A DNA stretch of 64,000 nt from Datnioides undecimradiatus. Lineage: Eukaryota > Chordata > Actinopteri > Lobotiformes > Datnioididae. Made by a program: the position numbers and the translations under genes. The notes under the pieces were generated by a model that was not told the DNA's origin, did not search any database, and saw nothing but the letters and a program-made list of their open reading frames with translations. The stretch covers positions 16,062,886 to 16,126,885 of the forward strand of contig WARS01000016.1 in assembly GCA_008933995.1 (NCBI GenBank). Reading direction: 5' to 3'. Every line of letters begins with the position of its first letter. Within the stretch, counting starts at the first letter, position 1. Positions 1-64,000 of the stretch are shown here, piece by piece.

Positions 1-3452
<3,452 letters not shown>

Positions 3453-3683
3453 TTCCGTAAGATAGCATCAGCATAGCATCGCTATGCTTCCCCCACCCTC
3501 CCCCAACCCATTCAATATGGACCACTAACCAGCGGGGGAGATGGACTACGTTCATTTTTTTATTTCTATTTTTTAGTCTTTTTTAATTGTTATCATTTCT
3601 CAGTGGACCTGCACTTCAGCGCACAGCCTCTTGAAAAGGCAGAGGCTGCAGGTATTGTGACAGACACTGAAACAATGAAAACT

Positions 3684-3700
3684 CAATGCAAATCAATGCA
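3684..3700 (+). promoter_or_regulatory. two tandem miR-33-type 8-mer seed sites in the abca1 3' UTR
   Basis: CAATGCAA occurs twice, with the heptamer CAATGCA at 3684-3690 and 3694-3700, each followed by A. This complements positions 2-8 of miR-33 and adds the A opposite position 1. Repression of ABCA1 by miR-33 through clustered 3' UTR sites is established in mammals. A weaker AATGCAA match lies at 4122-4128. Function in this species is inferred. Confidence 0.75.
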
Positions 3701-4855
3701 AGAAATATATATAGATATATTTAAAATACGAAGAAATTCCTGTGAGGGCTGGAGACCGGTGCTTCTCCTTCACTTGATGGACAGAAAGAGAGTAAAGAAC
3801 ACTTGAAGTGACAGCAGGAATATAATGCTGTGTCAGACTGGAAAGCCTGTAGCCCTGCTACTTCTCAAAGGACACAGCATCGGGGATGATAGAAGGAAAT
3901 ATTTCTAGCTTTTATGTCCCCGTTCCTGAAAGTAGTTAGCAGTAGTCAGTGGAACGCGTGTATGCGTTACCCTGTATCGTGAAATCACGACAGAGTAAAG
4001 CAAAACAGAGGTAAAAAAGTTTTGATCATTCACTGCCAACTGCTGAAAGATGGACTGACTACTTTTTTTATCAGGGTCAAATCTGTCGATCACTCTCCGT
4101 TACCAAGCGCAGTTGTTTTCTAATGCAAATACAGTAAAGAAGCATTTACAATCCAATTGATTTCAGTCACAAGCACGCAATCGTGCAACATATTAATTTT
4201 TACTAATTAGACTTTTTTTAGGATAATTTAATTCTAATAGACAACGTAACCTCGATGGAGTTTTATTTTTCCTTTGTTTGGATAGCAGTTAAGACTGATA
4301 ACCAAGTTGTCTTTTTTATTTGTTGTCCTCGGTGTCTTTGACATTGTCCAGCACAGTGCCTATACTGTACGGTGGAGAAAGAAATCTGAGCACTCCATTT
4401 AAAAGCAACAACAACGTATGTAGGCTGCTAAGGAATGTATAAGACAGATACCAACATGCATCAAAGCACAAAATGACTTTTTGTGAAGATGATAAATGAA
4501 ACTTGACTGTTTTTCTTAGAAATTGTGTCCATCATTGTCAAAAACACAAAAAAATCCTGTGGTTGCTTGATGTCCGTACATGATGCAGCCTGCTATACTG
4601 GCTTGTTTTACTTGTCCTGAAGTTGTGACTTAAACAGAAAGATGAAGATTGACTGTTTTTTATGAAAGTTTTGGAAATACTGCATGCTTTCCACTGGGCC
4701 ACACACCTGGACTATCAGCGCTTCCGTGTGTGCGTGTGTGTGCCAGAGCATGCCATCAAGATCAGTTTGTAAAGGACTGGAGGCGCCTGAATTGTGCTTC
4801 ATTGTGGTTGGGTTACTGGCACATGTTGATGTGGAGTCTAAATTGAATTCTGTTG

Positions 4856-4890
4856 TAAAAAAAAAAAGAAAAAAAAAAAAAAGAAAAAGA
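4856..4890 (+). repeat. A-rich tract in the abca1 3' UTR
   Basis: The tract consists of runs of A interrupted by single G residues. It is low-complexity sequence inside the inferred 3' UTR and has no AATAAA upstream that would make it a genuine poly(A) end. Confidence 0.7.
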
Positions 4891-6104
4891 AATCTGTCAA
4901 AATGGGATTTTGGTGACAAGATGAATCAGATGGAAATGTTCCTGCAGGTAAAACTGTAGCCCCCATACACGGAGAAGCAGGTTTCACACTGAACTCTCTT
5001 TGTATGCGGTCGAAACATGGTAACTTTTCCTTAACATGCTTTCATACATGCCTGTGTGAGGGCATGAGGGGAGAGTTTAAGACCTGAGATATCACTGATG
5101 TGGATATTATGTACAGTAGCAGCAGTATCTTGTGATGTCAAGTAGAGAAAAAACAACAAAAAAATGTTACCAGTGGAGTGAACAAACGTTATCTGTGCCA
5201 AATGGAGCTGACTATATCTTTGATCAACCAGCATTATCTTACAGAGGCAACTGTTTTGTAAAGTTGTGCTTTGATTTCAGTTCTTTATCCATCATTTCAC
5301 TTGTAGAAGCCCTCCGCCGTCATTGTCAGCAGCTCGGAACAAAAAGCACATTTTATGTTAAAATTTGTTCTCCCTCATTCAGTCTCCATCAGACTGCAGG
5401 TCTTTTCTATCGTCCTGTGATGTTGCCAAATTCTAATCTTTCTGTTTGTCCACATTAATAAGCTGCAACCATGACGTTAACTGAACCGTCAGTAAGTCAA
5501 AGTTTTGACGTGAGGTTGAGATACTTCACAAAGACTTACGTTTCCTGCGCTGGTCCAAAGGCCAGACTACACAGAAACAGGGACCATGTGAATTAGAGGT
5601 GTGCTTGTAATGCTTTATAGTCCAAAAAATGTATATCCAGGGTTTAAATTGATGACAGATTACGGGTGCTCTGTGTCTTTTAAAATCTTGGAAGGGGTTT
5701 CCGTTATCTCGGGGATCTAACCGCTGCTGCGGGACTTCAGACTCACCCTCAGCAACATGTGAGCACTTTAACACCTGAGATGTAGAAGTAAGGGATCTGG
5801 GCATGTCAAATTAGATATTTAAAAACAAATGTCTGCACTGGAACACGGAAAACATTCATATAAAGTTGAACTGCATTGCAACATTTGTTTGACACTTGAA
5901 ACAGAGAACGAAGGCTTACATGCCATTGGGAGAAATGTGTGAAACAGTGAAAAGCAGAAACGTAGTGAGATAGAAAGAGAAATGCAGGACAGTAAGATGG
6001 TGATTTTTCTCTTCTTGTGCTCAATATTATTATTTGTTTACATTTTTAAGTATTAAACAGCTCTTTGGGTCTGTTACTCATTGTGTATAGTTACTCTTTG
6101 CATT

Positions 6105-6114
6105 AATAAATAAA
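6105..6114 (+). other. poly(A) signal of abca1
   Basis: Two overlapping AATAAA hexamers lie at 6105-6110 and 6109-6114. This is the last strong signal before the next gene starts at 6461. Only about 350 bp then separate abca1 from the Kazal inhibitor start codon. Confidence 0.55.
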
Positions 6115-6349
6115 AAAATTCATACATTTTGAAAAAAGAAGACTCCTGTTTTTTTTGTTTGTTTTGTACCTTTTTCTTGCCGTAGCCGTTGTGTCTAAAT
6201 GTGGTCTTGTCAAATAGAGTTTAGTCCGTAGTTAAAGACTGAATATAAGATGTTTACTGTATGTCTGGGTGATTGTTTTAATGTGTGCTGTAAGTTTCTA
6301 GAGTGTCCATGTGTGTCCATTTTCAGCTGCTGTGTTCCCACGCACAAAC

Positions 6350-6353
<4 letters not shown>

Positions 6354-6404
<51 letters not shown>
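6354..6404. repeat. (CA)n microsatellite just upstream of the Kazal inhibitor
   Basis: About 25 uninterrupted CA units end 56 bp before the start codon at 6461. The repeat therefore lies in the promoter or 5' UTR of that gene and is likely polymorphic in length. Confidence 0.97.
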
Positions 6405-6406
<2 letters not shown>

Positions 6407-6460
6407 GTGCTTGGAAAAACACGCCCGTTTCTGTCACTGAGTTATTCATCCACCACCATC

Positions 6461-7127
6461 ATGACTGGACGAGTTGTTTTTCTGGGACTTCTGCTGATCT
6501 GTGTGGTTGCAGGTAATGAAGGAAAACACTTACTTTGATGTAGTTTTGCACTAGAGTTGAGGAATATTATATACACAGATCAATGTTGACTGATTTCTGT
6601 ACAGATGATGAAATGTATGGTGGCTATGAAAAACCCTCACCTTCACTGGAACATTTCATGTTTTATTGGCTTACGACCTGTGTCAGACCGTGTCAGAGGA
6701 GACTTAATGTAGCTTCTTTTGACTCAGATAAACAGAAAGAAGAGACATTAATGCTGAAGTGGGGGCAGATCTCCCTAAAAAAGGAAGAAATATACAAATT
6801 AAAAATAACTAGTAAGTCTGCTTTCAATGGACACTATATAATAAATGGGTAGGCCCTAGCAGGCACTCATATACTCCACCTGTAGTTATAGTTTATATAA
6901 CCGGTGTATGAGAATAGTAGAAAGGAAACGTCATCTAGATTCTGGATGTGTGGCAGCATAATAATGTTCTTTTATATCAGTATAGTGAGGGTTGTTTATC
7001 AACTTGCTTGCAAACAGTAATTCATGTTTTATGGGCTCTTTTATTTACACACTTCATTTCATACGCTCTCTTTACAGATGGCGAGCAGAACTCTGGACTC
7101 CTGAGAAAGGTGCTGCAACTTGCTTTA

Positions 7128-7166
<39 letters not shown>

Positions 7167-8121
7167 ATACATGAAGGTGTTTTGTGTGTATATGTGTATG
7201 TGTAAGAGAAGTAATGATAAGACACAACACTGTATAATAAAATACTGTATAACTGGATACATTCTAAACATAAATTGTGGTGACTGAGTTTGCTCATGAG
7301 ATGAGTTAAACCAGATCCTTTCCGGCAGCCCTCCTGTCCTGTCATGGAGGAGATCATGGCATGCCCTCTGAACTTCGCTCCCGTGTGTGGCAGTGATGGA
7401 AACACTTATGCCAACGAGTGCACCCTGTGTGTCCAGAGAATGTGAGTGCACACAGCTGCTCCATGCTCACAGGATTCTCACATTATCTCAACATCATGCC
7501 AAATTTTCTTTTAGGGAGGCTAAAGTGGCACAGTCGCCCTCTGGTGGTGAATTAGTTTACAGAACACAGGAAATGCTGAACTCAGAGGATAAGCACAATG
7601 ACGGAAAGTGTTCCACTTTAGTTTATGAACCTTTTATTCTTCACACAAAATGATTTGGCAGTCAGTTAGCCATTACTAGAAAATGATGGTCACATCTTCG
7701 GTCACCAATTTGTGAAAAAATGTTTCATTTTACAGATATTCCAATGAATTATAGTTGGATGGTACAAAGAAAGCTAGTCAATATTTCAACAAATCACAGA
7801 AGCTTAAGGATAGATGCATGTTTTTTTCAATACTGCTCTTGTTCTGGGTTTCTATTTCTGTCTTTTTTCATTTTCTCTTTTTTAATTCTATAACAAACAG
7901 TTTTTGTATTTGAAATACGTTTTCCACAATTCCGCTACTGTTCATCTTGAGTTTCTGAGTTGTTGGAAGGTGTAATTTCCCAGAAAAAAAAAAAAAGAAG
8001 ATTTTCCAACTTCACTCTAATCACCAACACTGATACAAAGTCTAAATTAATCTTGTGTCATGATCCCTTCTGCAGTGAAACCAGAATGGACATTTTGATT
8101 GCCAAGGAGGAGAGCTGCTGA
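6461..8121 (+). CDS. small secreted Kazal-type serine protease inhibitor (SPINK-like)
   Basis: Four exons join in phase: 6461-6512, 7078-7109, 7329-7441 and 8076-8121, giving 80 residues. Residues 1-18 form a signal peptide (MTGRVVFLGLLLICVVAG), so the product is secreted. A short linker is followed by one Kazal domain with six cysteines spaced C-x8-C-x7-C-x10-C-x2-C-x17-C, including the family core PVCGSDGNTY. By the usual Kazal numbering (second cysteine plus two) the P1 residue is Leu, which suggests chymotrypsin- or elastase-like targets rather than trypsin; this is inference. The last residue is the sixth cysteine. The start codon is the only one that gives a signal peptide. I cannot name the exact SPINK orthologue. 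The gene sits between abca1 and stra6l on the same strand. Confidence 0.85.
7131..7164. repeat. (GT)n microsatellite in the Kazal inhibitor intron 2
   Basis: About 17 GT units begin 21 bp after the inferred exon 2 donor. It sits opposite in strand sense to the CA tract upstream of the same gene. Confidence 0.95.
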
Positions 8122-8233
8122 CCTGCACGGGATGTCATCGCTGAGGGGACCAATCAGGATCTGTTCCACAACCCGACATGGAGATTCAAAATAACAGTTC
8201 AACAGTTCTAATGTTTGTGTCATTGTAGTGAGT

Positions 8234-8292
8234 AATAAAATTGAATAAGCAGTAACCTTAGGTGTGATAGTTTTGTTTTTTTACTCAATAAA
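8234..8292 (+). other. poly(A) signals of the Kazal inhibitor gene
   Basis: AATAAA occurs at 8234-8239 and again at 8287-8292, 113-171 bp after the stop codon. Either could end the transcript. Confidence 0.55.
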
Positions 8293-8757
8293 ATCCCAGT
8301 CTGACATTAATTAGAAACCTGAAACAGATGCTAGAAATTTGCTAGAGGGTAACATAGTCTGAAACATTCCTTTGTACTGTGAAAGCAGGAGGTGAACGAT
8401 CGGTTGGTTATCGCTGCTGAGAGCCAAATATTTACACTCCTCACTCTGAGTAACACTGTGGTCAATAGTGTTCAGATGAGTGTGTGAGTGTGATAAAGTA
8501 AAAACAAGAGTGTGAGCTAATTTATTGGCAACAGAAAAAAGGCAAGATGACAGAAGCACAGTGTGATACTTTGGGAGAGGGGACGCAGAAAACAGAGTGA
8601 AATAGAGTGTTGAAGCCTGAGGTCAAAGGTCAAATGTGTGAGTCACATGGTTGAAACCAGGAAATCGAGAAGTGGTATCAATCCAGTCGTTTCCTTTATC
8701 TTGACAGCAGAGCAGAAACAAAGCTTTTAAAACTTCAGTAAACTAAGGAACAGCGTC
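8293..8757. other. intergenic region and presumed stra6l promoter/5' UTR
   Basis: No ORF with coding character is present. The segment separates the Kazal gene's poly(A) signals from the first recognised stra6l start codon. It contains the DR1 element at 8620-8632. I do not see a convincing TATA box, and the transcription start is unknown. Confidence 0.5.
8620..8632 (+). promoter_or_regulatory. perfect DR1 nuclear-receptor element upstream of stra6l
   Basis: Two AGGTCA half-sites in direct repeat are separated by one A, ending 126 bp before the stra6l start codon at 8758. DR1 is the canonical site for RXR heterodimers with PPAR and for HNF4 and COUP-TF, and RAR/RXR can also use it. Both half-sites match the consensus exactly. 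Occupancy is inferred. Confidence 0.7.
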
Positions 8758-11700
8758 ATGATAAGAAACCAAGTGGAACATGTGTAAGTACAGCCTGTAA
8801 ATACTCGGCTCTCTGCTGCTAACATTACGATACTGCACTTTGTCCCTACCAGCTGTTTGTCAGTTATGGTACATGTTTCGCACAGTTAAGATTAAAACCT
8901 GACTGTAGCAGTTTTGAATCAAGACAAAGCTGCAGGAAACCTGAACCTGAGCTTATTGATGCATTACGAACTTACGTTATGAAGTATGAATGTTTTTAAT
9001 CTTTGTTTGAGGTTTTCGAGTCCATGTCATATTGTAGTCCTCTGTTTCAGTGGTGCTTTGTGCTTAGTGTCCCTACAGTTCAGATCAGTTACATCGAACT
9101 ACATCATGTTTATATTATCACTGTTTCTGCAGGCTCTCCACTGTTCAGGACTGCCAAAGTAGAATCTCTGTTGACCTGTTCCTGCACCTTTCACTCATAC
9201 CAGCAGTGAGTGGTCCATCCATTTCATCTCCAATATGAATATGTGGCAACAGAACAACAGCTCTCTAACTGTTTGTCAGCCAAATAACAGCACTGAGATT
9301 GCATTTTCCCGTTATTCAGTGAGGTTTTCAATTGATTTTACTCGGGTTAACCTGCCAAATCTTTTTACTGAAATTAAATTCAACATCACAAAATCTGAAG
9401 ATGTGTGATTTTCACATGGCAACATAAATTTAGAAATACATGAGAATGCCATTTCGCCATATGCATTTTTTTTTTTTATATTTTAGGGAAATAACTTTGA
9501 TACGACGCTCACACAACTGCACAAAGTACAAGGATGAAGTACAAAACCTACAATTTATAAAGTAACACCTCAGTTCAGTGGAATGTCCTGCCAACCCTAA
9601 CCCTCAACATACAATATAAATCAACTTGTTTCCATTTTTACACATTTGCAGTGATGCAACAAAGCACAATTTTTATATTATGTATTGAGCATTATTATTA
9701 TTTTCCAGATATTGATCACAGGGGTGCTATCATTCCTCCAGAAAAGATCCAAAAGACTGGGCATCGACCACAGGTTGCCTTTCCTACAGGGACGTTTTGC
9801 AATTGTGGTGTAAGTCAACAGCAGCAGTAATATCTGTGCATGTCATCTGTCATCTATTTTATGATGTATCAAGTCACTTTTTGCACATCAGTCATATGGC
9901 TTTGTTTGTGTTTATGGTATTTTGTCATGACTATGTCCCAGACCTTTGGATACTATAGGCAGCTTCAGTAACCGTTGGTCCTATGGGTTTGCATTTGGTG
10001 CCGTGTCCTCCTCTGTCCTGCTGCTCTTCTCTGAAGGTTACATCCCCTTCACTGTCCCAACCTGGGCCAGAGGTACTCTCATTGTTCAGCACTGCTTTTC
10101 AGTTAACCCTGCACATACAAGAAATAAACATGTTAACTGGTTTTATATTTCCTGATTGTTTTCCTCAGCTATAGTGTATCTGGTTGGAGCTTTAGAGGTG
10201 GGCCTGGTCTATTTCCCATTCTTTGCCTGTCTGTCTACACCCTTCAGGACTGCTGGGGCAGTGCTAGGAATACTCTACTCTCTGAGCTGGTAAACATTCT
10301 TCATATCATATATGTGCTTCACACAAGTTAACTAAAAAACATGTGGGCAGGGTTGCAGACAGAAAACTGATAGTTCTAATAGGCTCTGTGTTTGTTTGTA
10401 GGATCATCATCACAGTCTGGGATACGTTAACCTGTCCTGGTGGTAAGGTAGGTGACTACTAAGCCCATCATGAAAGCCATAGTGTCATAGTTATCCACTT
10501 GTGACAGTGTGGCTTGTGACTCAGCAACCAGTTTCCTCATCCAGATAAATTAGACTCTGCAAAACATTAATTTCCTGTGGGTATTTTTTTCAAATGTTAT
10601 GGAAAATATACATGCATGAATTACCTTCTGTGTATGATTTCAAAGATTCTAGGTAAATACCAGAAGATTATTGTCCAGTGGCCCTGCATCCTTTCCCTCA
10701 TCTTCCTCTTGGGGCGATTTATCTACATGTTGGTAAAAGCCGTGCGAATACATCTGCAACTGGAACAGGAGGTCAGCATGTTCTGTTTTGGGGTTTTTTA
10801 AATTTTGCTTTTATTTATTCTCATTTCTGAGAATAGCTGCATACCACAGAATATGAAAATTAAGGGTACATAGAATTTTAAGTAATATATTGTAAACTTG
10901 CTGTTCACTAGGATCTGCAAGAACTGTTTTATGATAACTGAGTTTTCAGAATACTAAACTGAATCTGCCTTCAGGACCCCGAAGAGCTGATTGATCAACA
11001 CCAGGTGCAGCATGTTAAGAGCCTACTGAGGAAAACACCCGCACACAGGTAGAATACAGGCTCATGTTCTAATGCTGCCTTCAAGTGTTTCTTATAGAAC
11101 TGGAGATTTTTAGTTCTACAGGGAACCACTATTTTTGCATGTTTTAACCTGTTTACAAACAGTTGTGAGTACTTCAAAGTAAATAATATTTTAAAAATAT
11201 AAGATGAGATGTTTTTATTCCCTTATGTCTACTTTTTAGCCCGCCCCAATATCATCATTAATTTCACTAAAACATTAAATCCAACATGCAGCATTAAACC
11301 TGAAGGTGGCACAGATATACACATACACACACACACACACAGCTCGTTTGACCCATTTCTCTGTGTTGCAGAAGGCCCCTCAGCTGGTTCCAGAGAAGAG
11401 TGTATGAGTGGGACCCATATTTCAAGTTCCCCAACAGGATCATCGGCACAGCCATTATATCCCTTATCGGACTGTACACGGTGCAGCAAGCTTTGTCTTT
11501 AAATGATTTATGATGTCAAATTAAGTTTCTCCTCTGTACGTGTGCTTTTAAAGCATTACATAAACAAATTAACTCATCTACTGCAGGTATTATTCTGCCT
11601 TTTTGCCATTTTTCCAGATGACCCTGGCAGACTACAGTCTCAGTAACGTGGCTTTTGTCCAAGTAGAGAGGTGGAAAAATACATTAAAAGATCTAGTTAC

Positions 11701-14700
11701 CTTTTGTAACGAGACTGAAGCTCTGGGAGCCATGATACCACAGCTGGAAGAATTCATCGACATTGCTAGGAGTGAGTTTGTCCCCTCACCTATAGTTTGC
11801 AGCATTTGTCATGTGTGGTGGGCGCATACCCTGCTTCCTTGATCCTGAACATTTCTAACAAAATAAGACAGAAACAAAAACACCTTTTTTTGGAAAGGAA
11901 GATAATAATCTCAACTTTTACACAAAGCTTTAAAACAAAAAGGACAAGATAACAGCTAAAACAAAATGTTTTCTAATATTTTATTACTGACAGTCAAGAC
12001 TGCATGAAACAATAAGTAAAGTTAAGTCTGATTATTATTTCTTTTTATTCCAGAGTCTTGGTCAGCTACCACAATCTTTGCTAGTCTAAACTCTGTGGCC
12101 TACACCTTCCATATCTTGGTATGCTATAGGTATGAGACTAAACAATACCTGAAATACAGAATGCATTGAAAAATTATGTTAGATGAAAACCTTCTCACCT
12201 GACATCACAAAAAGCCCCATAAATGAGTGTCATGCTGTACTGTCACCACAGAAAACACTTGAAGAGACTGTGGAGAGGGCAGAAGAGTTTTCTTCCTGAG
12301 AAGTTTCACAACCCTAGTTCTGCTGTCAGCGTCGTGAGTAGCACAGCCACTCTCTCACAGACACACACACAGATTTAGCAGATGGCAGATGATTCCACAG
12401 CAAATCAGTCTTAAGCTCACCATTTAAGACTCAAAATCAGCATTCACAAGTGTGAGATTAAACCCAGTCTAAATGTTTTTTTATGATGTGTGTTCAGCCC
12501 TGCATTATTTACAGACAATTGGACCCCCCTTTAAAATGTGGATCTTGTAACCATAAGACAACTGCATCCTGCCAGCTATGTAGAAACATGACATAATTAT
12601 CACAATGTGGTTTTGGCTCTCAGTTGTCATAAACTAGACAAGTTCTTGTTAATTACATGCACAAAAGCAGGCCCTATGAAACACACAGTTGCAAGTGTCA
12701 GAAATACTCAAAAGTGTGAGCACGCATTTGGGTGTTTCAAATATTAGGACCGTATGCACATACACACACACATTTTTAATTGACAGACTTCATGAATGCA
12801 CAAACAAGTTTTCTCACTGAATTTTCACAGGCTTCAATCACCAGATACTCCGGCTGGCAAATAGCGTTTACACTGTGGGGTAAGATGTTCATCTTCTGAA
12901 AAACATGAAGAACTGACAGCAGCTGAGTAGATGTGTTAAAGAACTGAAACCAATATGTGTTTTTCAAGCGTTTTCCCAAATGATGCCATGTCACCATAAC
13001 CTATGAAATTCTTGTATTCTTCTTGAATACTTTGTCACTCCCATCACAACCTTAGACACCATTTGCGTAATGCCAGTAAATATGTTTGCAGATGAAATGT
13101 TATAATCAGCTTTAACATTTATTGATGGAGGCCATGTCATAATATTTTTAGGAGTGGTGCATGGCATATCAGTCACAAAAGAATTGTAAAACAGAACAAA
13201 GTTAAAACAGCAGCAGCTCTGTCAAGATACCTGAGAAAATTATGAATAACATGAATATAGGTAGAGAGATTAAGGAACTTAATTGGACATCTCTTTTGCA
13301 TTTTCTTTTTAGGATACCTGATCGTCCATTTCGTCCATTTCCTGTTTGCTCTGCTGTTTGCATATATGCTGGTTCTTCCTATACAGCACGGAAAAACACT
13401 GCAAATGCTCTCCAACCTGGGAATTATACTGTAAGGCTGCTTTTTCTTGTGGTTGAGAATGTGGAAAAGGCTGGTTAGATCGACAATAAGACACACTGGT
13501 GAGTTGATTTTGTTCCCCCTCTGTCTCTCAGTCTCACTATCGGCCTGTTGGTTGCTCTGGTGATTCTCCAGGTGACTCTGGTTCAGATCTTCTTCCTTCA
13601 GGACAAATTATCTCCCACTGATAAGCAAAAACCTCTGGCCCTCAACAACAGGTGCGTATACAGTATTGCATAAGTAAGGACCGTAAAGCCATGAGAGGGA
13701 CGTCACACCAAAACCAAGGTCCTCTTTTCAAAAGGGAAAGGTTGGCTGAATGTGACATTGAAACCATAAAACATGCACTTCCTCATTTAATCAGTAGTGT
13801 ATAGTAACTTCAGTGACTTGCTGATAAAGAATAAATCTGACAGTATTTTGCACATATGCACAATATGTACATATTAATAAGTAATAACATTTATATTTTA
13901 GAGTAAAGCTACTCAGTACAATAACTTGAAATTACACTTTCTCTTCCTCCTCTCCAGGAAGGCATTCCATTGCTTCAACTACTTCTTCTTTTTCTACAAT
14001 GTGGTGATGGGGATCGGTAACTGCATACTGAGGCTGCTGAGCAGCATTGTGGCAGGAACGTGGCTGGTGTCACGCATAGACCGGACCATTATGCAGAGAG
14101 GATATGAAGGCATGGATGCCGGTAAGCTTCACTTCAACAGACACGTGTGTGACACAAAAATGAAGTATTGTTTTCAGAAAATGAGTAGAACTGATTTCCA
14201 GATTTATCACCATAACCTAAAACCAGAGCTTTTTTGACACCCCTGAACCTCTTTTTATTAATATATTTTGATCATGGAAAAAGAGAAAAAAACCCAACAT
14301 GTTTTTATCATAATTTTTATTTCATGGTGGTGAGTTTTCATCATTATTTCATTGTGGTAACGTTTCATCAAGGGATATATTGGAGTTAGCCTGCTTGCAT
14401 CCACATTGTCCAGCAGATGACAGCATTTCACAGAGCATGAGGGGAGTCACCACGTACCTCAAGATAAAACGCTTGTGATTAATGAAGAGACTTGATAAAT
14501 GCTATGGATTTAAATTTTTTATATATATTTTAACTGAGTTAAATGTTTTTGTCATTTATAATGAATTTTGCAGTGATAAACCAATTCAGAAGATATTTTG
14601 TGTCAGAAAGAAATAAAACTGGAAAAGAAAGAAAAAGACTAAGATATCCTTAACTCAGAACAGCTTTGTCTTTATCCCTCTAGGATAATTAATAAATATT

Positions 14701-15475
14701 GGAGAAAACTTAAATTCAGAGACCTGTCAGGGATATTTCATAAACTTTTCCAGCATTTACAGCTGTATTGTCATATTTATACCAGGAGTAAAATTGTTGG
14801 TTGCTATTTTATCCTGTTCAAACACATATTGTTAGAAATGCTGTAAAGTTAGTGTTACTTCCAATATCTCGTGTGTGAATCTAACAGTATTTCATGCATG
14901 TTCCAGGCTACAGCACTTGGGTTGGGATGATCTTTGCTGACCATTACCACAGCAATCCAGTCATGGTGTGTTTCTGCCAGCTGCTGGTTTCCAACACACT
15001 GGAGAAATACACTGCGTCTTCTTACTCCACATTCAACAACGCGCCATCTGGTCAGTAGAGAGACTGTCTGTGTGTGTGTGTGTGTGTGTCTGTTTTGTTT
15101 TGGTTTTTTTTGTTTTTTATCATTCCCGTTTCCATCTTGCACAGGTTGATACATTTTATTAAAATATCCTATTAAGTGTTTGTTTGTTTCTGTTTTTCAT
15201 TTTCAGCTTACTAACTTTTAGCTTTTTTTCCAGAATCCTCTGTGAATAGCCGGGCCAGGAGGCGCTGGATGTTGTTTTATACTTTACTGAGGAACCCTCA
15301 TCTGATCCTTACTAGAAAGCACCATCTCATGTCATCTGCATCACTACAGACATCTTCATCACCCCAGTCAAACACAGTGTTGCAGGCTTGGATCATGGCA
15401 TCTCAAACACAGAGCTGCCAAGCAGTATCACAGTCACTACCAGAGATAACAGTCACACCTGCAGAAGACTGTTAA
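8758..15475 (+). CDS. stra6l: STRA6-like retinol-binding protein receptor (RBPR2 type)
   Basis: STRA6-family proteins take retinol from serum RBP4 across the plasma membrane. Eighteen exons join in phase: 8758-8783, 9133-9205, 9709-9809, 9942-10072, 10169-10289, 10402-10447, 10646-10771, 10975-11048, 11372-11473, 11587-11771, 12054-12129, 12252-12333, 12831-12879, 13313-13430, 13532-13651, 13958-14121, 14907-15050 and 15234-15475. The product is 659 residues, close to human STRA6 (667). Hydrophobic helices recur throughout. Family-like stretches include [35 protein letters not shown] and [11 protein letters not shown] chose stra6l over stra6 because it adjoins tdrd7 and tmod1, as in mouse. 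The tiny first exon and its start are the least certain part, because an upstream exon could exist. The donor after 11473 is weak (GTACAC). Confidence 0.87.
11325..11341. repeat. short (AC)n tract in a stra6l intron
   Basis: About eight AC units lie some 30 bp upstream of the acceptor for the exon starting at 11372. Confidence 0.85.
15068..15089. repeat. short (TG)n tract in the last stra6l intron
   Basis: About ten TG units begin within 20 bp of the donor after 15050 and are followed by T-rich sequence. Confidence 0.85.
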
Positions 15476-15700
15476 AGAAACATCTCCATAGATTCTGATC
15501 TTGTTAGAAACCATGTGTCCTTTATGGGAGGATCTCTATGTTATGTTGTTCTGGTGGTTTATTTGTCCTTAAAAACTAACACTAATTTTGACAATGTATG
15601 GTTTCACTAACATCCTCTTTCACTAACAGCCCTTCGGAGGAAAAGTTCTTAAAGAAACATTGGAGATCTGTATAAAGGAAAGAAGACTCTTTTAGTTGAA

Positions 15701-15706
15701 ATTAAA
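15701..15706 (+). other. candidate poly(A) signal of stra6l
   Basis: ATTAAA, the commonest variant signal, lies 226 bp after the stop codon and is the best candidate before the tdrd7 5' region. Confidence 0.5.
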
Positions 15707-16004
15707 ACCAAATGCTGAAAGTTGCTTTGGTGTGATTCTCTTAATATGGTGTACTAAAGACAGTACGGTGCGCGTTAACTTTGCACTTAGAAATTTCCGA
15801 CTGTCATAAACGCAGCATATATTCGACCGTTTTCCAAAAGATTCACAGTTGGGTTACCTAAAAATGAGCTAATTATCGGTAGGAGAAAGTAATAACAGTA
15901 ATTAATATTTATTAGACAGATAGCTTCAACATAATACAACCATGCTAAATTCAAAGAAAGGCTCTGAAAATAAACTAACTGATAGTTACGTGACCTTCTG
16001 AACT

Positions 16005-16091
16005 TGTGTGCGTGAACGTGCACGTGATTTTGAACGCGGCGAAAGTAGAGCCTCAGGCAATTTGGCTAACGTTAGCTGGTTTAAAAAATAG
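16005..16091 (+). promoter_or_regulatory. tdrd7: tdrd7 promoter and candidate non-coding first exon
   Basis: This short CpG-containing stretch holds a perfect CACGTG E-box at 16021-16026 and an overlapping GTGCAC palindrome. It ends in a good donor (GGTAAGG, exon end 16091). The coding exon has an acceptor at 16895, 15 bases before the ATG, so a non-coding first exon here is the simplest model. The transcription start is inferred. The next 800 bp (16092-16895) look like plain intron. Confidence 0.45.
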
Positions 16092-16910
16092 GTAAGGTGA
16101 ACATGGGAACATCTTAATCTGTATGCGAATGCTAATGAAAGGTTACGTTGTTAATAATGTGTTGGTTTTTGAAAGGTTAATAGTCGCCCGAAAAAAAACT
16201 TTATTTTACCGCAAATCTAGCTGCAAACGGACAGTTAGCCGTTAGCTAAGGCAGCCTGAACAGAGGATAGCCTGCCCCTTACGCGTCAGTGGTTTCATAG
16301 TTCACAGTGAGAACGCTATCTTAGTTTTACATGAAAATAGACAAAAAATGTGCCACGTTTCTGGCTTGAGACGGCAATGCTTGTGGATGTGAACTTGCAG
16401 TACTGTAATGCTAATACTCCGTATGCTAAATGTTCGCATTCGCAAATTAACGTTGAACGATTAACTGTTTCGCAGTAAGACAAACATGAATGTTTTGTTG
16501 ACTTTTGATAACTTTTTGTACAGAAAATGAGAAAAGGTGAAACGCTATATCTTGACTCTATCACCCAAAACTCACATTTTACATTATTCGATTTAGCTTA
16601 ATATTTATTGTGTACATGTGTTGAACTCTCTAAACTGTTAAGTACAACAGCAAACCTCCGCTCAATGTCATGTTAGCCAAATGGCTGTTGTTGTCTTCAA
16701 AAGTCAGAACAAATACAGCCCTAATAAGCCAGCCATAGCCTTGATTAAAATACAGCAGAATCCAGTGACATAAAAATAATAATGCACAGTGCTTTGAAAA
16801 CACATTTGGGAAACAATAAGCAAGTCAGAGATGTGCTAGTGTATTTTAAACCCCACTGATCTTTATTTCTGCCAACTGCTTTGTTTCTGTATTAGCGTGT
16901 ACCTAGAAAA

Positions 16911-19900
16911 ATGTCAGACAGCGAGTCCATCAAGAAGATGTTGCGGTCCGTTCTCCAGTCCAGCAAGACTGGTGTGTCCGTGAACACCCTCCAGTCAGAG
17001 TACCGGTCACTGTGCGGAGAGAACATCCCGCTGAAGAAGATGGGTTACTCAAAACTGGAGGACTACCTCCGGAGCATCCCCTCTGTGGTTCGCCTGGAGT
17101 ACCGCATGGGTCAGGTTGGTTTATTTTTAGTTATTTTTAAAGTAAGGTCACATTTTCCAGGCTATCTCAAATATATATCAGTGTAACAGTATTTCTGCTC
17201 TGTAGCTGACATGCTTTGCTGCAGTGTGTCAAGAGACTGCCCACATTGCTGAGCTGGTGGCCAAGCAGAAGAGCTCCAAGAAATCTGGTCGCTCCCAAGT
17301 CGTAAACTGCAGGATGAGATTTAAACCTTCAAACCCATATATGCTTAATGGTAGGAGACAGGTGACAGATTTATCCGCTTGCATGAGGGCGATGTCGCTG
17401 CAAGACCTTCACATTATAATAGTATCAAAGCATTTGGGACACAACTTTCTGTGTCCCACCTCCTCTTTTCCACTCTATCTTGACTTATTATTTCTGTTTT
17501 TCATGATTTTAGTGAAGCCAAGGTCATCTCTACGCCAACCCTCTGCTGCCGGTGCCCTTAACTGGCTAGCTCCGCGGGCCCATGGCGGCTACAGAGGCTT
17601 TAGTGCTTCAGGAGACTACAGGTGATCGATATCTGAATAATTGTTTATGTCAGCAACTGATGAGCAATAGCTGCACTTAGTCTTATAATTCAGTTATTGT
17701 CAGAGGAAACCTTTAAATGTTACATTTCAATCTCAGAGAATCAAGTGAAATGTAATCCTCTATTCACACATCATCTTTAGTAAATGCTGTGACAAGTAAA
17801 TCAAATTTTTCCTTGTGTTCTTCCCAAACACCAGGCAGTCAGACCAAAGGTTAAGCTCCATTACTCCTGTGGAACACAGACAACCAGCCTCCCAGTCAGC
17901 CATAAAACAGTGTGTCGTGCCTGTCAGGTGAACGTACACATGCGGACAAACATTATGAAGCTAAACTACTCTCTTCTACAGTGGAGACCAAAAGCTAGAG
18001 ATGGTTCTTTTTACTTTTGGTCCCCATTATATAAACAGTACTGTTTTTGCTGCGCTCATGGGTAATTATTTATTTGCGTTAGCAGACTGTATGCAATGAC
18101 ACCAGCACAAAATGGATGGAAATATTAGAATGTATCACCAGGCCAGCCTGTTTACTGATTTTACTTGTATATTTACTTCATCTTGATATTTATTATATCA
18201 AGAACCACATCAGCACATTTGTATTGAATGACAGCTTGCCACTCAAGTACTTCTATGTTGCCAACAGGAAGGAGAAGACCGTTGCAAACTGCCAGAAGCC
18301 CACAGGTATGAGGGACCTTCTTGATGTGTATCCTCCACAAATGTCAAAATATTGAACTGAAGAAAGTTCTTCAATAAAATCAATACCTGTCATACATATT
18401 AGAATGTCATACATGGCATAAAACAGAACTACATTTATATTAAGTCAAAACAATATACATGATGTGCTTGATGACTGAGCGCTTCATAACTGATAACTTT
18501 TAGCCAGTGCTGTTTGTTGACAGCAGACCTGTGTATAATATCAAAATTGGAAAATGCTGACAAAGCAAAACTCAGCCATCATTAAGCACACTAACAACAT
18601 GCTAAGTGTGTGCAAACTGTTTAAACATATTAGCACTTAACCTTCCATCTTCCTTTTTACACAAATTTTCACAGAGAAGCCTCCAGAACCCGTCTCTAAA
18701 CTCAACCAATCCCAGGTACAGTGAAGTCTTTCTGTTTTATGCTCACCTCTGCTTAAAACTGTCTTCACAGTTACACCCCTATTACAATGTTTGCACAAAT
18801 CAAAGAGTGCGCAACACTTGGGCCAAATCCCAATTTTTATTTTTTACTTTCTGGTTTCTATATGTGTTTTATTTATTTATATATTATTTATATGTGTGTT
18901 TTATTTATAAAACACATATAGAAATGGATGTAGAAATGGATATGGGATTTTAAAAAAAATCTAAACTCTGTCAAAGCACAAGGATGTTGTAGTGATTATT
19001 TATGTAGAATGTCCCCTTGCAGTCTTGTCCATATAGCGTGGAGCTGGTGCAGAACAGAGTAACTCAGCTCCTTGACAAATACTGTTCTGGGCTGTGGATG
19101 TCGAAACTGTCGGGGTTTTACAGTGAAATGTTCAGTCAGCAGCTCCACCCTCAGGTGCTCACTGATCTGGAGAAGTGGACACAGATTTGTACGGTGAGTC
19201 AGTAACTTGTATTTGTACATATACCTGTTATTTAGGTGCACAAGTTGATAAAGTTAGCTGTTTAATCCAAATACAGTTAAAGGTTCAATCAGAATTTTTT
19301 TTCTGTACTTATTCCCAACCTTAACAAGAAGTGATTTCAGTCAAAGTCTGTCTTCCTCTCTTTCCATCTGTGTCTTGCTATGTTGCCTTCACAGGTAGAG
19401 AAACATTCCAACATCTATCAAAAGGACCGCCTGATCTACCCTCTTCTGCCTCCTAAGCCATCTGCCAATTATAGAAGTAACACCACCCGTCCAACATCAC
19501 CCGCTGATTCAAGCACCATCATTTCACCCATATCTTCACGTCCTTCAACACCTGAGCCACCTTCAACCACCCACCCTTCTTTCCCTGTTCCTAAACCTAG
19601 AGTTTCCTCCCAAAAGCCCTTAGCTAAACCCACATTCATTTTTCCTCTTCAGCCCCCTGCTGCCAAATCAGGTAAACCGTTGTCATTAGTCACATTGCGT
19701 AGCCCTGCCCACAACCCAGCTCTGGCTCCTGTGCTGCCCCCCTGTGTCAATCGTGCAGTCAGCACAGATGGTGGAGGTGAAGAAAATCACAGCGTGCCTA
19801 CTTCCCACAATCACAATCGAAAGCCTCAGCCCTTATCTCCAACCTGGACTTTCCCTGCATCATCCAGTGCCCCTCCACAGGCTTCCTCCCAACCTGGCCC

Positions 19901-22900
19901 TGACATTTTACCCCTTTTAAAAGCCACCTTCTCCCCTTCCTCCGATTCTGCCCTTTCTCCTCCCTCAAAATCTTCTGCTGTTGTTGTGTCAACTGAGGTG
20001 CGTCAGAGAATAAAGGAGCTTCTGTCTAAGTACAGCCATGGTCTGTGGGCCCATGCTTTGCCCAAACTCTTCATGGACACATACAAGGAACCATTTCCTG
20101 AACACATTCTGGACAACTTGTCTCTGTTAGTGGATATTTGTACTATTGAGTACCCCATAGTGCACAACAAAAAGAAGGTAAGTGAAGGAGATGGGACAAT
20201 AGTAGTATGGAGAAAGCCTTTTTAAGTCTTTAAATATTTGCATTTATTGATGTGTTTGTCATTGTATGTACTTTCCTTTGGTCAGGCCATTCTGTATAAC
20301 TGCAGCAGAGCAGCCACAGAAGCAACAGAGAGCCAAGACAGCCAACAATGCAGGAGCCATCCACTTCCCTCAGGTCTGGAGGTCCTGAGCTCTGTGGCTC
20401 CTCCCTGTTTGGTTCTTCCCTCAGAGCAGTACCCCTCTGTGCTGGTTACTGATGCTAAAAACAGTAATGCGGTTACTATAAGGTGAGACACATAATAATC
20501 TTGCAGACATGCAAATGTCATTAATTGCCCCTAATGATAAGACTAAATGATAATTACGAAATTTCCCTCAGGGGATTATAAAGTACTTCTATTCTATTCG
20601 ATTCTATTCTATTCGATTCTATTCTATAAATAAAAGTTTTATGGGGAATCTTTCATTGCAAAATATTGGTGATTACACCATCAAATATGATGAACTTGTG
20701 TTTTCTTTGTTACAAGGTTTTTCAAGACTGCCAAGCACAAGTTGAGCTGAAAAACAAAGTATTTATCTCTTTGCTCAGATATGTAGGTGAGAACTATTCC
20801 AATGCCCAGGAGGCCATGGAGGACGCCATGCAGTCCTTCTACAATGAAAGCTCCACTTACCGTCCTCTGTCCAACCCAGTTGTTGGTCAGCTGGTGGCAG
20901 TGAGAGGGGAGGATGGAGATGAGCTGGCCAGAGCTCAGGTCATAGAGGTTGTGGCTCCAAATAAAGCAAAGGTAAAGCTTGTTCAGTACGTTGTCTGTAG
21001 TTTTTTTTTTTGTTTGTTTGTTTGTTTGTTTGTTTTGTTTTAAAAAAAATATGTTTATGTTGGGCATTGTCAAGAAGCCAATTTTGTTCACTCTAACTAA
21101 AACAGAAACCCTGGAAAGATAAGTGTGTAAACCTTTTTAGTGCTTTATGATGTCTGATCAGAATTGTAGACTTCTAAGGCTTCTGGCCTGGGACACAGCT
21201 TATGGTGATTTTTAATTTTTTTGGAAGAAGATATTTTGTGCAGAATGGCCAGTGACTTTTCTCTGTCTGTTTGCCAGATATACTACGTGGACTATGGCTT
21301 CTCTGTGGAAACCAGTAGGACTAATCTGCTGGAACTGCACCAGGACTTTCTATCTTTGCCATTCCAGGCCATAAATGTTAGACTTGCAGGTACATAGACT
21401 GGGAAATGACTTAAGGACTTCATATGTGACTGATCTAGATGAAAGATGTCACAAAAGACAGTATTTACAGAAGTACCAGCAGAAAGATATACAACATATT
21501 GTAGGTCAAGAATCATTAATGGCCCTGCTACACTTGTCCTTCTTCTCCCTCGTAACTCTTTGTACTTCTTCTTCCCTTCCATCCTCTAGGTCTAGAGGCA
21601 TTCAGCTCCCATCCACTGGTGCTGTCATCTTTGGAGAAATTGGCAGTTGGAAAGATCCTGCTGATGGAGCCAGTAGAGCCGTGTCAAGAGAATGAGATTC
21701 CCATGGCAGTGCTGTACGACACTTCGCAGGATGATGACGTCAACATAAACTCCACCTGCCTGAAGGCCCTGCAGGACAAGACCATGAACAATCCTTTGAC
21801 TGTAAGGATGGTGGCGTTAACTCCATATATAGTGAAAATGCACACATAAAAGCAATAAAGCAGCAACAAAGAGGCAGTTTTTCATATTTTTAATTTGGCT
21901 TAGCTTCTAGTGAGTGGTGCTGTTCTCATCTTACTCAGTTAACAATAGCCAGTTGTATTTCAGAAGTGAAGTATTAGATTTGATGATTTTATTAAGTTAG
22001 AATTACAATCAACGACTTACCAGCCATGAATGTGACGCACTGTGTTATCAAAACCCTGTCTGTTATCTAACATGAATCTTTCTGTTGCCTGTAGGTAAAT
22101 GCTACGTATCAAGATGTGCGTGTCACAAATGTGTGTGCAGATGGTATCATTTACTGCCAGCTGCCCTCCAGAGGAACTGCAAGACTCAGCAAGTTACTGG
22201 AAGAAACAGAGGCCATCTTTACCTCCCAGGTAGACTGCATGAGTTTATGAGTAATTCCAATTGCCTTTGTGCTTAAACAGTGTTATTGGACAATTTACAA
22301 CAACTTGGTTATTTAAACCAAGGTCTGTGAATTTGAGGGGAAAAAAAACCTAGAATGAGACTGGTCATTGTTTAAGTTCTTTATTTAGTCTTTTTCTTTA
22401 ATGTTTGACAGGAGACCAGACAGTCAGCCATCATAGTAACCCAGCACAACTGAGAAGTGCCCCAGCACAAATTTAACAAACTTACTATAGTTGTGGCAAT
22501 TCAGTGACTACACAGTAAAGTCAAATTTGTGCATTTTAAGGGGATTGAACAGCCTCTCCTTATTCCAAGCATCCCACTTAAGGCACATGAAAACTATACT
22601 CCTGGCTTTCTCTGTGCTATGCTATTCTCGACTATACTATACTAAACTTTATTACAAGGTGCTATTACATTGTTTTTGGACAGTGTCTGCTGTTCCTGTA
22701 ACTGTAATAACTATAGTTAGTTCTCTAATTAAGTGACACAAAGCATCAGTTCAATATCTGACATCTTGTATGAGTTGGGGTTTTATTAAGTATACGTGTA
22801 TAATAAAATTGGATATGTGTGGGTGATTAGAGCCTGTGTTCAAGGATGGTCTTTGACATCAAATATCTGGCCACCTACCTACCCCAGGCTGATGTCCCTG

Positions 22901-25900
22901 GCCCCTTCCCAGTCAACACTCTTGACTGAAGTGGTGCTTATCACCAATGTCGGTTCTGTCTCGTAGTTAGAAATATTGCCATTTCCCCGCAGCTGCTACA
23001 GCTGATTTCTTAATTAACTCCAGTTTTACACAGTATAAAGGTAGGTGGTCTTACAGTATGTGTAACTGTGTTGTCAATCTTCTTTCAAGATGACATCTGA
23101 ATGCCTGGTGTCAAGACCCATCAGTGGCAAATTCTATCTAGCCCGCCATAAAGGAAAGTGGTCCAGAGTGGAGGTAAAAAAAAAAAAAGAATCTTTAAAA
23201 TGTATTTCTTTCAAAAACCCAAATTTAAAAAGCTCACATTTGTTTAAGACATTGAAAGTATTGAGAAATCATATTATTGACCAGTTTATGATCATATTTC
23301 ACCCATTTGCGTGTTGTTACTTTTGTTTTCAGATAATCAACATGTACGCCAACAGAGTGATGGAAATTTTTTTTATTGACTTGGGTGTGTCAGCAACTGT
23401 AGAGGTCACTGATCTCAGAGAGATCCCCCCTCTTTTCCTCAAAGACTTTACCATCATCCCACCACAGGTCAGTAGTTTCTGCGTGATCCTGTGTCAGTTA
23501 TTACACTTTAATACTCAATCACTCCACTGGTTATAGAAGCATCTTTCATCTGTTCGTTGATTTGAGCTTTGTTCTGATTTGAGTTTTTCTTGTGTGTTGT
23601 TTCTCCCCTAAGGTTATTAAATGCCGCCTGGCTGACCTCAAAGTTCCAGAGGGAGACTGGAGCTTGGAGGCCGTTCTGTGGGTGAAGGAGGCTATTTTGG
23701 GATCCAAAGACTGTAAAATTAAGGTAACACACTGGTACATAAAGGTAACGCATATCAAAGATAAACTTTTTTGTCCTTTATGTCCCACGAGGATGCATTG
23801 GGATGAATGTGCACGGTTACAAGAGCTGCCTAGAGGCAGATTTCTGCTGAAAGCTTATTACGTGTTTTATCGTAGATTGTTTTTACCACTGAGGCAAAAA
23901 AATATTTTGACTGTGTTGCTTTAAGTTACACAAAAAATACCACACACTGGTTAAGTTCACTACATACTTTACTGACCTCCACAGTAATGTATATCAGTCC
24001 AATAGAGCATCGTTGGGATGTGTTGGAATGGGATATTTGACTCATGAATGTGTAGCCAACACATCTGTCATGTCAATATGGGGCAGAATGTCCAGACTCC
24101 AGCACCTTGGTGAATCCTTGCCATGAAGAATTCAGGCTGCTGTAGTGGCTGGAGGGGTCCTTCCTTGGGGGTTGGGACCTTTTTAGCAATGTGCATCTAC
24201 AGTGTGGCCACTGGCAGTGTATTGGAGTTGTGCTGATGTAGCTCTAAATACTCCAAATGTAAACAGTGCAAATCAAGTTTTCCAGTAAGACCTGTAAGAT
24301 CGAGAACAGTGCATACCATGACACTGGCCCAAAGGTCTGTTTAACATTCTCCCTCTCTTCCCTTACTTGAGATCTTGAAATTAGACCAGCACAAAGGGGA
24401 CTTGCTGGTCTACATGTATCTCTTCATTGGCACTGATAGTCAGGAGCTGGACAAGAGCATCAACCATCAGCTGGCCCAGTCAGAGTTGTGGCGCAGACTC
24501 ACAAAACACAACACGATCACCAGCAGTAAATGCAGCGTGGATACAGGTAACACTGAGCATGACATGAAATCAGTCTGTTCTGGATCTGGTATAGTTTCCA
24601 CCAACAGTCAATATTTAAATACATGATTAAGTTTGGTTTAAGCTTTGTTTGAGAGATTTTGTATTTTCTCCCAACTGTTCCATCATGTGAAGTCAAGGTT
24701 TTAGGACAGTGAGACATTTTTGTTGTTTTGATTTCATATTTAAGCACAGCGTCTTTGAGGTTAAAGTATTGACACAGCTTTAATCTGAGGGTGTTTTCAT
24801 GTACCTGTGTTTTCCTAATTGCTAGGACTTAGTGCTCTAGTGGACAAGTTGACTATCAGCAGCTTGGATTCAAACCCCACTGTCAAGGTCTCCAACCGCC
24901 TTCTCCATGGAACAGAGGACTCATCTACTCCACGTACAGCAACCAAAACTGGGGTGCAGCCACTTCCAATGCCTCCCCCGCTTGAGGTCCCGCAGGTGTG
25001 TGGAGTTGGAGGAACATTCTCCAAGGGCTCACTTATCGCACTCTCACCTTTTTAAGAAACCGATTTCTCCATGATGTGTGGATCATCTGTGGAAGTGCTT
25101 CAAGATAGGCAGGCGGGGCATATTGCTGGGAGGAACTTGAATTTCCACGGGATTTTTCATTTCACCTTGACAAGCAAGCTCAATCTTAATCTAACTGCAC
25201 ACATCATATATTTGCCAGTTTCCAGTGTCGCCAGACTGCAGCCAATTCACTTTTTGTGCACACTTAGTTTTGACATACATTTTGACCATAGAATAATTGT
25301 TGTTTCTTCTTAGAAACAGGTGGAGAAAGCAAATCATCAGCCAAATAGAAATGAACAATAAACAAAGCCTTAAATGCACTTCATTCTCCTCCTTCAGCCT
25401 GGTCAGAATATGGATGTGTTTGTGCCAGTGGCCTGTCACCCTGGTTACTTTGTGCTGCAGCCATGGCAGGATCTGCATAAGCTGGTGGTGTTGATGGGAG
25501 AGATGATCCTCTACTACAACCAGACGTGGAAGACCAGTACAACCCCACATATCCAGAAAGGGGAGGTCTACGCTGCCAAATTGGACAAGAAGTAGGTCGT
25601 TCTCACCTGATGCAAACCTGACAAATCAGACCTGTTTCATCATTGACAATCTACCCTTATAATTTCTGTAATATTGTGACCATAACAAGTAAATAATGAA
25701 ATCTCATAACCAAACTACAATAGCTGCTAAAACAGTAGATAATATAATAGATAATAGAGCACTTTTCAGCATTTATATACATATGAGGAAAAGTGGCTTT
25801 TCTTAACTGATGCTTGCCTCTCTCTAGTTGGCACCGTGTACAGGTAAAGGGAATTCTGGCCAACGGGTTGGTTTCTGTCTACGAACTGGACCACGGAAAA

Positions 25901-26654
25901 CATGAGCTGGTGCAAAATACTATGCTCCAGCCTCTAATTGAGGAATTCAGACAGCTACCTTTCCAGGCCATCACCGCACAACTGGCAGGTGAGTTAGAAC
26001 ATAGATCGCTTCAATGTTTTATATGCATTCAGGCAGTGCTAAGTAAAATATTGTCAGCCTAATAGCATATCTGCCTATCTCAATTTGGCCAAAACATGAG
26101 TTAGGCAGATATGCTATTAGGCTGACGATATGTAACAGCTAGTGTGATGAAATGCCGTCGTAGGTTGAACTATGTTTATTGTCAGAATTAAGTCATTTTT
26201 AGCCATGGGATTAAGATTTTGGTTACTCCAGTCATTCTCCACCCTAGTTTAATGTAGTTTTATTATTAATTTCTCAAATTAAACAAGCCGTCTTTATTTA
26301 ATACGAGCAGTCTCATCCCTGCCTCATCCTTGTCTGTTAATTTATTATTCATGCGATAAAACATGCTTGAGCTGCTTTGGTTCTCCCTTTTTACTCAATA
26401 CTCCTCCTGGTCGTCCTGCAGGTGTAACACAGCACCAGTGGTCAGAGGAGGCCTCAATGTTATTCAGAAATCATGTGGAGGATCGAGCAATGGTAGCCCA
26501 GGTGGAGAGTGTTCAGGAGGCGTCAGAGGTTAAAGGTGAGCTGTGGGAACGCAGGTTAACAGTTTACCTGGTGGACACCACGTTGGAGGAAAGGGACATC
26601 TGGATTCACACCATCATGGCAGACATCGGTGGTGAGCTGTCAACGGCAGCCTAG
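16911..26654 (+). CDS. tdrd7: Tudor domain-containing protein 7
   Basis: TDRD7 is a scaffold of germ granules/chromatoid bodies and of lens RNA granules. The 21 exons are 16911-17114, 17206-17350, 17513-17621, 17835-17927, 18268-18305, 18675-18715, 19023-19193, 19395-20177, 20286-20482, 20779-20971, 21278-21389, 21590-21801, 22095-22229, 23090-23173, 23333-23467, 23613-23723, 24372-24546, 24826-24995, 25398-25591, 25828-25988 and 26422-26654. They join in phase to 1231 residues, longer than human (about 1100). LOTUS/OST-HTH domains lie at about residues 3-70, 212-285 and 465-540, and the repeated core GLW or its equivalent is visible in the second and third. Tudor domains lie at about 620-710 (YYVDYG), 815-900 (FFIDLG) and 1085-1155 (VYELDHG). 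The 783-bp exon 8 encodes a Pro/Ser/Thr-rich linker between LOTUS 2 and 3. A few small exons (18268, 18675) rest only on splice and phase logic. Which teleost copy (a or b) is undetermined. Confidence 0.92.
18856..18923. repeat. AT-rich inverted repeat in a tdrd7 intron
   Basis: 17-bp perfect arms at 18856-18872 and 18907-18923 flank a 34-bp AT-rich centre. It lies in the intron between the exons ending 18715 and starting 19023. The low complexity makes chance or slippage plausible. Confidence 0.7.
20587..20628. repeat. (TTCTA)n-type pentanucleotide repeat in a tdrd7 intron
   Basis: About eight imperfect copies of TTCTA/TTCGA lie between the exons ending 20482 and starting 20779. Confidence 0.85.
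21001..21041. repeat. T tract and (TTTG)n repeat in a tdrd7 intron
   Basis: A run of T followed by about seven TTTG units lies 30 bp after the donor at 20971. Confidence 0.9.
23990..24200 (+). mobile_element. decayed Tc1/mariner-type transposase fragment in a tdrd7 intron
   Basis: From 23999 one frame reads [13 protein letters not shown] and then stops; Tc1 transposases typically carry NPIE.LW..L at this point. From about 24073 another frame reads [17 protein letters not shown], a stop, then [10 protein letters not shown], resembling the C-terminal W...ESMPRR...V.A.GG block of Tc1 elements. The two parts are in different frames with an in-frame stop, so this is an inactive relic inside the intron between the exons ending 23723 and starting 24372. 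Terminal inverted repeats were not found. Confidence 0.6.
26053..26126. repeat. perfect 25-bp inverted repeat (hairpin) in tdrd7 intron 20
   Basis: Arms at 26053-26077 and 26102-26126 are perfectly complementary and are separated by 24 bp. Complementarity continues outward a few bases with one mismatch. It lies in the intron between 25988 and 26422. It could be a small palindromic MITE, an inverted duplication or a transcribed hairpin. Confidence 0.9.
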
Positions 26655-27328
26655 GATATCCTCTCATGAATGTTGGGAAATTAACCAGCAAGTTGACTGT
26701 GTGACTGCATGTCATTCACACAAAAAGTATTTTTGAACCAACAACAATTTTTCTGGTTCTTGTCTTATTCTGTAAACGCGAAAGCGAAAGTGCTTTGTGA
26801 ACTTTGGAAGACAAAAGTCACTTTCCTTATTTTCAGCTTTCTAGGTCTAGTAGACAAATGGCATGTCAGCGTGAGTGAAACGTTTTGTTGGGGAGTTCAT
26901 TTTTTTTCTTAATTGGACAACTGGAGTTCCTTGTCTGGCCATGTGCAGACATGCAGTAGAACTGCAGTAGAACTCTAAATTAATTAGGAAGAAGATGGAA
27001 AACAGTACACACCATCAAATAATACTCTGGTTAGTCTTACAGTTAACCATTTTGAAACTAACCCATCTCAATCTAATTTAAATCTTTTTTTGTTTGTTAA
27101 GGGTAAGTCACCTGTGTGTTGCATGATTTGTTGTGTTATATGACTTCACCTCCTCATCTAAGTTGTTTTTGTTTGCGGTGTCTAATGCATGCAATGGTGT
27201 GGCTCATTTTGCACTTAACTGGAATCTGACAGAATAACAACAGCAATAATCTACATAGCTGTCAAAAGGCCATTGATGGGAACACCTTGTTTAATATTGT
27301 CCTGTGTTATGTTGATTAGTTGAATAAA
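26655..27328 (+). other. tdrd7: tdrd7 3' untranslated region
   Basis: The region runs from the stop codon at 26652-26654 to an AATAAA at 27323-27328. It is AT-rich with no credible ORF. The end point is inferred from the signal only. Confidence 0.55.
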
Positions 27329-28690
27329 TTTCTAGCGTTTCAAAATATAAAGCTGTTCACAAGTTGTTCTTGGTCTATTAAAAAATATAGATGAAGCGGT
27401 GCACTTTGACTGAATGCTTTGAATAGGTTCTTTTTGCCAAGGGGTCATCCGTCAGAAGAGCCAGCTAACAGGCAGGCAATTTGAATTTTCCTATCTTTTA
27501 AATGACTGACATTTGGTAGAATGGACTCACTTTAGAGTGTGACCATGCATTTAACCACATCCCACCTGGCTTGACCTCAGCAGCTCATATCAGTCCGTGC
27601 CATACTTCAGATAAATTTTAAAGACATTTCCGTTATTTTGCTCTTCTACTCCACTGCATTTCAGGGGGCTATATACCTCGTAGTCAACCATATTTATAGT
27701 ACAACTGTAGTTATGGATTAATTTTCATAAACGTGCATTATCCATTGTTAAAGGGAAAAACGTTTCCAAACCAAAATCCAAAATGTGAGACAAATATTAG
27801 CTGAGGTTAGCAGGGGTTTGTTTTTTCTTCTTTCCCATAAATCAGAGTTAACTGCATTATGCTTAACTTTGTATTTGTACTGAAAAGTATATGAAAAGTG
27901 TGTCAATCAGCTGTGTGTTCTAAACTGCAATTACATGTTGCCACGCTGATCGTAACTGCTGTGTACACCTGATTCAGAGTGAGAACAATGTGGAGTCTAA
28001 TCCGAAACTCCTTCTACCTGAACAGTCGCTTAATTCTTGTTTGTCTTCATGGTGATATCTCGAGAAATGGGAGACACTGCTGAGTACATACTGTAAAAAT
28101 TGTGTGTGTAGTGTCAGAAAAGTGACAAGTGAATTAGTAGCTTCATGTAGTTTATGCACGATTTTGCCACCTTTAGACAGGCTTATTCCTCTGTTTCAGT
28201 CCTTGGCTCATTAGTTTAGCTAATCTTAACAAGGCTAAGCTAACTGGCGCCCCAGGTAGCTATAGCTTTAATGGTAATGTTGAAGCTGCAGCCATTAATT
28301 AACTTCTGAACAAGGGTAACTCATTATGTCAAAGCGACAGAGAGAAAATGTAATCATATTTCCCAAAATGTCGAAACCTTTACTTAATATTTCACTGATA
28401 ATAGACCTATTTTCTACTTTGGGCTCACTTAGATGGTGACTAAACCTTCATAGAGTGTGTTAATAAAATCATTTGACTATCTTCACCATCGCACCGCGTC
28501 AGTGTGTCAGAAAACGCACTGCCACTATAAGAAGAAAGCTGGAGTGGATCAAAACTACTGGTAAGCGTAGGCCTGCCCACATAAATTATATAGTTTATCA
28601 GATTAAATGATTGAGGGCGAGTGTGTCCGATAATGGATGCCCCTTGGTGACATCACTGGAGTGACAGGGCAGCCGTGTTGGGGGAAGGAG
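27329..28690. other. intergenic region between tdrd7 and tmod1
   Basis: About 1.36 kb without a credible gene. It is AT-rich until about 28480 and then becomes steadily more G-rich toward the candidate tmod1 promoter. No recognised mobile element was seen. Confidence 0.5.
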
Positions 28691-29013
28691 GAGGGGGAGG
28701 ATCTCTCCCCATAAGTTTACTTTGCCCTTTGCGGGAGATGAGATTCAGCCTCCACAAACCCGCCGCGAGCCGACCAGGGACGGGGGAGGAAACTCTAAGA
28801 GCACGCTGAAATCTGCTGAATTCGGGACTATCTGCGGGTCATGGACGGTTTCGTCTAGCGGATTGTTTTTTTCTTTTTGGCGGTTTTGTGCGTCTGCAGC
28901 TGAGCGGACCGCGCAGTGCGACTCCGGGCGGCTCTGAAGGAAACCATATCTGGTCAAAGTATTCGTTGCTGTCACCCAGCGGGACTGTCCGGCTATAAAT
29001 AGCGCCGGAGGAG
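28691..29013 (+). promoter_or_regulatory. tmod1: CpG-rich candidate promoter and 5' non-coding exon of tmod1
   Basis: This is the most CpG-dense block in the window. It ends in a plausible donor (GAGGTACGG, exon end 29013) on the tmod1 strand. CTATAAATAG at 28993-29002 is a perfect MEF2 consensus (YTAWWWWTAR) and also reads as a TATA box. CCATATCTGG at 28944-28953 is a one-mismatch CArG/SRF box. Tropomodulin-1 is a heart, muscle and erythroid gene, so MEF2/SRF control would fit. Either the block is the first exon, or the TATA places the start just past the donor; this cannot be decided here. Confidence 0.5.
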
Positions 29014-32000
29014 GTACGGAAATAAATGCAAAAATTATACTGCAGGCTGTAAAACAGTCAAATCAGTGAGGATTACATATCAGGGTTAAAATAATGTACT
29101 GGACAACACTTCTACAAGTAGTCTTCCTGGAGAAAGTAACTTTCCATGAGGTCAATGAGAATAAAGTGGTGCTCTGCAGGAAAACTGGCGAATATTTATT
29201 AAAATGTCACTGTTAGAGTCTTTTCTCCTGTTTTATTGGCTGCTGTAGGCATCCCTCTTTAAAGTAATGGCAACGCTGCAAGTCCTCACATCACAGTCCT
29301 GCTCAGATAGGGACCCTAACACTGTCTAGGGGTGACTGTCTTGGGGTCTTTTATTCTTTTATATCAGTAATAAGAGACATTTTGACTAGTGCTAGTTTAT
29401 AATAATGATTTTAAAGAATATGGTTCGTCTTATTGCTTAACCTCGTTTTAAGTTTTAGTCCTGATTAAGTCACTTGATAGAAGTTGGGGTCATAACAGTT
29501 ATTTTAAGCAGGAGATGTAAAATGTATTAAATAAAGATATCACCTTGCATAATCAGCATTTCAGTCAAATAGAGTTGTGAGATGCAGCAGTTGTCTGCTG
29601 ACTTGTCGGTTGTCAGTTTGTGACCTACATACATCCCCTTAAAGTAAATGGAGCCTTGTAAACTTATTGAACATGTTATAGTTTGCCATTTACCTTTGTT
29701 GAGCACAGGCCTGCATACTGTGTTGTTCACTGCAGTAAACCTGCCACAAACCAGCATCTCTGGTGACTTCAGGGTTATCACTCTTTGTCATCAACTCATT
29801 GTTGCACAGTGGTTCACCATTTACAACATACATACACTCAGTCATAAGTCTGCTGCTTCATCTTGTGTATTAGTAATGTATGATATCTGCAGCTACCTAG
29901 ATATGACACTGTGATTAGTGAAGTGACACACCAATGATATTTTGACCTCTGCAGAATGCACAAATGGCCTGACCTCAGGTCCAAGGCAGCGGGTGAGCTG
30001 CTAGGCCCCTCATCATACACCTCATGACATATGACACCATTCTGGTCCCCAAAGTAACGACACAGCGGCCATTACTTCTGTGTTTCCTCAGCATTTGGCT
30101 GAAGCGAGCATGTCGAACAACAAGCTGTTTGATCCTGTCTTTCACTTCTTTGCCATTATCTTAACCCCACATACAAATTTATATAAAAAATAAACATTCT
30201 GTAGGGCGCTCATCTATTTTTGATTAAGTGTCTGTCCATCATATCGGCGGTCAACTTAAAGTCACTACACATAAGTGGACACCCTTTTTTGTACAGCCAA
30301 AGCAGAAAACACTGTTACACTGTAACTTATCTCTGCCACATGCATTACAGAGGAAAGCAGACCAGTTGCCTCTCAGCTGTTTTCTGCTGGGCCATTTCAG
30401 TGACCAGTGCAATTTGAACAACTGCAATCTTGCAAAGTAGTTTAGACAGACACTACACAAATGTCACAATAAAGCCTTGATTCTGTGCAGTACATTATGA
30501 TGATGATGATTACATGATGTTACTATTCTGGTTATTTATTGTTACTAGGAAATATAAGATTCTTATTAGACCCATCATCCAACTACAGGCCAACTAGCCA
30601 CCTTAAAACATTGTAGCATTAATTATGTTTTTATTTGCATCTGAACCGCAAGGATACCCTTTGTTAACATATAAATGTGTGGAGGTTAGTGGCAGGCCAC
30701 TTAGTTCAAGCTCCTATGTTAACTGAGTTTGACATAAGCTTAGGAACACCAATATATCTTTGACTTACCAAACCAAAGACATGTGAAGTGAAACAATCAC
30801 AGGCCACTCACTGCACATGTTTTTTTCATGACAGTGTAAGCTGTTTGAAGACATTAAGCAGGGAGTCTTCTGCATCGAGCATTGTGCTCTTGCTGGGTTT
30901 TATTACTGATTTATTAGCTACAAGAGGTTTTGGCCACTCTGTGAGCATGTGTATGAGTTTTACAGAGATTTGTGTGTGTCACGGCTGAAAAACTCCCAGC
31001 TTCACCAAAAACATTCAAAGGATTTACAAAGAACTTGCTGTTAAAGCGTTTTGCTCTACAGGAGTAGCTATATAGGTATAAAACAGACATTTCAATTGTG
31101 AACTGTTTGTTCTTGATTTTGCTGTGAACTGAGACTAGTTGTCATGTAACATCAGTTTGACGTGGTTACATACATCTGACTTGATTAATGATCCTGTAAC
31201 TGTGCTGCTATTCTTGGAAGCTTGAGGACTGGACTGGCCTGGTTTGGAGCGCAAGGGTCAAGTCAAGTGTTTATGACTTTACTGGGTACATTCTGAATCA
31301 GGTCAGCTTTAGTTGTCTTTCCTTTCAGCCCAGTGAATGTCCTCCAATGAAGCAGAAGCTTGTAGAAACTAAATAGAGGCACGGGTCTGTTTGATATCAT
31401 GAGAGCAGGTCGGCCTCTTCCAGCAGACATGCCGCGTTATTTGGAGTTCAGCCCAGCTCTTCATCTTTGGTTTTGGAAACTTGTCTTGTCATGGAGCTTA
31501 GAGAAAAGCAGAACAAAAGAACGGCACGCTTGACCCTACCATTTATATGAGGTTAGCCAAAACACACTTGCTGACATACTTAAGATCAAAAAGAAACATT
31601 TGCACTCACGTTTACACTCCTTGAATGCAGCATTTTCCATGATTTGGAGTTTAAGCTCAGCCCTTTCTGCCTAATTTGAGGATAGTCTCATCCTTTGATG
31701 CAGGTTCAGTCAAGTTATTATTAGTGTTGTAATGTGGTCTAACTATCTATCTATCAATCTATCAGCAGCGGCTCACAACATATTTCAAACCCTGACCCGT
31801 AGTCCTAAGGAACCAAGACTCAGCGGCAACATGTATGCTGAGTGTTTGGTGCCGTGACACAAACTTTCGCTGCAGCTCATCCATCATCACTCATATGGTC
31901 CCCAAGCCAAAGAATCTGTCTTAAAATGTAGAGGAGTTAGAGAGAGGAAAACAGACCTCCAGGCTGTCCACGCTGTCAGTCGAAAAGAGAAGCACAAGAA

Positions 32001-33624
32001 ACAATTTCCAAACAAGATTTTTTAGTTCATCCGGGGGTGGCTCTTATATTTTTCTGCAGAGTGCTTTGAGAAAAAAAGCAGAACAGTAGATCTGACAGTG
32101 ATTTGTGGCAGGTGGGTCAGTAACAGGATATAATTCTGGGTGGAAGAGGAGCGTTAGCTAAGACAGAACAGACAAAAAGTTGGATTGCCCGCTAAAAGAT
32201 GGTCTCAAAATCACAAGAAATGTTTGTCCATACACCTAAGCTACTGCTGCAGGTCACACATAAGCAGTCTGAGGTTGAACTTGAATAAATGTTTTTCTGT
32301 TAGTGACCTGTCCATCTGTTGTTGATCACAGCAGATGTTAAGCCTCATATTTCTTGTCAGTTACATTTTCATGACACCTTCTACATTAGTATAATATTAA
32401 ACAGTTAGGACAGCCTTGTGTACATGAGGCAAATGCCACAGAACCAACACCACTCTTTTTATTACAGCAAGAATCCAGTGAATAATGTTAACTGATCTTA
32501 ATCCAATGAGCCCAGGCCACAGAACAACTTCAATTTCTCTTCATCTTAATTAAATGATCTTATTTTGAATCCTGCACATCAACAACAAATAGCTCAAAGT
32601 CATGTGGACTAAAAGATGTTACATCTTCAACAAAAAGAGTTGCCCCTTAAAATCCAGGGAAATAAGCTCATCAGTGATATCGATATAGAAGGTCAATAGC
32701 ACTTTAAAATCGCAATGTTAAATCTATTGCTAACAGGCAGCTAGCTAATCTTAGTCCAAACAGGAGGAATCAGATAACCTGGCTTTGTGTCAAAAGTAAT
32801 GAAATCCACCAACCAGAATCTCTGAAGCTCACAAACTACCATGTTTATCATGTTTGTTTCATTCGGAACCAAAGTGTAAAAATAACAACAGGCTTTTTTT
32901 AAACTGGTGTTTCCATACTGAACTATTTCTTGACTCTGAGCAGTTGACAGTCAACCACCACAGCTTTCAGGAAGTCATTGCTTCCAGCCAGGAAATAGTC
33001 GACACAGATGAATAGGTAGGCTTTATCTAAAATATGCATATGCCTGTTGGTTGTAGCTTCTTATAGCTGTACAGACGTGAAACTGGTTCTCATCTAATGA
33101 CAAGAAAGTGAATAAAAGTAACAACATTTTCCTTTAAGATAAGCTACTCTGAAGAAATCCAGCTAGCAAATCCAGGCTGGTTATAAGGACACAAGTTGCC
33201 TTATCAGGAAACTTGGAGCTAGAAATTGATCTTTGTATATGTATGTAGCTAGCCAAAAGCTTCCACGTGCAGTTTGAATAGTGGAGGAATGCGAAATGGA
33301 AAAAATTAATCCTCACTGCATCTGCAACAGCATCAGCCGGCCCGCAGAGGTTACGTTCTTACACAAGTATTTCAGATGTGCTAGTTTATCGAGGAGCTGC
33401 TAAAAACCGCAAAACAGGTTTTACGACATGGCATAAAAAATGAAAAACAGTTTGAGTGTAGATTTTCGTTCCCAGCCTGCTGTAGCTCTCCTGTCAGTTA
33501 CACTGTTGATAAATTTAGGCAAAGTGAAAAGACAAAGGAAAACGAGAGGTGTAATATATTATGCATGATTGCTTTCTACACTGATGATTAATGGTATCTG
33601 TATTTATTGATTCCCCTCCTCCAG

Positions 33625-33703
33625 GTTTCTGTCTTTCCCAGGAGCGCTACGGGCACTTGGCTGCCTTTGCTGTTATTTTACCCCTAAGCTGGGGGTCACT
33701 GAA
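33625..33703 (+). other. candidate 5' untranslated exon of tmod1 (A)
   Basis: A pyrimidine tract and CAG acceptor precede 33625, and a consensus donor GTGAGT follows 33703. It lies upstream of the tmod1 start exon on the same strand. No ATG-led coding sequence is convincing, so it is most simply a non-coding 5' exon. It could also be a false exon. Confidence 0.35.
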
Positions 33704-33861
33704 GTGAGTGCAGTCACGTTTTTAAATGCAGAGCAGCATAAAGTGACACTGATGTTGCATGTGATCTTTATCTGCCATCAAATGCAGCTGTAATTTTCCC
33801 TGCACCTTCAAACACAGTGTTCATTCTACATTTATTTTATTAGTGCTTTTTCCATCCACAG

Positions 33862-33946
33862 GTACATTTTTGTTGCTCAAACCCCAGAGTCTTGACGGCT
33901 CCTGATCTCCTACATCTTGTCTTTCTCGTTTGGAGGGGTCATTGAG
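33862..33946 (+). other. candidate 5' untranslated exon of tmod1 (B)
   Basis: A good acceptor (TCCACAG) precedes it and the donor GTGAGA follows it. It lies 401 bp before the tmod1 start exon (34348). Read in the frame continued from candidate exon A it stays open except for one TGA. Confidence 0.35.
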
Positions 33947-34361
33947 GTGAGAGAACCAGTTTGTATGGGCTGCCTCTCAGACGTGTGTTTGCACAGTGTT
34001 TACCTTGACAACTGTTTCTTCCCCCAAAAAGTCAAGGGTGTGATTGGAATTAATTTAACCCAGAAAAAGAAGTAAAGTGAGGACAACTGATGTATAAAAG
34101 AATTAGGGTATGTATTTACCAAAAAGACAACTATTTAACAGAAATTTCAAATTTTACCAGAAAATAAACTTCTTAAAAGAAAAAGGCAGAACACCTATAA
34201 CTTAAACAAAAGACAGGGGTCAGACTCACAGCAAAATACCAACCTCTCTTCAAAAAGAAAGATCCTACTGGTCACAGTACATGAGCTTAAGTCTTAACAC
34301 TGTGTGACTCTTTGTTTAGATGTCATGTTGACATTCTGTGTTTCCAGGTGTGCTGTCCACC

Positions 34362-37300
34362 ATGTCGGTGCTAAGGAAGGAGATGGAGAAGTACAGGGAC
34401 ATAGACGAGGACGAGCTGCTGAAGAAACTGTCAGAGGAAGAGCTGCAGCGATTAGAGGATGAATTAGAGGAGCTCGATCCTGATGTAAGTTTGTAATTTA
34501 AATTCCATAGGGATGTGTTTCTGTCACTGTGTTGGTGTGGGTGGAGAGTTATGTGCCCTTACAGGCTTAACAGAGCCCCCTAATGTGATATACGGCACAC
34601 TGTATGTTATACTAACTACATGTCCGTGTGTTTTCTTCATTGCTCTTAGCTAATTTATGTTTTTAACCAGTCAGAATGTAGTTTATAGTGTCCTTTAATG
34701 TACTCATTATTATATTTCTGTAATATAAATAATGGTTTCCACGGTATTAGTACAGAGGCAGCTGGTTGAGCTTTAAATGATTGATGATGATGTATTTTTA
34801 CAATGTACTTTATTTGACCGACATTATAAGAACTCAAATAAATAACTGAGTAATAATGTCTGGAGCTGCAACCTGTCACAACAGAATGCAAACAGTTTCA
34901 TTAATTAATCTAATTTAAGCCAATTGACAATCAGTGTTCATTTTAAAATGCCAAATGTTAGTGGTTTCCAGCTTGTCAGACATGACGTTCTTTCTGTTGT
35001 ACTGCATGATAAACTGAACACAGTCAGCTTTCGGACAAACACGTTTGAAGATGTCACCATTAAATTTGTGGAATGATCATTTTTTCCCATTATTTTTCCG
35101 GCTACTCTATTGATAATTTATCCAAAAAAAAATCCAGATTAATAAAGAATAGCCATTTGTCAGATACATAAATGAGAAAGTATTGGAAACAGCGTTATAT
35201 TTTTTAGCTAAAGTGAAACTGAATGAAGACAGATAAATTTGAGAAAAGACTGATATTTATTATAATTATGCTAACTTTACTACTGTTCAGCTGTCTTCCT
35301 CCCTGTCACTGACAGTATTTCTCTGTTACTATTGAGTGCTTTCTGTAGGAGACAAAGAAGTCAATTGCCTTAGCCACCCTGCTACACTACAGTACATCAG
35401 TTATGCTTGTATTTAGTTTCTGTAGCTTTTTATTAAGTGTTTATTTCTGCATTTGAGGCATGCAGTGCCAACTTTGTACCCTCAGTGATGCATCATGGGA
35501 CGAGGCGGTGACAGCAGCTGTAATAGCTATCTGATAAATGTCTAACTGCTCATAAAGAGACTGGATTCCCCCCTCAATGCCAAGTGGATGACTGGAAGGG
35601 TATAATATGAGCAGGACCCTGTGTGTGTGTGTGTGTGTGTGTGTGTGACTGATGCAAGCAGTGAGGGGCCGCAGGGACTCCATGATGTAAACAACAAGAG
35701 GCAGTGCGTGCGTGTGTACCTTGTTTTTGCCTGTTTATGAGGGTAACCTGTTACACAACAGTCAAGTGCCCCGTTGCTTTGAAACGCACTGAAACTTCTT
35801 CCCAGCAAGGCTTCCCACATCAGTTCCAGTAAGCCCACTGAATAATACTCATCATGTTGGACAAAGAAACAACATGTCTGCCAGCTGTACTCTGAATGTA
35901 GAGAGATAAATGTATTGTCAGTCATCAGGAGAACATTTAGTGTTTTTAGTACATACAGTGCTGCCTCACAGCCAAACACTGACCAACTGCATCTTGGACT
36001 GGTTCTTACAGTTTACTTGCTCTCATACGCTGCTGTTTCATCCCTGTGTCTGTAACCTGACCTCTACTAATTGTGACTTCTCTGCCTTGGAGCTATAACA
36101 TCCTTTTAGATCAGAAGTTAATAAAAATCCAATACAACTAAAGTAACAGTAACTTTTCTCTAGTAAAGGAAAATGTACCCTAATATCAGGTTCTTTTTTG
36201 CAATGTTGTATTTTGTCATTCACTTTTGTAACTAAAAGCTGCACTAGTTATTATTTTCAGCCTGCAGCTTCCGTTGGTCCACTGTCAGCGAAGCTTTTTT
36301 AAAGCAGCAGAAGCCGGCAGCTATATTTAGCTGAAAAGTGGCTAATAGTCCAAGTTACAAAATAGCTAATGGACATACTGGAACATTTAGCAGCTAAATA
36401 TGGAGAACGTGTTTTTCAGATGCGTAAGCAATCTGCTTTTGGCATTTCGACTTTTTAAGATGATAATACACTGTTTCCCATAAAGTTGGAATAATTTGTT
36501 TTCAGACACATTCCTCTTTTTATTCCTATTCATACACATCACTAATCACTTTTAACCAGGTGCAATGATGAGTTTTGAGAAGATATGCACTTTATCTATC
36601 AAGAATAAATCACATTGTCACAATCATTTAATGAGAACTTCATGGGTATCAGTGTATATCAGTCATATGTTTAAGCTTATTCCTGCTGCACCCATGTAGC
36701 CAAAAAACATTATTGCAAGTTCAAAAAGATTTCTTTCACTTTTTACTTCGTCACATATATTAAAAGTTAGCCTCTGCTTCTTATCCCTCTGTTTCTGCTG
36801 AGAGGACGAGAGAGGTGTAGTGGAGACCAAATGAGGACCAAATTGGGAATGAAAATAGGAAAGACCAAAGAAAAAGATGGTTAGACAGGACAGGAGAGGA
36901 AGACCGAGTCTCATGCTGGTAAAAATAACATGCTGGGATGGGGAGTGTCCCTGTTATCTACAGCTGAAAGAACATGTGACATAAAAAGCCTGGCAGTGAC
37001 AGTGTGATATTCTTCACTATAAATACTACTGTAAGTCACGTGAGCGTTTATCAACCACTGCTGGAAAGACTCAGTGAGAAGAAGGGAGAAGGAGCGAGGT
37101 TATTTCAAAAGAGTATATTTCACGTCAAACAATCTTTTAAATGTGGTCCAACAGTGTAAACTGTTTCTGAAAATTGTTTCCTGCTTTTGCAAAATTATCC
37201 ACTGAAAGCCCAGAGACACTGAAGGCAGATGAATAAGGGCGAGTGTGACAAGTTGTGAAGTGAGGAGAGGTCTCTGAGTGCTGAGAGGACGGATAAGATA

Positions 37301-40300
37301 CGAAGCTATAAGTAGCGCTCGTAAGAGCTCAGTTCTGAATTGTTGCTTTAGGTTGAAAATAACGTGGTGAACAGCAAAGCTCTGGGAAATGTCTGTTGGG
37401 CTGGAGAAGAGATAGTGATTGATGTGGGAGTAACATTAACCAGAGATACAATACTGCCATCTCTATCTACATCTGTTTATTTTGATATAGTAAATTGCTA
37501 ATTGTATGAAAAGTGTGGGTATTCCCCTACTTTAAACTTTTTTTAAACCTGTAATTATGAATGTACCATGCAGTTTTTGGTCTGTTTTATTTATTTGGTG
37601 AGTTTGATCTATTATATCTCATTCCTCTTTGATAGCTACAATGAATTGCCCCAATATTCAGGCATATTTAACTGTAAATTCCTCCAAATAAAAGACCAAA
37701 AAGGTCTCTTCCATTGAACAAACCATGTTAAATCAAGCTACTCAAAGAGAGCACACTCAGTGGTTCCACTGGTGCCTGGAAAATATATAACGGAGATTAG
37801 TGATTTGTTCAGTAGTGTTATTCTAACACAGAGGAAATCCTGCCATAATTCATTGCTCTGCACTGGTGTTGCAAGGTATTACAGGACTACAATTTGATTG
37901 ATTATAAAAGAAGTGAGACAAATTTAGAAAAAACAAAACTTTTTTCCCAACATCCAGTGCCAGTCGTGTGATTTCTCATCCCCATCCAGAATGCATTGTT
38001 GCCAGCTGGGATGCGTCAAAAAGACCAGACAAAGAAAGCCCCAACAGGAACGTTTCAGAGAGACAACCTGCTCGCCCACCTGGAGAAACAGGCCAAAGAG
38101 CATCCTGACAAAGAAGACCTGGTGCCCTTCACGGGGGAGAAGAGAGGTAAAAAGTTAATGAGAAGGAGGCTTTTGTGACCAAAGAACTGTTTTTATCATG
38201 AAAACATTCAACCCCTGCACTGTTTGGCTTTCCTAAATATCAGAGACAAGAGCTAAGGAGAGTGTGGGCTCTGAATAATGTATAATATATCTGAATAATG
38301 TTTGATGCTCACTGCTGGAGAAGGTCCACATGAACTCTCAAACCAATCATGGCCAAAACTAAATGACAAACCTTAAATTGTGTCTGAGGAAACCCTGAAG
38401 ACAGAGGTCTGTCATGGGATTCTCAGGTGTCTGTGAGGTTGTTGTTTTTTTTTTAAATTCCCTAAATGGTGATTGGTTTGACAGGACCACCCCTTACCAG
38501 GCCTCATGAAGCCTGTTAGCGAGCCAGCGCCAGTCTAGCCTAGTGTGGACACAGAGGTGTGTGATGGATGGTGTGAGATACCAGATGTCTCTGTGTGAAA
38601 CCCTAGAAGGTCTCCCTGCTGTCACCTTCGTCATGTTCTCCCTCACTGGTGTCATTGCTTTAGTGTGTTTGCATATTTAAGACAGAGGAAGAAAGTGGGT
38701 TTCAGTTTAATTTCACTGTCAAACTGCAGGTGACGTGAGGTGAATAAGTCGTTTCTGCATGGAGCACGGAGCTGTCAGTCATCACTCTGCATTTGCTGCG
38801 CACCCGCCTCACACTGAGACACTTAGACCTCAACACGTTGCTTCATTGTCAAAGCTTTATTTTTTTTTCAGCTGTGTGCTGACCAACACGAAAGGAGGTA
38901 GTGGTATTAATTTGGGGGCTGAGAGAGAGCACAGGTGACTTTTAAAAACCTGCTGCCGGCAGCATGTGTTTATGTTGGGGTCAAAAAATGTCTGGCTGAA
39001 ACTCGAGGAGCTGACCACACTCACACACACACTCACTCACACACACACACACACACACACACAGAGCAAACAGACACGAATCTCTAGGTCTTTACGGTCA
39101 GTCAGACACAGTGACGACAGCTGTGGTCAGGTGTGATGTGATGAAGGGATACTCAACACAGGCAGCTCAGCTTCGTTATGTAACAGGGCTGGTTTGGATG
39201 ACAGGAGCTCATCAGAGATCTCCTTGTGGCCCAGCACCTTAGTTTAACATTAACGCTTAAAACACAGTTGTAAGTTCAAACAAGTTAATTATCTCTGTTG
39301 ATTCTGTAATTCATCGTGGAAATACATCTTTTTCTCTCTATGAAAAGTTAACAGATTCTAAACATCTCAAGTAATATAATCTACAGCAGTCTTTGAATGC
39401 ATCTTAGTGTTATGACACACTAAAAGGCCCTATACACCTGTTGTCCACCACAAAGGTGTTATTACTTATTTGCCTGATTAGACTGTAGGCCTGATTCATT
39501 AAAATGTTCACGTGTTGAGGCAGAACAGCTTTTCACAGACTGTGGTGTCCTTTCCCATCATTCCCAGCACAGTTTAGCTCAACTTCATCCTGAGCAGCAA
39601 GTCTAATGAGTCAGCATGGAAAACACCCATGTGAACGCAGAGGGGACCTGGTCTAACTTCATAGTAGTAGTACTCGTACTACTGTATGTCACTCTAATAA
39701 ATCTCCCCACTCATGTTGTAGGGAAAGCCTGGGTACCTAAAAAGAGGGTGGACCCCATTATAGAGAGTGTGACACTGGAGCCGGAGCTAGAAGAAGCCCT
39801 GGCTAGTGCCTCTGATGCTGAGCTCTGCGATATTGCAGGTAATGTAATCCATAGTACTATTTTCTGAAAAGAGAAATAGGAAGAACTTTATCAGATTTTC
39901 ATGTGTGTATATTATTAAAAATATAGAGATTAACCTTTGGAGTTTTAATTTCTATTGAAAACTAAAAATCATCCTATAAACCGGACTGCTCACACACACA
40001 CCCACATACTTACATAAAAAATTATCTGAATGAATGATAATAATAAACTGGATCTAATGATGAATGTGCAGGTGTCTGATTATTCTTCTCTAACTAATCA
40101 CTGTAAACACCATCATGGCCTTAACTTCCCCCATTCACTTGCTTTTCCTTAATCCAGATCTTCTTCATTTCCTCTAGTGTCTCTTCCACCTTTACTCCAC
40201 CCTTCCCCTACATCCCTCCATCAGTCCCTCCATCTCCTCCACCTTCTCCATCCCTGCTGGATATGTCTGTTCGCTAGCTGAACGCCACCCAGGGTATCTG

Positions 40301-43300
40301 TAGACTGCACGCAGTGTTTGCATGGAAACATTCTGGTCCTCTGTCATGTCCATGTTGTCGGCATGCTGACGAGACATTTAGCAAAAACATGCAGCTCGGC
40401 TGAGAGATGCAGTCAGACGGTCAAATGTCTCCACTGCACATGCATTACCCTGGTTATTTCATTGATTCTGTGTAATGTGGCAAATGCCATCAATTATTCC
40501 CGCATGTACGTATTTTATGATTGAAATCATTAAGTGTAATGAGTTATTAAGACTGAATTCTCAATGTTTTTCACACTGCAGAGGTCCCATTATTTTTTGA
40601 TCTAAAATACATATCTTAACCAGAAAGCCTTAAATTTAGTAAACAGCAAAATAGTTTTTTCTAATGTGCTGACACACATTTTATTCCAGAAAATTATTAT
40701 ATGCTTGGGGTGTTATTAACTAGCAATAGAAGGGCACTATTCTGACCTCACTTATGCCAAGTTTAGAGAAACTCCAGATCTAATTACAACAATAAATCCG
40801 CTTGTTAGACGGATATATTACAGCACGTGAACACATTTAGTTTAATCCACTGCCATCTACGTTGCAGAAAGCTCAAATGTGTAAACAAACCTGCAGCTAA
40901 GAGCAGAAGTTGTACTCGAGAACCATGTTAGAAGCACAACAAGTCCCTGAAGTTGTCACAGGTAACAGGCTCCACTTCTCCTAAGAGCAGCTTGTGTTCC
41001 CTAACTGTTAATTCGTCCACAAACTGTTCTCATGCTCCTGCTCTCTCTGACAGACAGATGGGGCAATAATTCTCTCTCTAACACGTCCTCAGAGCAGCTG
41101 CTCAGTCTGAAACTCACTGTGCAGGACACAAGGAGGAAAATCCTCACATGCAAATACCTGAACATCCTTTATAGTTATGATACTGCAGGTGGAGTATCAC
41201 ACTGATCTGTAGTCAGCCAACAGAGGGCAGGACCTCCACTGTGGCCACAGAAACAAAAGCCGGGACACATTAACACTTGAAACTTGACAGCACCACAGCT
41301 GCCCCATGACAGTGTCCGGTTTACTTGCTAGTGATGCTGCAAGTGCTGATGTGCTGTCTATTAGCATGGTGGTCCACTGTTTGATTGCAACGAGACAATC
41401 GTGAAACCATTGTATTGATGCATTTCTGTCTTTCTTTATCTTCTTCTACTCTTCATTTTCTTTTCCATCCTCATTCAGTCTACTTTGCTGTCTTTCAGCC
41501 ATCCTGGGTATGCACACCCTGATGAGCAACCAGCAGTACTACGAAGCCCTGGCCAGCAGCAGCATAGTCAACAAGCAAGGCCTCAACAGTATGCACACAC
41601 GCTCACACACATGTCCTAAAACTTATGTAATGAGTCTTTTCATTTGCATGACCTGTCTTCACTCAGTTCAGTCACAGATAAGGATACATGCAAAAGTATC
41701 CCTTAAATAAAGCAGATCAGTAGTTGGAAGAACATATCACCTCATTGAAGAAAAATGTTGAAGCGAGTTGGACTGAAATCAAGTGAAAAAATGATCTCAT
41801 GTTGGCAGAACGTCAGTGTATTCTACCAAAGATGACAGGCTCAGCCTTTGTTTGCTCGCCATGCATGCACAAATATAGTTACAGATTAAAACAAGGTCCC
41901 GTCAAAAAGTAGATAAAGCTCAGTGTATACAGGCACTTGTACTTTGTTGGATGGCTCCTCCAGGAACAACACTAATGAATCATCTGTTCATCTTGCAACA
42001 CGCAATAGTGGCACACAGACACACACACATTTTAATGAGCCACTGTTTATCCTGCTTATCCTATAGATTCTGCACCAGCTCTAAACAGAGACAAATGCCG
42101 AACATCTGACTTCCAAATATGACCGTCCCTCTGTCTCATAAAGAGAGCCAGCTATAAACTTCTGATTCACTCACTTTGTTACCTCCAGCACTGATTCACA
42201 GGACAGCGCATTAAAATAGAGTGAACGATAAGTCTGTTTTGGCTCTTGTTTGAACAATGCTTCACATTTACACACTGAAAATTAACATTTCTGTATTAAA
42301 CAGTGAGATTTTTTGCTTTTGCCTAATCTGTTACTGCACATTTTCCAGGGAATTAATAATATGATGTGATGCTTATTTGCTTTTTTTATTGTAGACTGAC
42401 AGAAATTACCTAAGGTGACTCAAATGTCAACTTCTATAGATTAATTATATTAAGAAAAAACTTTTTGGTGTATTTGCTTGGCAAGGACTGAACACACCAG
42501 TCCAAAACCATCAACTATACAGGTCATATTATGTACTTTAATTAATAAAGGTCTCAGAATTTTAACGAAGAGATGTGAGGAAAGGGCCACAATGATGTGG
42601 TCAGGGTGACCTTCACAGTAAGGCTAGTTCGATCCGTAGTCTCCTGCTGTGCCTGAGATCGTTTTGTGTAAATGTGCTGCAGGTGTGATCCAGTGCACCC
42701 AGTATAAACCAGTCCCCGATGAAGAGCCCAACTCCACTGATGTAGAAGAGACCCTGTTGAGAATAAAGAGGAACGACCCTGACCTGGTTGAGGTCAACCT
42801 CAATAACATCAGGGTAGGTGTATGGAGTTTATTGTGGATTAGGATTTCCTGCTCTAACCGACAGTTTATAAAGTTGTAAAAGTTATTAATTATAGTCATC
42901 TGTCCCTGGTGCTGTTTACGACAAAACAAAACTAAACTTTGTTTAAAAAATACACATCATGTTTAATTATGTTCCAAATTCAAAAATAAATGTTGATGTG
43001 CACTATTTTATTTTCACTGTTGTTTTTGCAGTGCTAATTTAAAAAGCTACTGCTCAAAATAATATTTAAATTAAATAATATATTTGAAATTCAGCACACA
43101 ATACATTTCTTTTCTAGCACAAAATTCTACTCTGATAAATATATTTTGATCAGCTTGGTATATATTTACTAGCTAACATGTTGACATGCATTGATAAAGA
43201 TAAAACCTCTTAACTGTAAACCATCATCCTGATCATGAATGATGAATCAAAATCATCAAAACAGAAACTTTTGAAATAGAAAGTGGAAACTGACTCATCT

Positions 43301-46300
43301 TTCAGCTTCTTTTTACATCTGAGAATAAGTAATTAGCATAACATGTAACATTTACTGAGCTGTAATGTTTTGCAGAACATCCCCATCAAGACTCTGAAGG
43401 CATATGCTGAGGCTCTGATGAAGAACACCGTGGTGGAAAGGTTTAGTATTGTAGGAACCAGGAGCAACGACCCTGTAGCATTTGTGAGTCACAACTGTAA
43501 CATTTAACACGTACACACTTGCTCCATTTGCTCCATTTCTACAGTATTAAAGAAATGAGTAAAATAAGTGTTTCAGTGTTAAACAGTGTTATTCAGTGCT
43601 TGTGTTTGCCTGTTTCATCAGGCCCTGGCAGAGATGCTGAAGGTGAACACGTCGCTGAAAAGCCTGAATGTCGAGTCTAATTTCATTACTGGGACGGGAA
43701 TCCTGGCCCTCATAGAGTCACTGCAGAATAACACCACGCTACAGGAGCTCAAGATAGATAATCAGGTATCTACAACATCGCGTATATGCATAGTCATACT
43801 CGTGTACCATGCATAAGAATGTGTGTGGGTATGTGCGTCAGGTAGAGTACACAGGCCATCTTTGCCACTTCAGTCTAATGCCCCCTGACTTCATTGGTAT
43901 GAGCCACACTGCATAGTTGGGCTCGGGTGACTCACTGTTTAGTCGTTTCATAATTCTTTTCTCTTTACTGCATCTCCCATCTTTCTCCAACGTTCCTTTG
44001 TGGTTTTGCTCAGTTGACTGACTCAATGATTGATTTTTCAAAATAATATGAAAAAGAAGTAAAAGCATGTTACCCCTTGCCATTTCATCCTTTGTTGCCA
44101 TGGAGATCACCACTTTAAATGCTGTTGCATTGTCTTTGTACTTGTTTTTTTTACTCTTTTTCTCTAACGTTTCCATCTCACTACAGGAAAATCCCCTCCT
44201 TTTACTTGCCGTTAGCACATCACTACATCTTTTCTTGTATCTCTCCTCCACCCTCACTCTCTACTCACTCTCTCTAAATTCCAGAGCCAGCCATTAGGCA
44301 ACAAGGTGGAGATGGAGATAGCCAGCATGTTGGAGAAAAACACCACACTGTTGAAGTTTGGATATCATTTCACCCAGCAGGGCCCGCGCCTCCGAGGTTC
44401 CAATGCCATGATGAACAATAACGACCTGGGTGGGTTGCACACACACGCACGCACACACACGCGCACACACACGCTTTTCAAATCATAGATGAGCCCTGGA
44501 AACAAACACAATCATTCATTCATTCAGCACACATTTTATACATCTAACTGAACAGGGAATGTGACGAAAGTTCATGAATTGGACGTAAACTGCTATAATC
44601 AAGAACATAATGTATCTTATTGACTGATTCACCTCAAAGTTCTTAAGTTAGTTATGTAAGTCGTACACAGCCTTTCAGTACTATTTCATTTGGCACCTTT
44701 GCTCACAGCGTGCGTCAGTGCTGACACTTTATCTTCACTATATCTCCTTGTGTTCCACTGTAATCAGACTCTAATAGAAGAATCAGAATGATATCATCGG
44801 CCGGTAACTCAGTAGTACAGCCAGAGAGCTCCAGCCAATCAAAACAGCAGCTTCCTAAGTCATGACATCAGCACTAAGAAAAGAGTGTGTGCATGAGAGA
44901 GAGAACAAAATGAAACTTCTGGAGGAAATGGTTGTCTTGTATATGTGCATTATTGTTATGTTTTCTAGTTGCATGTTTTTTTTTTTACTTTTTACAATAG
45001 GAAAGAATCTATAAAGATTCAAAAGTATTCAAGATTCAAAAATAATGTCTGTTAAGTCTGTGTGTGAGGATAAATGTGATCAATGCCATTTTGACCCTCT
45101 CCCCTCCGGTAACGGTTAGTACAAGATTCAGCATTTTGATTTTATGCGGATACGGTTTGTGGATTGTTTTTGTTTATAATGGTTATACTCTTTGCTTGTA
45201 TTGGGTCACAAGCCACCTGAACTTAACATGTCATAATGTTGTCATAACCTTGTTCTTCCCCCACCGTCATCTTTAAGCCCGGGTCGTCAGGTCAGAGTCG
45301 GATGGCTCCTTCACCCTCACTCTGTCCGTCCCTGAGTTGGAGAGGGCCTTCGGGAAAAAGTTCAAGTCTAAGACTAAGTACAAAAACCAAACAGGAATAC
45401 AAGCAATACACTGTTTGACCGCTCAGCATCTTTTGCCACCTGGTTCTTTTCCAGACCAACAGAAAGCCCTGCCAACACCTGTCCTCCTCCTTTGAGAGTT
45501 TCTGTTGCTTCATCGCTTTCCCTCTTAATCTTCTAGTCATCTCATCTCTTCGCAGTGACCCGTGACAGTGTCTCTCTATTTTAGCTGCTGTTGCTCTCTA
45601 GTCTCTGCTATACTCACAATATATATATTTATCTTTATATTTTTGCTACAGTTTACAAACACTTTCTAAAAAGTACAAGAGTCTCTGCATGACAAAGCAT
45701 CAAACTTGACAATGCTGAAGGAAATACGACTTATAGAATGGCGAATAAATCAGAGACCAGTTAACTTAAGAGTAGCTCACTTGTAAGAGAGTTAAATAAT
45801 ACCAATTAAACTTGAATTTTACCATACTGATATTTTCACAAGGCTATAATATACCATCATTTTAGCATAAACAGCAGATAAGACTAATTTCCCAACTTTT
45901 GTCAAATGTCCCAAGACACTGATCATTTATTCACTGGACAACAGCGCCCACTACATACCTCTTCTGTCTTTCCAATTCAACGGGACAAGATAAGACTGTC
46001 TCCCATTTGCTTCCTGTAGTAGCTTCTCTGAGTTATACTGTCTTTTGGCTGCGCTGTGAAACTGCAGGAACATTTTCTGCGTCCACTTACCGGTAATAAA
46101 TCTGTGCTTGTCTGTTCTTTGGTCACTTTACTTTCATTTCTCCTTGGCCTTTTTACTTTATTTGATCATTCTGCTGACCTGCCGACTTTACTGCATCATC
46201 TGGAGGCATTTAGCCCCTGTCTTCACCTCTGCTGCCCTTCTCCAAAGCTGGATTGCTAACCTTGCAAAATGGGAAACTGCAATGGGGCCCCAAACCCACA

Positions 46301-46939
46301 GCGGCTTTTTTTTTTTTTTTTTTTTATTAATTGCAGATTTGTTTTGTTATTCTATATGCACCAATAAATGTCAGTATGAACTGACCAAACTGTCAACAGT
46401 TGCATTATGAGTAATGTAGGTACAAAGACTGTATTGGAAAAAATGTTTGTTTTGTTTTGTTTTTTTAACTGTCCAGTCTGACAATGTTATGGAAGTGCAA
46501 AGGATGCTCACACATTAGTTATAGAGTGGAGCAAAGGAGGTGTAAGTAGGGGCACTCACCTCACCTTTGCAGAGCCCCACAGTGGGATAATCCAGCCTTG
46601 GTTTCATCAGTGTCTTACGTTTGTCTTTCCTCCAGGAGCTCCTGCTGAGGCCACTGTCTGCCAAAGTGCTTTAACCTTAATATTTCTATCTTATCTCTCA
46701 TTTGTCACCTTTCTTTGCTGTTCTCATGTAAAGCGATGTTATTGATGATGATGAGCCACCTTTTTGTATTGTTTTTTCTAATTTTTCTCCTTGTTTCTCT
46801 TCTTTCCCCTTCCCTGTCACCTCTCTTCTCTCTCTTCACCTGCGATTCTTTCCCTTTTTCACATGTCCCTCCACTTACAGTAAGAAAGAGAAGGCTTGAG
46901 GGAGGACCCATCTTCCCCAAGTGTCGGACAAATGTGTAG
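34362..46939 (+). CDS. tmod1: tropomodulin-1, actin pointed-end capping protein
   Basis: Tropomodulin-1 caps the slow-growing end of tropomyosin-coated actin filaments in sarcomeres and the red-cell membrane skeleton. Nine coding exons join in phase: 34362-34484, 37990-38146, 39722-39838, 41499-41588, 42683-42813, 43376-43483, 43622-43765, 44285-44429 and 46881-46939. They give 357 residues (human 359). The exon holding the ATG starts at 34348. The N-terminal part carries the tropomyosin/actin-binding helices ([10 protein letters not shown], then [18 protein letters not shown]). The C-terminal half is the leucine-rich repeat cap ([22 protein letters not shown]). It ends in the TMOD1-type basic tail NNNDLVRKRRL with PKCR near the terminus. 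Intron phases match across every junction. TMOD2, TMOD3 and TMOD4 fit less well, especially at the C-terminus. Confidence 0.95.
35621..35647. repeat. (GT)n microsatellite in tmod1 intron
   Basis: About 13 GT units lie in the 3.5-kb intron between the first two coding exons. The rest of that intron is AT-rich with no gene-like ORF. Confidence 0.93.
39017..39063. repeat. (CA)n/(CTCA)n microsatellite in tmod1 intron
   Basis: This is a compound CA and CTCA repeat in the intron between the coding exons ending 38146 and starting 39722. Confidence 0.93.
44437..44473. repeat. imperfect (CA)n repeat after a tmod1 exon
   Basis: A CA run interrupted by CG steps begins 8 bp after the donor at 44429. 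Confidence 0.9.
45278..45495 (+). other. possible alternative 3' coding exon of tmod1
   Basis: A long pyrimidine tract and an AAG acceptor precede 45278. Joined to the exon ending 44429 in the correct phase, the frame stays open for 72 codons ([10 protein letters not shown]..., with a Lys-rich [10 protein letters not shown]) and ends at TGA 45493-45495. It would replace the normal VRKRRL tail. An in-frame stop directly precedes it, so it cannot be part of a larger ORF. I recognise no family for it, and it may be chance. Confidence 0.3.
46306..46325. repeat. poly(T) tract in last tmod1 intron
   Basis: About 20 consecutive T residues. No retroposed gene body was recognised next to it. Confidence 0.9.
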
Positions 46940-49060
46940 AAACCAGGGCTACTCTCATCCCTCTGTTCCCCATCTTCGACCCCTGCCATTTTCACAAACA
47001 GCGTCTCGTCACCCTCTTCGGCCCCAGACCAACGATGGCCTAGCAGAAGACTGTGTCTACCACTTCAGGTTCAGTTGTTTGGGGCTCAGACGTAATCTCT
47101 GAACTCTTTCAACTTCTAGACTCTTTTCTTGTGTAGATATTAAAGGATCCAATTTGATTAATCAGCAGTGTCCTTCTGCAGTTTTGGGTGCATGCAAAGG
47201 TGACATTGTGTGTCACTTTTTATGCTCTAAAGTTTGAATTTTGACCCTTTGCTGTAGCACTTGGTGGAAGTAACCAGGTGAGGCTTCCTGTGTCATCCTG
47301 GATCCTGTAATATCTCCTCAGTTGTCTAGGTTCCTAAATGAAGGGGGCTGGTGGTCTGATTCTTGAATTAGGGCAGGGGTCACTTTAAGCAATCCCTGTT
47401 TCTATTGATGAGTTGAATGAATTCTAATTATTATATTTGTTATGCTGTAAATGAGTTGTGCTGTCAATACTGTTGTTCCCTGCAGTTTCTGGTCAAGATA
47501 CAAGGTCTTTTATAACAAGTATACACTAAAGACAATGTCCTGTTTCAATTTGATATAACTTAAAAGAAAAAAAAAATCAAAAGGATGTTGCCTGATGATC
47601 TTTTGTATTTGGTCTTCAGATACTAAGCTATACTGATTCTCCAGTAAGGGACAGACAAATTTACAAACGTGGCTACTGTGAGATTTGTCACTACATATAG
47701 AACATATTTATTTGTGACAGACCTGGGAAAGTGTCAGAAACCTTTCAAATACTTGACACAACTTGGGTTGACGGTACTGGATAGTGTAAAAATCGCTTGT
47801 GTAAGAATGTTTCTGTAAATGAAAATGTTCACTCAAACTACACTTTACATCATAACTTTACCCAGCATTAATATCATCAATGCGTGCAAAGCATTCCTGC
47901 TAGTTGGGAATGATAACTACCAAAGTGCCTGTTAAATATCCTCTGTCAGGTCAGACTGTATTAACCAAAACTAACAGCAAGTATTTGAATTTCCATCTGT
48001 TACACTTTCAACCAGGTCAGGTTTGTTGATTGTTTGTGTTTGTGTATTTTTATTTACTGGAGCTACAAAATGTGTGGTTTAATATGAAATGGGTGGTACT
48101 GTTGACTTACCGTGTATTACAGGTTTCACATTAACGCCTCAATCCATGTCTGGAGTATGCCAGACAGAGATTTAAACACACAGGAGACCTCTAATATCTT
48201 TACAGCTGAAATTGAATCGAAATCAAACGAATGTTGCGCAGATGCTTGTTAGCTGTGACGGGTCTTAAATCAACCACTGAACATCTGAAATCTGCTCACA
48301 CACTCTGGTCCTCAATTGATCCTTTTTAGAGGAAAATACTTGTCTTTAAGTACCTTTATGTCCTCACTTACTCCAACTACACAACTACATGTTGTATAAA
48401 AAACACTGCTGTATACGTAGCAGCACTTGGTGGGATTTCTTCTTTAAAACTTTAAAATCAACAGCACAGCGGAAGGAGGAGGGATTGGCTGCTATCTACC
48501 CAGGAACTAGAGCTAATATGTTAATGTCTAAAGAGAAAATGCCTCCAGTAAAACTCAAAGGAAATGGCCTCTTGTTACTCTTGTTACATTTTAATGGCTC
48601 AAGATGAACTGGGTCTGTATTTCCTGCTTAATGAAAATGGGTAAGTTGCACACTCAAAGGTAAAACTGACCCCGCTCTACCATCCATGTTTCCTTTGTCA
48701 ACAGCTGTACCTGATACTGATTCTCAGAGATACAAAATGACAGCATGTTTAAGGGTTAGATTACCCATTTTAATGTTATTTAATATCACTGCTTTGTTAC
48801 TTTCTCATCAGTGCTCTGGGTGTTGACAACAAATGGTAATTATGGATGTAAACATTTGTAAACAGTAAGAAGTTGAATGCTAAAGGTAAAAGAGAATGAG
48901 GACTCCTGCCACTCACAGTCTTTTTGTGTCCTGTTCTTTTCTTCTGTCTCGTGTTTTCTCATATTTTAGTGCTTGACTCTGTGTTTTGTTAGGTAGTTCA
49001 CCTTTTTTGGTTGAATTTTTGTTTATGAAATTAATAAAGCTTGAAAATAATATTGTTGCA
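46940..49060 (+). other. tmod1: tmod1 3' untranslated region
   Basis: About 2.1 kb lie between the stop codon (46937-46939) and an AATAAA at 49033-49038, which is followed by GT-rich sequence. No credible ORF is present. The end is inferred. Confidence 0.6.
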
Positions 49061-49894
49061 GTGTTTTTGTTGTTGCATTTTTAATCTGATATTTCACCAG
49101 GGATATGTGCTGTCGCAGCATTCTCCCATATAAAGACAACAGTGGCACTCTGTGGTAAAATGGAAGAAATACAGCAGCTCACCTCAATTAAGCAGTCCAT
49201 CTCTCCCTATGTTGCCCTCTTCAGATCAGCAATAGTGCTGCACTTCTGCCAAGTGTGGAGCAAAGTTGCATATGAATGATCAAGCCCTAAAATGCATTTA
49301 CTCAATGACCTGTGCTTGTGTTCAGAGTTTGATTCATTCATGCACAGAGCCTTTTTCTCAATGATAAAAATGTGTAAGGTTACACAAAAAGAGACACAGC
49401 AGATTGATGCAAGGTGTTTGTTTTGTCACTGTTACTGAATTTTTAGCTCCAAGCTAGCAGGCTACAAAGCAAAAAAACCTATGATGTATACTCTTCAAAA
49501 AATTACCCACACCAGAGGTATGACTATAACTTATATTAGCTTTCTGCAGGGCGCTTTCTTGAATTAAGGACTGTATATTGCTATTTTGTCCATGAATGAC
49601 TGAATGAGTGTAATAAAAAAAAAACACAAGTTATGTAAATCACTTCCTAATACCTTGTGAATCACTCACCTTCAAAAGTAGTAGTGGTAGGGTGTCTATA
49701 CAGTAACACTTTTATAATACCAGTTAAAAGTCAAGAAATAGATTATGAGAATTAGCTACAATTGCAAACAATTTTGTATGGATGAGATTCATTTTCCTTT
49801 TCCTGAAGTCTTCTTTAATTCGTTTATTCTAAATATGTTTAAAAACAAAAAAGGTATATACTTCTCCCATAATGGCTTTTTTATACACTATTCT

Positions 49895-50044
49895 TTTTCA
49901 CAGCAGACATTTTGACTTGTAAGAAAAGTACAGGTTTTGTTGAAAAATACCAGGATTCTGAAACTAGAGCAGCTAAATCAAACATTTCATTACTCACACC
50001 AGTGTTTCTCCTGCTGTTATGTGTCAAAATGTCTGCTGTGAAAA
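49895..50044. mobile_element. 150-bp MITE-like element with 22-bp terminal inverted repeats
   Basis: The arms TTTTCACAGCAGACATTTTGAC (49895-49916) and its exact complement (50023-50044) bound a 106-bp core with no coding capacity. The structure is that of a non-autonomous DNA transposon. No clear target-site duplication was seen, so the superfamily is not assigned. It lies between the convergent tmod1 and complexin 3' ends. Confidence 0.75.
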
Positions 50045-50239
50045 GGCCTAGAACAGACTTGGGGCATTGAGTAAACTCCATATCACAGACTTGAATTTTC
50101 ACACGACAGCTGGAATAAGACAGAAATTATTTTGCCGACTGTATCCTTTTACCGACACTTTATATGTCTGTTAAAGCCGTCACATTGCAGAGAACAGAAA
50201 GTGACACATCTTTAATGTCTGTGAACAAGGTTTTAAGTT

Positions 50240-50282
50240 TTTATTGAATCTCAGGCAGAAACATACATGATAATCCTTTATT
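50240..50282 (-). other. candidate poly(A) signals of the complexin gene
   Basis: AATAAA on the minus strand occurs at 50240-50245 and 50277-50282, about 1.5 kb beyond the complexin stop codon. They give a plausible end to its 3' UTR (about 50225-51755), which otherwise holds no ORF of note. Confidence 0.45.
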
Positions 50283-50415
50283 GCTCATGGCATTATTCCA
50301 CATCACCCTCAGCAGCTCATTCTCACCCAAACCAACAATAAGTAGAACTGAATAACGCACCACATCATGTCTTCTGTTAAAACACTTCTGGCTTTGCAGT
50401 GTATCTAAATCAGTA

Positions 50416-50440
50416 TGTGTGTGTGTGTGTTTGTGTGTGT
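50416..50440. repeat. (TG)n repeat in complexin 3' UTR
   Basis: This is an imperfect TG run inside the inferred 3' UTR of the complexin gene. Confidence 0.85.
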
Positions 50441-51755
50441 AGATAAAGAAAGGGTGTTGTATTTTCCTTCACCATCCAGTCTTGTAGTCCGCTTTCAGGT
50501 TAATGCTGCTTACTATAGCTTAAAAATCACAAATACATATGTCTTATTTAATCATACAGATTCTTTCAGTATTCTCTCCCTAGTATTAGATCCTGATAAT
50601 AATAGTATATATATTGTAAGTTCAGGTTTTATGGCTGAAAGCTTAAGGTTTTGGCTGTTGTATGAACGGTTACACGGTCATTCTTCCTCAAAACAACAAA
50701 AAAAGAAAACCCTGCAAACCTGTAAATGAAATTTCCTGAATGCATACATGTCACGTTTTTTTATTACTCATATTATTTAACGGTTATATCGACATGGTAG
50801 TGAAAACACACTCAAACTTAGGAGTTATTGCCTTAATATTTTTTGCAAGATAAAGAAGAGGATTAAAGGAGCAGGGGGTGGTGAGTTGGTACATATTCAC
50901 ACAACAAACTTTTCCAGACAAATGGCATGCAAGACATAAGAAGGAGACGCACTGAACAGGGGAATAGAAACATTTTTAAACACTACACTACATGGATGTC
51001 GTTACACTTTGATGTTGGGAAGAGTGTAGGAGGGGAGACAGACAACAGGTCTAACAGAGAATGTGTAACACTGTGCAAAAAGTACATAAATCTCAGACAT
51101 GATCAAACACAAAACAGTAGCTTTAGGAGCACACGACAGTAGTCTTTAAATTTCCTTTTTAAAATATGGCTTATCAAGTTATCACATTATTTTTTTATTG
51201 TAGAGACAGACACACAGTTAGTATAATAATTTCATATAATATTTTATGATTGTTTGCCCACCTCCAGGCTTCTAATGTACTGTATTCATTTATTTATGTA
51301 CAAATTGAGTGAACAGGGATGTTGTTTTTCAGTGCTGCAAGAAAGCTCCGCAGCCGTCACAGAGGAGAGAAAAAGGAGTTTAAAACAGACTAGAAGGATT
51401 AACCATCTCACATAGTGTTTTTAGCCCCTCTGGTTGCTGTTAGCTTTATTAGTGGAACATAGCTAACGACAAAATTGGTCAAGCTAACGTTCACCTGGCT
51501 GCTCTGCCAACCTAGATTAGTCTAATGGCTACAATTCACACCGCTGGTTCACATCTGACTCATTTACTCCACATTAAACTTTGATTTGTCCAAATGCAGA
51601 AAGACCACATAATTCATTAGACTTTGTTTTATGTACTTAGATAAGCAAAGCTCACATCTGCCCTGTCATTGGGGAAAAAACCTGATTAAAGCCAACCTTG
51701 TGAGTGTAGCCTATGAACTAAGCTAGATAACGTTAGCATTAGCTAGCTAGTGAGC

Positions 51756-54700
51756 CTATTTCTTCAGCATGTCTTGCAGTGGGCCTGGCAGGTATTTCAT
51801 CACTGTGTCCATGATGCTTTCCTCTTCTTCCTCATCACCACAACCAGCTGGCACGGCCTTCTTGGGTCGGGTCAGGCTGCCGGCTGCGGGCTCCTCGGCG
51901 GCGGCTGCTGCTTCCGCCTCAGCCTCCTCCCGTTTTTTCAAGCCATACTAATGGATTTAACACCAGAAACAGAAGTATTAGTAAGTTGGGCGGGTGAGGG
52001 ATACAAAGGAAGCCTATTTGGAAAAAAAAACAACAGAATTAAAAGACTTTATATTACAGTGACACAAAAAGTCATGCTATTTGATACATTTATGTAAACT
52101 ATGCATTTAGTGGGTTGGAGCTGCTCCTTTTGTCTTAACTCTGAAATATATGACACCTGTCAGGTGGACAACACTGTTGCCATCAGCTGACGTCCTAATA
52201 TTGTTAACTGCTTTAACAATATTTTGGGCAAAGACTGCCCAAAAGACTCCAGTGAGAGCTCCTCAGGGTGTGACTTTTTTGAGCCCTCAGGCACACTTTA
52301 GTCCATCTTCGTAAACCTAATGGCAACAGTGGGAAAACTGACTAATTGTAATCATTTCTAAGAGTCCTCAACATTTAACTGCATTGAGTATATGTAATGT
52401 ATTTGCAATGCTTATTTCCTTGGTCCAAGTGAATCACATCACCTGCAATTGTGACCGTGGCACACCAAACTACACTGTAATGGCTGTTCTGTCCCTTTGT
52501 TGTGTCTTTAATGTTTTTTGTCTTGTTGTGGAGTTCTCCTTCCCCCCTCGTGGTTTAAAACATCTATTATGGCAGCTTTTGCCTTCTGACCTGAAGGGTT
52601 TGACACTAACTTGTGCTGAGCCAGCAGCACTGCTTGTAGCATCATAAGCATTGGATATAAAGCAGTTTGGTATGTGTATGTCTGTGTGCATGCTATTGCA
52701 GGACTGAAAATACAAACCAATGGCAATATAACGCTACATACATTGAATGTGACTTTCATTGAAATGAATTATGATCTTTGGGTGATGTGAGTACCTTGGA
52801 AAACAGGCACTTCTGTATTTTTTGAACTTTATGTCTGATATATTGATGGTTTTGGGAGAGTCAGTATTTTCCAACTGTAATTAAAACATAGTCGAAAAAT
52901 ATGTAATCAATTCAATAGAACAGCAATATCAGATGGCTACTTCATTATGCACATGCACTGCAGCCAGTCTATCCTATTGAACACTACACGTCAACCATCA
53001 AATGGAGCCTTTTTCTGTTTTCGTTTTGAGGGTTTTGAGCAGCTGCTAACCCTTCATCTTTCTCTTTGTCTTGTTCCTGTCTGTGTCTTTCAGCTTGGAA
53101 TATGTCAAAAACAGAGTAGAAGTCTCGGCTGCGGCTTTTCAGTGTTCACACTATGACAGTGCACATCAAAATTTTGGAGTATGCATTTTGTTTGACAAAG
53201 GCACACAAGACAAAAACACATCAAGCTTTGAAAACTACTGATACCAAACCTGCATTGAAAAAAGATACAATAATAGAATTATCATTCCTCATTACCAAGA
53301 TACAAAATATAGCACTGTGTGCTTTTTAAAAGTAATGTATTATTATGATCATCTTGCATAAAGAAGTGCAGTAAAAGGTTCTCCATGTTATTGATAAATG
53401 ATAACATCCATCTGCTGACAGTTCTGGCAACAATGTCAGCATCGTTAAACTTCCAAACAACCTGATCAAGCAGCGTAACACACGACACTATTTGCTCTGT
53501 CATCTGACACACTCTAGCCTGAGCACACATAATATGGACATTTCTCACAGTATCTGACACTGTGGGATAAAAGCTATGGAGGAAGCTGACAGGAACCTTT
53601 CGGTAACGAGCATTTTGGGAGTTGTTCCCCGCTCTTTGTTCTCCGCTGGGAGAACTTAAGAAGAATGGAGGAGGTGAGCAGCCAGGGGAGGAGTGCCGCT
53701 TTTCATCCTGCTGATTCACAGTATTCCCCTCAGACCTGCCCCACCCACAGACTGCCTGTCTTTCACACTGTCTCTGCAGCGAAGTGGTTACACTGCAGCC
53801 TTTACCACCACAGTAGCCTTGCGGCCCCACATTTGTGGAGATAGGAACTTAAAAAAACACTGTCTGAGTGTGAACTAAAAAGCAGACAATAAAACACACA
53901 TTACTCTAATGCTGAATCAAAATGCAGAAGGCATTACTGGATACTGCTTTTTAGACAGAAATGCAATAAATGATGCAATAATAACATGCACAGAACCAGT
54001 ATTAATCTGGACAGCAACCTCATAATTCACTAATACATTATTATACATTGTGCATCTTATTGTTACAGATGTAACTGAAGCATTTACTGAACAAGAATTT
54101 CTGGATAACACTCTGCATTTCTGAAGCAGTCCTCTCTCTGACCCACCAATTTCTGTCTAAACATTCAAATGTATTCTGATTAATCAAGTCTCCTTGTTTT
54201 GTTCTACTTGTCTCAGTTCTGTCCAAATCCTTGCTGGTGCTCCACTGATCTATTTTATAATCTCAGAAAAAAAGTTAACAATAGCACAAAAGCAAACAAA
54301 AATAGCGTCATAATACACTACTTCAAACACAGGTCTGTTATAAAAAGAGTTTTGCTGTCAAGACGTGAAGCTGTTAAGAGCTACCACGACAAGCATAATC
54401 ATCAAGAACTTTTAGATCAACGTGAGACAATTTATCATAGATTTTCACTCTTGCTTGTCCGTTTTCTTCCCCCCCAATTTGGTTTTCACGTTTCTGTTAG
54501 CATCCTTTATTAGAAAATTAACCCTAATTGTATTCCCTCCCTCTTCTGCAGACAATTAAGAGACTGACTGACTTGGTTACTTGTGTAGGGTTAATGTGTT
54601 CCATTTGGTCAGCAGGTTATTGGACAGCATATTGTTTTTCACTTTCATCATACCTTATCCCTGATGCCTTGCCTCATGCTTTCCCTCTCAGCCTCCATCT

Positions 54701-54832
54701 TGGCATATTTGGCCTTCCTCTCTTCCTCCTGCTGCCTCAGGGCCTCCTGTCGCTCCTCCTCTTTCTTCGCCGCATCAGGGTCCTCTTCCTTCTCCTCCCC
54801 ACCCAGCATTTTACCCACATCGGGAGGGCCAC
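51756..54832 (-). CDS. cplx: complexin 1/2-type SNARE regulator, 5' exon missing from the window
   Basis: Complexins bind assembled synaptic SNARE complexes and clamp, then promote, calcium-triggered vesicle release. Two minus-strand exons are seen: 54654-54832 and 51756-51947, which includes the stop. Together they give about 123 residues starting in a split glycine codon. The first exon holds the acidic N-terminal part ([15 protein letters not shown]) and the charged accessory/central SNARE-binding helix ([20 protein letters not shown], then RQGIRDK). The last exon holds [28 protein letters not shown] and the terminal [12 protein letters not shown]. There is no CAAX box, which excludes complexin 3/4 types. 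Residues mix CPLX1-like (AKYAKME, RQGIRDK) and CPLX2-like ([17 protein letters not shown]) features, so the paralogue is not assigned. The first coding exon (about 10 residues) was not found on the minus strand up to 64000. Confidence 0.92.
51948..54653 (-). other. last intron of the complexin gene
   Basis: Donor GTATGA (minus strand, at 54653) and acceptor CCATTAG (at 51948) bound this 2.7-kb intron. It contains a 182-codon minus-strand ORF (53282-53830) that I do not recognise and treat as probable chance. Nothing else gene-like was seen. Confidence 0.7.
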
Positions 54833-56459
54833 CTGAGAAAGAGAAAAAGGGAGGAAATAAAGAAAAGCACGAGACACAGCAACAGCATTAGCTGGCTGAT
54901 GACTTGTGACGAGACGTCAAACTGTGAAATTAGTCGAAGAGGCACCAAGAGAAACACTCATGGGACATCAGTGCTGCTATTTTGCGCATCATCTTGCTAA
55001 AATCACTCAGTTGTCTTATTTGTAGTGCATTTACATTTACATCATTATTTTGGCTGTGCACTAATATTAAGCCCTTGTTGCTTTGCTCTTTTGTTCTTCA
55101 CTTAATCCTATTATTGTCAATTAAATTAAAATAAAACAGTATTCCTGTAAATTTATCAGAAAACTAATGTGTTGTAAAGTAATCATTTTTATTCATGTGG
55201 ATTTGGAAGCATTGGTAGCATTTGACATTCATTGTATTCCTGTTGTGTTTTACTGACGTTTCACCGTCACTGTTGACAGTTCAGTGACAGTGACTGTGAC
55301 ACTATTCTACTGCATTTTCTGTCACATATTAACGGTAATACTGGAATATCATTATACCTTATATAACACTTCATGAACAATGTATATTTTATATTTTGTA
55401 TATTTATTACTCTAAAAACTGTCTGTGGAAATATATATCCTTGTTTTTTATTATACCCTCCCTGTAATACTTCTATATTGGGTATAATTACTTCTATATT
55501 GGCCTTAATCACATGTTTTACCCTTATACTTATTGCAACTTATTGTACATTTCATATTCAGTCCACTGTTTTTGCATTGCTCAATTTGTGCAATTAAATG
55601 TGTGAAAAATGTCATTTTAATTCAGTGCTGAATACAAAGATCTGACTTATTGACTATGCGCCTCCACCCTGTTAACAGGCTGACTTGAGACCATACTGGG
55701 TATATGCCCAGTGTCCTCTGCACTGCCTGCATAGCACCAGAATGGTTTGGAAAAGAAGCAGCCTATTGCTGCTCTTTTCATTCATGCATGCAAAACAAAT
55801 ATTTCCAGTGCCATAGCCAGGATTCACTGACTATGAGAAATAATGGTGCATTGCCCCATTCACTGCAACTCCACTCCTCTAGGAAACCATAGTCCCTTTT
55901 TTCTAAATATATTTCACTTTATAACATAAATTTGATTAAAAAACATGTCTTTATTTCAATTTATCTTTTCCTGAATGCAATCACTTCTGTCAAATATCAA
56001 TTCAAGAGCTTACAAAAGACCACTATGTGTATTTTTGTGTCTTTTTAGGATGTGAAGACATTACTGGGTCATTAAAACATCAACACAAATTTCCAGAAAA
56101 AATACTGAAGACATCACTTCGACCCTTATGGTTTCTGAACAGGAGGTGGGGGACAACTGCTGGTTGGTGGTACTTTAGCTGTGGAAATAAGTCTAATTGC
56201 CACCAGTCTCTGACAAGTGGAGACTCGCATGTATCAGTATGATTCAAGAAGAAGGAATAACGGAGGGTGAGGGATGTGAGAGATTATTCCATAATAAAGC
56301 ACAAACCCTGGAGAAAAGTGGAAAATAATAAGCCCAGTTTCTGTCCCTGTAGGATTTATTTACATCCCATGAAATAAGGCCTCATGATATAAAGGCAGAA
56401 AACTGCTGAGTGTTGCAAATGAGAATAAGACAAACCATGGAAACCTGTCACCAAGCATC

Positions 56460-57180
56460 AACAGAAGAAAGAGAGATAAAGAGAAAAGCTAGTGGTCTGT
56501 GAGATTTGGGCAAAAGGCAGGAGGAGATAAGTAGTGAAGAGGAGGGGGAAAAGAAAAGAGGAATGAAGGACAAGGGAGATAAGGAGTCAGTATACTGCTG
56601 AATACTGTGGCAAAACAAGACATATTTAGAAAATACAAGGAGAGCATGAGGAGAGGGAGAGAATCTGTCAGAAACTATTGAGTCCAATTAGCTGAGCTGT
56701 TCCAGTTAGTGGGATTACCCAGCAGTTTCTGTGGGACTGGAGAGAGAGAGGGAGGGTGTGACAGCTGAAAAATGAAGGGAGTGACAAGAAGAAAATGACA
56801 AACTGAACAGATAGGAGAGGAAAGGAGGGGAAAAATTAGGAGTAAAAGAAATGGATGAAAGGTAGAGTGGAGATGGAGGAGAATGAGGAGTAGAAAGAGG
56901 AGGAAGATGAGGAGAGAAAGGTTGAGAGGCAGACAGAGGGCATCTGAGGAGAGAAGACAAGCAGCAAAGAAAGAAAGACAGAGTTCTCCCTCAGTCGGCA
57001 GCTGCCCCCGGTATCGTTAGTATTTTGAGTCATCAGCATAAAAAAAACAAACTGCAGCAAAATGCGGAGAGATAAAACACAGGAGAGACAGAGGAAGGAG
57101 AGGAGAAGATGAAGTGGGAGGAGAGCAATGAAGGAGAAAACGAAACAAATTAAAACTGCAGTCATTAACGGAGTAAGAGA
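56460..57180 (+). repeat. purine-rich (GA-rich) low-complexity region
   Basis: About 700 bp are dominated by A and G on the plus strand, with many GAGGAG/GGAGA runs. The minus strand reads as Ser/Pro/Leu-rich pseudo-ORFs produced by the CT bias, not genes. Confidence 0.85.
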
Positions 57181-58605
57181 TTTATTTAGAGTCACAAGTT
57201 CCAGAGCTTCTCTTTTGAGGTGACTGGTGACCGTACAGCGCTATGACATCATACTATAAAGTTAAATTAACTTAATTATCTTAATCTTTATAACTGACAA
57301 AAGTAAGTATTGAAAGATGCATTGCTTATTTTTCTATATTTTACTTTCATTAGTATACTTTTTTTTAAACAAGAGAACAGTGAGAAGGGCAGAGAAAGTG
57401 TTTAGCACGTGCATGAACAAATAATAAATCCATATCTTAAATCGATGAAACCCATCGACTGAAACAAGTTGAAACGAGTTGTGTTGTGTAGAAGTTGCGT
57501 GGGGGAAACCTTTTCGTCAAAACTCCACAAATCTCTGAAAACTATGAAACACTGTACTGAAAACCTTGTTTTCGCAGCGACCATGTGAATGACTCTCATT
57601 GTACCCATATTCAAATGTGCTGTATAACATTATGTGACTTTTTCTATGTGTTTAAATTTAGAGTTTTATAGATTTAGTTTTTTAATAGTTTTAAATTGCT
57701 GATAGTTTTTAATAGGCTATGACTGTATGGTACTACAGTCTAAAGAATTTTGTTGTCTTATAATACTGTCATATAATACTGTGATTATAGCATATACAGT
57801 AAATATTGGGGTAGAATCACAACCAAGCCTCCCAGGGTCATACTGTAAACCCCTTGTTGATATTGCATCATTGCAGAGATTTCATTGAAAATATAAGCTG
57901 CTCCTCCTGCTTACAGGCTTTCTCTCCATGCTGCTCCGTTCTTTGTCCAAACACAGCAGAGTTCACCTGAAATATCTTTTGTGACACATGATTGGAGTGT
58001 TTTGTTTTAGGTCTGAACACACAAGACCTGGTGATTAGTGTGTGCCATTTTGAAGGCCAGTGTTTTTCCAGGTGAACAAAATGGAATTTCAAATATGTGA
58101 TTTAGGTTGGCTGCACCAGCAAGGATTCATTTTTAAAGCTGGTTTAATAGTGGTCTCACTTCAAATTATGTTGCATCAGACTTTAAAACTAACTGAAAAT
58201 GAAGAGGAAACATTAATGCCAATGTCATTTTAATAAAAGGAGGGACAAAAAGGGCAAGGGACAAAGCAAACAGACACCATGGTAATATGGTGTAAAATGG
58301 ATCAGTTTGATTGGATATAAAAGGTTTTCCATAGACAGAGATCTAACTGTATTTTCAGATTAATGTAGTAAGTTGGACTTATACCTAGAAAAAGACACTT
58401 GTGATAGGGACATTTTCACCATATGAATTTTGGAAAGAGCTTCTATTTGAATGAGTGGGTGACAATCTTTGGAAACTACATCTGTTCTTAAATCCTGTTC
58501 ATATATGTGTTTTGATACACAGCCACAGAAACAGGACAGCACAAGAGCCAAAATGGCTGAAAAGACAAGAGAAAATGGCCACCAACAGAAACTCAAAATT
58601 CATCG

Positions 58606-58892
58606 GCAGTCAGTGCACACTGTCCAGGCTGCATTGTCTAAAGGACAGGTGCTCTGAGCCATGAAGGCTTAGCACTAATGACAGAAACTGATTAGGAAAT
58701 AAATAAAACAATAAATCTATCATATTAACGAGCTACTTGGAGAGACAGATTAGAAAGAAATTCAAAGACAGACAGAAGAAATAAGCTGAGCTATCGCTGC
58801 ATCAGCATTGCAGAGAAGCTGACATGGCCATATCAGCCAACCAGATACACTATCTTAGCTCTCTTACAGGTGTGTGTGTACGTATGTGAGAC
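58606..58892 (+). repeat. dispersed direct repeat, copy 1
   Basis: About 250 bp (58606-58858) match copy 2 at 62116-62368 with only a few differences (for example CACACTG versus CATGCTG, and CCAACC versus CCATCC). An 11-12-bp stretch (about 58859-58870) is then absent from copy 2, and the similarity resumes through a TG-rich end. No coding potential is visible. Confidence 0.92.
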
Positions 58893-61800
58893 GCACATAG
58901 TGTGGAGGAGTAGGAATAAAGCTAAAGTGCATGAGTGTCCCTATATGCACATGTGGATATGAATAATTGCGTAGTTCCCTTTTAGGCTCTCATGCATGAG
59001 TTCTTGCACAGCTATTACGTTTCATGTGTGTTCGTGTGCAGGTGCAGATAACAGCATGGGCTCAAATGTATGCGCGTGTATGGTATAAGTGCATGTGGAC
59101 GTACATTATCTATGCTAAGTGTCTGCTGTAACATTTACATACAGTAGTATGTAGATAGTGGCTCATATCCAAGTTAAAGTGTTACAATGGACTGTTTACT
59201 GGCAACTTAAATCACAGCTCTCTCAGCGTCCATACATACCTAACAGAGAGTGCATCTTATCTTAATTGCATTGCTAGGAAGGAGCTTTCATCCAAGTTTA
59301 TTTCCTGTCAACTGTTGATGTACCTCATGTACAACAGCAGGAATTAAAATTGAAGCAAATGGTACCCTGATGGTACCTTTTTCTTTGACCATCATTTAGT
59401 CCAAACTTTTGGTGGGCCAAAATTGAACCTTAAAGGCAGCCCATGAGAGAGAAAAACAAGCACCGCCTGCCATTACATGTACAATATTTACTTACACTAC
59501 ATGTCACTTCAAGCCACTGACACCTGCAACGCCCCAACCATACATCACTCAAGACCCTAAACAATGTGCTTGCACATTCTGTTAAAATCCATATTTAAAC
59601 CTTAAATGTTTACATGCATAAGCACAGAATATTCCAGATGTATCCACATCTCGCAGGACCCAGATAAGAGCTCATACTGCAAACAGGATTTAGGATCAGC
59701 TGGGCATCTTCATCAGAGTCCATGTAAACACTGCTATTGAGTCCTGTAAGTGGAGCAGTGACTCACAACCAGCTAAGCCTCATTGTCAAAAGATTCCCTT
59801 ACCATGCATGGCCCAGAAAAAGCCCTCCGGTACCTCTTTTAACTACATTGTGCAAAACCAAAACAAACTGGGTCTGGTTTCACAAAATCTTATTAGCACA
59901 TTCAAATTGTTCTTTGTTCGAATGTTAAAAAGAGGATCCTCGGAGACAAAACCCTGAGTTATATTGAGCTATGCATGATCCTGGCTCCTGCTTTGTGAGC
60001 CATTTTAGAGATACAGCAATGTCCTTTCATACCAGAATAATTCTATTAAGCTCTCAGGCATCACATAAGCTGTGTCGAGCCATGTTTTTGATTAAAGTGT
60101 CTCTACACTTTATCCCTATATATGGTGTATAAGGTTGCAGCCGCTGTCGGAATGACACTCAATGTATAAGCTGATAAAAGCCTGTAATGGAAAGCTGACA
60201 AGTTGGACTTTAACCTCCTTTTATCATTTTTGTATAATCTGTAGATGATAGATGAATAGATGAGTCAACATCGGCAAAGACAAAGAGGCGATTTGGAGAG
60301 AAATTCCACATGCCAATCCATATTTACACCTATATTAGCATGGGATTGGACTTGTAGTCTACATAAAATGCCAGCTTGACTCAGAGGTTTCTAAGACTAG
60401 TTATCCCACATGATAATAATGCTGAATAAATAATTTTTTCCAAACATAAAATCAGCTGATCCATGAATTTTTTTGTCCACCTTTCTTGTGGCAATAGTCT
60501 CCCCCTAACTTTGTTGAGGTAAAGTTATTCAGTGATTCTTTTTCTCTATACTTGGACATTGCTTCACTGCTCAGATAAAGGGTGTCATCTCTCTAATCCT
60601 TTCCTTCTAAAAGTTCTTTTCTAAAATCTTAAATCTTAAATCCAAAGTCTTGAGGGAAAGAAGGAAAGAAGACTAACCTTAGCCAGCTCTCCCAGTGCTT
60701 GAACTCTTGACAGCATCAGATAAATAGTACTTATCTACTCTGCTCCCCACTTGAGGTTCTCAGGCAAATCCCTCTCTAAATCCAAAGTGTGGTGGGAAAG
60801 CGGATGAGTATAAAGATCTAGATTTGGCCTTCAGGACTGAACCCATTGTCTCAACACAGCTTATTTAACAGCAGAAGAAATGTGGTGGGGGAGAAATTGG
60901 TACGGAAAGGAGGAGAAAGTGTGCTCGCTGTTGTTCCGCTGCATAATTGGTGGCAGTAATGATTTGAGTTTGCTTAAATTTCCCTCAGGTGGAGCAGCTT
61001 TGTACAATATAGAAAGCAAGTCTCAGAGAAAGGCAGCTTTATTTTGCAGTGGGACTCAAGTTCACCAATGCAAGTTTGCTCTCTCGTCTCACCATTTAAA
61101 ATATATAGGCTGTTTTTTGATCTCAAGGTGAAAGGAAAGTTAAGGGCAAGCATTTTAATAGCAGTAACACAAAGGTAACACTTGACTGTAAATAGCAAAT
61201 TTTATGTATTTCATTATGGCAGCAAAAATCAATTTTCATGAAAAACTTCTAAAGCTAAAAGTTGTGAACATTGTGCTGTTATTTCAATGTATCAGATTTA
61301 ATTTGCAACAAAATTGAATCTTTTAGTTTTATTGTTTTATTTTTTTATTATTTATATGTTGGAAACATAATTAGGTCTGATAATACAATGCTGCTGCTGA
61401 GGCCCAACCAGACTACAGTTATTCTGGCTGGAAACACACAGCATGATTATCTGTATACTGCAGATACTACTGTTGGAAAGTTTGGTCTTGGATTTGAATC
61501 ATCTGAATCAGCCTACAACCCAATCTTTACAAATTTTGAATACCAGGTGTCAGGGTTTTATAAGTAACATGAAAATAGCTATAATTAAAATGACTAACAC
61601 GGTGGGTGTGATGTTGCATCCCTGTATCACCCCTTAAATGGTTAGCATTCACCACTACTGCTTCAAGTTGTTGCAATCTTACTGTTGTTCAATCTTATTC
61701 TTGCTGAAGTGTTAGCGAGCCAGGGACTCGCTGACACCTCAGCATTAAGTTACAGCAAATCTGAACTGTCCTCAGGATACTCAGTGGAGGAAACTTCTGT

Positions 61801-62115
61801 TTCAGTTGTGGTATCTCAGGCTCTCGAGTCAGTCTAAGATGCACTGAGGAGTAAAAAAAGGAAAGTTGCCAGTCCAGCAGCCGTCAACACTTGTCATTGC
61901 TCGGTTGATGTATACACAGCTTTCTGAGAGAGAGTTTTGGCGTGGGCTGCATGTCTCCAGCTTATTTTGCTACAGGAGGGGGTGGTAGTGATTTGTGTTT
62001 GACACACACAGTTAGGAAGAGCAGTGTAGCCAGACCAGATCAGTTTGCCCCTAAGATCCTTCCAACTTGGTAGTAGCTAGGTTGAAAGGTGCTCTGTGAA
62101 GATTTGGACCACTGT

Positions 62116-62386
62116 GCAGTCAGTGCATGCTGTCCAGGCTGCATTGTCTAAAGGACAGGTGCTCTGAGCCATGAAGGCTTAGCACTAATGACAGAAACTG
62201 ATTAGGAAATAAATAAAACAATAAATCTATCATATTAACGAGCTACTTGGAGAGACAGATTAGAAAGAAATTCAAAGACAGACAGAAGAAATAAGCTGAG
62301 CTATCGCTGCATCAGCATTGCAGAGAAGCTGACATGGCCATATCAGCCATCCAGATACACTATCTTAGTGTGTATGTATGTGAGAC
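62116..62386 (+). repeat. dispersed direct repeat, copy 2
   Basis: Same orientation as copy 1 and 3.51 kb downstream of it. It lacks the short stretch present in copy 1 after CTATCTTAG. Flanking sequences differ on both sides, so this is either a short-element insertion or a duplicated fragment rather than a tandem array. Confidence 0.92.
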
Positions 62387-64000
62387 ATGAAGCCATGTTT
62401 TTTTAATCCCTTTTTGTTAATCACACATGCACATGAAGAAGCGCACATACAGACGAGAACATGAGGACAACACAATATATACAATATAAACTCCTACAGC
62501 TAGTTTTGGGCTGTTACACTGATTGACACCAGGTGGCGGTAATGCTAAGAAACGATGCACAAACAAAGGCAGAAAAGCAGACTGCAAGCTGTAAACATGG
62601 ATTTAGACAATGCACTTTGATCCCAGTCCTAATAAGATGATCTCAGATGATGACTTGGTGACTGTAACCTTTTGTTCTGTGTGGCACCACCATCAGACGG
62701 CAGAAGTAGAGGGTCACGCAACCATTGGTTCAAACAATTTTTGCTCTCATTTCACCTGTTTTAAGTTGTGGATCGCTATATTCCGACAAATGCCCCTTTA
62801 TTGCGACACTTACAGTAAAAGGACATTGTGATCATTCCAGTTCACTGTAAGACAATGGCTAAAATAAAGTGGGCCGATATAGATGGAGAGAATAATCACA
62901 ATTTGGTTCAAAGTAGAAAACAGACGGGGCTGGAAACTTTACGGACTCTTTGATGGTCGACCAGCCTATCGGGATTTGTCCCAGTATGCCAGATGGCCAG
63001 TACAACACTGGCTGCAGGCGACGGGCAAGGTAACCAACTCCTCTTTCGCTGTGCACTGCTCATGCATGCATCAGCAGCATAAAATCAAATCACTCTTGCT
63101 GATTGATGCAAGAAGGCCAGTTATTGCCTGATGTCTTTATTAAAACATCACAGGCCACAACACAGCCCCCACTTCCTAAATTAAACCAGCACTCAAGGTG
63201 AACGTCTAAATATCCCTCAGATAACAAAGTTAGGTGTATAAGAAGTTAAAGTATCCTCGGCTTTGGTTGCATCTCCCTAAAATTACACATGGAATTTGAT
63301 GTTTGTGGTGGCATATCTTGGTGAATTCATTCAAATCTTTGACACTGACCTCTCTCATTGTGGACAAGATTTCTACTGGCACCAAAGTGTTTGATTAGCA
63401 AATTTGTCAAGACATTGTTTATTCCACTTTATTACTTTGCTGGTTTGCAACTTCTAGGGGCTAGTAATGGCTCCTGACATGCTAGTCTTGCAAGTGTCTT
63501 GTTAGTTACCAACCAAGTGAAACTTTCACCGTGTGGAGTGAGAGTTAAGTCTAATCGCCTAATTAATATCTGTTCAGTAAAGCGCCAATTAATCAATTAA
63601 TTGCTCTACTGCGTTCCACTATACTGAGCATTGTTATTGAAAAATATTCACTTAAAAAGTGAGCTGATCTGAAGACACTGAGATTCATATTTTACTTGCT
63701 TCAAGAAAATAATAATAATCTAATTATTTATAATTAACAATAATTATCTTAAGAGTATCTTTATTTGCTTCATGTGTTTAGCAAAACTTTAAGCAAATTT
63801 TATATATTTTTGAAAGAAAACTTTATATATGTATATATAAAGGTAACAGACACCTGGTGTCTAACACAGATAGTCTTTCCTCTCTGTGACAGTCTCTCTA
63901 AAGCGTTTGTGACTTGGCGTGACGATGGTTAAATGTATTATTTATTGAATGTGGACATACTGTCAAACACATGTGTGTGGAAACGCACACACATCATACT

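Follow-up and report, generated by a model that had tools for sequence, protein, structure and literature searches.

Two miR-33 sites with a 10-nt spacing in the 3' UTR of a fish abca1 gene: one element with alternative pairing registers?

Introduction

Clustered miR-33 sites in ABCA1 are the basis of a much-studied cholesterol switch and drug target. In other vertebrates, miR-33 is made from an intron of srebf. The stretch of DNA from Datnioides undecimradiatus that was analyzed here (64,000 nt, referred to as the window) carries two exact matches to the miR-33 seed, which start only 10 nt apart behind the stop codon of a gene that we assign to abca1. The question raised by this locus is whether clustered sites of a miRNA that contains its own seed word twice are separate sites or one bipartite site. 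A fish pair with such a spacing provides a test for this, and if the bipartite reading were true, the site counts for miR-33 targets in general would be read differently. Regulation of abca1 by miR-33 is already known, and it is the geometry of the array that is of interest and worth attention beyond the known regulation. What is new here is the presence of the seed word at two positions of miR-33, together with a repeat of 2.7 copies and a period of about 10 in the abca1 3' UTR. Published work is cited by PMC number.

The Window Carries the 3' Part of an abca1 Gene

The window starts within the coding region of the gene, whereby the first of the exons is cut by the window start and all 12 introns have GT/AG borders (Table 1). 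The stop codon is TGA at 3450-3452. The 576 C-terminal residues of the gene product have their best solved-structure match in human ABCA1 with 1247.6 bits, compared to 941.8 for ABCA4 and 931.5 for ABCA7. Judged by these matches, the gene is ABCA1 rather than ABCA4 or ABCA7, which bears out the identity given in a preliminary description of this DNA. The end of the 3' UTR near 6120 was placed by a scan for poly(A) signals, not by a transcript, and is thus a predicted one. An Rfam search over the whole window yielded no match at gathering score, and a search of viral and prokaryote contigs for stray vertebrate DNA with one abca1 exon (81 aa) led to 26 and 239 stretches that fitted peptide patterns, none of which was a relative.

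Besides miR-33, further miRNAs that are presumably linked to ABCA1 have matches in the 3' UTR, namely miR-144, miR-17/106, and miR-148, whereby we take both the links and the seeds of these miRNAs as assumed. Since miR-34, miR-96/182, and miR-30 also match once each, a single miRNA 8mer is not special in this 3' UTR.

Table 1. Positions of features within the 64,000-nt window
Feature	Position	Strand	Basis or remark
Last 13 exons of abca1	3..3452	+	Spliced frame open, 576 codons plus stop
abca1 3' UTR	3453..~6120	+	2668 nt; predicted 3' end from AATAAA at 6105 and 6109
Repeated word ATAGCATC	3462 and 3473		Overlaps the hairpin 3470-3488
Hairpin just 3' of the abca1 stop	3470..3488		8 bp, 3-base loop, predicted -10.2 kcal/mol
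Tandem repeat, 2.7 copies, period ~10	3673..3701	+	Tandem Repeats Finder, consensus CAATGCAAACT, 89% matches
Degenerate partial third copy CAATGAAA	3673..3680		Part of the tandem repeat
Upstream miR-33 8mer CAATGCAA	3684..3691	+	Exact match
Downstream miR-33 8mer CAATGCAA	3694..3701	+	Exact match
ATGCAAAT, presumed POU octamer	3686..3693 and 4123..4130		
miR-34 8mer	4031		Single 8mer
Weaker miR-33 match AATGCAA	4122..4128	+	7mer-A1
miR-144 8mer	4362..4369		
miR-96/182 8mer	5195		Single 8mer
miR-17/106 8mer	5763..5770		
miR-148 7mer-m8	5834..5840		
miR-30 8mer	6035		Single 8mer
AC and GT dinucleotide repeats	6354..6404 and 7131..7164		Within ~1.1 kb 3' of the abca1 poly(A) signals
Kazal-type protease inhibitor exon	7305..7445		Downstream of abca1; Pfam PF00050, 2.8e-12
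OST-HTH/LOTUS and Tudor domain exons	16896..25592		
Tropomodulin-like exon, then leucine-rich repeat match	39610..43813		Pfam PF03250, 1.6e-9; repeat match just below the Pfam cut-off
Complexin/synaphin exon	54651..54887	-	Pfam PF05835, 4.6e-20

Two miR-33 8mers Lie Within a Short Tandem Repeat

Both copies of CAATGCAA are canonical 8mers located within the 3' UTR, as each presents CAATGCA to miR-33 nt 2-8 and an A opposite nt 1. They follow the stop codon at a distance of 232 nt and 242 nt, respectively, and are separated by two bases (AT, 3692-3693), so that they are 10 nt apart from start to start. The preliminary description had recognized the two exact copies, the 10-nt distance of the seed starts, and the weaker third match further downstream, and these points were confirmed. 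Its start of the pair at 3684 was likewise correct, whereas its end at 3700 is one base short, its gap of three bases is actually one of two, and its distance of 230 bp from the stop codon has to be corrected to 232 nt.

Tandem Repeats Finder places both 8mers, together with the degenerate partial copy CAATGAAA, in one tandem repeat. The flanks of the two sites are AU-rich (75% and 78%, compared to 61% for the abca1 3' UTR), and in predicted accessibility the sites rank in the middle (51st-52nd percentile). An exact search of the genome (581,297,614 bases in 497 contigs) for the 18-base tandem word led to a single match, which is the one from the window itself (1 forward, 0 reverse).

Over the whole window, CAATGCAA occurs at background level, with 7 matches compared to a mean of 5.81 in 100 shuffles, 32 of which reach 7. 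Of 20,000 dinucleotide shuffles of the 2668-nt 3' UTR, 2564 had at least one CAATGCAA, 173 had at least two, and 9 had two that lay within 40 nt; the respective numbers from 20,000 order-3 Markov simulations were 1012, 27, and 2. Thus, the pair is uncommon in simulated UTRs. If a single named miRNA is considered, this is notable, but a correction for approximately 100 miRNA families, which is a round figure chosen by us, leaves only about 0.01-0.05. The match is convincing because miR-33 is already tied to ABCA1. Local repetition of complex 8-mer words is frequent (84 clusters within 64 kb), so that the second CAATGCAA is likely to have arisen by slippage. It is the identity of the repeated word as a miR-33 8mer that is uncommon, and not the repetition as such.

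The Seed Word Is Present Twice in miR-33

The sequence of miR-33a is GUGCAUUGUAGUUGCAUUGCA (PMC10527677). Here, the seed word UGCAUUG is found at nt 2-8 and again at nt 13-19, a point that is absent from the preliminary description. When the letters of miR-33 were shuffled, nt 2-8 were repeated likewise in 65 of 200,000 versions. Because the seed word stands twice in the miRNA, one miR-33 could span both sites. In the best predicted duplex of the region (-18.0 kcal/mol), the miR-33a seed (nt 2-8) pairs with the downstream site, nt 12-19 pair with the upstream one, and a 3x2 loop separates the two paired segments. When the abca1 3' UTR was scanned, no miR-33 duplex had a lower energy, the next being -17.2 in 4333-4372. 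If the downstream site is scrambled, miR-33a is predicted to pair with the upstream site via nt 2-8, 10-13, and 15-19 at -17.1 kcal/mol, whereas the downstream site reaches only -12.2 kcal/mol when the upstream one is scrambled. By these predictions, the upstream and downstream registers compete for the same letters. Shuffling of nt 9-21 of miR-33 resulted in equally good pairing in 137 of 5,000 versions.

The prediction of bridging is not specific to the 10-nt spacing, because the program yields it for most random spacers (200 per spacing): it was predicted in 65-99% of the trials at 8 to 33 nt from start to start and in 50% at 38 nt. A tandem seed match combined with a miRNA that has an internal repeat leads to bridging nearly by itself. 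With the same random spacers, the mean energy was best at 11 nt (-23.42), compared to -22.32 at 10 nt. The AU spacer of the array ranks 15th of the 16 two-base spacers in duplex energy, and the 3' pairing of the downstream site, which starts at nt 12, has an offset of -1, whereas the optimum for pairing from nt 12 is given as 0 or +1 (PMC8940178). Since spacer and offset are suboptimal for bridging, there is no sign of selection for it, and selection for a bridging geometry was rejected as unsupported. In our literature search, which covered part of the field, no account of one miR-33 gripping both sites was met.

miR-33 and abca1 in Other Vertebrates

Mouse Abca1 contains a 3' UTR region with three miR-33 sites, which was replaced in mutant mice (review PMC8103095), and in mice with mutated Abca1 miR-33 sites ABCA1 is increased in macrophages and liver (review PMC8707585). 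This is in accordance with the clustering of mammalian sites that had been pointed out before. The D. undecimradiatus array resembles mouse Abca1 in the miRNA, the gene, and the presence of several 3' UTR sites, whereby this is a likeness by description and not by UTR sequence (PMC8103095). A putative conservation of the clustered arrangement from fish to mammals is plausible.

Among teleosts, a lowering of abca1 mRNA, which served as the positive control, has been reported for hepatocytes of rabbitfish (Siganus canaliculatus) 24 h after treatment with agomir-33, and a figure legend of the same paper names the pairing of miR-33 to the abca1 3' UTR (PMC5027541). Rabbitfish abca1 is a teleost counterpart in which miR-33 action, as assumed for the fish gene in the preliminary description, has been described. 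The "adjacent" miR-33 sites in that paper, however, belong to insig1 and not to abca1 (PMC5027541). Zebrafish and carp are stated to lack miR-33 (PMC5027541), and so the presence of miR-33 in D. undecimradiatus is not to be assumed as a matter of course. In rainbow trout, abca1 was not consistently regulated by miR-33a, with a positive correlation in hepatocytes and an in vivo table value of -0.22 that is not marked as significant, and the authors concluded that their results oppose a direct targeting of abca1 by miR-33a (PMC7048274). In a second rainbow trout study, none of the evaluated genes correlated with miR-33a, whereas plasma cholesterol did (PMC6218197). Neither of the two trout studies reports that miR-33a and abca1 are negatively related. 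Thus, the link between miR-33 and abca1 in teleosts is published but not uniform.

A Candidate Element With Two Alternative Registers

The array is real, is probably functional, and is a new example of a kind of miR-33 element that has already been published. In the explanation that we prefer, and which we hold to be rather probable, miR-33 acts on abca1 through this element in the proximal part of the fish 3' UTR, whereby the pair would constitute a single strong landing zone that offers two alternative registers. Argonaute-loaded miR-33 would pair via its seed with either of the 8mers and thereby reduce both the abca1 mRNA and the export of cholesterol. With the seed in the downstream register, the 3' half of this miR-33 molecule, which holds the seed repeat at nt 13-19, would lie on the upstream site, and in the upstream register it may lie on the degenerate third copy CAATGAAA. 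Two Argonautes are probably unable to sit together on the array, because the seed starts are only 10 nt apart. Since this is outside the published optimum of 13-35 nt, below which a steric clash has been suggested (PMC4081082), one bound complex at a time is favored. The sequence, the gene, the rarity of the pair, and the internal repeat of miR-33 are observed and the duplexes are predicted, whereas a presence of miR-33 in this species, a repression of abca1, and an occupancy of the array by one complex are inferred.

It could also be that the array has no selected function at all and that tandem slippage in an A-rich stretch merely doubled a chance CAATGCAA. The frequency of local 8-mer repeats, the resemblance of the array to a 2.7-copy tandem repeat, and the number of simulated UTRs with at least one CAATGCAA would be in line with such an origin, as would the rainbow trout results, which do not support a regulation of abca1 by miR-33 (PMC7048274, PMC6218197). 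However, the doubling concerns the 8mer of a miRNA whose link to ABCA1 is well documented, and it is located close to the start of the 3' UTR, and abca1 is lowered by agomir-33 in another teleost, the rabbitfish (PMC5027541). We regard an array without selected function as unlikely.

An improbable alternative is that two Argonaute-miR-33 complexes are bound together and repress cooperatively, as close sites do elsewhere. An over-representation of conserved sites for the same miRNA at close spacing has been described (PMC9650897), and either site of the array is predicted to pair alone when its partner is scrambled. The spacing speaks against it, as 10 nt between the seed starts is not only below the 13-35 nt range but also closer than the approximately 15-100 nt for which synergy is stated, and steric hindrance is stated for overlapping or excessively close sites (PMC9650897). 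The view that the tight spacing disfavors two cooperating complexes, as put forward in the preliminary description, is thus in line with published limits (PMC4081082, PMC9650897).

Apart from repression, pairing of this type might act on the miRNA itself. We consider it very improbable that the tandem CAATGCAA array, by matching the internal repeat of miR-33, holds one miR-33 by both of its halves and forms one bipartite high-affinity element that can also mark miR-33 for degradation, so that abca1 mRNA would feed back on miR-33. The related suggestion that the array is a trigger of target-directed miRNA degradation (TDMD), so that abca1 mRNA would destroy miR-33 besides being silenced by it, appears remote as well. 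The predicted duplex at the downstream site has an 8mer seed and, beyond a 3x2 central loop, 3' pairing over 8 contiguous positions. In seed pairing, internal loop, and extended 3' pairing, it resembles the TDMD triggers Cyrano/miR-7 and Nrep/miR-29b (PMC13041716, PMC13083262). In contrast to these, the 3' pairing of the abca1 array stops at nt 19 and leaves the 3' end of the miRNA free, with the last two nucleotides of miR-33 unpaired in the best duplex, and the likeness is one by description and not by trigger sequences (PMC13041716, PMC13083262). The offset of -1 argues against a trigger, too. By our own version of a published scoring scheme (PMC13041716), the downstream site has a TDMD score of 7.5, which is reached by 18 of 3,000 shuffled UTR stretches, but the upstream site scores only 5.5, which is reached by 295 of the 3,000. 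Scores of 2.5-5 were obtained for the five other CAATGCAA copies in the window, and a score of 5.0 for the weak third match. Among the TDMD papers that were checked, none mentions miR-33, miR-33a, or miR-33-5p as a whole word; for the two mouse ZSWIM8/TDMD papers among them, this applies to the main text.

It is hardly credible that the words act as DNA, since ATGCAAAT, which we take to be the POU octamer, overlaps with the upstream 8mer and with the weaker match at 4122-4128 but occurs at window background (7 matches compared to a shuffle mean of 5.60, with 39 of 100 shuffles reaching 7) and is lacking in the downstream 8mer.

Neighboring Genes

Exons of further genes were found downstream of abca1 (Table 1). 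The gene that contains the OST-HTH/LOTUS and Tudor domain exons is probably tdrd7-like.
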